In this document: positions 1-64,000 of the stretch, piece by piece
How the letters are laid out: the number at the start of each line of letters is the position of its first letter
Position numbering within the stretch: the first letter of the stretch is position 1
Assembly: GCA_022825235.1 (NCBI GenBank)
Contig: JAJDYI010000039.1
Coordinates: forward strand, 62,001-126,000
Source of the DNA: Alphaproteobacteria bacterium
Lineage (GTDB): Bacteria; Pseudomonadota; Alphaproteobacteria; TMED109
Length of the DNA: 64,000 nucleotides
Reading direction: 5' to 3'
The notes under the pieces: generated by a model
What the model was told of the DNA's origin: nothing
What the model saw: only the letters and a program-made list of their open reading frames with translations
Databases searched by the model: none
Translations under genes and position numbers: made by a program

Positions 1-1309
1 CGAAGACCGGTCGTCCGTCGACCACGGTGCGGATCGCCTTGCCGCGCACCGGATGCGCGGTATAGGGCGCATTCTGCGACTTGCTGCGGAACTCCTTGGC
101 GTCCAGCACCCAGGCACGATCGAGATCCAGGAGGACGAGATCGGCCGCCTCGCCGGCGGCCAGGCGCCCGCCCGGCACCCCGAAGATGGCGGCAGGTCCG
201 CTGGTGACACGCTGCAGGAGCTCCAGCAGCGACATGCGGCCCGAATGCACGAACTCGAGCGACAGCGGCAGCACGGTTTCCAGGGCGGCCATCCCGAACG
301 CCGCCTGTTCGAACGGCTGGCGCTTGCTGTCCTCGTGATGGGGCGAATGGTCGCTGGCGATCACGTCGATCACGCCGTCCACGACGGCATCGGCGATGGC
401 CGCCCGGTCGGCCTCGACGCGCAGGGGCGGCGACACCTTGGCGAAGGTTCGCCAGCCCTCGACTTCGCTCTCTGTCAGCGAGAAGTAGTGGGGCGCTGTC
501 CCGGCGGTCACGGAGACTCCGCGTTCCTTGGCCGCCCGCACGGCCGCTACCGCCCCCCGCGTCGAGAGGATCGGAAAATGGATGCGCGCCCCCGCCGCTT
601 CCGCCAGCCGAAGGTCGCGCTCGACCAGAATCGTTTCGGCGATCGGAGGACGGCTCGGGAGGCCGAGGCGGGTGGCCAGCGGACCCGCGTTCATGGTGCC
701 GTTGTCAGTCAGGGTGGGGTGCTCGGGATGCTGGACGAGCAGCAGGTCAAGCGAGCGCGCGTACTTGAGCGCGCGGAACATCAGGCCTGCGTTCTCGACG
801 GCACGGTTGGCGTCCGTGAACGCCAGCACCCCGCTCTCGGCGAGCAGCCCCATTTCGGTCAGTTGCCGGCCTTGGCTCCCGACGGTGATGGCGGCGCTCG
901 CGTAGACCTTGACGAGGCTGGTCTCGCGTGCGCGCCGGCTGATGAACTCCACTTCGGCCACGCCGTCGATGACCGGGTCTGTATCGGGCGTGCAGAGAAT
1001 GCTGGTGATCCCGCCCGCCGCTGCCGCCCGGCTTGCGGTAAACAGGGTCTCCTGGTGTTCCGCGCCGGGCTCGCGGAGATGGGCCCGCGTGTCGATCAGT
1101 CCCGGGGCCAGCACGAGGCCTGCGCAATCGATGTGGACCGCGTCTTCCGGCGGTCCTTCGGCAAACAGTCCGGGGCCGACGTCGATGATCTTCTTGCCTT
1201 CGGTGAGCAGCCCTCCCTGCGCGTCGAGGCCGGACGCCGGGTCGACGAGGCGCGCGCCGATGTAAGCCGTCCGCCTTGGCGGGGCGCGGAACTGCCGGGC
1301 CGCCGTCAG
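1..1309 (-). CDS. pyrC: Dihydroorotase-like protein, 3' end cut by window edge
   Basis: Amidohydrolase-fold protein of the dihydroorotase family (pyrimidine synthesis, carbamoyl-aspartate to dihydroorotate). The frame stays open to base 1, so only the last few C-terminal residues are missing. The N-terminal metal motif reads [10 protein letters not shown] where active enzymes have DxHxHxREPG, so the first metal-binding His is Arg; a later SDHSPHH segment keeps the C-terminal His region. This resembles the non-catalytic PyrC' that sits next to PyrB in several bacteria and holds the transcarbamoylase together. It directly follows pyrB. No ATG, GTG or TTG lies in frame near the N-terminus; a CTG at 1309-1307 overlapping the pyrB TGA (CTGA) is the most plausible start, but this is uncertain. 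The family assignment is firm; catalytic competence is doubtful. Confidence 0.88.
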
Positions 1310-2268
1310 CCGGGCGCTCCCGTTGCCGCTTTCTGAACCAACGCCTCGAGCACGGCGATCCGCACCGCGACTCCATGCGCGACCTGCTCGAGGATGAGCG
1401 AGCGGCCGATGTCGTCGGCGAGCACGCTGTCGAGTTCAACGCCGCGGTTGATCGGTCCGGGGTGCATGATGACCGCGTCGTCCTTGGCGGCGCGCAGCTT
1501 GTCCGAATCCAGGCCGAAGAAGCGGAAATATTCGCGCGTGGAGGGAACGTGCGAGCCGTGCATGCGCTCCAGCTGCAGCCGCAACATCATCACGACGTCC
1601 GCCCCTTCCAGCCCCGCTGCCATGGACTCGAACGGCTCGGCACCGAACGTTTCGATGCCGGCGGGCATGAGGGTTGCCGGTGCCACCACGCGCACGGTCG
1701 AGCCCATGATCGTCAGCAGGCGTATGTTCGAGCGCGCCACCCGGCTGTGCATGATGTCGCCGCAGATGGCGACCGTGAGACCTTCGAGGGTGCCCTTGCG
1801 GCGCCGGATGGTGAGGGCGTCGGTCAGCGCCTGGGTCGGATGTTCGTGATTCCCGTCGCCGGCGTTGATGACCGCGCAATTGACCTTGTGGCTGAGGAGG
1901 TGGGGCACCCCGCTCATCGCATGGCGCACGACGAGCACGTCGGGGCGCATGGCGTTGAGCGTCATCGCGGTGTCCAGCAGGGTCTCTCCCTTGCCGGTGG
2001 AACTGGTCGCCAGTGACATGTCGACGACGTTGAAGCCGAGATGCTGACCGGCAATCTGGAACGATGCGCGGGTGCGCGTCGAATTCTCGAAGAACAGGCT
2101 GATGAGCAGGTGGCCGGGCAGGGTGCCTGGCGGCTGATTCTCCCTGGCCAGGCGATCCGCGATGAGATCGGCCCGATCGATGTACTGGACGATCTCGGTG
2201 CGGCTCATCTCCTCGATTCCGAGGAGATGGCGGCGAGCTACGGGACCGGTCGATGCAGCTGCGCCCAT
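1306..2268 (-). CDS. pyrB: Aspartate carbamoyltransferase catalytic subunit
   Basis: Condenses carbamoyl phosphate with L-aspartate, the committed step of pyrimidine synthesis in the cytoplasm. The 320-residue length is typical. The carbamoyl-phosphate loop STRTR starts at residue 63, and an HPTQAL motif lies near residue 140. The frame extends upstream to 2313, but the ATG at 2268 gives the normal N-terminus (MGAAASTG followed by the RHLLGI segment), so it is preferred. Its TGA overlaps the probable start of pyrC, which suggests translational coupling. It is transcribed divergently from the carboxypeptidase gene at 2417. No regulatory pyrI subunit is visible in the window. Confidence 0.95.
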
Positions 2269-2416
2269 GAGTGCAAACGATAGGTCAGGTCCGGCCGGAC
2301 GGCAACCGATCAATGCCGTCCTGCTTGTGCGATCGTCCCCGGATCACTACCGGATATGGTGGTCGCGCGTGGTACACTGCGACACCGAATTCACGCAGCA
2401 GTCCTTGGGGTCCTCC

Positions 2417-3583
2417 ATGACTTTTCGCCCGCACATTGGCCGTCGCGCACTCGCGCCGCTTGCCGGCGCCGCTGCCCTCATGGTGTGGTACCTGCCCGGT
2501 CCCGCCGCAGCCGTGGAATTCACCACGTCGGCGCCGCAGGGGTATCTGATCGATGCGCAGACCGGATCGGTGCTGCTGGCCAAGGAGGCTGAAAAGGGGA
2601 TGCCCCCGGCGTCGATGAGCAAGCTGATGACGGTGTACATGGTCTTCGAGGCGCTCAAGGACGGCCGAATCTCGCTCGACACGGAGCTGCCGGTGAGCCG
2701 GGAAGCCTGGCAAAAGGGCGGATCCAAGATGTTCGTCGAGGTGGACACCACCGTGCCGGTGATCGATCTCCTGCGCGGGGTGATTGTCCAGTCAGGGAAC
2801 GACGCGAGCATCGTCCTGGCCGAAGGGATCGGTGGGACCGAGAGCGGTTTCGCGAGCCTGATGAATCACCGCGCGCGCGAGCTTGGCCTTCTCGACAGTC
2901 ATTTCACCAACTCCACGGGGTGGCCGGATCCCAACCACGTGATGTCACCGCGCGATCTTGCCCGTCTGACGGTGCTGATCATCGAGCACTTTCCCGACTA
3001 TTTCCCGTTGTTCGCCGAGACCGAATACACCTACGGCGGCATCAAGCAGCAGAATCGCAATCCGCTGCTGTACCGGAACATGGGTGCCGAAGGGATGAAG
3101 ACCGGCTACACGCAGGCGGCCGGATACGGGCTGACCGCCTCTGTGATCCGGAACGGGCGGCGTCTCGTCCTGGTGTTGAACGGGATGACTTCGCCGCGGC
3201 AGCGCGTGTCGGAAGCCACCCGCCTGCTGGAACTGGCTTTTGCGCAGACCGAGGCCGTGCACCTCGCGGATGCCGGTGAAGTGGTCGGTACGGTTGCCGT
3301 GGCGGGAGGGCGGGACCTGGAAGTCCCGGTCACGTCGGCGACGCCACTGGCGGCAACCCTGCCACGAGGGTCAGGGCGCGACGACACCGAGTTCTTTATT
3401 CGCTACCAGGGTCCCGTCGCCGCGCCGATCGAGGCCGGCACCCAGGTCGCGTCGCTGGTCGTCAGCAACCCGACGCAGGCGCAAACCGAGTATCCGCTGG
3501 TCGCGGCCACGGCTGTTCCCGAAGTCGGCCTCTTCATGCGGATGGTCCGGGCAGCCGGCGTCCTGATCTGGGGTCCGCCATAA
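2417..3583 (+). CDS. D-alanyl-D-alanine carboxypeptidase (PBP5/6 type)
   Basis: Serine peptidase S11 that trims the terminal D-Ala from peptidoglycan pentapeptides in the periplasm. The 388-residue product begins with a signal peptide ending near PGPAAA. All three penicillin-binding motifs are present: SMSK with Ser66 and Lys69, SGN at 126-128 and KTG at 228-230. The C-terminal third matches the PBP5 beta-sandwich domain, and the hydrophobic stretch near GVLIWG could be the membrane-anchoring helix. The ATG at 2417 is chosen because it places the signal sequence correctly; the frame is open further upstream. It is the first gene of a rightward run whose next member, tmk, starts at its stop codon. 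dacC/dacF-type naming is possible, but the paralogue cannot be fixed from sequence alone. Confidence 0.92.
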   Translation: MTFRPHIGRRALAPLAGAAALMVWYLPGPAAAVEFTTSAPQGYLIDAQTGSVLLAKEAEKGMPPASMSKLMTVYMVFEALKDGRISLDTELPVSREAWQKGGSKMFVEVDTTVPVIDLLRGVIVQSGNDASIVLAEGIGGTESGFASLMNHRARELGLLDSHFTNSTGWPDPNHVMSPRDLARLTVLIIEHFPDYFPLFAETEYTYGGIKQQNRNPLLYRNMGAEGMKTGYTQAAGYGLTASVIRNGRRLVLVLNGMTSPRQRVSEATRLLELAFAQTEAVHLADAGEVVGTVAVAGGRDLEVPVTSATPLAATLPRGSGRDDTEFFIRYQGPVAAPIEAGTQVASLVVSNPTQAQTEYPLVAATAVPEVGLFMRMVRAAGVLIWGPP

Positions 3584-4251
3584 CCGGCTCAGCTGCAAGG
3601 CGCGCTGCATTCATCACCTTCGAGGGGATCGACGGCAGCGGGAAGACGGTCCATGCCCGCATCGCGGCGGACCGGCTGGAATCTCGTGGGATCTCCGTCG
3701 TGCGCACCCGAGAACCGGGCGGCAGCGAAGGTGCCGAGGCGATCCGTGCGCTCCTCACGGACGGAGGGCTCGAACGCTGGGACGCGATCGCCGAAACGTT
3801 CCTGCTGTCGGCGGCGCGGACGGATCTCTGCCGGCGCGTGATCGAGCCGGCCCTCCGCGGAGGATCGTGGGTGGTGTCGGACCGGTTTGTCGATTCCATG
3901 TTCGCCTATCAGGGGGCGGGGCGCTCGGTTCCCTCTGCGCTCCTGCAGACGATGGCGTCGTATGCGGTCGGCGACGTGATGCCCGATCTCACCGTGATCT
4001 GCGACGTGGAGGTGGAGACGGCCGATGCCCGGGTCCAGGCTCGCAACCGGGACGGCGGAGGGGTCCCGACCCGCTACGAGGAAGCGGACCCTGCGCTTCG
4101 CCGGCGGATCCGGCAGGGGTTTCTCGACCATGCATCGCTGGCGCCGGAGCGATGCATCGTCGTCGATACCGCCGCTCCCCAGGATGCGGTAGCCGCGCGG
4201 ATCTGGTCCGTGATCTGCGAACGGTTGGGCGTGGATGATGGCCAAGACTGA
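3580..4251 (+). CDS. tmk: Thymidylate kinase
   Basis: Phosphorylates dTMP to dTDP using ATP. The P-loop FEGIDGSGKT starts at about residue 12, REPGG follows near residue 40 and the DRFVDSMFAYQG segment forms the substrate pocket; about 223 residues is a normal length. The start is odd: no ATG, GTG or TTG occurs in frame for over 150 bases upstream of the P-loop. Candidates are ATA at 3580, overlapping the TAA of the carboxypeptidase gene, or CTG at 3568. The gene overlaps holB by 17 bases, and the tmk-holB-metG-tatD order is a known alphaproteobacterial arrangement. Function is certain; the start is not. Confidence 0.92.
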   Translation: MTGSAARRAAFITFEGIDGSGKTVHARIAADRLESRGISVVRTREPGGSEGAEAIRALLTDGGLERWDAIAETFLLSAARTDLCRRVIEPALRGGSWVVSDRFVDSMFAYQGAGRSVPSALLQTMASYAVGDVMPDLTVICDVEVETADARVQARNRDGGGVPTRYEEADPALRRRIRQGFLDHASLAPERCIVVDTAAPQDAVAARIWSVICERLGVDDGQD

Positions 4252-5314
4252 AACAGGTTACGTGGTGGACCCGCCGCATCCACGCCAGACGCAGGAATTG
4301 GTCGGCCATGCCCGGCCATGGGCGGATTTCACGGCGTCGCTCGACATCGGGCGCACGCCGCACGCGTGGCTTCTGGTGGGGCCCAGGGGGGTCGGAAAGG
4401 CGACGTTTGCCTACAGGGCGGCAGTCGAGATTCTAGCCAGGAGGGGCGGTTCGTCGGGCCGGGTCAATGCGCCCGACCGGTCAATCCTGCGGCGGGTGGC
4501 CGCAGGAAGCCACGGAGACCTGCTGGCCGTCGAGCGGGACATTGATGACGGTGAGAGGCAGGGAATCCCCGTCACGGCTGTCCGGGGTCTCCGAAACTAC
4601 TTTGGCCTCACCTCGGCGGAAGCGGGATGGCGCGTGGCCATCGTGGATGCGCTCGATGAATTGAGCATCCACGGCGTCAACGCGCTGCTCAAGGTTGTCG
4701 AGGAGCCGCCGCCACGCGCGCTGTTGTTCCTCCTCGCCCATCAGGCCGGCGCCGTTCCGGCAACGATTCGATCGCGCTGCCGTCGGCTTCCCTTGGCGGG
4801 TCTGGCACCCGGCGAGTGCGTCCAGGTGCTCGAGCACCTGTTGCCTGATCAGAGCCCAGCGGAGCGGTCAGGACTAGCACACCTTGCCAACGGCGCTCCC
4901 GGGCTCGCGTTGGCCTTTGCCGACGCTGATGCCCTCGTGCTGTTTGGCGAGATTACGGGTCTCTGCCGGACACTGCCCGCGCTTGACGTGCCGGCGGCCC
5001 ACGCCTTCAGCGAGCGATTTGCGCGCAAGCCGGGCTCGGAGCGTTTTTCCACGTTCGCCGCCCTGTTCAGGATCTGGGTGCACCGGGCTGCCGTCCGCAA
5101 CGTGGCGGGGGATTCGGCGGTCGGTACTGACATCGTGGACGGTGAAGGAGAGGCGCAGCGCCGGTACAGCACGGCTGCGGGCCTTGCGGGGGTGCTGTCC
5201 TTGTGGAACGATGTGGGCCGGATTGCGGACGCTGCGGTGCGCGCGCACCTTGACCGCAAACAAGCCGTACTGGACGTGTTGCTCGCGAGCCGCCGCCACG
5301 CGCGCGGCGTTTGA
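4235..5314 (+). CDS. holB: DNA polymerase III subunit delta'
   Basis: Part of the clamp-loader complex that opens the sliding clamp at primed DNA. The 359-residue AAA+ protein has a Walker-A-like GPRGVGKAT near residue 46, a central helix ending in ALLKVVEEPP and the SRC motif (SRCRRL) typical of clamp-loader subunits. The four zinc-binding cysteines of E. coli delta' are not seen. It overlaps tmk upstream, and its TGA overlaps a TTG that opens the metG frame, so the tmk-holB-metG genes are very likely cotranscribed. Confidence 0.9.
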   Translation: MMAKTETGYVVDPPHPRQTQELVGHARPWADFTASLDIGRTPHAWLLVGPRGVGKATFAYRAAVEILARRGGSSGRVNAPDRSILRRVAAGSHGDLLAVERDIDDGERQGIPVTAVRGLRNYFGLTSAEAGWRVAIVDALDELSIHGVNALLKVVEEPPPRALLFLLAHQAGAVPATIRSRCRRLPLAGLAPGECVQVLEHLLPDQSPAERSGLAHLANGAPGLALAFADADALVLFGEITGLCRTLPALDVPAAHAFSERFARKPGSERFSTFAALFRIWVHRAAVRNVAGDSAVGTDIVDGEGEAQRRYSTAAGLAGVLSLWNDVGRIADAAVRAHLDRKQAVLDVLLASRRHARGV

Positions 5315-5322
5315 GCGGGGGG

Positions 5323-6873
5323 ATGACTGTGGACCTCTCGCCGACGATGCCGCGTTACTACGTCACCACGCCGATCTATTACGTCAACGACGTGCCGCAT
5401 CTGGGCCACGCGTATACCACGGTTGCGTGCGACGCCCTGGCGCGGTTCATGCGGCTGGACGGGCGTGATGTGCGGTTCACCACCGGGACGGACGAGCACG
5501 GTCAGAAGGTGGCGAAATCGGCCGCGGCGACCGGGCTGGAGCCCGGAGCGTTCACGGACCAGGTGTCCGAGCGCTTTCGCTCTCTGGTCGAGGCCGTCGG
5601 GGCCGCGCCCAACGACTTCATCCGCACCACGGAGGACCGACACTACCGCTCGGTTCAGGAGATCTGGCGGCGGCTGGTGCAGCGTGACGAGATCTACACC
5701 GGCAAGTACGAAGGCTGGTACTCGGTGCGCGATGAGGCCTATCTTGCGGAGAGCGAACTGGTACGGCAGCCGGACGGCAGCTTCCGCGCGGCAAGCGGTG
5801 CGCCCGTCGAGTGGGTCGCCGAATCCAGTTATTTCTTCCGGCTCTCGAGCTGGCAGGAGCCGCTGTTGCGGTGGTATGCCGAGCACCCCGATTTCATCGG
5901 CCCCGAATCCCGGCGAAATGAGGTCGTCCGCTTCGTGGAGGGCGGTCTCGAGGACCTCTCGGTGTCGCGGACCAGCTTTCGTTGGGGCATCCCCGTCCCC
6001 GACGACCCCGAGCACGTCATCTACGTTTGGGTCGATGCGCTCACCAATTACCTGACCTCTGCTGGATTCCCCGACGAGGGATCCGAGACGTACGACCGAT
6101 TCTGGCCAGCCAATCTCCACGTGGTTGGCAAGGACATTGTCCGTTTCCACGCCGTGTACTGGCCGGCGATGCTGCTGGCTGCCGGGCTTGCCCCGCCACG
6201 CCGGGTGTTTGCGCACGGCTGGTGGACCGTGGAAGGCCAGAAGATGTCGAAGTCGGTGGGCAATGTGGTCGATCCGTTCCAGCTCGTGCAGGAGTACGGG
6301 CTGGACCAGGTCCGCTACTTCCTGCTTCGCGAGGTGCCGTTCGGGAACGATGGCGACTACTCGAGGGCCGCGATGATTCACCGAGCGAACGCCGACCTCG
6401 CGAACGACTACGGCAACCTGGCACAGCGGGTGTTGACGCTGATCCAACGCAACTGCGGGGGCGCCATCCCGGAGCCTGGCCCGGCGGCGGCGGAAGACGA
6501 CGGCCTTCTCCAGGCCGCGGCCCGCCTGGGGCCGGAGCTGCGGCCGCTGATGGAAACCCAGCAGATGCACGCCGCCCTCAGGGCGCTGTGGGACGTGATC
6601 CGGGCCGCGAACGCCTACATCGACCATGCGGCACCGTGGGCCCTGGCCCGCACCGACATGGGGAGGTGTCAAACGGTGCTGAGCGTATTGCTGGAAGTCC
6701 TGCGGCGGGTCGCCATCTTCTCGCAGCCGTTCGTGCCGGTCGGGGCGGCGGCGATCCTGGATCAGCTCGCTGTTCCCGCGGACCGGCGAAACTTCAGCGA
6801 CGCGGACGAGGCTCTGACCCCGGGCACACCGCTCGATCCGCCGACCCCGGTTTTTCCCCGGCTGGCGTCCTAG
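5323..6873 (+). CDS. metG: Methionyl-tRNA synthetase
   Basis: Class I aminoacyl-tRNA synthetase charging tRNA-Met. The HIGH motif reads HLGH in a YYVNDVPHLGHAYT context, and KMSKS is present just after 6240. The connective-peptide region has YSVRDEAYLAESE without the zinc-knuckle cysteines, which is the short zinc-free form; there is no C-terminal dimerisation or tRNA-binding extension at 516 residues. An upstream in-frame TTG at 5311 overlaps the holB stop; ATG 5323 or ATG 5350 (MPRYYVTTPIYY) are better starts, and 5323 is used here. Confidence 0.95.
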   Translation: MTVDLSPTMPRYYVTTPIYYVNDVPHLGHAYTTVACDALARFMRLDGRDVRFTTGTDEHGQKVAKSAAATGLEPGAFTDQVSERFRSLVEAVGAAPNDFIRTTEDRHYRSVQEIWRRLVQRDEIYTGKYEGWYSVRDEAYLAESELVRQPDGSFRAASGAPVEWVAESSYFFRLSSWQEPLLRWYAEHPDFIGPESRRNEVVRFVEGGLEDLSVSRTSFRWGIPVPDDPEHVIYVWVDALTNYLTSAGFPDEGSETYDRFWPANLHVVGKDIVRFHAVYWPAMLLAAGLAPPRRVFAHGWWTVEGQKMSKSVGNVVDPFQLVQEYGLDQVRYFLLREVPFGNDGDYSRAAMIHRANADLANDYGNLAQRVLTLIQRNCGGAIPEPGPAAAEDDGLLQAAARLGPELRPLMETQQMHAALRALWDVIRAANAYIDHAAPWALARTDMGRCQTVLSVLLEVLRRVAIFSQPFVPVGAAAILDQLAVPADRRNFSDADEALTPGTPLDPPTPVFPRLAS

Positions 6874-6883
6874 GTGGCGGCCC

Positions 6884-7669
6884 ATGCTGGTTGACAGCCA
6901 TTGCCACCTCGACTTTCCCGATTTCGCGGACGACTTCCCGGCGGTACTCGAGCGTGCCCGGGCGGCGGGCGTGCGAACGCTTCAGACGATTTCGACCCGG
7001 CTGGCGGCGGTCGACACGATTCTGGCCGTGGCTTCGCGGGATCCGGACATCTGGTGTTCGGTGGGTCTCCACCCGCATGAGGCCGCGACCGAGGAGGACG
7101 TGTCGCCCGAGCGGATCGTGGCGCTGTCCGATCACCCGGACGTGATCGGGGTCGGCGAGACCGGCCTCGACTACTACTACGAGCACAGCCCGCGCGAGCG
7201 ACAGCTGGTGAGCTTCAGGAACCACATCGAGGCAAGCCGGCGGACCGGTCTGCCGTTGATCGTGCATGCGCGGGACGCGGATGACGATACGGTGGCGGTG
7301 CTCAAGGATGAATACGAGCGGGGTCCCTTCCCCGGTCTCATCCACTGCTTTACGGCCGGCCGCGACCTGGCGCGTGCCGCGCTGGACATAGGTTTCCTGA
7401 TTTCCATTTCCGGCATCGTGACGTTCAAGAAGGCGCAGAACGTCCACGCGGCGGCGCGCGAGGTTCCGCTCGACCGATTGCTCGTCGAAACGGATGCGCC
7501 GTTTCTGGCGCCGGTGCCGCATCGGGGCAAGCGCTGCGAGCCCGCCTATGTCGCGCGGACCGCCGCGGCGATAGCGGCGTTGCGGGAAGAGGATTCCGCC
7601 CGCGTGGCCGCCGCCACGACGGACAACTTCTTCAGGCTGTTTTCGAAGGCGAGACGGCCGGCAGATTGA
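6884..7669 (+). CDS. TatD family metal-dependent hydrolase
   Basis: TIM-barrel metallohydrolase of the TatD DNase family, 261 residues. Metal ligands are visible in order: DSHCHLDF at the N-terminus, the Glu of VGETGLDYYY, HAR and HCF mid-protein, and ETDAPFLAP near the C-terminus. Members are 3'-5' exonucleases or deoxyribonucleases acting in DNA repair or turnover; the real substrate is not settled. It starts 10 bp after metG in the conserved tmk-holB-metG-tatD order. Its stop overlaps a TTG that opens the next frame. Confidence 0.9.
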   Translation: MLVDSHCHLDFPDFADDFPAVLERARAAGVRTLQTISTRLAAVDTILAVASRDPDIWCSVGLHPHEAATEEDVSPERIVALSDHPDVIGVGETGLDYYYEHSPRERQLVSFRNHIEASRRTGLPLIVHARDADDDTVAVLKDEYERGPFPGLIHCFTAGRDLARAALDIGFLISISGIVTFKKAQNVHAAAREVPLDRLLVETDAPFLAPVPHRGKRCEPAYVARTAAAIAALREEDSARVAAATTDNFFRLFSKARRPAD

Positions 7670-7710
7670 GAGCAGTTCCGTGGCCGGCCCGATTGCGCTA
7701 TGGTCGGCTC

Positions 7711-8298
7711 ATGCGGTCGTTGACGCCACGGATCCTGCGCATCTTCCTGATTGTCTTGGGAATGTCGCTTGTGACGCCGCCAGCGGGCGCGAACGATGCG
7801 CCGGCAGACGCGGCACTGTGCATGGCTTGCCATGGGCTTGGCGCTCCGGGTTCCGACGCCGTGACGCCTCACATCACCGGGCTTCGGAAGAACCACCTGC
7901 TCTCGGCGATGCGGGACTATCGTTCGGGGCACCGCCTGCATCCGCAGATGCAGCAGGCAGTGCTGGGGCTGGACGACGAGGCCTTGGCTGCGCTGGCTGC
8001 CTGGTATGCCGAGCAGCCCTGGGTCGCGGCCAGCGGCGCGGTCGACAGCGAGCTGCTGCGGGCGGGCGGCAAGAAGGCGCTCTCTTCGTGCAGCTCCTGC
8101 CATCGCCGGTCGGGTGAAGGCGGGATCGGGGCTCCGCGTCTCGCCGGCCAGAGCGTCGGCTATCTCATCGCAGCGAGCGCGGCGTACCGCGACGGCGGTC
8201 GGAACAGCCCGGCCGCGCGCGGGAAGGGTTTCGTCATGGGCGGCCTGAGCGATGACGAGATCCGCGCCCTTTCACACTATTACGCGAGCCTGCGCTAA
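7711..8298 (+). CDS. Dihaem c-type cytochrome (c4-like)
   Basis: Periplasmic electron carrier with two haem-binding motifs, CMACH in the first half and CSSCH in the second, each followed by a cytochrome c fold. An N-terminal signal peptide ends near PPAGAN. At 195 residues it matches two-domain cytochromes of the c4 or c553 kind. ATG 7711 is chosen because it leads straight into the signal peptide; a TTG at 7666 that overlaps the tatD stop would add 15 residues. Candidate axial Met ligands are HPQM in the first domain and FVMGGL in the second. No oxidase genes are nearby, so its partner is unknown. Confidence 0.85.
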   Translation: MRSLTPRILRIFLIVLGMSLVTPPAGANDAPADAALCMACHGLGAPGSDAVTPHITGLRKNHLLSAMRDYRSGHRLHPQMQQAVLGLDDEALAALAAWYAEQPWVAASGAVDSELLRAGGKKALSSCSSCHRRSGEGGIGAPRLAGQSVGYLIAASAAYRDGGRNSPAARGKGFVMGGLSDDEIRALSHYYASLR

Positions 8299-8420
8299 CC
8301 GAACACGGCATCTGGGCGGCGCTTCAGTGGCCCACACGGCATGCCAAGCAGGGCTGTCGAAGATGTCTGCTCTCGCCCCGGCGGGATCCGCTCCGGCCCC
8401 CGCCGCGGGAGGGGGGTCCG

Positions 8421-9188
8421 TCAGGCGCGGATCGCGATGACCGAGAGCAGTCGCCCGTAGCGCCGTTCGCCCGCCCGCCGGTTCCGGCGATAACTGAAGA
8501 ACCTGTCGGGTTCTCCGGCGGTATCACGCTCGAGCGTGTCCACGGACGCGACGCCAGCCCTGGACAGAGAGCGAGCCGCATAACCCGCGAGGTCGAACAG
8601 GAGCTTCTCGCCCGACCGTCGAAACAGGGATTCGTGCGCCGGGTCGTCCCGCAGGAAGGGCACTGCGAACGGAGGATCTACCTGGTAGCTGGCCTGTGCG
8701 ATGGCCGGCCCGATGGCAGCGGCGATCCGCTCACGCCTGGCGCCGAGGCGTTCCATGCTGTCCACGGTGTCCTGCAGAACGCCTGCCAGCGCACCCCTCC
8801 ACCCGGCATGGGCGGCGCCCACGACGCGGGCCACCGGATCTGCAAGCAGCACCGGCGCGCAGTCGGCAGTCAGAATGCCGACGGCAATGTGCGGGTCCCG
8901 GGTGACGACGGCATCCGCCTCCTGCGCGGACGCTGGCGCCGGGCCGGCAACGATGACGCGGGTACCGTGGACTTGAACGGGGGTGATCAGGGGTATGGTT
9001 CCCAGGCCCGCCGCCGCGACCGCCCGGCGCCGATTCTCGGACACCCGTGAGCGGACATCGTTGGATCCGAACCCGCAGTTCAGGGATTGGAACGGACCGC
9101 TCGAAACACCGCCGCGGCGCGTAAGGAAGCCGTGGCGTACCGGTCCGCCGTTGAAGACCCGAGATCGGAGTACCTCCGCTTGGTGCAT
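8421..9188 (-). CDS. pgeF: Peptidoglycan editing factor / laccase-domain protein
   Basis: YfiH/PgeF family (also annotated polyphenol oxidase), 255 residues. The family motifs are present: VQVHGTRV, a metal-binding TADCAPVLLADP and AAHAGWRGAL. PgeF removes wrongly inserted serine from muropeptide precursors, while some homologues act as purine nucleosidases. The start overlaps the stop of the upstream methyltransferase gene by one base (TGATG), which indicates coupling in an lgt-methyltransferase-pgeF operon. It converges with the cytochrome gene across about 120 bp. Confidence 0.9.
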   Translation of the reverse strand: MHQAEVLRSRVFNGGPVRHGFLTRRGGVSSGPFQSLNCGFGSNDVRSRVSENRRRAVAAAGLGTIPLITPVQVHGTRVIVAGPAPASAQEADAVVTRDPHIAVGILTADCAPVLLADPVARVVGAAHAGWRGALAGVLQDTVDSMERLGARRERIAAAIGPAIAQASYQVDPPFAVPFLRDDPAHESLFRRSGEKLLFDLAGYAARSLSRAGVASVDTLERDTAGEPDRFFSYRRNRRAGERRYGRLLSVIAIRA

Positions 9189-10252
9189 CAGGCGAAGCCC
9201 GCCGGGTCGGGGCCGCGCGGGCAGGCGATCGACATGGCCTGGAACCGCGACCCCATGCCCTCGGGTCGGGTGAGGCGGCGAAGGGCGCTCTCGATGCCGT
9301 CCCGTGTCGCGGGCTGCATGGCAGCGAGTCGGCGGCCCCGTTCACGAATGCCCACGGTTTCGAGGAACGCCCCCTGTGCGCGCGGCCCATGTACCGAGGC
9401 TCCGGCGGCGCGAGCTGTGGCGGCCAGCCCCTGGAAATCGACCCTGGCGGACAGGTCTGCCGCGCCGGGTTCGCCCAGCGGGTCCACCCGGCGGTGCGAC
9501 TGGACTGCCTGCAGGGTCCCGCAAGGTTCCCGCGGATCACGCGCGTAGTCGATGATCAGGCTGGTCCCGCCATCGGTCGCAGCCCGGCTGGCTAGGTCGG
9601 CGGCAATGGCCTGAGCGGCGGGGGAAATCTCGACGATGTCGCCATCGTCCGCCACGTTGGGCAGGTGCACAGTGACGGGCGATGGATGTGGCGCAAGCGC
9701 GAAGACGAAGCGGGAGCTCGGTCCGTCCCAGGTGACCGTTCGTTCCCGCCAGTGTCTCCCGGTCTTGACGTACTGGTGAATGGGCAGGGCGTCGAAAAAC
9801 TCGTTGGCCACCACCAGAGAGAACCCGGCCGGAACGGCGGAAAGATCGTCCGTGAACCGTGCGGCCGGAACGGCCACCGCCTGCTCGCGGCGCAGGCCTG
9901 ACGAGGTCTCCACGAACCAGACCTCGGCTGCCCGGGTGAACGAAGGGGCGACGCCACCGGCCGCGCGCAGGATGTCCTGCATCAGGGTGCCCCTGCCGGG
10001 ACCCAGCTCGACCAGCAGGAACGGGTCCGGGCGGTCGGAGCGGAACCAATAGTCCACGAGCCAGGCAGCGATCATCTCGCCAAACATCTGGTGGACTTCG
10101 GGCGCGGTGGTGAAATCGCCCGCCTGGCCGATCGGAGCGCGGCGCGCGTAGTAGCCCTGTTCGGGGTGGAACAGGGCGGTGCCCATGAAGTCCGCGACCG
10201 ACAGCGCGCCGTCGCGGCGCATCCGGCGGATGAGGATCTCCTGCAGGGTCAC
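9188..10252 (-). CDS. SAM-dependent methyltransferase, MidA/NDUFAF7 family
   Basis: Class I methyltransferase of about 354 residues related to NDUFAF7/MidA, which methylates an arginine of respiratory complex I subunit NDUFS2 in mitochondria; the bacterial target is inferred. A glycine-rich SAM motif, VELGPGRGTLMQDIL, lies near residue 85, with the family N-terminus (ILIRRMRRDGALSVADFM) before it and GDFTTAPEVHQMFGE between. Start GTG 10252 lies 2 bp after the lgt stop. A longer frame runs upstream antisense to nothing coding and overlaps lgt, so it is discounted. Confidence 0.85.
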   Translation of the reverse strand: MTLQEILIRRMRRDGALSVADFMGTALFHPEQGYYARRAPIGQAGDFTTAPEVHQMFGEMIAAWLVDYWFRSDRPDPFLLVELGPGRGTLMQDILRAAGGVAPSFTRAAEVWFVETSSGLRREQAVAVPAARFTDDLSAVPAGFSLVVANEFFDALPIHQYVKTGRHWRERTVTWDGPSSRFVFALAPHPSPVTVHLPNVADDGDIVEISPAAQAIAADLASRAATDGGTSLIIDYARDPREPCGTLQAVQSHRRVDPLGEPGAADLSARVDFQGLAATARAAGASVHGPRAQGAFLETVGIRERGRRLAAMQPATRDGIESALRRLTRPEGMGSRFQAMSIACPRGPDPAGFA

Positions 10253-10254
10253 GC

Positions 10255-11037
10255 TCAGGCCCGGCGCATTGCCCGCGCCGACAGGACCGTGCCGATGATG
10301 AGCACCGGGAGCGACAGCAGCATGCCCATCGTCAGCGGTCCCGCCAGGTACCCCAGCTGGGCATCCGGCTCGCGCACGAACTCCACCAGGATGCGCGAGC
10401 ATGCGTAGCCCGCGAGAAAGATGCCGCTGAGGGCACCCGGGCGGTTGATCAGGGAGGTCCGGGCCGCCAGGAAACGGAGCACAAGAAACAGGAGCACGCC
10501 TTCCAGTGCGGCCTCGTAGAGCTGGCTTGGGTGACGCGGTTCGGGACCAGCCCCCGGAAAGATCACCCCCCAGGGCAGGTCGGTCGGCCGTCCCCACAAT
10601 TCGCCGTTCACGAAGTTGGCGATCCGCCCGAACAGGAGGCCGACCGGGATGACGCAGGCGATCGCATCGCAGAACGACGCGAAAGCAAGGCCGCGCGAGC
10701 GACAGAACAGCCACGCTGCGAGCGCGCTCCCGGCCAGACCCCCGTGAAAGGACATGCCGCCCTGCCAAATGGCAAACGCCGCCAGGGGATCCTGGACGAG
10801 AACGTCGTGGCCGTAGAACAGCAGGTAACCGATGCGCCCGCCCACGATGATTCCGAGGACCGTCCAGAGGACGAAATCAGCGACATCCTTCGGCCCCGCA
10901 TTGGCAGGAAACCGGTTGATCGATTGGGACAGGAGACGCCATCCGAGGAGAATTCCCGCAATGTACGCGAGGGCGTACCAGCGGACCATCAGCGGTCCGA
11001 TGGCAAAGGCGACCGGGTCGATGTCAGGAAAGGGCAC
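10255..11037 (-). CDS. lgt: Prolipoprotein diacylglyceryl transferase
   Basis: Transfers diacylglycerol from phosphatidylglycerol to the lipobox cysteine of prolipoproteins in the inner membrane. The 260-residue protein shows several hydrophobic segments, the FHGGLAG motif and the Lgt signature GRIANFVNGE, and ends with a membrane helix and RAMRRA. It heads a leftward operon with the MidA-like and pgeF genes, the usual alphaproteobacterial order. It is divergent from ubiK; the roughly 80 bp between them include a TATACT that could be a -10 for the rightward gene, without a clear -35. Confidence 0.95.
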   Translation of the reverse strand: MPFPDIDPVAFAIGPLMVRWYALAYIAGILLGWRLLSQSINRFPANAGPKDVADFVLWTVLGIIVGGRIGYLLFYGHDVLVQDPLAAFAIWQGGMSFHGGLAGSALAAWLFCRSRGLAFASFCDAIACVIPVGLLFGRIANFVNGELWGRPTDLPWGVIFPGAGPEPRHPSQLYEAALEGVLLFLVLRFLAARTSLINRPGALSGIFLAGYACSRILVEFVREPDAQLGYLAGPLTMGMLLSLPVLIIGTVLSARAMRRA

Positions 11038-11117
11038 GTCGCGAAGTCAGGAGCACGGTGCTGATGGAAGATCGCTGCTAGCAGTCCGTATACTAACGTC
11101 ACGATGCCCGGAGAAAC

Positions 11118-11423
11118 ATGCCGATGGCAACATCCCGGCGACTTGCATCCGATTTGTTTCGGCTGACGAAAGGTGCGGCGCGAACATGCCGTCGGATGGG
11201 CAGGGAAGCGGCGGCCCGGGGAATGCCGGCGCGGGATCGACTGCTCGACCGGCTCGGGTTGGTGCCGCGTGAGGAGTTTGACGCTGTTCGCGAGCTTGCC
11301 GAAAACGCACGTCTCGAGAACGAACGACTGGCCGAGCGCATCGCGGGGCTGGAGGCTGGCGGCCGCAAGCGAACGACCCGACGGCGCAGTACGGCCAAGA
11401 AGGCGGGAGCGTCCACGCCGTGA
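11118..11423 (+). CDS. ubiK: UbiK/BMFP-type accessory factor
   Basis: Small 101-residue protein of the COG2960 family. The diagnostic block lies mid-protein: RDRLLDRLGLVPREEF followed by a heptad-like stretch rich in Glu, Leu and Arg (about residues 58-80) that forms a trimeric coiled coil. UbiK helps the lipid-associated ubiquinone biosynthesis complex in E. coli; other members were reported as membrane-fusogenic. The tail is very basic (RKRTTRRRSTAKKA). It is divergent from lgt and 22 bp before proC. The ATG at 11118 could be too early, since a later start at the GMPARD region would also give the conserved part. Confidence 0.8.
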   Translation: MPMATSRRLASDLFRLTKGAARTCRRMGREAAARGMPARDRLLDRLGLVPREEFDAVRELAENARLENERLAERIAGLEAGGRKRTTRRRSTAKKAGASTP

Positions 11424-11445
11424 TCGCTAGCGCATCGGTTCGTCC

Positions 11446-12279
11446 ATGAGCGCAGCCACGCGAGCGCTGCGGATCCTGCTCGTCGGATCCGGGCGCATGG
11501 GTTCAGCGATGCTGCGAGGTTGGCTGGGCCAGTCGGTCACCGGCCCCGGCTCCATCACGGTGGTGGAGCCTGACGAAACTCGACGGACCCAGGTGGCATC
11601 GGCGCACGGGGTGCCCGTCAGTGCGGTCGTGCCGGAGGAGTGGACGGGTGATGCGGTCGTGTTTGCCGTCAAACCGCAGATCCTGGATCAGGTTCTGCCG
11701 GCCTATCGCGCCCAATGCGCCGCCGGCTGCGCGGTCTCGATTGCAGCGGGCAAGGACCTGGACACGCTTGCGAAGGGCGTGGGGAGTGCCGTTCCGATCG
11801 TGCGCGCGATGCCGAACCTCCCGGCCTCAGTGGGGCGGGGAGTCAGCGTGGCGGTCTCCAATCATCAGGTCGATGCGAAGATCAGAGACCACGCGAACCG
11901 GTTGCTTGGTGCGGTCGGCTCCGTTCACTGGATTGAGAACGAGGCGTTGATGGATGCGGTCACGGCGCTATCAGGGAGCGGTCCGGCCTACGTGTTTCTG
12001 CTGACCGAAGCGATGGCGAAGGCAGGCGAACAGGCTGGGCTTCCGATGGCGCTCGCGCGCAGTCTGGCCCGGGAGACGGTGGCCGGCGCGGCGGCGTTGA
12101 TGGCTGCCACGGACGATGATCCAGCCCAGCTGCGCGCCGACGTGACAAGCCCCGGCGGCACAACAGAGGCTGCACTCCGCGTGCTGATGGAGAACGACTT
12201 GTGGGCTGCCTCGGTGGCGCGCGCCGTTGCCGCCGCTGCCGACCGCTCACGCGAACTTGCCGCGGTCCAGGAGAGCTGA
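11446..12279 (+). CDS. proC: Pyrroline-5-carboxylate reductase
   Basis: Last step of proline synthesis, reducing pyrroline-5-carboxylate with NAD(P)H. The 277-residue product has an N-terminal Rossmann motif, LLVGSGRMGSAML, and the C-terminal dimer domain with the family signature around SGSGPAYVFLLTEAM and the DVTSPGGTTEAAL block. It follows ubiK by 22 bp, a pairing common in Alphaproteobacteria. Length and motifs are normal. Confidence 0.95.
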   Translation: MSAATRALRILLVGSGRMGSAMLRGWLGQSVTGPGSITVVEPDETRRTQVASAHGVPVSAVVPEEWTGDAVVFAVKPQILDQVLPAYRAQCAAGCAVSIAAGKDLDTLAKGVGSAVPIVRAMPNLPASVGRGVSVAVSNHQVDAKIRDHANRLLGAVGSVHWIENEALMDAVTALSGSGPAYVFLLTEAMAKAGEQAGLPMALARSLARETVAGAAALMAATDDDPAQLRADVTSPGGTTEAALRVLMENDLWAASVARAVAAAADRSRELAAVQES

Positions 12280-12372
12280 GGGCTTCGACCGGGCGTTGCC
12301 GCCGGACACGTTGATGAGCGGGCAAGCGGATTGAAGCTTCGCTTTGCAGCATGGCGATGTGAGTCTCAATCC

Positions 12373-13035
12373 ATGATCGACCTGTACACAGCGGCCACGC
12401 CGAATGGCTACAAGGTGAGTATCGCTCTGGAGGAATTGGAACTTCCCTACGAACTGCACGCGTTGAATCTTGGTGCAAACGATCAGCATGCGGACTGGTT
12501 CCTCGAGATCAGTCCCAACGGCCGCATTCCTGCAATCGTGGATCGAGAGGCCGGTGACTTCGCGGTGTTCGAATCCGGCGCGATCCTCGTCTACCTGGCC
12601 GAAAGGGCAGGGAAGCTCTTGCCCGCGGATGTGAAAGGGCGCTCCGAGGTGTTGCAGTGGCTGATGTTTCAGATGAGCGGGATCGGTCCCATGCAGGGGC
12701 AGGCGACCGTGTTTCGACGGTACTTCGAACCGCGACTGCCGGCGGCGGCGGAACGTTACAGGAATGAAACCGCGCGTCTGTACGGTGTCCTGGACCGACG
12801 GCTTCGGGGTCGGGAATGGCTGTGCGGCGAATTTTCAATTGCCGATATTGCGACGTGGCCGTGGATCCGGCGTTACGACTGGTCAGGGATCCCGGGTGTC
12901 GACGAGCTTGAACATCTCTCAGCCTGGATGGATCGAATGGTGGCGCGGCCGGCCTGCGCGCGGGGGGTCACGCGTCCACCGGCACCGAGCCGGACCGAGG
13001 TGGTCGACGTGGCGAGGAAGATGCTGGTCCGCTAA
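12373..13035 (+). CDS. Glutathione S-transferase (YfcG/Nu-like)
   Basis: Thioredoxin-fold N-terminal domain ([18 protein letters not shown]) and helical C-terminal domain (about residues 88-210), 220 residues. The TPNG segment and the [12 protein letters not shown] glutathione-binding block are typical of the YfcG/YghU group, which act as glutathione-dependent disulfide reductases rather than classical conjugating enzymes. ATG 12373 is preferred over an upstream in-frame start at 12331. The 3' end overlaps the convergent MerR gene by 4 bp. A second member of the same broad group lies at 38900. Confidence 0.85.
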
Positions 13036-13574
13036 TCGCCGGCGAGGTCGGTGCGCGCCGCCAGCAGGTCATCACGGAGCTTGCGGAGGCGCTTCCGAAG
13101 CCCGGGGTCGATCGGTACGGCCCCCGGATAACGGATGGCGTCGATACCCTCCTCACGCAACGCTTTCTGCGCACCGTCGATGGTCAGGTGACGCTCGTGC
13201 AGGAGGCGCTTGATCCCCCGGAGCAGCGCGACGTCCTTGGGGCTGTAACGACGTCGCCCGCCACCAACCCTGCGTGGGCGCAGGACCGAAAACTTGTCTT
13301 CCCAGTACCGGAGCACGTGCTGGGGGACGTCCAATTCGCTGGCCACGTCCCCGATTTCACGCAGCGCCGTGCCCCGATAATCAGGTCGTTCGCCAGCTTG
13401 GGCTGCGGGGCCTGTCAGCGGATTGGTTTCTCTCCCCGGTCCGGCAGGTCCTGCGGCTTCCTCCGGCCGCGGCGACCGCGACGGCATCGGGTCCGGTCTC
13501 ACCGGGGCTGGGTTCGTGGACTCGCTTGAAAGCTGAACCGCGGACTTGGAGTGGGGGTCCGATTCGCGCTGCAC
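13032..13574 (-). CDS. MerR family transcriptional regulator
   Basis: 180-residue protein with a disordered Pro/Arg-rich N-terminal part (about 65 residues) followed by a MerR-type winged helix: [19 protein letters not shown], then the wing [18 protein letters not shown]. The C-terminal part is short and Arg/Asp-rich without a metal-binding cysteine set. It sits 1 bp downstream of ihfA, the usual position of this conserved MerR gene in the alphaproteobacterial plsX-fabH-ihfA cluster. Its ligand is unknown. Confidence 0.85.
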
Positions 13575-13575
13575 C

Positions 13576-13881
13576 TCACTCGTCCCGCGGTGCAGAATTG
13601 ACCCGTTGCTTCAGATTGTTGGAGGATCGGAAACTGACCACCCGGCGCGGCTTGATCACGGCTTCGACCTGCGTGTTGGGATTGCGTCCGAGCCGCATGC
13701 CCTTCCGGTGCAGGATGAACCGACCGAAATTTCGAATCCTGACTACTTCACCGTTGGCCAGGCATTCGGCGATCTCCTCGAACACCTGGTCCACCAGAGT
13801 GGAGGCAAGCTGTTGGGACACCCCGAGTTGTTCGAATATTTCCCGGGCTAGGCCAGCGCGCGTCAGAGTTCCCTTGCGCAT
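13576..13881 (-). CDS. ihfA: Integration host factor subunit alpha
   Basis: DNA-bending HU/IHF-fold protein of 101 residues. The N-terminus MRKGTLTRAGLAREIF, the ECLANGEVVRIRNFGRF block and the DNA-intercalating arm with RNPNTQ identify it as the alpha subunit. ATG 13881 is preferred over an ATG two codons upstream. A good sigma70-type promoter lies just upstream. It is followed directly by the MerR gene. Confidence 0.92.
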   Translation of the reverse strand: MRKGTLTRAGLAREIFEQLGVSQQLASTLVDQVFEEIAECLANGEVVRIRNFGRFILHRKGMRLGRNPNTQVEAVIKPRRVVSFRSSNNLKQRVNSAPRDE

Positions 13882-13907
13882 GCACACCCCCGTCGAACCT
13901 GCCGCCT

Positions 13908-13937
13908 AATCTATCCATCAGTTAATACTAATGTCAA
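13908..13937 (-). promoter_or_regulatory. Sigma70-type promoter for ihfA-merR
   Basis: On the minus strand, TTGACA (13937-13932, a perfect -35) is followed after 18 bases by TAGATT (13913-13908, four of six -10 positions), 26 bp before the ihfA ATG. The surrounding bases are unusually AT-rich for this window. It implies ihfA and merR have their own promoter, independent of plsX. Confidence 0.55.
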
Positions 13938-14063
13938 TGACAACTGCTGCGACGGTGTTCGCATCAAGTGCGCGTTGATGCAAGATCAGCGTATGCCGAG
14001 AGGCACGGGCGATTGAGTTTGTCGAATCGCCCGCTGTCGGGCTGCACGCGGGCGGCCCGGATG

Positions 14064-15092
14064 CTAAGCGGGCGCGGCTTCGCCTATTTCCTTTATTGCT
14101 GCAAGAATGTGCTGATTCACGTTGCCACGCACCATGTCGTACGCAACGTCGATGGAATGCGCAAATCCCAATGCATCGGTGCCACCATGGCTCTTGACGG
14201 TAACACCGTTCAAGCCAAGCAGGATCGCACCGTTGTGTTTTCGGGGGTCGAGCTTCTCGCGGAGTGTTTGGAAGGCAGGGCGGGCGAGGACTCCCGCCAT
14301 CAGGCCACCGAGTGAACTCCGTAGCGCGGTGCGAAGGTAGTGGCTGCAGAGCTTCGCCGTGCCCTCTGCCGTCTTCAGCATCACGTTACCGGTGAAACCG
14401 TCGGTCACCACGACATCGGCTTCACCGGCCGCCACGCCATCGCCTTCGATGTATCCACGGTAGTGGTTGCTGAGCGGGCCGTTCCGCAAGAGATCATCTG
14501 CCTGGCGGATGACGGCACGCCCCTTGCCCCGTTCCTGTCCGATATTGAGGAGCCGGACTTCCGGTTCGATGCGACCGAGCACCACGCGCGCGAATGCCGT
14601 GCCCATGACGGCAAACTGGACCAGGTGGCTGTCTTCGCACTCGGCGTTGGCGCCCATGTCCAGCAGCACGGTTTCACTCCGACGGGTCGGAATCGTGGCC
14701 GCGATCGCAGGACGATGGATCCCGGGAAGGCATTCGAGAAACTTGACGGCAAAGGCCATCAAGGCGCCGGTGTTGCCCGCCGAGACCGCGGCGTCGGCAG
14801 TTCCGGCCTTTACCGCTTCGACGGCGAGCGCCATGCTCGAATCCATCTTGTTTCGAAGCGCAAGCGACGGTTTTTCATCAGCCTCCACGCTAGAACTTGC
14901 CGGAACGATGTCACAGCGTTCCCGCAGCGCCTTCTGGCGATCCAGAAGAGGCTTGATGCGATCGGAATCGCCGACGAGGTACATCCGGGCATCGGGATGG
15001 CGAGCGCACGCCAGCGCGGCGCCCCGGATCACAAGCTCCGGCGCACGGTCGCCGCCCATCGCATCCACTGCGATAGTCGGCTGCCGGTTCAT
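14064..15092 (-). CDS. plsX: Phosphate acyltransferase PlsX
   Basis: Converts acyl-ACP to acyl-phosphate for phospholipid synthesis at the inner membrane. The 342-residue protein starts with IAVDAMGGDRAPE, the family signature, and contains SAGNTGALMAFA and VTDGFTGNVMLKTAEG. It lies 10 bp downstream of rpmF in the standard rpmF-plsX pair. In most relatives fabH follows immediately; here 182 bases of non-coding DNA separate plsX from ihfA and no fabH is present. Confidence 0.95.
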   Translation of the reverse strand: MNRQPTIAVDAMGGDRAPELVIRGAALACARHPDARMYLVGDSDRIKPLLDRQKALRERCDIVPASSSVEADEKPSLALRNKMDSSMALAVEAVKAGTADAAVSAGNTGALMAFAVKFLECLPGIHRPAIAATIPTRRSETVLLDMGANAECEDSHLVQFAVMGTAFARVVLGRIEPEVRLLNIGQERGKGRAVIRQADDLLRNGPLSNHYRGYIEGDGVAAGEADVVVTDGFTGNVMLKTAEGTAKLCSHYLRTALRSSLGGLMAGVLARPAFQTLREKLDPRKHNGAILLGLNGVTVKSHGGTDALGFAHSIDVAYDMVRGNVNQHILAAIKEIGEAAPA

Positions 15093-15102
15093 GAAGAAAA
15101 GT

Positions 15103-15294
15103 TCAGTCGCTGGTGGCAGCGGTGTCGTCGATAAAATCGCGACCGCGGTAATAACCGCACGAACCGCAAACGTGGTGCGGTCGCCGGTACGAACCGCAGT
15201 GCGGACATGTGACGACGTTCACCCGCTTCAGATGCTGGTGAGCGCGACGATGTCCTCGCCGGGAACGCGTAACTTTCTTGCGCGGAACTGCCAT
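15103..15294 (-). CDS. rpmF: Ribosomal protein bL32
   Basis: 63-residue ribosomal protein starting [19 protein letters not shown], with the zinc-ribbon cysteine pairs CPHC and CGSC intact (the C+ form). It is cotranscribed with plsX. The gap of about 100 bp between yceD and rpmF may hold the operon promoter; I see only a weak TTGCGC element there. Confidence 0.95.
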
Positions 15295-15391
15295 GAGCTT
15301 GCCTGATCAGTCGAACATGACGTCGGGGCGGTCTAGGTAACCCAATTGACGCCGCTGCGCAAGCCGGGAACCGACCGGTCGACCGACGCAA

Positions 15392-15919
15392 CTAAGCGCC
15401 ACGGCCCGTGCCGGTCAGTCGGGCCAGCTTGGTAACGAATTCGGATTCCGCCTCCCCCTCCAGCCAATCCGCATGCCCGGGTGACGGCGCATCAGGGTGC
15501 CGGGGATACGGGTCCAGCCCCAGCGAGAGATGTTGGATGGCGAGCTCGCCCAGCTGCAGACCCTCCGCGTCGAGTGCCTCCGGCGCGTCGGTGTCGACCG
15601 GCACATCTGCCGGGACGGCGTCGTCAGCGGGTTCGCCGAGCGATGTCGTGAACGGAAGTACAACGGATTCCTCGAAGTCTTCAAGTGTGACGACGCAGGT
15701 ACGGACGACTCGCGCCCGAACCACTGCTTCGACCCTCACACTGTGATCGGACCCGAGCGCAACCTCCGCGTCCACGGAAAGGGACTGCAGTCTCGGCAAC
15801 CCCAGGCGTTTGGCCACGACTGGGCGCTCCGCTGCGGAGCAACGGAGCTGGAAGCGGCTCTTCGCCGTTCCCCAGAGTTTCTGCGGGATGGGATCCAGCA
15901 GGGGACGTGCTGAAGGCAT
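15392..15919 (-). CDS. yceD: DUF177 (YceD) family protein
   Basis: About 175 residues. The DUF177 core is visible in the central RVVRTCVVTLEDFEE segment and in the C-terminal block LQLGELAIQHLSLGLDPYPRHPDA. Family members precede rpmF in most proteobacteria and are linked to 23S rRNA accumulation; the molecular role is not fixed. ATG 15919 (MPSARPLLDPI) fits relatives better than the longer frame that opens at 15982. The neighbouring rpmF and plsX support the identity. Confidence 0.82.
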   Translation of the reverse strand: MPSARPLLDPIPQKLWGTAKSRFQLRCSAAERPVVAKRLGLPRLQSLSVDAEVALGSDHSVRVEAVVRARVVRTCVVTLEDFEESVVLPFTTSLGEPADDAVPADVPVDTDAPEALDAEGLQLGELAIQHLSLGLDPYPRHPDAPSPGHADWLEGEAESEFVTKLARLTGTGRGA

Positions 15920-16414
15920 GTGGAGGACGTCGCCGTCGGGGCAGGGCCGCCGGACCTCACGCACCCGATGCGCGCGCGGCACCCCGTGGGTTCCACTGCA
16001 CGCGAGGCGTCCGGAACGGGCGGTGAATGGATTCTAGAACACCGGTTGCCCCGTTTGCACCGCCAAGCCCGGCATGCGGATGGGTGAACGACTGCTGCGA
16101 GCAAGTGATGGCCGAACTGCAGCAGCCGGCGGCGACAGCGCCACCGCGACGGCACGTTGGCCCCACGGGCTGTGCCTTCACAGGGTGCGCCGGATCGCTT
16201 TGCCAATGCGGACAGTCGGTTGCGTGTGCCGGCGCAGGACGGATGCGGCAGTGATCCAGCGCCGGACGGCCCGCGACGCTGCCCCCACCCTGGGGTCGGA
16301 CATCAGCTACCATGTCGCGGGCAATTGGGCGGCGTGGCCCAGCTGGTATGTGGCCGCGATACCGGTGGCTCGATCAGTGAAATCTCGTGCCAGGGTCAAA
16401 CGGGGAACTCGTCC
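15920..16414. other. Gap of about 495 bp between yceD and the ThDP-enzyme gene
   Basis: Divergent intergenic region. Short frames exist on both strands but none shows recognisable protein features. Presumably it carries the leftward yceD promoter and the rightward promoter of the ThDP enzyme; a GGGGAA lies 10 bases before the ATG at 16415. No RNA gene was recognised. Confidence 0.6.
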
Positions 16415-18037
16415 ATGAAAGTCGTCGAATCGGTTGCAGAGATCCTGAAGCGCGAGAACGTGGAGATCATCTTCGGGTACCCGGTCAACCATGTGCTGGA
16501 GTACGCGGCGCGGGCGGATATCCGGCCGATCATCGTGCGGCAGGAGCGAATCGGGGTCCATATGGCGGATGCCCTTTCCCGTATGACGTCGGGCGCCAAG
16601 ATCGGCGTGTTCGCCATGCAGCACGGGCCCGGTTCCGAGAATGCCTACGGGGCGGTGGCCCAGGCTTTTGGCGAATCGGTGCCGATCCTGGTGCTGCCCA
16701 TGGGATACCAACGCCGCATCGCCCACATCCCTCCCAATTTCAATTCGACACGGACCATGCAGCCGGTCGCGAAATCGACCGAGCCGGTGACGGCCGCGGC
16801 AGAAGTCGGAAACGTGCTGCGGCGGGCATTTACCAAACTGCGAACGGGCCGTGGCGGACCGGTCGTGGTCGAGATTCCGGCCGATCTCATGCAGGAGGAC
16901 TTGCCCGGAGACCTCGACTACGAACCGGTCTATGCGACGCGTTTCGGCCCTGATCCCGATGCTGTCGCCGAGGCCGCACGACTTCTGCGGTCGGCCCAGC
17001 GCCCCGTCATCTACGCCGGTCAGGGAATCCACTACGCGAGGGCGTGGCCCCATCTTCGGGAACTGGCCGAGAAACTGGCGGTTCCCGTCTGCACCAGCCT
17101 CGGCGGGAAGAGCGCCTTTCCCGAGGATCATCCCCTAAGTCTCGGTTCGGGCGGCGTATCGATGCCCCAGCCCGTGCGCACGTTTCTGGATCGGGCAGAT
17201 GTCATTCTTGGAATCGGGTGCAGCTTCACGGAAACCGCGTTTGGCGTGTCCATGCCGCAGGGCAAGACGATTATCCATGCCACGCTCGATCCCATGGACC
17301 TGAACAAGGATGTTCGTTCCGAAGTGGGTCTGGTTGGAGATGCCGAGCTGACGTTGCTGGCCCTGCTTGAGGCCCTTGCGGACGAGCCCGACCGCGAATC
17401 AGCAGACATTGCCGCGGAGATTGCCCGCGAGACGGAGCAGTGGAGGGCGGAATGGCTGCCCAAGCTGACCAGCGACGCAACCCCGCTGAACCCCTACCGC
17501 GTGCTCTGGGAACTTCAGCAGACCGTGGACAAGTCGAATGTGGTGATCACCCATGATGCGGGTAGTCCGCGCGATCAGCTCTCGCCGTTTTGGAAGGCTA
17601 CCGAGCCCCTGTCATACATCGGTTGGGGCAAGACGACGCAGTTGGGCTATGGCCTTGGCCTGGCGATGGGAGCCAAGCTGGCCTGCCCGGAGAAACTCTG
17701 CATCAACGTTTGGGGCGATGCCGCCATCGGCTTCACCGGCATGGACTTCGAGACCGCGGTGCGTGAACGCATTCCGATCCTCTCGGTTCTGCTGAACAAC
17801 TTCTCGATGGCCATTGAACTCAAGGTCATGCCGGTTTCCACTGAGCGCTATCGGTCGACCGATATCTCCGGCGACTACGCGGCCATGGCACGTGCCTTCG
17901 GAGGTTACGGAGAACGCGTGACGGAGCCGGGCCAGATCCGCGAGGCGATCAAGCGTGGCATCGCCGCCACCGAGGACGGTCAGCCGGCTCTCCTCGAGTT
18001 CATCACGTCCAAGGAAGTGCAGGTCTCCAGGCATTAG
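16415..18037 (+). CDS. Thiamine-diphosphate enzyme, acetolactate synthase-like
   Basis: 540-residue ThDP-dependent enzyme with the three-domain IlvB layout: N-terminal pyrimidine-binding domain with catalytic Glu44 (VRQERIGVHMADALSR), central domain and C-terminal diphosphate-binding domain with GDAAIGFTGMDF and LLNN, where most families have GDG at the first site. The substrate could be pyruvate or another 2-oxoacid (acetolactate synthase, glyoxylate carboligase, sulfopyruvate decarboxylase and similar all share the fold). No small regulatory subunit (ilvN/ilvH) follows, which argues against a housekeeping acetolactate synthase. It lies between yceD and bamE, which are usually neighbours. 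Confidence 0.8.
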   Translation: MKVVESVAEILKRENVEIIFGYPVNHVLEYAARADIRPIIVRQERIGVHMADALSRMTSGAKIGVFAMQHGPGSENAYGAVAQAFGESVPILVLPMGYQRRIAHIPPNFNSTRTMQPVAKSTEPVTAAAEVGNVLRRAFTKLRTGRGGPVVVEIPADLMQEDLPGDLDYEPVYATRFGPDPDAVAEAARLLRSAQRPVIYAGQGIHYARAWPHLRELAEKLAVPVCTSLGGKSAFPEDHPLSLGSGGVSMPQPVRTFLDRADVILGIGCSFTETAFGVSMPQGKTIIHATLDPMDLNKDVRSEVGLVGDAELTLLALLEALADEPDRESADIAAEIARETEQWRAEWLPKLTSDATPLNPYRVLWELQQTVDKSNVVITHDAGSPRDQLSPFWKATEPLSYIGWGKTTQLGYGLGLAMGAKLACPEKLCINVWGDAAIGFTGMDFETAVRERIPILSVLLNNFSMAIELKVMPVSTERYRSTDISGDYAAMARAFGGYGERVTEPGQIREAIKRGIAATEDGQPALLEFITSKEVQVSRH

Positions 18038-18166
18038 CGTGCCGCAACATTGGGACGGGAACGAAGTGGCCGTAACGTCCTCGCGGGCGCGGTTGGTGTC
18101 GCCTACGCGGCCGGAGCCGGCCTCGGCGGCGCCCCTACGGCCTGGAGTATGTCTCCGTTCGCCGGT

Positions 18167-18180
18167 TTGACGTGCGTCAA
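18167..18180. promoter_or_regulatory. 14-bp palindrome upstream of bamE
   Basis: TTGACGTGCGTCAA is a perfect inverted repeat with 6-base arms and a 2-base centre, 60 bp before the bamE start. The first arm resembles a -35 box, but the nearest -10-like TATGCT (18204-18209) is too far away to pair with it. It could be an operator; no matching copy was noticed elsewhere. Confidence 0.35.
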
Positions 18181-18239
18181 CTGATGCGGAAGGCTCGCCC
18201 GCCTATGCTGACCGTGTTGCAGGCCTCACGGGGGTTCGT

Positions 18240-18737
18240 TTGTTGCGCATTTCGCCCATAGCGTTGTCGATGATCGCGTTGACGGCGGTGCTGGCCGCCT
18301 GCGGGTCTCCGCGCGTCACCACCAACGGATTCCTTTACTCGGGCCTCGATCTGTCGTTCCTGGAAAACGAGGGCACGACCTGCGAGGAGGTCTACACGGC
18401 CCTGGGGACCCCGACGGCGATCCGGCAATTCACTGGTGAGCCCTTTGGCAACGACGCGTGGTTCTATATCGGTCAGCGTGTCAGCTACTACGCTTTTTTC
18501 TCGCCCGAGGTTATCGAGCAGCGCGTTCTCATGGTGCGGTTCGATGCGCAGATTGATTCCGCGGCGTCCATCTGCGGCGACAATCCGACGGTGGCCGAAG
18601 CGGCCGACTTCAGCGAGAACGAGTTGCGCAACATGGAATTCAATCCGGATGCCACCGTGGTGGTCGGCAATACCAGGACCCTGTTGCAGGAATTGTTCGG
18701 AGATATCGGCCGGTTCTCCACGCCGGCTGTCCGTTGA
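18240..18737 (+). CDS. bamE: Outer membrane assembly lipoprotein BamE
   Basis: SmpA/OmlA-family lipoprotein of 165 residues, part of the BAM complex that inserts beta-barrel proteins. A lipoprotein signal peptide ends in the lipobox LAAC (Cys21). The BamE core is seen in VYTALGTPTAIRQF followed by AWFYIGQRVSYYAFF. The start is TTG (18240 or 18243), because the first ATG would leave a signal peptide too short. In relatives bamE is divergent from yceD; here a ThDP-enzyme gene sits between them. Confidence 0.87.
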   Translation: MLRISPIALSMIALTAVLAACGSPRVTTNGFLYSGLDLSFLENEGTTCEEVYTALGTPTAIRQFTGEPFGNDAWFYIGQRVSYYAFFSPEVIEQRVLMVRFDAQIDSAASICGDNPTVAEAADFSENELRNMEFNPDATVVVGNTRTLLQELFGDIGRFSTPAVR

Positions 18738-19052
18738 CCGCCTGAGCGTTCACGCATGCCGAGCAAGGCGGCAAGGGCCCGGGGGAGTTGGCAGCGTACG
18801 GACCGCCCGGCTGACGTCCGTGACCCGTCCGTGCCGGCAGCAGGCACCGAAGGGGCCTGTTTCTGTCCCTGCCGCCGACGGATGCTTGCGTTCCTTGGCC
18901 GCGCGCCAACGCCTCCGATCAACCGGTGTCGGTCATGGGGGTGATGTCGAACGGACGTGGGTGTCAAGGAACAACCTTCGTCACGACAGCGACACAACTT
19001 GACGGTAACACGCCGTGGGCCGGCCAATCGGCTCACGGCGTCACGGCTTAGG
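18738..19052. other. Gap of 315 bp, bamE to cysD, with leader stem-loop
   Basis: No convincing gene. The 3' part is the cysD leader and contains a strong inverted repeat at 19012-19039, listed separately. The rest holds only short frames of poor quality. Confidence 0.55.
19012..19039 (+). promoter_or_regulatory. Stem-loop in the cysD leader
   Basis: GCCGTGGGCCG and CGGCTCACGGC form an 11-base-pair stem (one G-U pair in RNA) around a 6-base loop. The stem ends 13 bases before the cysD ATG, so it would partly hide the ribosome binding region (AGG at 19050). It is not a recognised riboswitch, and a protein-binding dyad is equally possible. Confidence 0.45.
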
Positions 19053-19970
19053 ATGAGCATGCAGTTAGTACGGGATACCTCGTATCTGAAGGAGCTGGAG
19101 GCTGAAAGCATCAATATTTTCCGGGAAGTGGTTGCCGAAGCTAACAGTCCCGTCATGCTTTATTCGGTCGGCAAGGATTCGAGCGTCATGCTGCGCCTGG
19201 CGACGAAGGCGTTCTATCCGGCCAAGCCCCCATTCCCGCTGCTGCATGTTGATACAACCTGGAAGTTCCGGGAGGCGATAGCCTTTCGCGATCGCGTGGC
19301 CGAACAGGCGGACCTTGAGCTGATTGCGCACATCAATGAGGACGGCCTGCGGCGCGGAATCGGACCGCTCTCGCACGGTTCGCAGGTTCACACGGAGGTC
19401 ATGAAGAGCGAGGCGCTCAAGCAGGCCCTGGACAAGTACGGGTTCGACATGGCTTTTGGCGGAGCCCGGCGTGACGAGGAGAAGTCGCGGGCCAAGGAGC
19501 GGGTGCTGTCCTTCCGCGATGCCAAGCACCGCTGGAACCCGAGGGATCAGCGGCCCGAACTTCGCAACCTCTATAACTGCCGGCTCAATGCCGGCGAGAG
19601 TTTGCGCGCGTTTCCGCTTTCAAACTGGACTGAACTCGATATCTGGCGATACATCGCTTTGGAGCAGATCGACGTCGTGCCGCTCTATTTCGCGGCCTCC
19701 CGTCCCGTGGTCGAGCGGGACGGCCTGTTGATCATGGTGGATGACGACCGGCTGCCGATGCGGAAAGGGGAAACACCGTCACTCCGGCGCGTCCGGTTTA
19801 GAACGCTCGGCTGTTATCCCCTGACCGGAGCGGTCGAATCCGATGCCGAGACGGTGGCTGATGTCATTCAGGAATTGGAGGAGGGGCGATCGCTGGAGCG
19901 CAGTGGGCGCGCGATCGACCGTGACGAGGAAGGGTCGATGGAGCGCAAGAAGAGGGAGGGGTACTTCTGA
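19053..19970 (+). CDS. cysD: Sulfate adenylyltransferase subunit 2
   Basis: Catalytic ATP-sulfurylase subunit that makes adenosine 5'-phosphosulfate (APS) from sulfate and ATP. The 305-residue protein carries the PP-loop SVGKDSSVM from residue 38 and the conserved [15 protein letters not shown] and ELRNLYNCR blocks; the tail ends [10 protein letters not shown] as in most CysD. ATG 19053 is chosen over a longer frame from 18957. It overlaps cysNC by one base (TGATG). It serves sulfate activation, and no APS/PAPS reductase gene is present nearby. Confidence 0.95.
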
Positions 19971-21826
19971 TGCCCGCAACTTCCGCGCCCAGGGCCGGTC
20001 TCCTCCGATTTGTGACATGCGGCAGCGTCGACGACGGCAAGAGCACGCTGATCGGCCGGCTTCTGTGCGACGCCGGCTTGATTCCGGGTGACGAGTTGGC
20101 GCGGCTGCGCCCGCGAGCCCAGCAAAGCGGCAGCCACGAGATCGACTACGCGTGGCTGCTTGACGGCCTGCAGGCCGAGCGCGAGCAGCACATCACCATT
20201 GATGTTGCGTACCGCTACTTCTCGACCGACCGGCGGCGCTTCATCGTGGCGGATGCGCCGGGGCACGAGCAGTACACCCGAAACATGGCGACGGGAGCCT
20301 CGGCCTCCGATGCCGCGGTCGTCTTGGTCGACGCGCGCGAGGGATTGCTGGTGCAGACGCTGCGCCACAGTCACATTGCCTCGTTGTTCGGGATCCGGCA
20401 CATGGTGCTCGCCGTCAACAAGATGGACCTGGTCGACTACGCCGAAGACCGCTTCCGGGAAACCGCCGGCGCCTACCGCGCGGCCGTCGAACGCCTGGGG
20501 TTTGCGAGCATCGACTGCATCCCGGTGTCGGCACTGCACGGTCACAACCTTGCGCGGACGACCGACGCGATGCCCTGGTACGAAGGGCCCGCCCTGTTGC
20601 AGTGCCTGGAGGCGCTCCCGGTCAGTTCGACGATCGCGTCGTCAGCCTTCCGTTTCCCCGTCCAGTGGGTGAACCGACCGCATGCGGGCTTTCGCGGCTA
20701 TTGCGGCACGGTGGCGTCAGGCAAGATCCGGCCCGGCGACGAAGTCGTGATATCCCCCTCCGGAGACGTGAACCGTGTGTCGAGCATCGTCACGATGGAC
20801 GGGGAACAGGAGCTGGCCGTCGCGGGTGACGCGGTGACACTGCTCCTGGATGAGGAGAGGGATGTCAGCCGGGGCAATGTGATCGGGTCGGCTGATTCAC
20901 CGCCGGAGGTCAGCGACCAGTTTCGGGCGACCCTGCTGTGGATGGATGCAGAACCGATGCTCCCTGGCCGTGCCTACGAGATGAAGATCGGTACGCAGTC
21001 GACGATCGCGTCGATATCCGATCTTCGGTACGTGCTCGACGTGTCATTGTTTGAGCGCAAGGCGGCGAAGGTGCTTGAGCTCAACGGAATCGGCGTGTGC
21101 AACCTCGCGCTGAGCCAGGCTGTCGCTTACGACTCGCGACAGGCAGATGGAGCGGCGGGGTCGCGCTACATCCTGATCGACCGGTATTCGAAGCGAACGG
21201 TCGGGGCAGGTGCAATCGATTATGGACTGTCGCGTGCGCTCAACCTCGCCCCGCAGAACCTGCAGGTCGACAAGTCGGCCCGTGCCGGGCTGAAGAACCA
21301 GAAACCGTGCGTGCTCTGGTTTACAGGGCTCTCCGGTGCGGGAAAATCGACGATCGCCGATCTCACCGAGAAGAAACTGCACACCCTTGGTCTGCATACT
21401 CACGTGCTCGATGGCGACAATGTCCGCGCCGGATTGGGCCGGGACCTTGGTTTCACGGACGCTGACCGGGTCGAGAACATTCGCCGGATTTCGGAGGTCG
21501 CGGGGCTGTTCGTCGAGGCCGGCCTGATCGTCCTGGTGGCAGTCATCTCGCCATTCCGGAGTGAAAGAGAGATGGCGCGGTCGGTGGTGGACGAACAGGA
21601 ATTCCTGGAGATCTTCGTCGACACGCCGGTGTCCGTATGCGAGAGCAGGGATCCCAAGGGCCTGTATCGCAAGGCGCGCCGGGGTGAACTCTCGAACTTC
21701 ACGGGTATCGATTCGCCCTACGAGCCTCCGGAAGAGCCCGAACTACGCATCGACACGACCGAAGTTTCCGCTGAGGAAGCGGCCGACCAGGTGGTCCGAT
21801 TGCTTCGTGCCCGAGGCAGCGTTTGA
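19970..21826 (+). CDS. cysNC: Bifunctional CysN-CysC: ATP-sulfurylase GTPase plus APS kinase
   Basis: 618-residue fusion. Residues about 12-430 are the CysN GTPase with [17 protein letters not shown] and NKMDL; residues about 445-618 are APS kinase with a P-loop GLSGAGKS from residue 453 and the DGDNVRAGL and [14 protein letters not shown] motifs. Together with CysD it turns sulfate into PAPS, the donor used by sulfotransferases. A sulfotransferase domain lies in the swf locus less than 13 kb downstream. No reductive assimilation gene (cysH, cysI) is nearby. Confidence 0.95.
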
Positions 21827-21904
21827 GGGCCCGCAGCCGAGAACGCACTCATCCGGACTGATTGCCCATTCCGTGGGACGGTGGTTCGCACCGAGCCGCA
21901 CGCC

Positions 21905-21932
21905 CCTGATGCCGGCGAGAATCGGCGTCAGG
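21905..21932 (+). terminator. Terminator-like hairpin after cysNC
   Basis: CCTGATGCCG and CGGCGTCAGG form a 10-base-pair stem (one G-U pair) around an 8-base loop, 78 bases after the cysNC stop and between convergent genes. No T-tract follows, so an intrinsic terminator is only tentative. Confidence 0.35.
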
Positions 21933-22064
21933 AACGCGCAGGCATTGACCTGACTACGGGTTCTTCGGACTTGATCTCGTCGGTGCCGGCTGCCGTGGGC
22001 CGCGCGGCCCGATCAGCGCCCGCAGCGGCGGTCCGATCGCACGCCGCGAATCCCGGGCGCCGGG

Positions 22065-23153
22065 TTATCCGTAGTAAGCGGCCCTCCCGGCGAGATACCC
22101 GAGGGCGCCGTAGGGCTGGAGTACCACCATACGGTCCCGGAACGTCTTCCAGCTGGCATAAGTCCGACGCGAGATGTCGTCCGCTGCCCCTGCCTCTTCC
22201 ACCACTTCGGCCGCGTGTTCGAGCATCGCCTGCAGGACCGGTTCCGGGAAGTGGCGTACAGAGACCCCGTGCTTGTTGATCAGCGCGTCGAGTGCGGCGG
22301 CATTCCCGTTCACGGTCTCCGCGTACATGCGCATGTTTTCCTCGCCTGCCGCCATGCGCACGATTGCCTGAAGATCGCCGGGAAGTGCATCGTAAGCGGC
22401 GCGGTTGACGGTCAGGGAAAGGCCCGGTCCCGGTTCGTGGACACCGGGCCCGTAGTAGTACTGGGCGATCTTGTAGAAGCCCATGGCGAGGTCGTTGTAC
22501 GGTCCCGCCCATTCGGTGGCATCGAGGACTCCCGCCTGGAGCGAGGGCAACACCTCGCCTCCTGACAGGTTGACGGTGACAACGCCGAGCCGGTTCAGCA
22601 CGTTCGCACCGAGACCCGGAATCCGCATCTTCAGCCCGTCCAGATCATCAATCGAGTTGATTTCCTTCCGGAACCAGCCCCCCATGTTGGGGCCGCCGGT
22701 GCCAGCCAGAAAACCGCGAATGCCGAAGTCGGCGTACAGCTCGTCCCACAAGGCCTGCCCACCGCCGTACTGAATCCAGGCGTTGTGCTCAGGCGGCGTC
22801 AACCCGCCAGGAACCGAACAAAAGAAGGGCATCGCACCGTGCTTCGCGACCCAGTAGTAGGGTGCGTCGTGGCAGCAGTGAGCGATGCCGTCGCGAACAG
22901 CGTCGAACGCCTCAAAGGCCGGAACGAGCTCCCCGGCGGCGTAGAGTTTGACGGTGAGGCGCCCGTCCGACATCTCGGTGATGGCGTCGGCGATCCGCTG
23001 CGCGCCCACACCTATGGCCGGCAGGTTGCGCGGCCAACATGTGACCATGCGCCACTCGATCTGGTCCTGGGAAATTGCCGGCGCAGGGAAAGTGCTGCCC
23101 AGCGCAGCCCCGGTGCTCGCGGCGGCGGCCTGCAGGAAACGTCTGCGTTTCAT
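22065..23153 (-). CDS. TRAP transporter binding protein, TakP-like
   Basis: Periplasmic solute-binding protein of the DctP/TakP family, 362 residues. The N-terminus MKRRRFLQAAAA is a Tat-type signal. Blocks such as MGGWFRKEINS, LKMRIPGLGANV, DATEWAGPYND and AQYYYGPG match the TakP group that binds 2-oxoacids. A strong AGGAGG lies before ATG 23153. No dctQ or dctM gene adjoins it, so it either uses permeases encoded elsewhere (for example those at 40727-42541) or is an orphan. Confidence 0.88.
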   Translation of the reverse strand: MKRRRFLQAAAASTGAALGSTFPAPAISQDQIEWRMVTCWPRNLPAIGVGAQRIADAITEMSDGRLTVKLYAAGELVPAFEAFDAVRDGIAHCCHDAPYYWVAKHGAMPFFCSVPGGLTPPEHNAWIQYGGGQALWDELYADFGIRGFLAGTGGPNMGGWFRKEINSIDDLDGLKMRIPGLGANVLNRLGVVTVNLSGGEVLPSLQAGVLDATEWAGPYNDLAMGFYKIAQYYYGPGVHEPGPGLSLTVNRAAYDALPGDLQAIVRMAAGEENMRMYAETVNGNAAALDALINKHGVSVRHFPEPVLQAMLEHAAEVVEEAGAADDISRRTYASWKTFRDRMVVLQPYGALGYLAGRAAYYG

Positions 23154-23276
23154 AACCTGTCCTCCTCTGCCGGCTGCTCGTGGTGGCGCGGGTTGTGCGG
23201 GGGCGCAAGCAGCAGGCATTGATGTCGCGAAGCAGTTGACGGCCGTTACGGTACACATTCTCGGCCTGCAGGAAAC
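23126..23276. repeat. Two copies of a 15-bp direct repeat
   Basis: CGGCCTGCAGGAAAC occurs at 23126-23140 (in the signal-peptide codons of the TakP-like gene) and again at 23262-23276 (upstream of it). The second copy also forms a small GCAGG-AAA-CCTGC hairpin. The function is unknown; the copies may be a remnant of a small duplication. Confidence 0.4.
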
Positions 23277-23620
23277 CTGCCGATGGGCTTCAGCGCACGC
23301 CGCATGGCCGACGTAAGTATCTGAGAGAACAGCTGTTAGCAGTTATTCGCATGCTGCGCTGCTGGTCCGTGGCATCAATCGACAGGCAGTGGAAATCTCT
23401 GGGCCCCGTGATTGCGGCCACTGGCCCCCATGCACGGTCATGCGATCGAAGGAATTAAGCCTCACCGGTGGTGCCAAGGATTGCGCGCAAGGGACGTGCC
23501 CCGGTGTTGCCGGCCTGCAGGCACACACTCAAGGAGCTTGACCGAGGTGAGCGCACGGTGTCGCTCGAAGGGGAATGCACGCACGACCTTCCAGCCGGCG
23601 ACCGCCGCGGCTCGACCGCT
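23154..23620. other. Gap of 467 bp, upstream of the TakP-like gene
   Basis: Holds the leader of the leftward TakP-like gene and the 3' flank of the dipeptidase gene. Apart from the second 15-bp repeat copy, no gene, tRNA or clear promoter was found. Confidence 0.55.
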
Positions 23621-24868
23621 TTATTCCCTTTCGGCGAGTGCCTCCGCCCTCTCCATCACGCGTAGCAGATTGCCGCCCCAGAGTTTTGCGATCTCGTCCT
23701 CGCGGTACCCCCGGCGCATGAGTTCGATGGTGACGTTCATGGCTTCACTGGTGTCGTTCCAACCTGCGATGCCACCACCGCCATTGAAGTCGGAGGTAAT
23801 GCCGACGTGTTCGATACCGATGAGGCCGACGGCGTAGTCGATGTGGTCGACGAGGTCGCTGACCGAAGCTCTGGGCCATTTCCGGTTGAGCTCGACACGG
23901 CGAGCCATATAGGTGTCACGCTCTGCTTCGCTCATCCGCGCCCAGTCCTCCGCGTCCTTGAGATCAAATTCCGCCCGCAATGCCGCAAGCGCGGTCTGCT
24001 TTTCCTCGGGTACGGGGCGCAGGTACGAATCGAACGCGACGACGGATACGACCCCGCCGTTCCGGCGGAGGGCCAAGAGGGCTTCATCGGAGAGATTGCG
24101 CGGATGGTTGTGGACGCCGCGAATGGCCGAGTGAGAGGCGATCACCGGTGCGCGCGAGACGCTGATGGCGTCAAGCGCCGTCGTCATGGCGGCGTGCGAG
24201 ATGTCGACCATGATCCCGAGCGCATTGGCGCGGGCGATCACCTTGCGCCCGAAGTCGCTTAGGCCGCCGTGTTCAGCCGACGCCTCGCTCCGGCGTCGGC
24301 TGGGCACAGCCGAATCACCGATGTCGTTGTGGCCATTGTGGAGGAGGCCCAGGTAACGGACACCGAACGCGAAATAGGTGTCGAGGAGTCCAACGTCGCG
24401 GCCCAGGGCAAAACCGTTCTCGATCCCCATGAGGGCCACGCGTTTCCCTTCACTGCGGATCTGGTGCACATCGTGAGCGGACAGGGCCAGGCTGATTCGG
24501 TCCGGATATTGGAGGTCGGTCATTCTCCGGATCGCGGCAACCTTGACGAAGGCATCGGATACGGCCCGGGCGTATTCCGAAGGATTGCGTTCGCGCTGCG
24601 GGACGTACACGACGAAGAAGGCGGCATCCAGCCCGCCTCGTTCCATTCCCGGTAGGTCCAACTTCTGACGCGGAGGCTTCGCCTGCAGAATGTCGTAGGC
24701 CGCAGTGCCGAAGTTGGGCGGAATGTCGATATGGCTGTCAATGGTCAGGACACGCGCGTGAACCGCCGCGGCCTCGGCCAGGAGTGAGGCTTCGCGCGTT
24801 GCGGTCGCCGGATTGGCAAGGAGCGCCGCTCCAAGCAGGAGCACCCCTGCGGCAAGAAGAAATGGCAT
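23621..24868 (-). CDS. Secreted M19 membrane dipeptidase
   Basis: Zinc dipeptidase of the renal-dipeptidase family, 415 residues. A signal peptide (MPFLLAAGVLLLGAALL) is followed by the metal motif DSHIDIPP, the bridging Glu in LMGIENGFALG, VDISHAA, and SHSAIRGVHNHPRNLSD. The C-terminus carries IEHVGITSDFNGGGG and the LWGGNLLRVME segment. Members hydrolyse dipeptides, and some cleave D-amino-acid dipeptides. The frame is open further upstream, but ATG 24868 gives a clean signal peptide. It is divergent from the swf locus. Confidence 0.88.
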   Translation of the reverse strand: MPFLLAAGVLLLGAALLANPATATREASLLAEAAAVHARVLTIDSHIDIPPNFGTAAYDILQAKPPRQKLDLPGMERGGLDAAFFVVYVPQRERNPSEYARAVSDAFVKVAAIRRMTDLQYPDRISLALSAHDVHQIRSEGKRVALMGIENGFALGRDVGLLDTYFAFGVRYLGLLHNGHNDIGDSAVPSRRRSEASAEHGGLSDFGRKVIARANALGIMVDISHAAMTTALDAISVSRAPVIASHSAIRGVHNHPRNLSDEALLALRRNGGVVSVVAFDSYLRPVPEEKQTALAALRAEFDLKDAEDWARMSEAERDTYMARRVELNRKWPRASVSDLVDHIDYAVGLIGIEHVGITSDFNGGGGIAGWNDTSEAMNVTIELMRRGYREDEIAKLWGGNLLRVMERAEALAERE

Positions 24869-25555
24869 CGTTTGGCGCTCCAGTCGCGATTCGCGCAGCG
24901 GCTTTGGCGGAGCCGACGTGCTGCGGTGGCTCCGGCAGTTTCTTGCTATGGACGGAAGGGGCCGCGGCACGTCGGGGAACGTCGTCAGCGGCATTCCGAG
25001 ACTAGATCGTCCCTTGCCTGAAATCGACGGGATGCGGCGGCCCGAACCGCTGCGGGGTGGTTGCTGTCGTGGTGCGAGTGATTCAGGGAGCCTGCGGTGC
25101 GCACAGGCAGACAGGGCACATTTGCTACGCACAGGCGTTTGCCCCTCGTATCCGGATCACGAGAGGCTTCCCCATCCCAACCAGCTGCTTCCTCATGTCG
25201 CGCTGCCGCCAGCGGGAAGGTCACCGGGCGGTATCTTTTCCGGCGGCCGACACCCGCTTCGCTCGGGCCGAGATTCGGTCATCTGACGGGTGTCAACTGC
25301 AGGTGGCTCAGTCTCCGGAGCCATAGGATTTGTAATGGTGGCGCTGCCTGAACTGCATCAATTGGTATTGGAAACAAATGCAAGAAGCCGCTATAGGTTT
25401 TGAGGATAGTGATGTCGAGACGCGAATAAGTCAGCTGCGATAACTGGCTCCGCGGTTGTATTCGCAGCAGCACACGCGTCGCCGGCTCTCTTGGCGTCCG
25501 TGGACGGACACCGCCGTCGAGCTGCAGGAGACCGCCTCAATTGGATGCTTGGCGG
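24869..25555. other. Gap of 687 bp, dipeptidase to swfA, divergent
   Basis: The largest gene-free stretch. The last 200 bases are clearly more AT-rich than the surroundings and carry the candidate swf promoter (listed separately). Small frames exist, but none looks coding. No tRNA or insertion sequence was seen. Confidence 0.55.
25368..25397 (+). promoter_or_regulatory. Candidate promoter for the swf operon
   Basis: TTGGAA (25368-25373), 18 bases, TATAGG (25392-25397). Each box matches four of six consensus positions and lies in the AT-rich tract about 160 bp before the swfA ATG. It would give a long 5' leader. Support is modest. Confidence 0.3.
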
Positions 25556-28500
25556 ATGAATTCACAGGAATTCAATTTCCCGGTTGCCATTACCGGGTAC
25601 AGCTACCGATTGCCTGGCGGCATCCACACCGACTCCGACTTCTGGAATTTGCTGAGCGAGCGCGAGATCGTTCAGGAACCCGTAACGGATCGCTACGGGA
25701 GAGGTTACCGGCCGATCGGCGGCTTTTCCGGACCGGGTCGGTTTGCCAGCCCTTACGAAGGCCTCATCCGCGACGACGAGGAGAAACTGTTCGATCGCGG
25801 CCTCTTCGGCCTGTCCCAAAGCGAAATGCTGTCGACGGATCCTCAGGTGAGGATGTTGCTGACATGCGCCTGGGAGGCGTTCGAGCACGTCGGCTGGGAT
25901 CTTCATTCGCTGCGCAACAGTGCGACGGGTGTCTTCATCGGGGCCCAAGTGCCGGCCGTCTCGAACTGGCGGCCGATGCGGGGCGCCCAGCCGTTCGACG
26001 TGACGAGCATCAGCCTGGCCATGCTCGCCAACCGCATCTCCTACCACTTCAACCTGATGGGGTCCTCGACAACCTACTGCACGGCGTGTTCGGCGAGCCT
26101 CACAGCTCTCCATGCGGCCATGAACGGCCTCCAGCGCGGCGACTGCGAGCAGGCGCTGGTCGGTTCTGTCAATTACCTGGGAACCGCCAGGCTGAGCGCC
26201 TCCTTCAACGCCCTGGAAGTCATCAGCCCCGACGGGAAGTGCCATTCCTTCGACGCGGAAGCCAACGGCTACATGCGTTCAGAGGGGGCGTTCGTCTTCG
26301 CCATCAAGCCGCTGGCGGCGGCCGAGCGTGACGGGGACCCCATCCACGCGGTCATCGAGGCTACCGCCGTCAATGCGGCCGGCGCTGCCGACGGAAGTGA
26401 GGGCCTGGCACCGGGGCGCTACATCACGGCGCCCACCCGTCATGCCCAAGCCGAGCTGATGCGAGTAGCGGGAACCCGCGCCGGCCGCGGGCCACAGGAA
26501 TTCGACTACATCGAAGCCCATGCCACCGGCACGGTTGTGGGGGATCGGATCGAAGGCAACGCCATCACGGACGCGTTTGCCGGACCCGAGCGGGAGGCCC
26601 CGCTGCGGATTGCCAGCGTCAAGAGCAACGTGGGGCACATGGAAGCCGCGGCGTTCCACTGTGCGCTGCTCAAGGTTCTCATGATGCTGCAGCGGCGGAC
26701 ATTCGCGCCGATCTCCAAGAACTTCGTGGTGCCCAATCCGGCGATCGATTTCGACCGCTGTCCCATGCAGGTGCAGACCAGCTGCGAGCCGTTCCCCGAG
26801 CACCCGGTGGTCGTGGGAATCAATTCGTTCGGCTTCGGCGGCGCCAATGGGCACTGTGTGGTCCGCGAGTACCGTCCGTCTCGGCCACGGATCTGGTCGG
26901 TGCCGCTGGCCCCGGAGTCCGGGGTCATGATCCCGTTGTCGGCCCGCACCGCCAGCACACTCACCGAGAGCGCGCGGCAGCTGCGAGACTTCCTCGCCGA
27001 GGAGGAACTCGATCTCTACACGCTGGCCGGCAATCTCAGCCGTCGCCGCACGCATTTCGCCGTGCGCACGTCGTTTGCGGTCCGGAGCCGAGAGGAACTG
27101 GTCGAGGCGCTCGAGGCCTTTGTGGAGAACCCGCCGCCCGTCGACCCGGTCGTCGATGGCAGGCGCCGCGTGGCGATGGTGTTTTCCGGTCAGGGCACGC
27201 AGTGGGCGGGGTGCGGTCGCGAACTGTATGACGCCGAGCCCGTGTTCCGCCGGGCCATCGATGCCGTCGAAGCGCATTGGCGCGAACATTCGGACATCTC
27301 GCTGCGCGAGGCTTGCTTCCGTGCGACGCAGACCGAGCTGAACGAGGTGCAGTTGGCGCAGCCGGTCATCTACATGATCCAGTGCGCCCTGGTGGAGCTG
27401 TTCAAGACCTGGGGCGTCTACCCGGATTGCGTGGTCGGCCACAGCTCGGGCGAGGTCGCAGCGGCGTACGCATGCGGCGCGTTGTCCCTGCGAGAAGCCA
27501 CGCGCCTGGTGTTTCATCGTGCCACGCTCCAACAGCGAACGGCCGGATCCGGTCGCATGCTGGCGATCGGCCTCGACCGTCCGGGGGTCGAGGACCTGCT
27601 GACGGAACTGGGGGTCGCCTTCGGCAGCGGGGAGGACGACGGCGACCGATCGACCCAGGTGGCGATCGCTTGTGAGAACGCCCCTGCCAACACCGTCATC
27701 TGCGGTCCGGAGGAAGCCCTGCAGCCGGTCATGGCGGCCTTGGACCACCGGCACCTGCAGAATCAGCTGCTGCCCGGCAACATCGCCTTCCATTCCGCCG
27801 CCATGCAACCCCTCAAGACCGATGCGCTGGCGGCGCTGTCGTTCCTGAACGATCTCGACTTTGATGCCGAAGTCCCGTTCGTGTCGTCGGTGACGGGGCA
27901 GCCAGAGCAGCGGCTGGACAACGCGTACTGGTGGTCAAATATCCGCCAGCCGGTGCGGTTCGCAGCCGCGATGCAAACGCTGATGCGCGAATGTCAGCCA
28001 AATGTGGTCTTGGAAATCGCGCCGCACTGCGCGCTTCAGTCCACCATCGCCCAGTGCTTGGAAAACAGCCGGTCGGTGCCTGCCTGCATTCCGACGCTGA
28101 CACGAGAGACGGACGTCCGCATCAGCTTTCAGACCGCTCTCGGCGCACTGTTCCAGGCGGGCGTGCCCTTGGACTTCGCGGCCCAGTATCCCCGTCCGCA
28201 GCCCGTCTCGGATCGGCTTCCCGGACATCCCCGGGAAGAGCGAGACACGATGGATCTCCACTGCGACAACGAGATGTTCGTCCGGCAGGGCGAATATTCA
28301 CAAGGACCACTGGTCGGCCACCGGGTCCCGTGTGAGCACCCGCAATTCGAAGCACGGCTGTCGGAGGCCGATTTCCCCTGGTTGGCGGACCACCGCGTGC
28401 ATCACGCGGCGATCATGCCTGCGGCGGGCTACATCGAGCTGATCCTCGAGGCCCTAGGCGGGGTTCCGGTCCACTTCGAGGCGCTCGAATTTCTTCAGCC

Positions 28501-31500
28501 GTGTCCGGTTCCCAAGGCGCCGGTGAGGCTGCAAACGGTCGTGCAGCCGATCCCGACGGATCCGGAGGAGTTCACGTTCACGATCTCCTCGCGTTCCTAC
28601 GAGGTCGACGCCAGGAGCGAGGTCCACTGCCGCGGGAAGGTGCGCGTGCTGAGCGGCGATCCGGCGCTCAGCGTGCCGGCCCGATTGACAGACATAGATA
28701 CCGATGGCTTCGAGGCGTCCATTCTCGCTGACGACCAGAATTTCTACGAGCGCCTGCAATCCGTCCTGAGCGAGACATTCCAGTACGGCCCGTATTTCAG
28801 GACGATCCGGCGTGTCTTGGTGGACAACCTGTCCAAGGCCTATCTGTTTGATGTCGAGATGGATGAGGGGCTGTGGGCGACAGGCACCGAGGAGGGCTAC
28901 GTCACCTGTCCTCCTCTGCTCGACGGCGGGCTGCAGATATTCCTGTATCACCTGTTGACCGCCGCCGATCTCTTTGCGATCCCGCAGCGGGCGGAAAAGG
29001 TGACGTTCTTGCGTCCGCCCACCGGCCCCCGCGTTACCTGCCATGTCACGAAGCCCAGCGACGACTGGATGAACGCCAATGAGCGGGGTCAGTACTCGGT
29101 TCGGCGCGGCGAGCGATCGGGCGGCAGCATCAGCTTCTACGACGGCGCCACCGGTGACCTCATCGCCCATATCGGCGAGTACACGTACTTCACGTCCAAC
29201 CCCCGTTGGAACGACTTGCCGAACAGCAAGCACCGGATTTGCTGGCAGCCGAAGGTCCTTCCCGCCGGACAGGAACTCATCGACAGGCTGCCGAGCGGAG
29301 AGCCAACGCCCGCGACGGTCATCGCGGCGCTGACCCACCCGGACACGGGCTCACGGTACGCCTGTCACATCGTGGAATTCGCCGGCTCCAGGGAGCCGGG
29401 TGAAACCATTCTTGAACAATGCGTTGCAGATCTCGCCCAGGCTGACGGGCAAAGTGAATTCTGGCTCGTGGGGGACAGTGACGAGAGTACCCAGGCCTAC
29501 TACCAGGCCTTCCACGCACACGACGTACCGCTTCGCTTCGCGACGTTCGACGTGGCGAACGCCCCGGCATTGGATGCCGGCCGGCTGCGGCGGGGCGCAG
29601 CTGAGATCATCTTCCTCCACCGGGAGGCCGCGGGCTTCGGGCCATGCGAATGGGAAACGGTACGAAGCCTGGCGGTGCCCGGCGCTTGGGTGCTGGTGCA
29701 GCACGACGAAGGCGATGTCGTCTCCACCGGTCCAGGCTGGCGAGCGGTTCGCGCCGGACCGCGCGCCACCTTGCTGCAAGCCCCCGGTCCGAACCGCGAG
29801 CAATCTGATGCCAGCGCGCTTCCCGGCCCCCGATGGGTATTGGGCGAGCCCGATAGCTGGGCCTCGGCCTGGTCGGCCCTATGCAAGCCGCATGACCATG
29901 TGCACCTGATCCCCGATGAAGCGTGGCTGACTGATCATCTGCATGCGCTCGACGACTGGCCGGAAGCCGCGAAAGTGCAGGCGGTGGACTACTTCTGCGG
30001 TCAGGATCCGGAGGATCCGACCGGGGAAAGAGCGGCATCCCGTTTCGTCGCGTTTGTCCAGGCCCTGGTCTCCTACCGGATCGAGCACGCGGACCGCCCG
30101 TGCCGATTGACCGTGATCACGCGCCGCGCCGTCCACGATGTGGAGGATGCGCGCGGTGGCGTGTTGTGGGGAGCGGTCCGCAGCATGGCCCTGGAAATCG
30201 ACGAGGAGGCGAAACTCGATTTCCGTCTGGTGGACCTCGGTGACCTGGACGATCTCCGGACGCTGCACTGGCTGATGTGCCACGACCTGCGTGAGCGCGA
30301 ATTGGCGGTGCGGAAGAGCGACCTCTGGGCCCCGCGAATGGTCAGTTACCGGGAGCGTTACGCGAGGGTACCGGCTGGCACCCAGCCGACGTACCGTTTG
30401 ACGCTCGACAATCCGGGGCAGATCAATGGCCTCGAGATGAAGACGTACGAGCTCCCGCCCCTGGGTCCGGATGACGTGGAGATCGACGTGGCTGCCGCTG
30501 CGCTCAACTTCCGGGACGTCATGGTCACACTGGGGCTCTTGCCGGCATTGGCGTACGAGCGCTCGGCGCTGGGGCACGAGGTCGGCATGGAGGGGAGCGG
30601 GTTCGTTCGTCGTGCCGGACGGGATGTCCAGCACTTCCGGCCCGGGGACAAGGTGGCCTTCATCCAGGGCGGCTGCATCGCAAATCGCGTGGTAGCCAAC
30701 CAATACCGCGTGTTCCGCAAACCCGATGGCCTCAACATGGACGAGGCCGCCTCGTCATTGTCGGTCTATGTCACGGCGTACTACGCACTGATCCACCTCG
30801 CCCGCCTGCGGCAGGGGGCGCGAGTCCTGATCCATTCGGCGATGGGGGGAGTGGGTCAGGCCGCCATCGCCCTGGCCAAGCACGTGGGGGCGGAGATCTA
30901 CGCCACCGCCGGGACCGATGGAAAGCGCACACAACTGCGGTCGCTTGGTGTGCGGGCAGCGTTTGATTCGCACAGTTACGACTGGCACGACGAACTGATG
31001 GCGGCGACGCGCGGTGAGGGCGTGGATGTCGTGCTGAACTCCCTGGCGGGACGCCATGTCCAATTGTGTCTCGAGGCGTTGCGCCCCGGCGGCTGGCTTT
31101 GCGAGATCGGCAAGGTCGACATCTACGCCGACCACGACCTCGGCCTGCGGGTGTTTCGCAAGAACCTGCGGTTCGCGGCCATCGACGTGGACCGGCTGAT
31201 GGCCGACGACCCCGCACTGGCGCGCGAGCTGTCGCTCGCCTGCCTGGACCTGATGGACGGCGGTGCCTTGCCGGCATTGCCAGTCACCGCATTTCCATAC
31301 GAAGACTTCGCGAAGGCCCTGCGGTTGATGACGACCGGCCAGCACCAGGGAAAGCTGGTCCTGCGGGCGCCGCAGGCCTCCGGTGCGCTAGACGCGCCGA
31401 TCGCGGACGTGCGGCCGCTGTTCGATCCGGCCGCCACCTACCTCGTGACGGGTGGCCAGGGCGGCTTTGGCCGCCGCCTGCTGCCGTACCTGGTGGCGTC

Positions 31501-32632
31501 GGGTGCGCGGCACCTCACCCTGATGGACCGCAATCCGGAGCGCGGTCGGGATGCCCGGTGGATCCGCCGGCACAGCGCCCTCGCCTACATGGATGAAGAC
31601 GTCGAATTCGACATCGTTGCGGGGGACGTGTCGGTTGAGGAAGACGTCCAGCGCTGTGTTGGCCAGGTCCAGCGGCCGCTCAAGGGCGTGTTTCATCTTG
31701 CCGGATCCCTCGACGACTGCTTGCTTGACGATCTTTCAGCCGAGTCCCTGGCATGCGTGTTTGCGCCCAAGGCCCGCGGTGCGCTCCACCTGCACCGGGC
31801 CACTGCGGACCACCCGCTTGACCATTTCGTGCTGTTCTCTTCGTCTGCCTCGGTTCTGGGTAACCCGGGCCAGATCAACTACAGCGCCGCCAACGCGTAT
31901 CTCGACGGCCTGGCGGCGAGCCGCCGCCGGGAGGGACTGCCGGGCCTTTCGTACAACATGGCCGCCGTCGCGGACGCCGGCATGGCCGCGCGCAGCCTCC
32001 CCGTGCTCCGCATGATGCGGGCGGCCGGCCTGCCGCCAATCAGCAGCGATTTCGCCGTTGCCAATCTGGACTTTGCGCTCCGCTCGACGGCCGGCTCGGA
32101 CCATCTCATCTCGGTGCTGTTCGAGCGCCCTTCGTGGACGGTAGAGTTCCCGGACTACATGCGCATTGGACGCCTGATGCGAAACCAGGATGCGTTTGAG
32201 GCCGGCACGGCCGGAGAGCGGACGCTCGAGAGCGTGGCGGCGCAGATCGCCGCGAAGGTGGCGGAGTTGTGCGGTCATGAGGAGGGCGGCGTCGAGGAGC
32301 CGCTGTCCAGCTTCGGCCTGACCTCGATCTCGGTTGCCGAGCTCGGAACATTTATCCAGACGCAGTTCAATTACCGGGTGAGTGCGCTTGAGCTCATGAC
32401 GACCGCCTCGGCGCTCTCGCTGGCGCAAGGAATCATTCACGGAAAGGATGAGGAGGAAGAGGCCTCATCCGATGAACCGACAGCGAAAGCAACGGACACG
32501 GCGCCAGTTTTCGTGGCAGGCGTTCAGCGGGCACCATCACGATTTGCCAGCGCGCCCGAGGATCACTTTCCTAGGGACGTTGATGTTGCTGTCGCGGAAT
32601 CGCCCCCGGTTCGCCTTGAGGCGGCGGGATAG
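25556..32632 (+). CDS. swfA: Monomodular type I PKS/FAS (KS-AT-DH-ER-KR-ACP)
   Basis: About 2,358 residues forming one fully reducing module. KS (about 7-435): Cys178 in YCTACSAS, His322 in AHATGT, His361 in NVGHMEAA. AT (about 543-835): GHSSG with Ser630 and an AFHS motif, predicting malonyl-CoA. DH (about 915-1220): His946 and Asp1123 in LLDGGLQ. ER (about 1615-1939) with SAMGGVGQA near 1760. KR (about 1960-2150): TGGQGGFG, an LDD motif (B-type) and Tyr2109 in NYSAANAY. ACP: Ser2257 in GLTS. An acidic disordered tail follows. There is no TE or methyltransferase domain with clear motifs; residues about 1230-1600 hold a degenerate linker. Domain order and partners match SwfA of sponge symbionts. 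ATG 25556 is preferred over TTG 25541. Product unknown. Confidence 0.9.
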   Translation: MNSQEFNFPVAITGYSYRLPGGIHTDSDFWNLLSEREIVQEPVTDRYGRGYRPIGGFSGPGRFASPYEGLIRDDEEKLFDRGLFGLSQSEMLSTDPQVRMLLTCAWEAFEHVGWDLHSLRNSATGVFIGAQVPAVSNWRPMRGAQPFDVTSISLAMLANRISYHFNLMGSSTTYCTACSASLTALHAAMNGLQRGDCEQALVGSVNYLGTARLSASFNALEVISPDGKCHSFDAEANGYMRSEGAFVFAIKPLAAAERDGDPIHAVIEATAVNAAGAADGSEGLAPGRYITAPTRHAQAELMRVAGTRAGRGPQEFDYIEAHATGTVVGDRIEGNAITDAFAGPEREAPLRIASVKSNVGHMEAAAFHCALLKVLMMLQRRTFAPISKNFVVPNPAIDFDRCPMQVQTSCEPFPEHPVVVGINSFGFGGANGHCVVREYRPSRPRIWSVPLAPESGVMIPLSARTASTLTESARQLRDFLAEEELDLYTLAGNLSRRRTHFAVRTSFAVRSREELVEALEAFVENPPPVDPVVDGRRRVAMVFSGQGTQWAGCGRELYDAEPVFRRAIDAVEAHWREHSDISLREACFRATQTELNEVQLAQPVIYMIQCALVELFKTWGVYPDCVVGHSSGEVAAAYACGALSLREATRLVFHRATLQQRTAGSGRMLAIGLDRPGVEDLLTELGVAFGSGEDDGDRSTQVAIACENAPANTVICGPEEALQPVMAALDHRHLQNQLLPGNIAFHSAAMQPLKTDALAALSFLNDLDFDAEVPFVSSVTGQPEQRLDNAYWWSNIRQPVRFAAAMQTLMRECQPNVVLEIAPHCALQSTIAQCLENSRSVPACIPTLTRETDVRISFQTALGALFQAGVPLDFAAQYPRPQPVSDRLPGHPREERDTMDLHCDNEMFVRQGEYSQGPLVGHRVPCEHPQFEARLSEADFPWLADHRVHHAAIMPAAGYIELILEALGGVPVHFEALEFLQPCPVPKAPVRLQTVVQPIPTDPEEFTFTISSRSYEVDARSEVHCRGKVRVLSGDPALSVPARLTDIDTDGFEASILADDQNFYERLQSVLSETFQYGPYFRTIRRVLVDNLSKAYLFDVEMDEGLWATGTEEGYVTCPPLLDGGLQIFLYHLLTAADLFAIPQRAEKVTFLRPPTGPRVTCHVTKPSDDWMNANERGQYSVRRGERSGGSISFYDGATGDLIAHIGEYTYFTSNPRWNDLPNSKHRICWQPKVLPAGQELIDRLPSGEPTPATVIAALTHPDTGSRYACHIVEFAGSREPGETILEQCVADLAQADGQSEFWLVGDSDESTQAYYQAFHAHDVPLRFATFDVANAPALDAGRLRRGAAEIIFLHREAAGFGPCEWETVRSLAVPGAWVLVQHDEGDVVSTGPGWRAVRAGPRATLLQAPGPNREQSDASALPGPRWVLGEPDSWASAWSALCKPHDHVHLIPDEAWLTDHLHALDDWPEAAKVQAVDYFCGQDPEDPTGERAASRFVAFVQALVSYRIEHADRPCRLTVITRRAVHDVEDARGGVLWGAVRSMALEIDEEAKLDFRLVDLGDLDDLRTLHWLMCHDLRERELAVRKSDLWAPRMVSYRERYARVPAGTQPTYRLTLDNPGQINGLEMKTYELPPLGPDDVEIDVAAAALNFRDVMVTLGLLPALAYERSALGHEVGMEGSGFVRRAGRDVQHFRPGDKVAFIQGGCIANRVVANQYRVFRKPDGLNMDEAASSLSVYVTAYYALIHLARLRQGARVLIHSAMGGVGQAAIALAKHVGAEIYATAGTDGKRTQLRSLGVRAAFDSHSYDWHDELMAATRGEGVDVVLNSLAGRHVQLCLEALRPGGWLCEIGKVDIYADHDLGLRVFRKNLRFAAIDVDRLMADDPALARELSLACLDLMDGGALPALPVTAFPYEDFAKALRLMTTGQHQGKLVLRAPQASGALDAPIADVRPLFDPAATYLVTGGQGGFGRRLLPYLVASGARHLTLMDRNPERGRDARWIRRHSALAYMDEDVEFDIVAGDVSVEEDVQRCVGQVQRPLKGVFHLAGSLDDCLLDDLSAESLACVFAPKARGALHLHRATADHPLDHFVLFSSSASVLGNPGQINYSAANAYLDGLAASRRREGLPGLSYNMAAVADAGMAARSLPVLRMMRAAGLPPISSDFAVANLDFALRSTAGSDHLISVLFERPSWTVEFPDYMRIGRLMRNQDAFEAGTAGERTLESVAAQIAAKVAELCGHEEGGVEEPLSSFGLTSISVAELGTFIQTQFNYRVSALELMTTASALSLAQGIIHGKDEEEEASSDEPTAKATDTAPVFVAGVQRAPSRFASAPEDHFPRDVDVAVAESPPVRLEAAG

Positions 32633-32646
32633 GGAGGGCCGTGGCC

Positions 32647-34389
32647 ATGCGGAACGCGCTCCTGATTTATCCGGAGCATCCCCCGACCTACTGGGGAGCG
32701 AACTTCGCGCTGGAAATCGCGGGAATCAAGGCGGCGTTTCCGCCATTGGGCCTCCTGACCATCGCGGCACTGTTTCCGCCGAAATACAGCCTCCGCGTCG
32801 TGGATCTGAACGTGGCCCCCCTGACCGATTCGGATCTGGAGTGGGCCGACATGGTGTTCACCTCCACCATGATCGTGCAGCGGGTTTCCCTTCAGACGGT
32901 CATCGATCGCTGCAATCGGGCAGGGGTCCCGGTCGTGGCCGGGGGGCCGCATCCCACCACGTTTCACGATGAGATCCACGGTGTCGATTACTTTGTCCTG
33001 GACGAAGCCGAAGAGACGTTCCCCCAATTTCTGCGCGACCTGGAGGACGGCACGCCCCGCAAGATGTATCGGGAACCGCGCAAACCGGACGTGAGCCGGA
33101 CGCCGATCCCGCGCTTCGACCTCATCGACATGAAGAGCTACCACTCGATGGGTGTTCAGTTCTCGCGCGGGTGCCCGTTTGACTGTGAATTCTGCGACAT
33201 CACCAAGCTCTACGGCCGGGTGCCGCGGACCAAATCGCCGGACCAGATGGTGCGCGAATTCGATGCGCTGTTCGAACTCGGCTGGCGGGGCCCGGTGTTC
33301 CTCGTCGACGACAACTTCATCGGCAACAAGCGCGACGCGTTGAACCTGCTGCCGGCACTGGCGGAGTGGCAACAGGCACGCGGATATCCGTTCCTCCTGT
33401 GCACCGAGGCGAGCTTGAACCTCGCACGCATGGATGACCTGATGGAAGCGATGATCTCCGCTGGCTTCGACACCGTCTTCCTGGGTATCGAGACCCCCAA
33501 CCCCAAGGCCCTGCTGAAGACGAAGAAGCCGCAAAATACGAGCAAGGAGGAAGAGAATTTCCTGTTTCAGGCGGTTCGCAGGATTCAGGACAAGGGGATG
33601 CAGGTGCAGGGCGGCTTCATCCTGGGTCTGGACGGGGACGACGAGAGCGTGTTCAACACCCAGATCGAGTTCATTCAGGCGACCGGGATTCCCGTGGCCC
33701 CGATCTATCTGCTTACGGCACTGAAGGGCACGGACATGTACAAGCGCCTGGAGGACGAGGGCCGGCTCCTTGACGTCGCAATCGGTACCCAGGCCACCAT
33801 TCTGAACTTCAGGACGGAGCTGGATCACCAGGTCCTGCTCGAGGGATATCGACACGTGACCACCACACTTTATGACCCGACGCTGGAGAATTATTTCGAG
33901 CGCTGCCTGACGCTGTTCGAGCACTGGAAGCCGGTTCCGCACCTGCACAAACCGAAGAGCAAGAACGCTGTGTTCACGGACCTGATGGGAGTGCGCGGAC
34001 GCCTCTCTCCAGAGCAGGTCCCGGCCTTCACGAAGTTTGTGGCGGAGGTGTCGAGAAGGCATCCCCGCATGCTTCCGAAGGCCATCCGGCTGGCGGCATT
34101 GGGTTACCACTTCGAAAAGATCACCCGCCAGCAGATTGCAATCCATGACTTCAAGGAATTTCTGGCGGAGGAACTGGAGTCCTTCAAAGAGGACGTAGCC
34201 GCTGGCGCACAACAGCCGGAGCACGTCGACGTGCGGCGACAGAGACTGTTCGCAGATGTCGATACCCGCTACCGGTCGATTCCGGGCGACTTCCGTTATC
34301 ACAGCGATGGAATTGACACCGCGTTGGACTCCTTTCGCGTGGCCATCAACGCGCAAGCTGCGGAGCAGGCCCGCTTGCCGGCGGCCTGA
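32647..34389 (+). CDS. swfC: B12-binding radical SAM protein, DUF4070 type
   Basis: 580 residues. The N-terminal part (about 1-140) is a cobalamin-binding fold with PPLGLLTIAAL and VVAGGPHPTTF. The radical SAM core follows with C176PFDC180EFC183, the CxxxCxxC cluster motif. The C-terminal part matches DUF4070. The same architecture occurs in HpnP hopanoid C-2 methylase, so methylation of an unactivated carbon is possible, but the substrate is unknown. It starts 14 bases after swfA with GGAGGG in front; ATG 32647 has the better spacing than GTG 32641. It corresponds to SwfC, and the order here is A-C-B. Confidence 0.85.
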   Translation: MRNALLIYPEHPPTYWGANFALEIAGIKAAFPPLGLLTIAALFPPKYSLRVVDLNVAPLTDSDLEWADMVFTSTMIVQRVSLQTVIDRCNRAGVPVVAGGPHPTTFHDEIHGVDYFVLDEAEETFPQFLRDLEDGTPRKMYREPRKPDVSRTPIPRFDLIDMKSYHSMGVQFSRGCPFDCEFCDITKLYGRVPRTKSPDQMVREFDALFELGWRGPVFLVDDNFIGNKRDALNLLPALAEWQQARGYPFLLCTEASLNLARMDDLMEAMISAGFDTVFLGIETPNPKALLKTKKPQNTSKEEENFLFQAVRRIQDKGMQVQGGFILGLDGDDESVFNTQIEFIQATGIPVAPIYLLTALKGTDMYKRLEDEGRLLDVAIGTQATILNFRTELDHQVLLEGYRHVTTTLYDPTLENYFERCLTLFEHWKPVPHLHKPKSKNAVFTDLMGVRGRLSPEQVPAFTKFVAEVSRRHPRMLPKAIRLAALGYHFEKITRQQIAIHDFKEFLAEELESFKEDVAAGAQQPEHVDVRRQRLFADVDTRYRSIPGDFRYHSDGIDTALDSFRVAINAQAAEQARLPAA

Positions 34390-34424
34390 GGAGCCGTCCG
34401 GCCACACATCCAGAGATCGAACGC

Positions 34425-36962
34425 ATGCCCGACCACGCTGTTGCAGACACGGCGGTGCCGCCGCTAACCGGGGTCCTGCCGCCTGACTGCCAACGAGATG
34501 TCGATGCGCTTCGCCGTTTCGTCCACGACGTCATCAGCGAGGAATCCCCGTCCGCAGCAGTCGCTCCGACGGACGTCAGAGAGGTGCTGCTGACCGGCGT
34601 GACCGGGTTCATCGGACGTTTCTTCCTGTGCGAACTCCTCCGGCAGAATCCGCACCTAGTCGTGCACTGTCTGGTCCGGGCCGAAGATTCGGAACACGGA
34701 ATCGATCGTGTTCGCGGCGCGTTGTCCGAGGCCGAGATTTGGGAAGACGCGTTCGAGCCTCGGATCCGCGCGATAGCCGGCGACATCGGGTTGCCGCAAT
34801 TCGGCCTTGACGATATCACATTTGACATTCTCTGCGAGCGACTTGACGCAATCTATCATCTTGCTGCCGACATCACGCTCTCGTCCTCCTATAAGGCCAT
34901 CCGTGATATCAACACGCTCAGCCTTCGCAACGTGCTGAGACTGTGCCTCCGGACGCGCTATAAGTATCTATTTTACGCGTCGTCAATGGGGGTGTTTCCG
35001 CAATACTTCTTTTCGTTCGCACATGAGTTCAAGCAGAGTCAGATCGGGCATCAAATGCAGCCGGATCTGACTTGCATGAAGCGTATGTTCCCGATCGGTT
35101 TGCTCGGTTATCCCTGGAGCAAACTGGTATCCGAGCAGGCCCTCCTGTTCGCCCAGCAGGCCGGCATGCCGTTGGCGATTTTCCGCCTCCCGCAAACCGG
35201 TCTGTCGAGTACAGGGTACACGCCGGCACACGACCTTTCGATAAAGATATTGGCGGCGGTCGGTGAAAGCGGGACCATGCCGAATGGTTTCTCGTTTCGT
35301 TCCAGCAACGAGGTGGTCGATACGGTGGCCCGGGTCTGCGTGGCCATATCCCTGAACGCCGAGCGGCGCTTCACGATCTACCAATGCTGCAATCCGGAAC
35401 TGGATCCTCACGACCTGGAACCGGCGGATTTCGGTTTGTACTGGCCCGAGGTTTCCTACCAGGCATTCAAGCGCGCGTGCCAGGCACGCGGGAAGGAATC
35501 ACCGCTGCACGGCCACTGGGCGGTGCTGGATCATTTCGGGAAGTACTGGTTCAGCCGGAACAAACCGGAAGACCGGCTCCCGATGTGTGACCGCGCCATC
35601 CGCGAGGACTGTCCCTTTCCGATCAAATGGATGGGCGCCCTGACCAAGCTACGGCGCTCGCACCGGTGGATTCGTGCGCACCGGGACGTCTGGCCATATT
35701 CGATCCATCAAAGCCGCCTCGACCTCGACGGGCTGATGAGCCGGGCGGCACGGTATGCGGAGGAAGAGGGGGTGGCGTTCGACGTCGCGTATCCCGCGTG
35801 GATGCGCGAGGGTCTGGAGCAATTCATCCGGGCCTTGCAGGGACCTGGAGTCAGGCTCCAGCAGGAGAAGCTGGCGGATACGGTCTACGGCCTGAGCCGC
35901 TTCCTGCGTGGCAATGCCGCGCTTGCCGGTGAACGGTGGCGACACCCGGAAATCGACCACGAAGAAGTTAGCCGGCCGGTGTTCATCGTGGGAATCAACC
36001 GCACCGGCACCACGTTCCTCCACCGCCTTCTGGCCCGGGATCCCCGATTCCGGGCGTTGCGGCAATACGAGTACATGGAGCCGGTGCTGCCGGGCGGCGA
36101 GTACGCGGCGGTTGGCGGCACTCCTGACGATTCCCGCCGGAAACGGACAGAGGAAGTCTTCCTAGCCTCCCGCTTCGCCGAAGTGTTCGCCGGGGTTCAC
36201 GATTTCGACGTGAATGAACCGGAAGAGGATTTCCCGATCTTCCGCATGACGTTCACGACATGGGTCTTCCTCGTCCAGTTCCGAATCCCAGGGTATGCCC
36301 GGTGGCTGGCCGAACGCGGATCCGAGGATGCCTATCGCTTCCATCGACGCACCATCCAGCACTTCAACTGGCAGCGTCGGCAGCGCTCTCCGGAGCACGG
36401 CGGGCAGTGGCTGCTCAAGATGCCCTTCCATCTCATGGAGCTCGATACCCTGATGGCGACCTATCCTGATGCCCTGTTCATTCAGACCCATCGGGAGCCG
36501 GCGCAATTCATGGGATCCTGGAGCAGCCTGGTGGAGCGGATTCGTTCGCTCAGCAATGAATCGGTTATTCGCTCTGAGCTTGGTTCCGAGCAGCTGTCGT
36601 TCATGAGCAAGATGCTTGACCGGGGAACGCGTTTCCGGGAGGCGCATCCCGAGCTGGAATCCCGCTGGGCGGACGTGGACTACCATGAACTGGTTCAGGA
36701 TCCCATGGCGGTGGTACGGGCTATCTACGGTCGGTTCGGGTGGCCCCTCACGCGGTCAGCCGAGAACGAGATGGTCGGTTGGCTGGACCGGCAGGCGGAA
36801 CGGCGGCGGCAGGAGCCTCGACACATATACCGCCTGGCGGATTACGGCCTTACTCCCGACGAAGTCGACGCTGCATTCGCGGGATACGCCAGGTTTCGCG
36901 CGACCAGAAGCTACGTGCACGATGTGGAGCCGACCCCGTCCGTCAGTCGGCAGGCGCGCTGA
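34425..36962 (+). CDS. swfB: Thioester reductase-sulfotransferase fusion
   Basis: 845 residues in two catalytic parts. Residues about 50-330 are an extended SDR/thioester-reductase domain: nucleotide motif TGVTGFIG from residue 57, YASSMG and the catalytic pair Tyr229-Lys233 in GYPWSKLVSE. Residues about 510-820 are a PAPS-dependent sulfotransferase (Sulfotransferase_3 type) with the phosphosulfate loop GINRTGTTF from residue 523, a later QTHREPAQF block and VDYHELVQDP. The middle 180 residues are a linker of unknown role. The reductase can free an acyl chain from the ACP as aldehyde or alcohol; the second domain can sulfate a hydroxyl. It matches SwfB. Start ATG 34425, 35 bases after swfC, with a weak ribosome site. 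Confidence 0.9.
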   Translation: MPDHAVADTAVPPLTGVLPPDCQRDVDALRRFVHDVISEESPSAAVAPTDVREVLLTGVTGFIGRFFLCELLRQNPHLVVHCLVRAEDSEHGIDRVRGALSEAEIWEDAFEPRIRAIAGDIGLPQFGLDDITFDILCERLDAIYHLAADITLSSSYKAIRDINTLSLRNVLRLCLRTRYKYLFYASSMGVFPQYFFSFAHEFKQSQIGHQMQPDLTCMKRMFPIGLLGYPWSKLVSEQALLFAQQAGMPLAIFRLPQTGLSSTGYTPAHDLSIKILAAVGESGTMPNGFSFRSSNEVVDTVARVCVAISLNAERRFTIYQCCNPELDPHDLEPADFGLYWPEVSYQAFKRACQARGKESPLHGHWAVLDHFGKYWFSRNKPEDRLPMCDRAIREDCPFPIKWMGALTKLRRSHRWIRAHRDVWPYSIHQSRLDLDGLMSRAARYAEEEGVAFDVAYPAWMREGLEQFIRALQGPGVRLQQEKLADTVYGLSRFLRGNAALAGERWRHPEIDHEEVSRPVFIVGINRTGTTFLHRLLARDPRFRALRQYEYMEPVLPGGEYAAVGGTPDDSRRKRTEEVFLASRFAEVFAGVHDFDVNEPEEDFPIFRMTFTTWVFLVQFRIPGYARWLAERGSEDAYRFHRRTIQHFNWQRRQRSPEHGGQWLLKMPFHLMELDTLMATYPDALFIQTHREPAQFMGSWSSLVERIRSLSNESVIRSELGSEQLSFMSKMLDRGTRFREAHPELESRWADVDYHELVQDPMAVVRAIYGRFGWPLTRSAENEMVGWLDRQAERRRQEPRHIYRLADYGLTPDEVDAAFAGYARFRATRSYVHDVEPTPSVSRQAR

Positions 36963-36967
36963 GGGGA

Positions 36968-36995
36968 GGCATCCGGGCAGTGCCTGACGGATGCC
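36968..36995 (+). terminator. Stem-loop at the end of the swf operon
   Basis: GGCATCCG and CGGATGCC form a perfect 8-base-pair stem, only 6 bases after the swfB stop; the 12-base loop can itself pair GGCA with TGCC. No T-tract follows, so it may act in RNA stability or factor-dependent termination. Confidence 0.45.
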
Positions 36996-37318
36996 AGTGG
37001 CTGGGAAGGTTCGTTCGAAGGCCCATGCGCGGATGCAGGTGCCAGCTAGCCAATGTTATGTTCACACACGAAAAACATCAGATGTTTGATGTTTTCTGAA
37101 ATCTGATCCGCTTCCCGGCGCGCATCGACATCTCCTACCCGGGTCCGGACGCCGGCACGCTCGCTTGGAGTCAAGTTGGAGTCATCCGGCTGGGTCCGTA
37201 TAACGTATATCCCTTTGACGCAGTGGCGCGTGCCCATATTCGCGCAAGGTCGACAGTCACTTCCGTCCTTTCTGTGCAGATTTTGTGGCGCATCCAGGCG
37301 GAATGAAGGAGGATTGCG
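36996..37318. other. Gap between swfB and aminotransferase, AT-rich dyad
   Basis: No gene. It contains a 24-base dyad at 37072-37095, AAAACATCA and TGATGTTTT around GATGTT, unusually AT-rich for this genome. It could be an operator. A strong AAGGAGG stands 8 bases before the TTG start at 37319. Confidence 0.5.
37072..37095. promoter_or_regulatory. AT-rich inverted repeat (operator-like)
   Basis: Perfect 9-base arms AAAACATCA / TGATGTTTT with a 6-base centre, about 220 bp before the aminotransferase start. Both the AT content and the perfect symmetry suggest a repressor or activator site; there is no linked regulator gene. Confidence 0.4.
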
Positions 37319-38560
37319 TTGGCAGTTTCGATCGATTACGCGGCGCTGCTGGCGCCCGACCTCCCGGCACCTGCTCCCGGCTGGCAGGGCCGCCCGCCCT
37401 ACAATTTCATTGGCGGCCACGTCGATGCGGCCAGCGTGCCGGTCGAGGACATGATCGCGGCAACCGCGACGGCTCTACGGCGGGACGGAGCCACGCTGTC
37501 CACCTACGGCCTGGAGAGCGGCCCGCTTGGTTATCGGCCGCTCCGCGAGTTTGTCGCCGCCAAACTCAAGAAGCGCAGTGGCCTGTCGGTCTCACCGGAC
37601 GAGGTCCTGATCACTTCCGGCTCCATACAGGCGCTCGAGCTTGTCTATCAACTCCTTTGCTGTCCCGGCGATACGGTCCTGGTCGAACAGTTCACCTATG
37701 CGGGCACGCTCAGCCGGCTCCGCGGTCTCGGCGTGAACCCGGTCGGCATCTCGCTCGACGAGAGCGGCATGCGTGCGGATCTGCTGGCTGCGAAGCTGGC
37801 CGAGCTCAAGGCCCAGGGGATCCGGCCGAAATTCATCTACGTCATCCCGACGATCCAGAATCCCGACGGCAGCATCATGCCCGAAGGGCGCCGCGCGGAG
37901 CTGCTGCAGGTATCGGCCGAATACGGGGTGCCGATCTTCGAGGACGAGTGCTACGCGGATCTCCTGTGGAACGGCGAGCGTCCGCCCGCCATCGCGGCCA
38001 TGGATGAGGGTCGACAGGTCATCCACTGCGGCTCGTTCTCGAAGACCATCGCGCCGGCTCTACGGGTCGGCTACATCATCGCCGAGCCCGGCTTGGTCGC
38101 GCAGATCGCTGCCTGCAAGGAAGACGGGGGCACCGGGGCGCTCGAGCAGATGATGCTGTCCGAGTACTGCTGGAGCCACTTCGACGACCATGTCGACAAG
38201 GTCACCCTGCTGCTCAAGGAAAAGCTCAACGTAATGACCGAGGCGCTGGAAGAGCACTTCGGAACGACGGCCGAATTCACGGCGCCACCTGGCGGAATCT
38301 TCCTGTGGGTCTCCTTCCCGGACGCCGTGGACGCCATGAAGCTGGCATCTGCCGCCGCAGCCAGGGGAGTGGCGATCAACCCCGGCCCCGATTGGTCCGC
38401 TGATGCTGCGCCCGCGCGCTCGCGGATCCGCCTGTGCTTCGGGAACCCCACCCACCAGGCCATTCGGGATGGCGTGAAGGTGCTTGCCGAAGTCTGCCAC
38501 GAGGAGTTCGGCGTCCCGGTGCGAAGCGGGAATATCGAGCGGAACAGCCAGTCGAACTGA
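37319..38560 (+). CDS. PLP-dependent aminotransferase, fold type I
   Basis: 413 residues. The PLP lysine lies in SFSKTIAPALRVGY, the cofactor Tyr/Asp region in FIYVIPTIQNPDG and FEDECYADLLW, and the substrate Arg near SRIRLCFG. The sequence resembles 2-aminoadipate/multi-substrate aminotransferases (the MocR-like C-terminal group without the DNA-binding domain). TTG start with AAGGAGG 8 bases upstream. It follows swfB after a stem-loop and 356 bp, so it is probably not in the same transcript. Substrate unknown. Confidence 0.85.
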   Translation: MAVSIDYAALLAPDLPAPAPGWQGRPPYNFIGGHVDAASVPVEDMIAATATALRRDGATLSTYGLESGPLGYRPLREFVAAKLKKRSGLSVSPDEVLITSGSIQALELVYQLLCCPGDTVLVEQFTYAGTLSRLRGLGVNPVGISLDESGMRADLLAAKLAELKAQGIRPKFIYVIPTIQNPDGSIMPEGRRAELLQVSAEYGVPIFEDECYADLLWNGERPPAIAAMDEGRQVIHCGSFSKTIAPALRVGYIIAEPGLVAQIAACKEDGGTGALEQMMLSEYCWSHFDDHVDKVTLLLKEKLNVMTEALEEHFGTTAEFTAPPGGIFLWVSFPDAVDAMKLASAAAARGVAINPGPDWSADAAPARSRIRLCFGNPTHQAIRDGVKVLAEVCHEEFGVPVRSGNIERNSQSN

Positions 38561-38899
38561 ACCTGTGTCCCTGCGAAGGGTGTAGGAACGGCACGCCGCC
38601 ACGATCACGGCAATGGTTGCGTGAACACGTCCGGGTCAAGGCGCTAGGGGGCACCTCGCGTCGATCACGGGCGCCGTCCCGCCGCGTGTACCGGTCCCGC
38701 CTGCCGCGTCAGAACTGAAGCGGATGCTTCAGGCACGTGGAAATAGCGGGTTTCCGCCGGCCAACGAGAACGAGGGTCAGGGCGCGAGAAGGGGCGCGTG
38801 CAATTGGAGTCCGGGGATGCTAAGTGGTCCGCGTCGGTAGCCCGGCGATCCGGACGCTGGCACCCGCAGATACCCGCCTAGCCATCAGAGGATGACGCC
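38561..38899. other. Gap of 339 bp with a short stem-loop
   Basis: No gene seen. CTGAAGC (38715-38721), GGAT loop, GCTTCAG (38726-38732) form a 7-base-pair hairpin 155 bases after the aminotransferase stop; no T-tract. The GAGG of CAGAGGATGACG lies about 9 bases before the ATG at 38900. Confidence 0.45.
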
Positions 38900-39775
38900 A
38901 TGACCGGTGCCGCGCCCTACGAACCGCCAACAGTCTGGAAATGGGAGATGGAGAGCGGCGGTCGCTTCGCCTCGATCAATCGCCCCGTGTCCGGCGCCAC
39001 GCACGAACAAGAGCTTCCCCGCGGCAGTCACCCGCTCCAGCTGTACTCCCTGGCGACCCCCAACGGGGTGAAGGTCACGGTGATGCTGGAGGAGCTGCTG
39101 GCGGCAGGGCACAGTGGTGCGGAGTACGACGCCTACGTGATTCGCATCGGGAACGGCGATCAATTCGGGTCCGGGTTCGTTTCCATCAATCCGAACTCGA
39201 AGATTCCCGCCCTGGTGGACTATTCGCTGCCCACACCGACCCGGGTGTTCGAATCGGGCGCGATCCTGCTCTACCTCGCAGAAAAATTCGGCGCCTTCAT
39301 TCCGGAAGATCCGTCGGAGCGGGCCGAGTGTCTCTCCTGGCTGTTCTGGCAGATGGGTTCAGCGCCTTACCTCGGCGGCGGATTTGGGCACTTTTACGCC
39401 TATGCCCCCTCCAAAATGGAGTACCCGATCGATCGCTACACCATGGAGGTGAAACGGCAACTCGATGTCCTCGACAAGCGCCTCGCCGAGACACGCTATG
39501 TGGCGGGCGATGCGTACACCGTTGCCGATATCGCGATCTGGCCGTGGTACGGCGTCTTGACGACGGGCAAGCTGTACAACGCGGCTGAATTTCTTGCCGC
39601 GAGCGAATACAAGAACGTCGTGCGCTGGTACGAGGAGATCGCCGCACGTGACGCCGTCGTTCGGGGGCGGAAAGTCAACCGCTTGAGCGGACCGTTGGAG
39701 GACCAGTTACACGAGCGCCACGACGCATCCGATTTTGAACTTCGGACTCAGGACCGGCTCGAAGCCGCGGCGTAG
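38900..39775 (+). CDS. YghU-type glutathione transferase
   Basis: 291 residues with an N-terminal extension of about 45 residues, then a thioredoxin fold (LYSLATPNGVKVTVMLEEL), FESGAILLYLAEKFG and the helical domain with YTVADIAIWPWYG. YghU-like proteins bind two glutathiones and act as disulfide-bond reductases, not classical GSTs. The N-terminal PPTVWKWEMESGGRFASINRP segment is typical of this subgroup. The monocistronic setting gives no clue to the substrate. Confidence 0.88.
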   Translation: MTGAAPYEPPTVWKWEMESGGRFASINRPVSGATHEQELPRGSHPLQLYSLATPNGVKVTVMLEELLAAGHSGAEYDAYVIRIGNGDQFGSGFVSINPNSKIPALVDYSLPTPTRVFESGAILLYLAEKFGAFIPEDPSERAECLSWLFWQMGSAPYLGGGFGHFYAYAPSKMEYPIDRYTMEVKRQLDVLDKRLAETRYVAGDAYTVADIAIWPWYGVLTTGKLYNAAEFLAASEYKNVVRWYEEIAARDAVVRGRKVNRLSGPLEDQLHERHDASDFELRTQDRLEAAA

Positions 39776-39877
39776 GGCCGCTGGATCAGGTATTACGGTC
39801 TGGGTTGTGCAGGCCTGTGGCGGGAGAACTTCGCGCGCTCTGAAGATCGTGACGCACGTCGCACCGTGACGTCCGTG

Positions 39878-40288
39878 CTAGCGGTGCGGCACGGTCGGCC
39901 GACCCTCGGCGATCCACTGCAGGATGCCCTCGTGCACGTTGTAGACGCGCTGGTATCCAAGACGCTCGCTCAGGAGGCGGCTCACCGCTGCACTGCGCCC
40001 GCCGCTCCGGCAGATCAGCACGATGGGCTTATCGGAAGCCGCGATCGGCACGATCGCTGCCATCCACGCGCGGACGTCATAGCGTCCTTCCTCATCGAAG
40101 AAGGTCTGGAGGTGGCTGCCTTCGATGACGCCGGTCTGTATCCACTCGTCGGGCCTTCGGATGTCGATGACGGCGACCCCGTTCGACAACAGCTGTTCGA
40201 GCGTGGCGTTGCCGATATCGGATACCTCGGCGCGAGCAGGGGTACTGATGGCTAGGGTCAAGACGACGAGGAGTGCCAGTTTCAGCAT
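39878..40288 (-). CDS. Secreted rhodanese-domain protein
   Basis: 136 residues: an N-terminal signal peptide ending near ARAEV and one rhodanese domain. The catalytic loop is CRSGGRS with the active Cys, preceded by VIDIRRPDEW and followed by the helix NVHEGILQWIAEGRP. It probably transfers sulfur or handles thiols in the periplasm; the exact substrate is unknown. It is about 100 bp from the convergent GST gene. Confidence 0.88.
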   Translation of the reverse strand: MLKLALLVVLTLAISTPARAEVSDIGNATLEQLLSNGVAVIDIRRPDEWIQTGVIEGSHLQTFFDEEGRYDVRAWMAAIVPIAASDKPIVLICRSGGRSAAVSRLLSERLGYQRVYNVHEGILQWIAEGRPTVPHR

Positions 40289-40726
40289 CGGAACATCCCC
40301 GGGGGATCGAGTCGAATGCGCAGGTCCAGCCTACCGCACTTGCGGGTCGGGCAGCGAAGCGGCACCCATCCAGCCTGGGCACCACTTGGGGTAGGGGGCC
40401 AAGTCGCACGTGCGGAAGCGCATGAACGAAGTGCGTGGAGCCATTCCGACCCCCAGCCTCTCTGTCTCTCCGGCGCCAAAAGACTGGGCCGTTCAACGTT
40501 CCAGTCTGGGCGCGAACTGCCTTGGTGAGACGTGCTCGAATACCTGCCTGGAAGATCAAGGACGGCAGGTTCGACTCGAGTCTCGGACGCACGATCTTTC
40601 TTACGGTTGGGATGGTGTGGTAGGGCCGGATCGAGCCCGAGGCGCGGGAGTAACGAGCTTTGCAGTGCGTCAACTGAGCTGCCGGACGAAGCCGGGACGG
40701 CGCGGTGGCAGCATCGACCCCTCGAA
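40289..40726. other. Gap of 438 bp between the rhodanese and dctM genes
   Basis: No protein gene recognised. ACCTGCC (40541-40547) and GGCAGGT (40564-40570) could form a 7-base-pair stem with a 16-base loop on either strand, possibly after dctM. A tRNA-like CCA end was checked and rejected. Confidence 0.5.
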
Positions 40727-42022
40727 TTACAAGCGGAACGGGATGTAGAGCGCGATATCCGGGATGGCAACGACGATCGAAACCGTGATCAGGATCAGGA
40801 TCACGAACGGGAGGACGCCGTGCACGATGTCGGCGATCGTGGTGCCCGCGCCGTCGGGGGTCTGGCGGGCAACCGCCTGAATCACGAACAGGTTCAGGCC
40901 GACCGGGGGCGTGATCAAGGCGCACTCGATCATCATGGTGAAGATCACGCCAAACCAGATCGGGTCGATGCCGAATCCGGCTAGCGACGGCTGAATGATG
41001 GGCAGCATCAACAGCATCATCGACAGCGTCTCGAGGACGCAGCCCAGCGCCAGGAGCAAGGCGCAGATGGCGACGATGAATGCAATCGGCCCTGTCATGC
41101 TGCCGGTTACGAGCGCGGTGACGTCCTGCGGGAGCTGGTAGAGCGTGATGGCCTGCCCGAACACCTTCGCCCCGACGATGATGAACAGGATCATCACTGT
41201 CGTCCGCATCGACGAGACCGCGATTTGCGGCAGGTCCGAAAACCGCAGCGAGCGATAGATTCCAAGCGTGATGATCAACGCCGCGACGAACCCGACGCCG
41301 GCGGCTTCCGTGGGTGTGAAAATGCCGAGGTAAATGCCGAAAACGATGCCGGCGGCCAGGGCGAATGCCGGCAATGCCCGTGCCGTGGCCGTCCATCGCT
41401 CGGACCAGCTGGCGCGGGGCATCGACTGGTACCCGGACCCGAAGTGTGCCTTCGCAACGACGTACGCGATGAACACGCTGGCCAGCAGCAGGCCGGGGCC
41501 GATTCCTGCCAGGAACAGATCGACGATCGATTCCGAGAGAATGAAACCGAACACGATCATCGGAATCGAAGGCGGAATCAGAATGCCCAGGGTGCCGCCC
41601 GCCGCCAGCAGTCCGAAGACGAAGCGACGTTCGTAGCCGCGGCTGACCATCTCCGGGATTGCCACAGTGCCGATCGTCGCCGATGTCGCGACCGATGACC
41701 CGGACGTCGCTCCGAAGATGGCACAGGACAGGACGGTCGCCACGGCCAGCCCTCCCGGCCAGTGACCGATCCAGCTCTGCACGGCGCTGAACAGGCGCTC
41801 CCCGGCGCCGCCCTTGAGCAGCACGTTGGCCATCAGGATGAACAGGGGCACCGCCAGCAGGATGAAGTTGTCGACGCTCGAGAGCATCGCCTGCGGGATC
41901 ATGAGCGGCGAGTAGCCGCCGACCAGCAGCATCACGATGCCGAGCCCGGCCATGGCGAAGGCGATATCGAGCCCGACCAGAAGGAAGCCGAACAGTGTCA
42001 GCAGGATGACGATGCCGGTCAC
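40727..42022 (-). CDS. dctM: TRAP transporter large permease DctM
   Basis: Inner-membrane carrier of a sodium-coupled TRAP transporter, 431 residues. Hydrophobic segments run through the whole protein, with family blocks LAVPLFILMANVLL, AIFGATSGSSVATSATIG and the GCVLETLSMMLLMLPI segment. It ends in IPDIALYIPFRL. Last gene of the lyase-dctP-dctQ-dctM operon. Confidence 0.93.
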   Translation of the reverse strand: MTGIVILLTLFGFLLVGLDIAFAMAGLGIVMLLVGGYSPLMIPQAMLSSVDNFILLAVPLFILMANVLLKGGAGERLFSAVQSWIGHWPGGLAVATVLSCAIFGATSGSSVATSATIGTVAIPEMVSRGYERRFVFGLLAAGGTLGILIPPSIPMIVFGFILSESIVDLFLAGIGPGLLLASVFIAYVVAKAHFGSGYQSMPRASWSERWTATARALPAFALAAGIVFGIYLGIFTPTEAAGVGFVAALIITLGIYRSLRFSDLPQIAVSSMRTTVMILFIIVGAKVFGQAITLYQLPQDVTALVTGSMTGPIAFIVAICALLLALGCVLETLSMMLLMLPIIQPSLAGFGIDPIWFGVIFTMMIECALITPPVGLNLFVIQAVARQTPDGAGTTIADIVHGVLPFVILILITVSIVVAIPDIALYIPFRL

Positions 42023-42031
42023 GGTGCGCCG

Positions 42032-42541
42032 TCAGACCTCGCTGTGAGGCTGGTCGCCTCCGAGGAGCTCGGGCGAGTGAAAGCTCCCGACCACCGTGGC
42101 CAGCGCCTGCAGGACGATCAGCGTCAATCCAACGACGACCGGTCCCTGCAGCAGCCACATCGGCAGTTCCAGCGTGGTGTCCGTGGTCTGCCCGATGTCG
42201 ATCGAGAACTGCATCAGTTCGATCCCGTACCAGGCCGAGATCCCGGTCACCGCACCGATCGCCAGCAGTACCAGACGCGACAGCCACATTTGCACCGGCG
42301 GTGGAAGATAGGCCGTGAGGACGGTGATCCGGATGTGCTCGCGCCGTCCGACGAGCCACGCCGACGCCAGGAAGACCCCGTAGATCTGCAGTACTCGCGC
42401 GGTTTCCTCGACCCAGCTGGTCGGCGCCAGAAAGGCATGCCGCATGGCGACTTCATAGAAGACGATGAGGCCGATCACCGCGAACAGGGCCGCGGCGACG
42501 ACCGCCGCAACCTGGGTCAAGCGATTGATCAGGAGGAGCAC
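42032..42541 (-). CDS. dctQ: TRAP transporter small permease DctQ
   Basis: 169 residues with four membrane segments, a YEVAMRHAFLAPTSWVEETARVLQ block and a REHIRI segment typical of DctQ. GTG 42541 is in frame and 14 bases after the dctP stop; a CTG overlapping that stop is an alternative. It partners with DctM 9 bp downstream. A much longer frame extends upstream through dctP and is antisense noise. Confidence 0.85.
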   Translation of the reverse strand: MLLLINRLTQVAAVVAAALFAVIGLIVFYEVAMRHAFLAPTSWVEETARVLQIYGVFLASAWLVGRREHIRITVLTAYLPPPVQMWLSRLVLLAIGAVTGISAWYGIELMQFSIDIGQTTDTTLELPMWLLQGPVVVGLTLIVLQALATVVGSFHSPELLGGDQPHSEV

Positions 42542-42555
42542 GCGTGGGGGCGCCG

Positions 42556-43575
42556 TCAGGGCGCGCTGGCGGCGCGCAGTTCCTCGGCGGCAGTCAACAG
42601 CTGCTCTCCGAGAGGTCCAGCCGCCGTTCGATAGACCTCCTTGAGTTCGCGGGTGGCGTCCTGCCAGGCCTCGACGTCGGCTGCACTGAGGCGGTGGACG
42701 GTCATCCCGTTGGCCTCTGCCACGGTGAACGCCTCGGCTTCGATCTCGGCAAGCGCGTCGCGCATCTCGATTTCCACTGTCCGCGCGGCCCGGCTGACGA
42801 GCGTCTGCAACGCCGGCTCCAGGCGCTGCCAGACGCGTTCGTTGATGAGCACGATGAACTCGATGTTGCTGTGATTTGTCACGGTCAAGTGATTCATGAC
42901 CTGATACAGCTTCCGCTCGCTGACGCTCTGCATGCCGGTCATGCCGCCGTCTACCGTTCCGCGCTCGTAGGCGAGGTACTGCCGCGAGCCGCCGATGTTC
43001 GTGGCGGCGCCGCCGACATGGTTCACGAATTGCTCGAGCGCCTTTCCGAAGGTGCGGACCTTGAGGCCCTTCAGGTCCTCGGGTCGCCGCACGACGGTGT
43101 CGCGTGTCATCAGGACGGACAGCCCGTAGGGCTGCCACCACAACGGGCGGGCTCCCTTCTCGGTCATCGCCGCGTCAAGCGGGCCGCGTACCGGAGAATC
43201 CGGTTCGGTGGCCGCCCGGACGAGTTCCTGGGTGTCCAGCAGGAACGGCACGTTGAAGATGTCGACGGCCGGGATGGTGCCGGCAAAGCGGGCAAGCGAC
43301 GACGAGCCCATCTCGATCTGGCCGGAGGCGACGGCTCCCGGAACTTCCTTGTCGGTGAAGAGCTGGGATGCCGGGTAAATCTCCACCACCAGGTCACCGT
43401 CCGATTCCGCCTCAACGATCTCCTTGAAGCGGACGAGGTTCTGGCCGAGCGGCGTGGTCAGGGGAAGCTGCGTCGTGATCCTCAGCTTGGTTTCGGCAAC
43501 GGCCGAACCATGCGCAAAGCCCGCGGCAAGGGAGACCGTCGCGGCCAGCGCCAGCCAGCGCAGAGGCCGGGTCAT
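42556..43575 (-). CDS. dctP: TRAP transporter solute-binding protein DctP
   Basis: Periplasmic receptor of 339 residues with a Sec signal ending near SAVAET. The DctP fold is shown by LGQNLVRFKEIVE, GQIEMGSSSLARFAG, DLKGLKVRTFGK and the C-terminal helix. The ligand is probably a carboxylate. The ATG overlaps the stop of the upstream lyase gene (ATGA), so binding protein and enzyme are likely coproduced. Confidence 0.92.
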   Translation of the reverse strand: MTRPLRWLALAATVSLAAGFAHGSAVAETKLRITTQLPLTTPLGQNLVRFKEIVEAESDGDLVVEIYPASQLFTDKEVPGAVASGQIEMGSSSLARFAGTIPAVDIFNVPFLLDTQELVRAATEPDSPVRGPLDAAMTEKGARPLWWQPYGLSVLMTRDTVVRRPEDLKGLKVRTFGKALEQFVNHVGGAATNIGGSRQYLAYERGTVDGGMTGMQSVSERKLYQVMNHLTVTNHSNIEFIVLINERVWQRLEPALQTLVSRAARTVEIEMRDALAEIEAEAFTVAEANGMTVHRLSAADVEAWQDATRELKEVYRTAAGPLGEQLLTAAEELRAASAP

Positions 43576-44441
43576 GACGGTGCTCCCGTTTCCTGGTGTT
43601 CTGCGTAGGTCATGTAGGCCTCGAGGCCGGCGGTCTGGCACATGTCGTCAAACCCTCCCTGCAGGTGGTCCGGCGCCTTGCCCTGCGTGCGCAGGTCGCC
43701 AAGCGTCGCCCGCATGGCCCGCGTGGCCGTGATGAGGAGGCTCAGTGGATAAATTGCCAGCTGGTAGCCGATGTCGGTCAGGGTGTCGGCATCGAGGCAG
43801 GGAGTCTTGCCGCCCTCGACGATGTTGGCGAGAAGCGGCACGCCGGTGACGCGCTGGCAGATGATGCGCATCTCGTCCCGGTCGACGGGAGCCTCGACGA
43901 ACACGACGTCGGCACCTGCATCGCGAAAGCTCAGCCCCCGGGCGATGGCTTCATCCAGGCCGTGGGTGGACCGGGAGTCCGTGCGGGCAACGACGAGAAG
44001 GTCGTCGCCAGCCGTGTCCTTGGCAGTCTTGATCTTGGCGACCATCTCTTCGGAGGCGATGACCTGCTTCCCGGCCAGGTGTCCGCAGCGCTTGGGAAAA
44101 TCCTGGTCCTCGAGCTGGATCGCCGCCACGCCGGCCCGCCGATAGGCGGCCACTGTGTGGCGGACATTGAGGACGTTCCCGTATCCGGTGTCACCGTCCG
44201 CAATGACCGGGATTTCGGCGGCATCCACCATGCGGGCCGCGTTGTCGGCCATCTGGGTCGCCGTCATCAGGCCGATGTCCGGGGCGCCGAGAAACGCGCC
44301 GGAGACGCCGAAGCCCGTCATGTAGCAGGCATCGAAGCCGGCTTGCGCCACCAGGCGTGCGGTCCAGGCGTCATAGGCCCCTGGCGCCAGGCTGCATCCC
44401 GGGGAGGCGATCAGGCGGGTGAGCTGTTGGGCGGAGTTCAT
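43572..44441 (-). CDS. Isocitrate lyase/PEP mutase family lyase
   Basis: 289 residues from ATG 44441 (an ATG at 44462 would add seven). TIM-barrel fold with metal loop ADGDTGYGN and the catalytic lyase motif KRCGH, then VARTDSRSTHG and VEAPVDRDEM. KRCGH points to a C-C lyase such as 2-methylisocitrate or dimethylmalate lyase or oxaloacetate decarboxylase; a phosphonate role is less likely. Being first in an operon with TRAP genes suggests it degrades the imported carboxylate. Confidence 0.85.
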   Translation of the reverse strand: MNSAQQLTRLIASPGCSLAPGAYDAWTARLVAQAGFDACYMTGFGVSGAFLGAPDIGLMTATQMADNAARMVDAAEIPVIADGDTGYGNVLNVRHTVAAYRRAGVAAIQLEDQDFPKRCGHLAGKQVIASEEMVAKIKTAKDTAGDDLLVVARTDSRSTHGLDEAIARGLSFRDAGADVVFVEAPVDRDEMRIICQRVTGVPLLANIVEGGKTPCLDADTLTDIGYQLAIYPLSLLITATRAMRATLGDLRTQGKAPDHLQGGFDDMCQTAGLEAYMTYAEHQETGAPS

Positions 44442-44595
44442 GGGGAAGTCTCTGTCCATCACCGCTGGGGGAGTGTTCGCAGTTCATTATGGCGATTGAT
44501 CGCGACATCCCGCACCTGCGTCCGTCAGAGTCGATTGAACCGCTGTGTCCTACCTGACGAGCGCGATTCCTTGAGCAGTCATGAGCGCCATTTTG

Positions 44596-44738
44596 CTACG
44601 AGACGCACGCTGTTCGCCGATGAATTGGTCGATGCGTAATCCGGGGATTCGGAGAAACTGCGATTTGGAGCAACAGATCGCGAAGCGGCGCCGAGTACAG
44701 CACGTTGGCATCGAGCAGCGCGCCAAATGCCCTCCTTT
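44596..44738 (-). pseudogene. Decayed PIN-domain toxin fragment
   Basis: Just after the antitoxin stop, a good ribosome site (AAAGGAGG) is followed by codons reading GALLDANVLYSAPLRDLLLQ, the typical start of PIN-domain RNase toxins. The expected ATG is TTT, and the frame stops at 44598 after about 45 residues, losing the rest of the PIN domain. Only the first acidic residue of the active site remains. This is a disabled toxin gene, not a small protein. Confidence 0.6.
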
Positions 44739-44741
44739 GGT

Positions 44742-45191
44742 CTACTCGTATCCCATCCTTAGGGACTGGCTCTCCTTGGTGAGTTGGTCCAGCGCCTCCT
44801 GCCGCAACTGGGTGCTGCGTTCGTCGTAGGCTTTCAGGTCGTTGTACCGGATGCGCCGGTGGGTGCCCACCAGTCGGCACGGAATTTGTCCCTGGTCCAG
44901 GAGCTTGATCAGGAACCCCCGGGAAACGTTGAGCAAGTCCGCTGCCTGCTGCGTGGTGAGTTCCGCATGCACGGGTATCAGCGAGACAGCGTTCCCCTTG
45001 GCCATTTCGTTGAGCAGGTCGATCAAAAGGCGAACCGCTGCCGATGGCAGTTCGATGGTGTCGCGCTCGTCACCGGCGAGGCAGATTGCAACGGTGTCGG
45101 AGCAATCCCCGAGTTTCACCGAGAGCATCTGCGCGGAAGCCTGCGCAAGACGTGCCTCCCGTGGGTTGGGAAGAGTCGGTGCGAACCGCAT
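44742..45191 (-). CDS. Excisionase-type DNA-binding antitoxin
   Basis: 149 residues. A C-terminal helix-turn-helix of the excisionase/MerR-like kind is clear in LTTQQAADLLNVSRGFLIKLLDQGQIPCRLVGTHRRI. The N-terminal half resembles antitoxins paired with PIN toxins. A GGGGGAA precedes the ATG by 6 bases. The cognate toxin has decayed, so this gene may now act as a solitary regulator. Function as antitoxin is inferred from family and context. Confidence 0.75.
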   Translation of the reverse strand: MRFAPTLPNPREARLAQASAQMLSVKLGDCSDTVAICLAGDERDTIELPSAAVRLLIDLLNEMAKGNAVSLIPVHAELTTQQAADLLNVSRGFLIKLLDQGQIPCRLVGTHRRIRYNDLKAYDERSTQLRQEALDQLTKESQSLRMGYE

Positions 45192-45527
45192 GGTTGATTC
45201 CCCCTTGTCTAAAGTCTCGAAGAATCAGAGTGGATCGACTTAGGATGTAATCGATATAAGTGCAATATTCGCTAAATTCGCCAAGCTCGTCGAGCTTATC
45301 TCATCGATGGGGTGCTTCGTGAATTCTCCGGACTTGGGTGGGACCGAAGGGTGCCTCGCCGGCTCGAGCGGCTACGTAGCAGAACGATGAGATTCATCGC
45401 CGTGCTGGAGACCAGCCGGAACAGCCAATAGCCCAGCGTTACGATGCAACTCGACTGTCGACAGTCCGCTGAATTGGCGCTGCAGTCGTCCCTGCAGATT
45501 CGAAAAGAACGAGAATAGGCCACGACC
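45192..45527. other. Gap of 336 bp, divergent from antitoxin
   Basis: AT-rich in its first 100 bases, with AAGCTCG-T-CGAGCTT (45283-45297), a perfect 15-base dyad between the antitoxin and deoxyribosyltransferase genes. Excisionase-like antitoxins often bind such sites; that link is inference. No gene was recognised. Confidence 0.5.
45283..45297. promoter_or_regulatory. 15-bp dyad, possible antitoxin operator
   Basis: Perfect arms AAGCTCG and CGAGCTT around a single T, about 90 bases upstream of the antitoxin ATG. This is the right kind of location for autoregulation, but no repeat copies support it. Confidence 0.4.
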
Positions 45528-46007
45528 ATGGCATCAAGAAAAACCCTGTACCTGGCGAACCCGTACGGGTTCTCCGAACAGCAGCGGGAGGGTCCACTTG
45601 CGGCGTTGGTGACCGCGCTCGAGACCGCAGGCGCCGAGGTCTGGGAGCCCTTCGCCCGCAACAACGTGGTCGACCATTCCGTTCCCGGTTGGGCGTACCG
45701 CATCGGCCAGGCCGATCTCCGTGACGTCCGAGAGGCGGACGGGCTGTTCGCGGTGGTCAACGGCTGCCCGCCGGACGAGGGTGTCATGGTCGAACTGGGA
45801 ATGGCCGTGGCCTGGGAAAAGCCCGTGTTCCTGTTCCGTGACGATTTCCGCCGCTGCACGGACAGCGAGGCCTACCCGTTGAACCTCATGGTGTTTACCG
45901 CGTTGCCCGAGAACGGCTGGGAAGCCTACTGGTACAGCGGTATCGAAGAGATCGGAGATCCCGACAAGGCGCTCGCGCGATGGCTGCGGAGCCGGGACGC
46001 CGCGTAA
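45528..46007 (+). CDS. Nucleoside 2-deoxyribosyltransferase
   Basis: 159 residues of the NDT family, which swap bases between deoxyribonucleosides. Motifs: YLANPYGFSE at the N-terminus, IGQADLRDVREADGLFAVVNG, and the EGVMVELGMAVAWEKPVFLF block with the catalytic Glu. A role in nucleotide salvage is expected. Isolated single gene, divergent from the antitoxin. Confidence 0.85.
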   Translation: MASRKTLYLANPYGFSEQQREGPLAALVTALETAGAEVWEPFARNNVVDHSVPGWAYRIGQADLRDVREADGLFAVVNGCPPDEGVMVELGMAVAWEKPVFLFRDDFRRCTDSEAYPLNLMVFTALPENGWEAYWYSGIEEIGDPDKALARWLRSRDAA

Positions 46008-46240
46008 GCTGCGGCCCTCGATGGCGGGCCCGGGGCGGCCGGTTCGCGCCGCACGGGACTGCGCGGTATCGATTCTGGAATGGTCTTTGTCGGGTCTATG
46101 ATCGGTGGGCAGCGTGGCGCCGGCCCTGACGTGCCGCCGTCCAGCAAAGCAGAAGGGGGCGGGCCAGCGCTCCTGCAAGAAGCCGCGGTTGTCAGCCCTG
46201 CGGTACCGCTTCCAGTTTGTCCCGAATGAGATCCCCGGCC

Positions 46241-47563
46241 ATGTTGCGAACACGATTTCCAGTTCCTACCCAGAAAGACGACCCGGCGGAGGCGCAGATC
46301 GTGTCGCATCGGCTGATGCTGCGGGCCGGGCTGGTGCGGCAAGCGAGCGCCGGAATCTACAGCTGGCTGCCGATGGGGTTCCGGGTCCTCAAGAAGATCG
46401 AGGACATCGTCCGGGCCGAGCAGAACGCGGCGGGGGCCGTCGAGGTGTTGATGCCGACGATTCAGGCGGCGGACCTCTGGAAGGCATCCGGCCGGTACGA
46501 GGACTACGGCCTGGAGATGCTCCGGATCACGGACCGCCACGAGCGGGAGATGCTGTACGGGCCGACGAACGAAGAGCAGATCTGTGAGATCGCCGCCGAA
46601 TTTCTCAAGAGCTACAGGGACTTGCCGAAGAACCTCTACCACATCCAGTGGAAGTTCCGGGATGAGCTGCGGCCCCGTTTCGGGGTCATGCGCGGCCGGG
46701 AATTCCTGATGAAGGACAACTACTCGTTCGACGTGGACGCGGATGCTGCACGCCTGTCGTATCACCGGATGTTCCTCGCGTATCTCCGCACCTTCCAGGC
46801 CATGGGCCTGACCTCGGTACCCGTCCGCGCCGAATCGGGCCCCATCGGGGGCGACATGAGCCACGAGTTCGTGATCCTTGCCGACACCGGGGAAAGCGGC
46901 GTCTTCTGCGACCGCGACCTCCTGGATCGCTCGGTTCCGGGCCCCGTGTACGACGACCCTGCGGAGCTGCAGCGGATCGTCGACCAGTGGACCGGGCCGT
47001 ACGCGGCCACCGACGACATGCACGAGCCCGATCGGTTCGAACGCGAGGTTCCCGAGGCGAGGCGGGTCGAGGCGCGCGGGATCGAGGTCGGCCACGTGTT
47101 CTATTTCGGGACCAAGTACTCCGAAAAACTGGGCGTGGTGGTCGACCTGCCGGACGGCTCGCGGGTCCCGGTGGAGATGGGCTCCTACGGGGTCGGTGTC
47201 TCCCGCCTGGTGGGCGCCATCATCGAGGCGTGCCACGACGACCGGGGGATCCTGTGGCCGGCCTCGGTCGCGCCGTTCCAGGTGGGCCTGGCCAACCTCC
47301 GGCAGAACGACCCCGCCTGTGCGGCGAGCGCGTCCGGGATGTACGACTCGCTGACGGGCGCCGGTGTCGAGGTGCTCTACGACGATCGCGACGAGCGGGC
47401 CGGCACGAAGCTCGCCGATCTCGATCTGCTGGGGTTTCCCTGGCAGGTGGTGGTGGGCCCGCGCGGCGTGAAGCAGGGTGTCGTGGAGCTCCGCGCGCGC
47501 GCGACGGGCGAAAGCGCGGAGGTTTCGCCGGAAGACGCGCTCCAGCGCATCCAGGGCTCGTGA
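46241..47563 (+). CDS. proS: Prolyl-tRNA synthetase, short bacterial form
   Basis: 440 residues from ATG 46241 ([10 protein letters not shown]); an ATG at 46217 would add eight. Class II motifs: [25 protein letters not shown] and [16 protein letters not shown]. The roughly 180-residue editing insertion of E. coli ProS is missing, as in Alphaproteobacteria. It overlaps lolC by 4 bp (GTGA). Confidence 0.95.
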
Positions 47564-48810
47564 ACCTCGGACTCGAAGTGTGGATTGCCCGCCGTTACCT
47601 GCGGGCACGCCGGGTTGAAGGGTTCATCTCCGTCGTCGCCGGATTCTCGCTGATCGGCATCGCGCTGGGGGTGGCGACGCTGATCATCGTGATGTCGGTG
47701 ATGAACGGCTTCCACACGCAGCTCGTGGACCGGATCGTCGGCGTCAACGGCCACGTGGTCCTGCGGGCGCCGGCAGGCGCCGAGACCCTTGCCGACGTCG
47801 CGGGTCTGGAGCAGGAATTGCGAGGCGTCCCGCACGTGCTGGACACCTTCGCCGAGACCGAGGGCCAGGCGCTGGCCACCTCTACCGGGAGCGCGACCGG
47901 AACGCTGGTCCGCGGCATCCGGGCCGATGATCTTCGCCGGCGGACGCTCGTGGCGGACGCCATCACCGACGGCTCGCTGGACATCTTTGCGGCCGAGGGC
48001 GGCGCCGTCATCGGCTCCCGCCTGGCGAGGCAGCTCGGGGTCGGGGCCGGCGACTCCCTGACCCTGCTGCACCCGGACGGGGACGTCACGGTTGTCGGCA
48101 CCATTCCGCGGGTCCGGACCTTCACCGTGGCCGCCCTCTTCGAAATCGGGATGTACGAGTACGACTCCGGCCTCGTCTACCTCTCGCTGGACGATGCCCT
48201 CACCTTCTTCGGGACCGGCGAGGAGGCCACCAAGATTCAGGTCGTGCTGGACGATCCGGACGCGGCCGAGCAGGTGAGTGCGGAATTCGCCGAGACCTTC
48301 GCCGGCCGGGCCCGCACCTCGGCGTGGCCCAGCCTCAACCGCCAGTTCTTCAACGCGCTCAAGGTGGAACGGAACGTGATGTTTCTGATCCTCACGCTGA
48401 TCATTCTGGTGGCCGCATTCAACGTCATCTCCAGCATGATCATGCTGGTCCGCGACAAGGAGAAGGGCATCGCGATCATGCGCACCATGGGGGCCTCCCG
48501 GGCGGCGGTGCTGCGGATCTTCGTGTTCACCGGGGGCTCGGTCGGGGTCATCGGGACCCTCGTCGGGCTCGTCCTGGGCCTCGCGTTCGCCACCAACGTC
48601 GAAGCCATGCGGCGGTTCCTCGAGAGCATCGCGGGCGTAGACCTCTTTGCCGCCGAGATCTACTTCCTGTCCCGGCTGCCCTCCGAAGTGCAGCCGCTAC
48701 AGGTGACCGGCGTGCTGGTGTTCGCGCTGGCGCTGGCGCTGCTGGCCACGATCTATCCGGCCTGGCGGGCGTCGCGGATCGACCCGGCGGAGGTGCTCCG
48801 GTATGGCTGA
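47560..48810 (+). CDS. lolC: Lipoprotein-releasing permease LolC/E
   Basis: 416 residues. The N-terminal [23 protein letters not shown] and first membrane helix are typical of LolC/LolE; a periplasmic domain (about 70-260) separates it from three C-terminal helices with [16 protein letters not shown]. It extracts outer-membrane lipoproteins from the inner membrane with LolD. Only one permease gene is present, as usual in Alphaproteobacteria. GTG start overlaps the proS stop. Confidence 0.93.
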
Positions 48811-49542
48811 GCCGGTGCTGAGGCTCAGCCAGGTCTCGCATTCCTATTGGCAGGGACGCACCGAGGTGCCGGTGCTCACGGACGTGGACCTTGTGCTCGA
48901 AGCGGGGGAAACCGTGGCCCTGGTCGGGCCGAGCGGCGCGGGCAAGTCGACGCTCCTGCACATTGCGGGCCTGCTGGAGACCCCGAGCACGGGAGAAGTG
49001 GCGCTGGCCGGGCAGGCCGTTCGGGCCGGCCGCGACGGCACGCGCACGCGCCTCCGCCGGGCCCACCTCGGATTCGTGTACCAGAACCACCACCTGATGC
49101 CCGAGTTCTCGGCACTCGAGAACATCATGGTGCCGCTGCGGCTGGCCGGACAGGCTCCGCGAGCCGCGCGCGCACGCGCCACCCAACTGCTGGATCGCGT
49201 GGGCCTCGGCGCGCGCGGTTCGCACCGGCCGGCCGAACTGTCCGGCGGCGAGCAGCAGCGGGTGGCCATTGCCCGCGCGGTCGCCAACGAGCCGAAGCTC
49301 CTCCTCGCGGACGAACCGACCGGCAACCTCGATACCGGAACCGCCGCGGACGTCACCGACATGCTGGTCGAACTCGTCCAGGCCACCGGTCTCGCCGCGC
49401 TGCTCGCGACCCACAACCCGGAAGTGGCGCGCCGGATGCAGCGCGGCGTGCGTCTGGAATCGGGTCACTTGCATCCCTGGGCTCCGGAGGCGCCGCTGGG
49501 CGTGCCGGCCGCGGACGCGCCGGACCCGGCCTCGGGGCAGTC

Positions 49543-49546
<4 letters not shown>
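48803..49546 (+). CDS. lolD: Lipoprotein-releasing ABC ATPase LolD
   Basis: 247 residues: Walker [10 protein letters not shown], signature [14 protein letters not shown], Walker [13 protein letters not shown] and the His switch (LATHN). It powers LolC. It overlaps lolC by 8 bases and dnaE by 4, consistent with one transcript from proS. The C-terminal tail after the ABC fold is short and Pro/Ala-rich. Confidence 0.95.
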
Positions 49547-53033
<3,487 letters not shown>

Positions 53034-53061
<28 letters not shown>

Positions 53062-54011
53062 ACGACGCCCGTCCCGCCCGGGGAGGCGGCACCGCGCTCC
53101 GCCCGCCGCAGGCGGTCGTTGATGGCCTTGCCCAGGTGACGATCGGGGATCGGTGCGACCGCAATGCGCCGGGCCCCCTTGGCGTCCAGCAGACGCAGCA
53201 TGGCGAACAGGTTCCTGGCCGCCTCCTCGAGATCGCCCTCCGGGCTGAGGTTGCAGGCGGCGCTGGGCGCTTCCCCGAACCCCAGGTACACCTCGTTCGG
53301 TAACGGACCATCGGCGTCGAGCCGGAGCGGCGTCCGGGGCGCGTAGTGCTTCCGGAGCATGCCGGGGGCGCGGGCCGGCTCGTGGGCGGCCGGCTCGTCC
53401 ACGGGGCCGATCGCGGCCTCCAGCTCCTCGACGGTGATGCCGCCGGCGCGGAGCAGCACCGGCCGGGCGCCCACGAGCTCGAGCACCGTCGATTCGAGGC
53501 CGATCTCCGTGGGCCCGCCGTCCAATACCAGGTCGACCGCCGCACCGAGCTCGTCGCGGACGTGATGCGCCTCGGTGGGGCTCAGCCGGCCGTGGGGGTT
53601 GGCGCTGGGTGCCGCCACCGGCCGTCCGACCTCCCGCAGGAGGGCCGCGGCCACCGGATGGCGGGGCACCCTGACGGCGACGGTGGAACGCCCCCCCGTG
53701 ACGGCGTCGGCAATGCCGGCCTCGGGCCGCAGGGGCAGGACCAGTGTCAGCGGACCGGGCCAGAACCGTTCGCCCAGCCGTGCGGCAGCTGGGTCCTCCG
53801 CACCTACCGTGAACGCGGCCGCCGCGTCGGCGGCATGGATGATCAGCGGGTGTCCGGCGGGGCGGTTCTTGGCCTGGAACACCCGGCCGACCGCGTCGGC
53901 GTTCGTGGCGTCCGCGCCGAGCCCGTAGACGGTCTCCGTCGGAAAGGCGACCAGCCGGCCGCGCCTGAGGTAGTCCGCCGCCTGGCGAATGCCCGCGGCC
54001 GTCGCGCGCAC
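53034..54011 (-). CDS. Threonylcarbamoyl-AMP synthase, long Sua5 type
   Basis: 325 residues. Makes the threonylcarbamoyl-AMP used for tRNA t6A37. YrdC/Sua5 domain (about 1-200) with GRLVAFPTETVYGLGADA, AKNRPAGHPL and PSANPHGRLSPT, followed by the extra Sua5 C-terminal domain starting at PGMLRKHYAP. GTG start immediately after the aminotransferase stop (TAGGTG). It converges on dnaE with a 28-bp overlap. Confidence 0.93.
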
Positions 54012-55202
54012 CTACTGGAGCGCCGTGGCCAGTCGTTCGAGCGCCGTCTCCAGCAGGTCCGGCGACTTGGCGTAGCAGATTCGAAGGTAGTCGGGGCCGC
54101 CTGCGCCAAAGGCGTCGCCTGGGGCCAGGCCGACGCCTGCCTGCTCGACCAGCGACCAGGCCATGGCCGTCGACGAGGTCATCCCGTCCACCCCGAAGAA
54201 CGCATAGAACGCGGCGTCCGGCCGGATGAGCTCGATCCGGTCGATGGCGCCCAGGGCGTCCATCACCGTGTCGCGGGCGCGCGCCAGGCCGGCACGCATG
54301 TCCAGCACATGGGGCTCGCCCTCGCGAATCGCCGTGATGCCGGCGGTCTGGGCCGCTGCCGCCGGGCTGGCGACGTTGAACTCGTTCAGCCGCTCGATCA
54401 TGGTCGCGGCGTCGGCCGGGGCCACGACCCACCCGAGGCGCCAGCCGGTCATCGACCAGCTCTTCGAGAAGCTGTTCACCACGATCACGGCGTCGTCGGG
54501 TTCGGCGAGATCCAGGAACGAGGGTGCGACGTCCCGGTCGTAGACGACGCGGGCATAGACCTCGTCCGAGACCACCCACAGCCCGTGGCGCCGGCAGAAC
54601 TCGAGGATGGCCTCGAGGGTGTCGCGTTCCGCCATCCAGCCGGTCGGGTTGTTCGGGGTGCTGAGGTAGATCGCCCGGGTTCGGGACGTGACCGCGCCGA
54701 ACAGGCGGTCGAGATCGAGGTGCCAGCGGCCGTCCTTGGGCGCCAGCGCCACCTCCACGGGCTGGCCGTCCATGATCTCGACGCAGCCAAGGAAGTTCGG
54801 CCAGACCGGCGTCACGCAGATCACCTCGTCGCCGGGATCGACGATCAGCTCGGCGGCGATCATCAGGGCATTCATGCCGGCGTTGGTGACCACGATCCGG
54901 TCTTCTGCGATCGGCTTCGTGTAGAGGCGGTTCTCGTACTCGGCGATCGTGGTCACGAGTTCGGGCTTGCCGCGGTTGGGCGCGTAGAACGTGTCGCCGG
55001 CGCGGAGCGCCGCGGCGGCCGCGTCACAGATGAATGCCGGTGTCGGCTGGTCCGATTCGCCGAACCAGAGCGGGATGACGTCTTCGCGCCCCATCGTGGC
55101 ATTCGCGATGACGCGGATGCCCGATTCCTTGATTTGCGCGATGCGCCGGCGGATGGCAGGGGGCCGGGCGACCTCCCTTACAGCAGGGCGCCGATCTGCC
55201 AT
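54012..55202 (-). CDS. Aspartate-type PLP aminotransferase
   Basis: 396 residues, fold type I. PLP lysine in NSFSKSWSMTGWRLGW, the N-x-P motif in STPNNPTGW, and DEVYARVVYDR. The ATG at 55202 overlaps the end of the UxaA-type gene by 25 bp, so the two are coupled. The conserved N-terminus (RIAQIKESGIRVIANATMG) places it with aspartate/tyrosine-type class I enzymes; the substrate is open. Confidence 0.87.
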   Translation of the reverse strand: MADRRPAVREVARPPAIRRRIAQIKESGIRVIANATMGREDVIPLWFGESDQPTPAFICDAAAAALRAGDTFYAPNRGKPELVTTIAEYENRLYTKPIAEDRIVVTNAGMNALMIAAELIVDPGDEVICVTPVWPNFLGCVEIMDGQPVEVALAPKDGRWHLDLDRLFGAVTSRTRAIYLSTPNNPTGWMAERDTLEAILEFCRRHGLWVVSDEVYARVVYDRDVAPSFLDLAEPDDAVIVVNSFSKSWSMTGWRLGWVVAPADAATMIERLNEFNVASPAAAAQTAGITAIREGEPHVLDMRAGLARARDTVMDALGAIDRIELIRPDAAFYAFFGVDGMTSSTAMAWSLVEQAGVGLAPGDAFGAGGPDYLRICYAKSPDLLETALERLATALQ

Positions 55203-56707
55203 GGGACAAACTCCTCGTCGCCGAGCCCGGCGGCCTCGCTCTTGGATTCCCCGCCGGACACGACCCGGAGAATGGTGTCGAAGACCTCTTCGCCCATGGC
55301 GTCGATGCTCTTGGTGCCGTCGAGGACCTGGCCGCAGTTCACGTCCATGTCCTCGCTCATGCGGTCGTACATGGGCGTGTTGGTCGCGAGCTTGATGGAC
55401 GGCGCCGGCTTGCAGCCGAAGACCGAGCCTCGGCCCGTCGTGAAGCAGACCACGTTGGCGCCGCCCGCCACCATGCCGGTGACGGAGACCACGTCGTATC
55501 CGGGCGTGTTCATGAAGGTGAAGCCCTGCGCGCGGATCTGCTCCGCGTACTGGTAGACGTCGACCAGGTTGGTGGTGCCCCCCTTGGCGACCGCCCCGAG
55601 CGATTTCTCGAGGATGGTGGTCAGCCCGCCGGCCTGGTTGCCGGGCGAGGGGTTGTTGTTGAGCTCGGCCCCGTGCTTTTCGGTGTAGTCCTCCCACCAG
55701 CGCACGTGCTTGATCAGCTTCTCGCCGATCTCCTCGCTGACCGCCCGGCGCGTGAGCAGGTGCTCCGCCCCGTAGATCTCCGGGGTCTCGGCCAGGGTTG
55801 CGGTGCCGCCGTGCCGCACGAGCCGGTCGACGGCCGCGCCGAGCGCCGGATTGGCGGTCATGCCTGAGTACGCGTCGGACCCGCCGCACTGGAGTGCCAG
55901 GCGGATGTGGCTGGCGGGAAGCGAGGTGCGCCGGACGTCGTTCGCGCGCGGCAGCATGTGGCGGATTCGCTCGACGCCCGCCTGGATGGTGGCCCGGGTG
56001 CCGCCGGTGTCCTGGATCGTCATCATCTGGAACATGTCGTTGGCCGACCAGTCATGGTTGGCCGCCATCGTGTCCACCTGGTTGACCTCGCAGCCGAGGC
56101 CCACGACCAGGATGCCGGCGAAGTTCGAGTGCCGCGCATAGCCCGCCATGGTGGCCTGGAGCAGGTCCCAGCCCAGCCCCTTGCCGGCCATGCCGCATCC
56201 GGTCCCGTGCGTGATGGACACGACGCCGTCGACGTTGGGGTAGTCCTTCAATCCGTCGCCCTTGAACGTGTCGGCGATGTACCGGCAGACCGTCGCCGAG
56301 CAGTTCACCGACGACAGCACCCCGATGTAGTTCCGGGTGGCGACCCGCCCGTCGGGCCGCAGGATTCCCTGGAACGTCGCGCGCTCCGCGTCCGGCACCA
56401 TGGCGGTCGCCCGGGCCCCCTGGGTGAACTCGTAGTCGCGCTGGAACTGGCGGACGGCGACGTTGTGCGTATGGACGTGATCGCCGGGCTCCACGGTCTC
56501 GGTGGCGAATCCGATGATCTGGTTGTACTTGCGAACCGGATCCCCGGCGTCGATCTGGCTGGTTGCGATCTTGTGGCCGACCGGAATCTGCCGGCTGGTG
56601 GTCACGTCCTCGCCGGGCACCGCGGTGTCCGGCGCCAGCGTGGTTTTCGCGGTGACGACGTTGTCCGCGGCGTTGAGGCGGATGGTCAGGGCTTCCTGTG
56701 CGGTCAT
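55178..56707 (-). CDS. UxaA/GarD family sugar-acid dehydratase
   Basis: 509 residues. N-terminal SAF domain (about 10-95) and C-terminal UxaA domain with GTGCGMAGKG, VVGLGCEVNQ, CGGSDAYSGMTANPALGAA and CFTTGRGSVFGCKPAPSIKLATN. Members dehydrate altronate or galactarate to 2-keto-3-deoxy acids with an iron-containing centre; the substrate here is unknown. It is divergent from a FAH-hydrolase, dehydrogenase and SDR set that could use its product. Confidence 0.88.
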   Translation of the reverse strand: MTAQEALTIRLNAADNVVTAKTTLAPDTAVPGEDVTTSRQIPVGHKIATSQIDAGDPVRKYNQIIGFATETVEPGDHVHTHNVAVRQFQRDYEFTQGARATAMVPDAERATFQGILRPDGRVATRNYIGVLSSVNCSATVCRYIADTFKGDGLKDYPNVDGVVSITHGTGCGMAGKGLGWDLLQATMAGYARHSNFAGILVVGLGCEVNQVDTMAANHDWSANDMFQMMTIQDTGGTRATIQAGVERIRHMLPRANDVRRTSLPASHIRLALQCGGSDAYSGMTANPALGAAVDRLVRHGGTATLAETPEIYGAEHLLTRRAVSEEIGEKLIKHVRWWEDYTEKHGAELNNNPSPGNQAGGLTTILEKSLGAVAKGGTTNLVDVYQYAEQIRAQGFTFMNTPGYDVVSVTGMVAGGANVVCFTTGRGSVFGCKPAPSIKLATNTPMYDRMSEDMDVNCGQVLDGTKSIDAMGEEVFDTILRVVSGGESKSEAAGLGDEEFVPWQIGALL

Positions 56708-57107
56708 GGCGGGCCTCCCGACCGGGCACGTAGGGGCTGAAGAGCTGGATGTTAGCAGCAGCGGGGCGGGAACTGCCGTTCGCCCTGGTGCGCCTGCGCC
56801 GAACGGTCGGCCCGATTCTGCCGCTCGCGTTGACAACTTGCGGCTGCGTTCGCGGGTTGCCAGCCGCGTCGGCGCAGGGTTGCGCACTCGATCGGCTCTT
56901 CACGTTGCGCGATGTGCACGCACGGCAGGAGCCGGACGCAGGGCGTCACTGCAGGTCTTCGTGTCCGGCGGCCAGAGCGCCGGGCCGGGGTGTCGAGGGA
57001 GGGTACCGTCGCAGGCGGCAGGCCATGAGAGTTTGGGCAGGGAGCCATGTTAAGGTGCCCGCCGCGTGCCCGCGGTACGCGTTCGGTTTCCTTGCAGGAG
57101 AGTTGTC
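56708..57107. other. Gap of 400 bp, divergent promoters of the sugar-acid locus
   Basis: Presumably holds promoters for the leftward dehydratase and the rightward hydrolase. A GTTGACAAC palindrome (56829-56837) is present but has no matching -10; a CAGGAGAG ribosome site precedes the ATG at 57108. No gene recognised. Confidence 0.5.
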
Positions 57108-57959
57108 ATGAAATTGGTGCGCTTCGGCCCGCGCGGCAGAGAAAAACCCGGCTTGATCGACGGCGAAGGCAACTTGCGCTCGCTCGAGAAGCGGGTGCCC
57201 GACATCACGTCGAAGGTCCTGTCGGACAAGGGGCTGGAGCGCCTCGGCAAGATCAATCCGGCGCGCCTTCCCAAGGTCTCGGGACGGCCGCGCATCGGGG
57301 TCCCGGTTGCCGACATCGGCAAGATCGTCTGCATCGGTCTCAACTACGTGGATCACGCGAAGGAAGTGGGCGCCAAGATCCCGGAGGAGCCCATCGTCTT
57401 CATGAAGCCCACGAGCGCGCTCAACGGGCCGAACGACATCGTCGAAATGCCGAAGGGCTCCAAGAAGTCGGACTGGGAGATCGAGCTCGGCGTGGTGATC
57501 GGCACCGCGGCGAACAACGTGCCGAAGAGCCGAGCGCTGCAGCACGTCGCCGGCTACACGGTCGTGAACGACGTGTCGGAGCGCGAATGGCAGATCGAGC
57601 GCGGCATGACCTGGGACAAGGGCAAGGGGTGCGACACGTTCTGTCCGGTCGGGCCCTGGCTGGTCACGCGGGACGAGATCCGGAACCCGCAGCGCCTGGA
57701 CCTCTGGATGGACGTCAACGGCAAGCGGCTGCAGGACGGCAACACCAGGACGATGATCTTCGATGTCCGCACCCTGGTCTCCTACATCAGCAAGTTCATG
57801 ACGCTCTATCCCGGCGACCTGATCGCGACCGGCACCCCGCCGGGGGTGGGCTCCGGCATGAAGCCGCCGGTGTTCCTGAAGCAGGACGACGTCATGGAGC
57901 CCGGCATCGAGGGACTGGGCTCGCAGCGCCAGAAGGTGCGAAAGTGGGTTGCCCGCTGA
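57108..57959 (+). CDS. Fumarylacetoacetate hydrolase-family protein
   Basis: 283 residues with the FAH fold: IVCIGLNYVDHAKEVG, EPIVFMKPTSALNGP, DWEIELGVVIG with the metal Glu pair, and ATGTPPGVGSG. Members cleave or decarboxylate 2,4-diketo acids, including 2,4-diketo-3-deoxy sugar acids. First gene of an operon with a 2-hydroxyacid dehydrogenase and an SDR. The ATG has a CAGGAGAG ribosome site. Confidence 0.9.
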   Translation: MKLVRFGPRGREKPGLIDGEGNLRSLEKRVPDITSKVLSDKGLERLGKINPARLPKVSGRPRIGVPVADIGKIVCIGLNYVDHAKEVGAKIPEEPIVFMKPTSALNGPNDIVEMPKGSKKSDWEIELGVVIGTAANNVPKSRALQHVAGYTVVNDVSEREWQIERGMTWDKGKGCDTFCPVGPWLVTRDEIRNPQRLDLWMDVNGKRLQDGNTRTMIFDVRTLVSYISKFMTLYPGDLIATGTPPGVGSGMKPPVFLKQDDVMEPGIEGLGSQRQKVRKWVAR

Positions 57960-57986
57960 CGCGCCGGCAGCCCTGACGGAGCGCCC

Positions 57987-58979
57987 ATGACCCGTCCTTC
58001 CGTCTTCGTCCACACTTGGGTGCCGGACGACCTCCGGGCCCGGCTGGATGGCCAGTTCGATGCGGACTACCACGACGTGTTCGCGGACGGCCTGCTCGAC
58101 CCGGAGCCATTGAAGGAGCGGTTCCGGGACAAGGCCGGGGTCCTGCTGCTCGGGTCCTACGTGGGCGAGGAGATCCTCGATGCCTGCGCCGGCACCCTCC
58201 GGGTGCTGGCCAACATCGCGGTCGGGGTCGACAACATCGACGTCGACTCCGCCACCCGGAACGGCGTGCTGGTGACCAACACGCCGGGCGTGCTGGACGA
58301 GCCGGTCGCCGACATGAGCATGGCGATGGTCCTCGCGGTCGGCCGGCGCCTCGCCGAGGGGGACCGGTACGTGCGCGCCGGGCGCTTCCGCACCTATCCC
58401 TTCCAGCTGCTCTGGAGCGCCGACATCGGCGGCGAGACGCTCGGGATCATCGGCCTCGGGCGGATCGGCAAGCGGGTCGCCGCGCGGGCGCAGGGTTTCG
58501 GCATGAAGGTCTGCTACCACAAGCGGAGCCGCCTTCCGGACGACGAGGCGACGGCGCTCGGCGTGGAATGGCGCGAGCTGCCGGACCTCCTCGCGGAGGC
58601 CAAGTACGTCCTGCTGCTCTGTCCCCTGACACCGGAGACCCGCCACCTGATCGGGGCGTCGGAGCTTGCGCGGATGCGGAGCGATGCGTTCCTCGTCAAC
58701 ATGGCGCGTGGGCCGGTCGTGCACGAACAGGCCCTGATCGAGGCGTTGCGGGCGGAGCAGATCGCCGGCGCCGCGCTCGACGTCTACGAGTTCGAGCCGA
58801 AGGTCGACCCCGCGTTGTGGGAGATGGACAACGTGGTCCTCACGCCGCATATCGCTAGCGCCACGCGGACGACGCGCCTGGCGATGATCGACCTGGCCGC
58901 CCGCAACCTGGAGGCGGCCCTGACGGGCGGCGACGTCCCGACGCCCGTCAACCCCGAGGTGCTGAAGAGGAGTTCCTGA
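57987..58979 (+). CDS. D-2-hydroxyacid dehydrogenase
   Basis: 330 residues, NAD(P)-dependent. The Rossmann motif GIIGLGRIGKRVAARA is clear; NMARGPVVHEQAL and the catalytic His in LTPHIASAT complete the active site, with the substrate Arg in VNMARG. Closest to glyoxylate/hydroxypyruvate reductases. It could reduce a two-carbon product (glyoxylate) of the hydrolase step; inference only. Its stop overlaps the SDR start by one base (TGATG). Confidence 0.9.
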   Translation: MTRPSVFVHTWVPDDLRARLDGQFDADYHDVFADGLLDPEPLKERFRDKAGVLLLGSYVGEEILDACAGTLRVLANIAVGVDNIDVDSATRNGVLVTNTPGVLDEPVADMSMAMVLAVGRRLAEGDRYVRAGRFRTYPFQLLWSADIGGETLGIIGLGRIGKRVAARAQGFGMKVCYHKRSRLPDDEATALGVEWRELPDLLAEAKYVLLLCPLTPETRHLIGASELARMRSDAFLVNMARGPVVHEQALIEALRAEQIAGAALDVYEFEPKVDPALWEMDNVVLTPHIASATRTTRLAMIDLAARNLEAALTGGDVPTPVNPEVLKRSS

Positions 58980-59713
58980 TGGCCTGGACCGTGGACCTTT
59001 CGGGAAAGGTGGCGCTCGTGACCGGCGGCGCCACGGGCATCGGCTACGCGATCGGGTGCGCGTTTCTCGAGGCGGGCGCCGCGGTGGTGGCGACGGCTCG
59101 GAGCGACGCTTCGCTGGCGTCGTGCAATCCGGAAACCGAGCACGGCACGATGCAGCTCTTGAAGCTCGACGTGACCAACGACATGTCGATCGACGCCGCC
59201 CTCGAGCAGATCGGCCGGCTCGACATCCTCGTGAACAACGCCGGCCTGGTGAAGCGCGCGCTCGAGTTTCAGAGCGAGAATTTCGCGGACGTGATCAACA
59301 CCAACCTGATGGGGGTGCAGCGCATGGCCCAGCACTGCCTGCCCAAGCTCGCGCTGACGCGGGGCTGCATCCTCAACGTTGCGTCCATGTGGTCGTACTT
59401 CGGCTCCCGCACGGCGCCGGGCTACACCGCTTCCAAGACCGGCGTGGTGGGGCTGACCCGTTCGCTGGCGCACGCCTGGGCCGAGCACGGCATCCGCGTG
59501 AACGCCATCGCGCCGGGCTGGATCGCGACGAAGATGACGCAGGCGCTCCGCGAGGACAAGGAGCAGTACGAGGGGATCCGGTCGCGGATTCCGATGGGGG
59601 AGTGGGGGAGGCCGGAGGACATTGCCGGGACGGCGGTGTTCCTGTGTTCGCCCGCCGCGTCCTACGTGACCGGGGCACTCGTTCCGGTCGACGGCGGGTA
59701 CTCCGCCGCCTGA
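58979..59713 (+). CDS. Short-chain dehydrogenase/reductase
   Basis: 244 residues, classical SDR. TGGATGIGYAIG nucleotide motif, NNAG, catalytic Ser in NVASMWS and the Y-x3-K pair in YTASKTG, ending in PVDGGYSA. A similar group oxidises 2-keto-3-deoxy sugar acids (for example 2-keto-3-deoxy-L-fuconate dehydrogenase), which fits the neighbouring dehydratase and hydrolase. Confidence 0.9.
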   Translation: MAWTVDLSGKVALVTGGATGIGYAIGCAFLEAGAAVVATARSDASLASCNPETEHGTMQLLKLDVTNDMSIDAALEQIGRLDILVNNAGLVKRALEFQSENFADVINTNLMGVQRMAQHCLPKLALTRGCILNVASMWSYFGSRTAPGYTASKTGVVGLTRSLAHAWAEHGIRVNAIAPGWIATKMTQALREDKEQYEGIRSRIPMGEWGRPEDIAGTAVFLCSPAASYVTGALVPVDGGYSAA

Positions 59714-59719
59714 AGCCGT

Positions 59720-60643
59720 TCAGGCGGCCGAAGGCGCTTCCGGGATCGGTGTCAGGATCCTGAGCTTCGCGTCCCCGCAGTCGAGTTCCTGACCCGCTTC
59801 TGCCGCCTCGGTGACCAGTGCCAGGCGGACGTGGGCCAGGCCCTCGCCGTCGCGGCTCGAGCGCATCGTGCCGACGTCGCGGTTCCCGAAGCGAATGGCG
59901 GTGCCGGGGGCCGGCACGGGCCCGGACGTGACCGCGACCCGCGCCAGCCGCCGGCGCACGGTTCCCCGGTAGCGCTGGCGAGCCGTGTTTTCCTGCCCGA
60001 TGTAGCACCCCTTGGAAAACGAGACTCCGTCCAGGAGGTCGAAGTTGCTTTCGAGCAGGTAGCTCCGCCCGATCACGAGATCGCGGCTGCCGTCGGGAAT
60101 CCCGGCTGCCAGGCGCTCGCGGTCGTAGTCGTCGCCGTTGCTTTCAGTGAATCCCGCGGCGGCAAAGAACGCGGCGATACGTGCTTCAGGAAGACAGGCA
60201 CGGATGCCGAGCTCGTCCGAGCGGGGGTCCACGTACACGACGCCGTCGTCAAGGGTGCGCGCCCGGCCGCGGGCGCCATCGAGTTCCATCGCTTGCGCCG
60301 CATGCGCGCCGAAGCCGACCCCGACGGTCAACGTCTCATCGATCTCGATCGTGGCCTTGCTGCGGAGCCGGTACAGCGCGAGCTTGCGGGCGAGGTCCGG
60401 CTGACGCTCGCGCTCGCTGTCCAGCAGGATGGCTTCGTCCGATTCGATCATCAGGAAGTCGTGGAGGTACATGCCCTGGGGGGTCAGCAACGCGGCATAG
60501 AGAACGCGGCCGCCATCCAGCCGATCGAGGTCGTTGGTGACGACGTTCTGCAGGAACTCGCGCGCGTCCGGTCCGTGGACCCGGGTGATCGCGCGGTCCG
60601 GCAGCGGGCACCAGCGAAGGGCGGAAGCGTGGTTGTCGGCCAT
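59720..60643 (-). CDS. ygfZ: Folate-binding protein YgfZ
   Basis: 307 residues of the GcvT-like family, which help make or repair Fe-S clusters using tetrahydrofolate. The signature KGCYIGQE (in FSKGCYIGQENTAR) holds the conserved Cys; the N-terminal REFLQNVVTNDL block is also typical. It converges with the SDR gene, 6 bp apart, and is divergent from the glycosyltransferase. Confidence 0.92.
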   Translation of the reverse strand: MADNHASALRWCPLPDRAITRVHGPDAREFLQNVVTNDLDRLDGGRVLYAALLTPQGMYLHDFLMIESDEAILLDSERERQPDLARKLALYRLRSKATIEIDETLTVGVGFGAHAAQAMELDGARGRARTLDDGVVYVDPRSDELGIRACLPEARIAAFFAAAGFTESNGDDYDRERLAAGIPDGSRDLVIGRSYLLESNFDLLDGVSFSKGCYIGQENTARQRYRGTVRRRLARVAVTSGPVPAPGTAIRFGNRDVGTMRSSRDGEGLAHVRLALVTEAAEAGQELDCGDAKLRILTPIPEAPSAA

Positions 60644-60726
60644 GCGATGTCAGTGTACTAGCGAACCCCGAGAGCCTCATCGTACACGGTGCCGGCGCCG
60701 GCAGATTCCTCCCGACAGGCCTTCCG

Positions 60727-61755
60727 ATGCTCGTGACCATTGCCGACCGTTCCTTCCCATTCGACGGGAATACGCCTGCCGAGACGGCATTGCCGCCTGC
60801 CCAGAAGGGCGTGGTGGCGCTGGCCGAGGCGCTGGCGGCCGCGGGTCACACGGTCCGGGTCTTCAACAATTGCGAGATGTCGACGGTGGTGCGCGACGTG
60901 AGCTGGGTGCCCTTAGAAGAGGCGGCGGCGGCCAGCACCGATCTCTGCATTGCGCACCAGGATCCGGAGCTTCTCGACCTAGTGCCGGACATCAAGACCC
61001 GGGTCCTGTGGATGACCGGCTCCGGAAAGCCCTTGGTCCAGCCGGAGCGGTTCGCCGCGTCGGCACGGCACCGGCCGGTGCTCGTCTACCAGGGCGAGGC
61101 CCACCTCGCGACCATTCCCGATGCGCTCCTGGCCTTCGACGGCGCCCGGATCCCGAACGGGGTGGGGGAGGCGTTCCTCACTGCCGAGGAGTCCCGTCCC
61201 TCCGTGTCCCCGAGAGCCGTCGTGACCACGCATCCGTTGCTGGGCCTGGAATGGCTCATCGGCCTCTGGCGGCGGCGCATCCACGGCCGCCTGCCCTGGG
61301 CCGAGCTCCACGTGTTCTCGGCGGCGCTCCACGGCGCGTCGGAGGGCCGGCCCCCGGCTCGTGCCTACGATCGGATCCACGCCATCGTCACGGCGGCAGC
61401 GAAATCCGGCGTGCACGTGCACAAGCCTCTGCCCGATGCCGAGATGGCCGAGTTCCTGGGGACGGCCCGGGTGCACCTCTACCCGTCCCACGAGAGCGAG
61501 GTGTCGGCGATGACGCTGGCCGAGAGCCAGGCGGTCGGGCTGCCGGCGGTCGCACGCCCCCTGGGCGCTGCGGGAGAACGCATCCTTGACGGGAAGACCG
61601 GCATCCTGGCCAAGGACGACAACGCGTTTGCCGAGATGGCCATTCGCCTGCTCGATGACCAGGCGACCCATGCCCGCATGAGCGAGCACGCCCGCGAGCG
61701 CGGCGGGCAGCCGTGGAGTGCGGTGGCAGGGGAATTCGAGGCGCTCACCCGATGA
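60727..61755 (+). CDS. Glycosyltransferase, GT-B fold
   Basis: 342 residues. The C-terminal nucleotide-sugar domain is recognised by LYPSHESEVSAMTLAESQAVGLPAVARPLGAAGE with the GT4-type Glu-rich segment, and ERILDGKTGILA. The N-terminal part is short and has KGVVALAEALAAAGHTV. Acceptor and sugar are unknown. It stands alone, not in a polysaccharide cluster. Confidence 0.82.
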   Translation: MLVTIADRSFPFDGNTPAETALPPAQKGVVALAEALAAAGHTVRVFNNCEMSTVVRDVSWVPLEEAAAASTDLCIAHQDPELLDLVPDIKTRVLWMTGSGKPLVQPERFAASARHRPVLVYQGEAHLATIPDALLAFDGARIPNGVGEAFLTAEESRPSVSPRAVVTTHPLLGLEWLIGLWRRRIHGRLPWAELHVFSAALHGASEGRPPARAYDRIHAIVTAAAKSGVHVHKPLPDAEMAEFLGTARVHLYPSHESEVSAMTLAESQAVGLPAVARPLGAAGERILDGKTGILAKDDNAFAEMAIRLLDDQATHARMSEHARERGGQPWSAVAGEFEALTR

Positions 61756-62052
61756 GCGTGAGGGCGAACGCAGGGAATCCGGGGTAGTGGCGGTGAGTTA
61801 GTCGGAGGCGCTGCGGAGATCCAGGATTGGATGTGATCGCAAGGCGACGCCGGCGCTGCAGAATGCTCCACCTTCGCCATGTGATGAGACCTGGACCGCT
61901 TGATTGACAGCGCACAGCATTGCTCGTTCGCCGGCTTGCAGAGCATGCCGTGTCGATAAAATGCAATTTCTTCGACACGTTGAGGTGACAGGTCGACGGC
62001 ATCGACATCTTTGGAAAATATTCAAACGTGCCGGACGGCAACGTCGTTGCGA

Positions 62053-62919
62053 TCAGTTTGCGATGCCGAACAGTGACGTTGCGCGTCGCGTTGCCATCAG
62101 CGAGCGGATGGAATCGGTATCGGGAGCCGTCGCCGGCCGGGTAGCCGCGTCGAGAACGAACGGAAGCAAGTCCAGGTCTCCGACTGTGTTGAGGAAAATT
62201 CGCGGCCTTTCCAACACCCACTGAACCGCTTGCTCAATGTCGTGTGGATCTTCGAAAGGCTGGTACCACGTGTTTCGATTGGGGTCGGTGACCGCCCAGG
62301 GGCCGCGCGCGATCGACTTGATGGTTTGCACGGCGACGTCCCGTTCGTCGCAGAGTTTGCTAAGAGCCTCGAAGTCCGCGCGATAACGCGCGTTCTCGTG
62401 CATCACAAAATTCCACGGGAGCAGGACCGAATCGAAATCGAACCGTTGAAGGCTCTTGTGGTGCATCGACGGGATCGTCCAGCCATGGCCGGTGACGCCA
62501 ATGAAGCGTGTCAGGCCTTCCTCACGGGCCTCGACCACTGCCTCGAGGGCCCCTTGCGGGCCCATCGCGGTCTCCCACTCGTCCGGATGGCCCAAGGAGT
62601 GAAGTTGCAGCAAGTCGACCGAATCCACACGGAGGCGTTCCAGTGAGCGCCGGATTTCGTCACGTGCAGCGGCATACGTGCGCTGGCCAGTCTTGGTAGC
62701 CAGAAAGAACCGATCCCGGTGCTCTCGCATCCACGGTCCGACCCGAAGTTCCGCATCGCCATAGCGGGGCGCCGTGTCGATGTGGTTGACGCCATAGTCC
62801 AACAGCAATTCAAGCGCGCGGTCGGCGCGGGCCTGGGTCACATTCTTGAGCGCGGCAGCCCCGAAGATCGCGACAGTGCTCTGGTGGCCTGTACGGCCGA
62901 AACGACGCGTTTCGATCAT
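62053..62919 (-). CDS. Aldo/keto reductase
   Basis: 288 residues, TIM-barrel NADPH reductase. Catalytic residues appear in order: [12 protein letters not shown] (Asp and Tyr), the Lys in LATKTGQR and the His in LLQLHSLG. The C-terminus is short and does not reach the full aldo/keto reductase length of about 320. Substrate unknown. Single gene. Confidence 0.87.
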
Positions 62920-63437
62920 CCCAACAATCTTTCATGTTTCCGGCATTGGCCGCGAAGAATGAGGACCGGAACTCGAATGCCCAGCACCTGAGATGATAGG
63001 CGCCTGACAAGAACCTTGGTGCCAGTGGAAGGCGATCTTTGGGCCGAACTCATCGGCCCGGTCAACAAGTCAGCAACCTGCTTAAGGTGAAAGCTCTTTG
63101 GAGGCGGGGAAGAATCGCATGACGTGTCAGTGACTTACCCAGACAGCGTGTGGGGTCCACCTGATGACGTGGCTCAGATGCTGGAGGCTGCGGTCATGCA
63201 AATGTGTTGCTTGAGCAGGGTGTCTGGAACACGCGCGGCGCACGGATGGGAGTTCTTTCGAATATGCACGGAGTGCCCGGACCAGACGGTAGGCTACACG
63301 CGCGAAACGCCATCGACGTTCTTGGTGAGGGCCGGCATGGACTGTCGAAATGGTAACCGACAATTCGGGTGGGTGCGCCCCCTGTATCGGGATTCCCGGC
63401 AACACGGTCGTGATGTAGAAGCCAGGGGCTCGACCGC
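62920..63437. other. Gap of 518 bp between the reductase and MFS genes
   Basis: Divergent region. A GTG-started frame of 105 codons (63124-63441) overlaps the MFS start by four bases but has no recognisable protein character and is not called. No RNA gene or clear promoter was seen. Confidence 0.5.
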
Positions 63438-64000
63438 ATGAGGGCAAGCAGTTCGAGTAGCCCTCCAGTTGCGAAGCTCGGCACAACGGCGGGGACGCAA
63501 GCTCCTCTGCATCCGGCTGCTCTCGCTCTGGCGGGGCTCCTTTCACTCGCAGTCGCAGTAGGGATCGGGCGCTTCGCCTACACGCCGATCCTGCCGTACA
63601 TGGCCGCAGGCCTGGAGCTGGGCAAGTCTGAGGTCGGCCTGATCGCATCGGCCAACTATGCGGGATATCTGCTGGGCGCCTTGGCGGCGGCACTGCGAGG
63701 CTTGCCTGGCGACCCGCGTGGCTGGCTGCTCGGAGCGCTGGCAGTGAGCGGCCTGAGTACCTGTGCCATGGCTCTGACCACGGACTTGGCCGCGTTCCTG
63801 CTACTGCGTTTCTTCGGTGGAGCGGCCGGTGCGTTGGTGATGGTGTTTGCCTCGTCGCTCCTGATGGACCGGCTCGCAGCGGCTGGTCGAGACGGATGGG
63901 CGGACGTGATCTATGCGGGGGTCGGGACAGGTATCGCGATTTCCTCGCTGGCGGTTCCGGCGGCGGCATCCGGGATTGGCGACTGGCAGAGCCCGTGGCT
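63438..64000 (+). CDS. MFS transporter, YbfB/YjiJ-like, 3' end cut off
   Basis: First about 187 residues of a transporter; the gene continues past the window. A Ser-rich N-terminus is followed by helices with VGIGRFAYTPILPYM, the signature of the YbfB/YjiJ group, SEVGLIASANYAGYLLGALAAA, and a third and fourth helix. Substrate unknown. Start ATG 63438. Confidence 0.85.
   Translation, partial: MRASSSSSPPVAKLGTTAGTQAPLHPAALALAGLLSLAVAVGIGRFAYTPILPYMAAGLELGKSEVGLIASANYAGYLLGALAAALRGLPGDPRGWLLGALAVSGLSTCAMALTTDLAAFLLLRFFGGAAGALVMVFASSLLMDRLAAAGRDGWADVIYAGVGTGIAISSLAVPAAASGIGDWQSPW

Follow-up and report, generated by a model that had tools for sequence, protein, structure and literature searches.

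Sequence evidence supports the assignment of a three-gene locus in an alphaproteobacterial genome (G000, 3.85 Mb) to swf, a known, uncharacterised family, as an additional member. We tentatively propose, with slightly less than even confidence, that swfA-swfC-swfB is a lipid-building operon in which iterative synthesis would be followed by reductive release, sulfation and dedicated export, through a membrane-fusion-protein (MFP)/RND pump, of a sulfated fatty-alcohol-like lipid. We infer release, sulfation and export from domains, conservation and co-occurrence. The window, meaning the whole stretch of DNA that was analysed (G000:C6:62001-126000; 64,000 nucleotides), holds the three genes at the following positions:

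25556..32632, + strand: swfA, KS-AT-DH-(psiMT-psiKR)-ER-KR-ACP synthase, 2358 aa
32641..34389, + strand: swfC, B12-binding radical SAM enzyme; likely start ATG 32647
34425..36962, + strand: swfB, thioester reductase (R) and sulfotransferase (ST) fusion, 845 aa

All three are uninterrupted open reading frames (ORFs) on the same strand, with intergenic gaps of 8 and 35 bp. swfC was called from GTG 32641, and the in-frame ATG at 32647 agrees better with homologues. The original prediction described three genes in the order A-C-B within housekeeping synteny; the ORFs were indeed found intact, flanked by lgt, plsX, methionyl-tRNA synthetase, a class II tRNA synthetase and the DNA polymerase III alpha subunit. 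Their contiguity is independently supported by three other assembled species that share the intact genes, their order and their place, and by G005, which has one frameshift in swfA. Among congeners, dN/dS was 0.14-0.16 for swfA, 0.07-0.08 for swfC and 0.15 for swfB, which indicates that the swf genes are under purifying selection. Components of TRAP-type (DctP/Q/M) transporters lie on the minus strand on either side of swf (window 40092-43641 and 22065-23258).

The swf family was described by Della Sala et al. in 2013, who defined SwfA by its architecture, its KS motifs (DPQ[IV]R, HATGT) and its AT motifs (FSGQGTQW, QCALVEL, GHSSGE, IAFH), SwfB as a fusion of R with ST, and SwfC by CX3CX2C within a B12/radical SAM layout (PMC3908369). 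The domain order of the window SwfA, KS-AT-DH-ER-KR-ACP over 2358 aa, matches this description of a protein of about 2350 aa. Its KS carries DPQVR and HATGT as the family definition requires, the DPQ(I/V)R position varying (M, L) in some SwfA relatives, and all four AT motifs are present. In SwfC, CX3CX2C occurs as CPFDCEFC alongside Pfam B12-binding and Radical_SAM domains, and SwfB combines Pfam NAD_binding_4 with Sulfotransfer_3. The motif test discriminates, because the other type I PKS of the same genome has the ordinary DPQQR, HGTGT and GHSLGE. Every testable published sequence signature is present, protein lengths included, so the proposed match to the swf family holds; describing the locus as an undescribed biosynthetic system was too strong, as the family dates from 2013 (PMC3908369).

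The window locus resembles the 2013 swf clusters in its three genes, their near-identical lengths, the SwfA motifs, the R+ST fusion and the B12 radical SAM protein, and its order A-C-B is that of POR_0547-0550. It differs from them in its place among syntenic housekeeping genes on an assembled contig of an alphaproteobacterium, in a psiMT-psiKR insert and in a pump encoded elsewhere. From its description in the literature, sup (SupA) is likened to swf as another monomodular synthase family of sponge symbionts.

SwfA comprises the following domains:

25580..26875, + strand: KS domain; Cys in CTACSAS, HATGT and SNVGH intact; DPQVR
27179..28162, + strand: AT domain; GHSSGE, IAFH, QCALVEL
28307..29086, + strand: DH domain; HRVHHAAIMP, LLDGGLQ
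29300..29788, + strand: predicted C-methyltransferase fold, degenerate (SwfA about 1249-1411); VEFAGSREP as SAM motif I
29804..30355, + strand: predicted structural (psi) ketoreductase fold (SwfA about 1417-1600)
30410..31369, + strand: ER domain (Pfam)
31433..31972, + strand: KR domain; LDD motif; S-Y-N catalytic residues
32243..32428, + strand: ACP domain; attachment serine in GLTSIS

KS, AT, DH, ER, KR and ACP were all detected by Pfam, and the sequence shows SwfA to be a single, complete reducing module whose active sites are intact. Catalytic residues are kept in every domain in view across divergent swf members, which bears out the claim that they are intact in the window. The DH-ER interval (SwfA 1181-1640) was modelled with a mean pLDDT of 70.6, higher in the core. 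Using Foldseek and VIA-align, we found that the model matches the CMeT/psi-KR region of LovB, PsoA and FAS as well as KR structural subdomains; it also matches isolated PKS C-methyltransferases (DszA, Z 16.9; citrinin, Z 16.5). The predicted structure thus places a degenerate methyltransferase fold and a structural KR between DH and ER, a feature that is new relative to the 2013 description, which gives SwfA solely as KS-AT-DH-ER-KR-ACP (PMC3908369). The methyltransferase fold is probably inactive, because its SAM motif I is degenerate. Mycocerosic acid synthase (MAS), mammalian FAS and LovB-type synthases share the domain order and single reducing module of SwfA, and MAS and FAS are among the solved structures nearest to it, at moderate identity. 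Unlike these, SwfA terminates at the ACP, and release is presumably performed by a separate reductase.

Two domains were delimited in SwfB:

34590..35414, + strand: reductase domain; TGxTGxxG, YxxxK
35799..36890, + strand: sulfotransferase domain, Stf1/Stf9-like; GINRTGTT PAPS loop (SwfB residues 523-530); R690/S698

The R domain is nearest to the terminal R domains of MxaA and of a Streptomyces PKS. The ST is nearest, by sequence and by fold, to mycobacterial Stf1 (2zq5) and Stf9 (2z6v), the closest solved relatives, which are stand-alone proteins, whereas the SwfB ST is fused to an R domain. The ST resembles Stf1/Stf9 and not the curacin/olefin-synthase type. The full-length SwfB model has low confidence in the R half, and our structural argument is confined to the ST match. 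R and ST occur in a single protein in every swf member having the full gene. A PKS ending in ACP-TE-sulfotransferase is encoded on a Planktothrix agardhii plasmid (L127, NZ_LR882953.1, 1-6077), where it adjoins an iron-containing alcohol dehydrogenase; its ST is 31% identical to that of SwfB.

SwfC may be a methyltransferase, a candidate activity suggested by family resemblance. We considered whether SwfC is optional in swf, as the L014 locus lacks swfC, and rejected this: a second swf cluster, on another contig of the L014 genome, comprises partial swfA, swfC, swfB, MFP and RND. A second, divergent SwfC-like radical SAM protein (58%) is found in a Bryobacterales genome (L070 7463-12169), next to an ORF that matches both GPP34 and P450. 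SwfC-like B12 radical SAM proteins also occur on IMG/VR contigs L116-L119 (39-40% identity over 490 residues).

In the pathway that we propose, an Sfp-type PPTase from another part of the genome would prime the ACP of SwfA, which would act iteratively on malonyl-CoA to leave a mostly saturated acyl chain on the ACP. If the chain carries a methyl branch, SwfC would have introduced it at an unactivated carbon; we assign this step to SwfC because the in-line methyltransferase of SwfA is degenerate. The R domain of SwfB would free the chain by NADPH reduction as an aldehyde or alcohol, and its ST would use PAPS to sulfate a hydroxyl, yielding a sulfated fatty-alcohol-like lipid. A dedicated MFP/RND pump, unlinked to swf in the window genome (G000:C66), would export the product.

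Reductive release and O-sulfation are favoured over sulfation-driven decarboxylation because the ST is nearest to Stf1/Stf9, thioesterase (TE) is absent and the R domain is MxaA-like. Decarboxylation would proceed as in curacin and olefin synthases, the ST sulfating a beta-hydroxyacyl-ACP and so driving formation of a terminal alkene. CurM and the Synechococcus olefin synthase do have PKS-associated PAPS sulfotransferases, as swf does, and the Planktothrix PKS has the corresponding ACP-TE-ST ending. However, Pfam detected no thioesterase in the Swf proteins, so that the ST-then-TE arrangement of this type is missing; the SwfB ST matches the fold of Stf1 (TM 0.85, normalised to target length) much more closely than that of the olefin-synthase ST (0.52) or the CurM ST (0.47), and an R domain would be superfluous. 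We hold terminal alkene formation to be very improbable. An unlikely but less far-fetched route would have the ST transfer sulfate to a hydroxyl or amine, either of a different acceptor or of the chain, with R freeing an aldehyde or a heterocycle, to give a sulfated metabolite and not an alkyl sulfate. R domains are able to stop at the aldehyde (PMC3908369), an Stf1/Stf9-like fold carries no acceptor information, and the KR could leave hydroxyls in some cycles; yet the R-ST fusion in every full-gene member is most simply read as sequential action on the released terminus. There remains the reading of SwfA as a WcbR/RkpA-type synthase for the lipid part of a capsular polysaccharide, to which we give hardly any credence. 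POR_0547/0548 were first annotated as WcbR/RkpA-type (PMC3908369) and a glycosyltransferase-like ORF lies at 60727 in the window, but no capsule biosynthesis or export cluster was found among the flanking genes examined, which have housekeeping and transport roles, and the SwfA KS motifs are unlike those published for WcbR/RkpA.

Among GTDB representatives, a homologue search yielded SwfA relatives at 15 loci (64-94% identity, most full-length) with the same gene neighbours. They sit in metagenome-assembled genomes (MAGs) of Bryobacterales/Terriglobia and another acidobacterium, Nitrospira and several Alphaproteobacteria. swfB lies beside swfA wherever the contig extends past swfA, and swfC nearly always does too; these relatives and their recurrent adjacency exclude chance. 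A-C-B is the commonest order, one locus having swfC inverted upstream and one lacking swfC locally. A stop or frameshift interrupts swfA in L022 and L018, possibly through assembly error. swf is widespread in high-microbial-abundance sponges, and we infer a sponge origin for the related MAGs. In a tree of SwfA relatives from MAGs, the Alphaproteobacteria are split: L017 joins the Bryobacterales/Terriglobia clade as a neighbour with strong support, L014 branches deeply, and the genus of the window stands apart from both. This scatter indicates transfer of swf between phyla. Viruses and plasmids were rejected as carriers, as IMG/VR yielded only distant SwfC relatives (best 39-51%) and no plasmid record spans most of SwfB.

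The source organisms of swf had yet to be settled in 2014 (PMC4245539). Later work assigned swf-like clusters to Nitrospirota, Latescibacterota and Acidobacteriota (PMC9426513) as well as to Tectomicrobia (PMC10227082). With these two studies swf already had a genomic context, to which the window adds housekeeping synteny. Our search of the open-licence literature found no earlier report of swf in an alphaproteobacterial genome; reports elsewhere are possible.

Within the window genus, swf occupies one fixed site in five of seven species (G000, G001, G002, G005 and G006), between the following genes:

16157-18037: TPP enzyme
37319-38560: aminotransferase

The syntenic site of G004 keeps only a sulfotransferase fragment, SwfB residues 567-836, without the PAPS loop, and reads as a deletion relic. 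swf was not found in the G003 genome, where the contig ends ~600 bp past the aminotransferase at the expected site. Of all genomes in the genus, those of these two congeners are the smallest.

A likely PAPS source for the cell lies upstream of swf in the window:

18957..21826, + strand: cysD and cysNC, APS/PAPS synthesis

Within the genus, this pair lies 4 kb upstream of swf only in G000 and G006, and we rejected PAPS genes as part of the swf operon since the adjacency is not conserved. CysNC occurs once in each genome of the genus, and G003, although it has no swf, encodes a 92% orthologue at another location; the adjacency in the window may thus be incidental. Nitrospira independently has CysNC beside swf. 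Concerning ACP priming, E. coli ACPS fails to load the SwfA ACP (PMC3908369). G000 encodes a second, longer PPTase of Sfp type beside its other PKS, and this PPTase is present in all congeners except G003. The other type I PKS (G000:C1:52265-63018) has an open frame of about 3500 aa with two KS domains; it and the adjoining PPTase are present across the genus, both missing in G003.

Clustering of the ORFs that flank swf loci revealed a recurrent pair, an MFP of 360-430 aa, three of the four tested having HlyD_3, and an RND protein of the AcrB family, about 1050 aa long. The pair adjoins swf in L010, L011, L016, L017, L020 (where the contig end truncates the RND), L021 and L022 and lies downstream in L067, and the contig end of L009 holds the start of an MFP. 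It is found next to swf in most relatives whose flanks are informative, in Acidobacteriota and several alphaproteobacterial lineages, its order and orientation relative to swf varying among lineages. The pump RND of G000 (G000:C66:18832-21996) is unlinked to swf and 64% identical to the L017 pump, against 31% for the next best RND of this genome. All these pumps fall into a single clade, whose long stem has full support. The two Nitrospira genomes had no pump of this type at the threshold used. A short G001 contig (L083 1-3878) carries a second pump copy nearest to Terriglobia pumps, from contamination or recent transfer.

The pump is intact in all five swf-bearing species of the window genus. 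It is absent from the G004 genome although its neighbour genes are present, and in G003 the pump at the same site is broken over at least two frames. G004 groups with swf-bearing G002 and G003 stands on a separate long branch; as the two are not sisters, the joint absences of swf and pump look independent. Across the class, an even sample of 385 alphaproteobacterial genomes, with SwfC as the swf marker, had the pump in 4/4 SwfC-positive (69% identity or more) and 4/381 SwfC-negative genomes (p 8e-8 counting genomes, 1.6e-4 counting genera). By that marker, the pump is not restricted to swf carriers, since these four SwfC-negative genomes have it; they belong to two genera (G223/G316/G393 and G401). 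L100, L101, L102 and L103, from alphaproteobacterial genomes in which no SwfC was detected, hold a swf-type pump.

The association might instead reflect shared mobility or a symbiont lifestyle and not function, with swf and pump travelling alike and being lost together in genome reduction. The SwfA and pump trees both mix phyla, the swf-less congeners are those with the smallest genomes, and some genomes have the pump without SwfC. Set against this, swf and pump are adjacent in several lineages with differing order and orientation, and they co-occur in the window genus though unlinked; we judge an association through shared mobility or lifestyle to be quite improbable. In the part of the open-licence literature that we could consult, no mention was found of an RND pump or of the psiMT-psiKR region for swf, and earlier reports may exist elsewhere.

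No swf-specific compound was obtained when PS11G3 was expressed heterologously (PMC3908369), in keeping with the remark in the original prediction that the product had still to be found, and none has been reported since 2013 in the literature found. We suggest, somewhat more cautiously than for the operon itself, that swf could be a five-component synthesis-and-export system (SwfA, SwfC, SwfB, MFP and a specific RND), exchanged among symbiont phyla, which would secrete a sulfated, possibly radical-SAM-methylated lipid; the pump would be useless without the synthase and would decay upon swf loss. Our results point to transfer of swf across phyla and add Alphaproteobacteria to its known carriers, with one genus that holds the cluster at a fixed site and has lost it in at least one species. 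The candidate exporter offers one possible reason why expression of A+B+C in E. coli may have shown no product, and it directs the search for that product to extracellular sulfated lipids.
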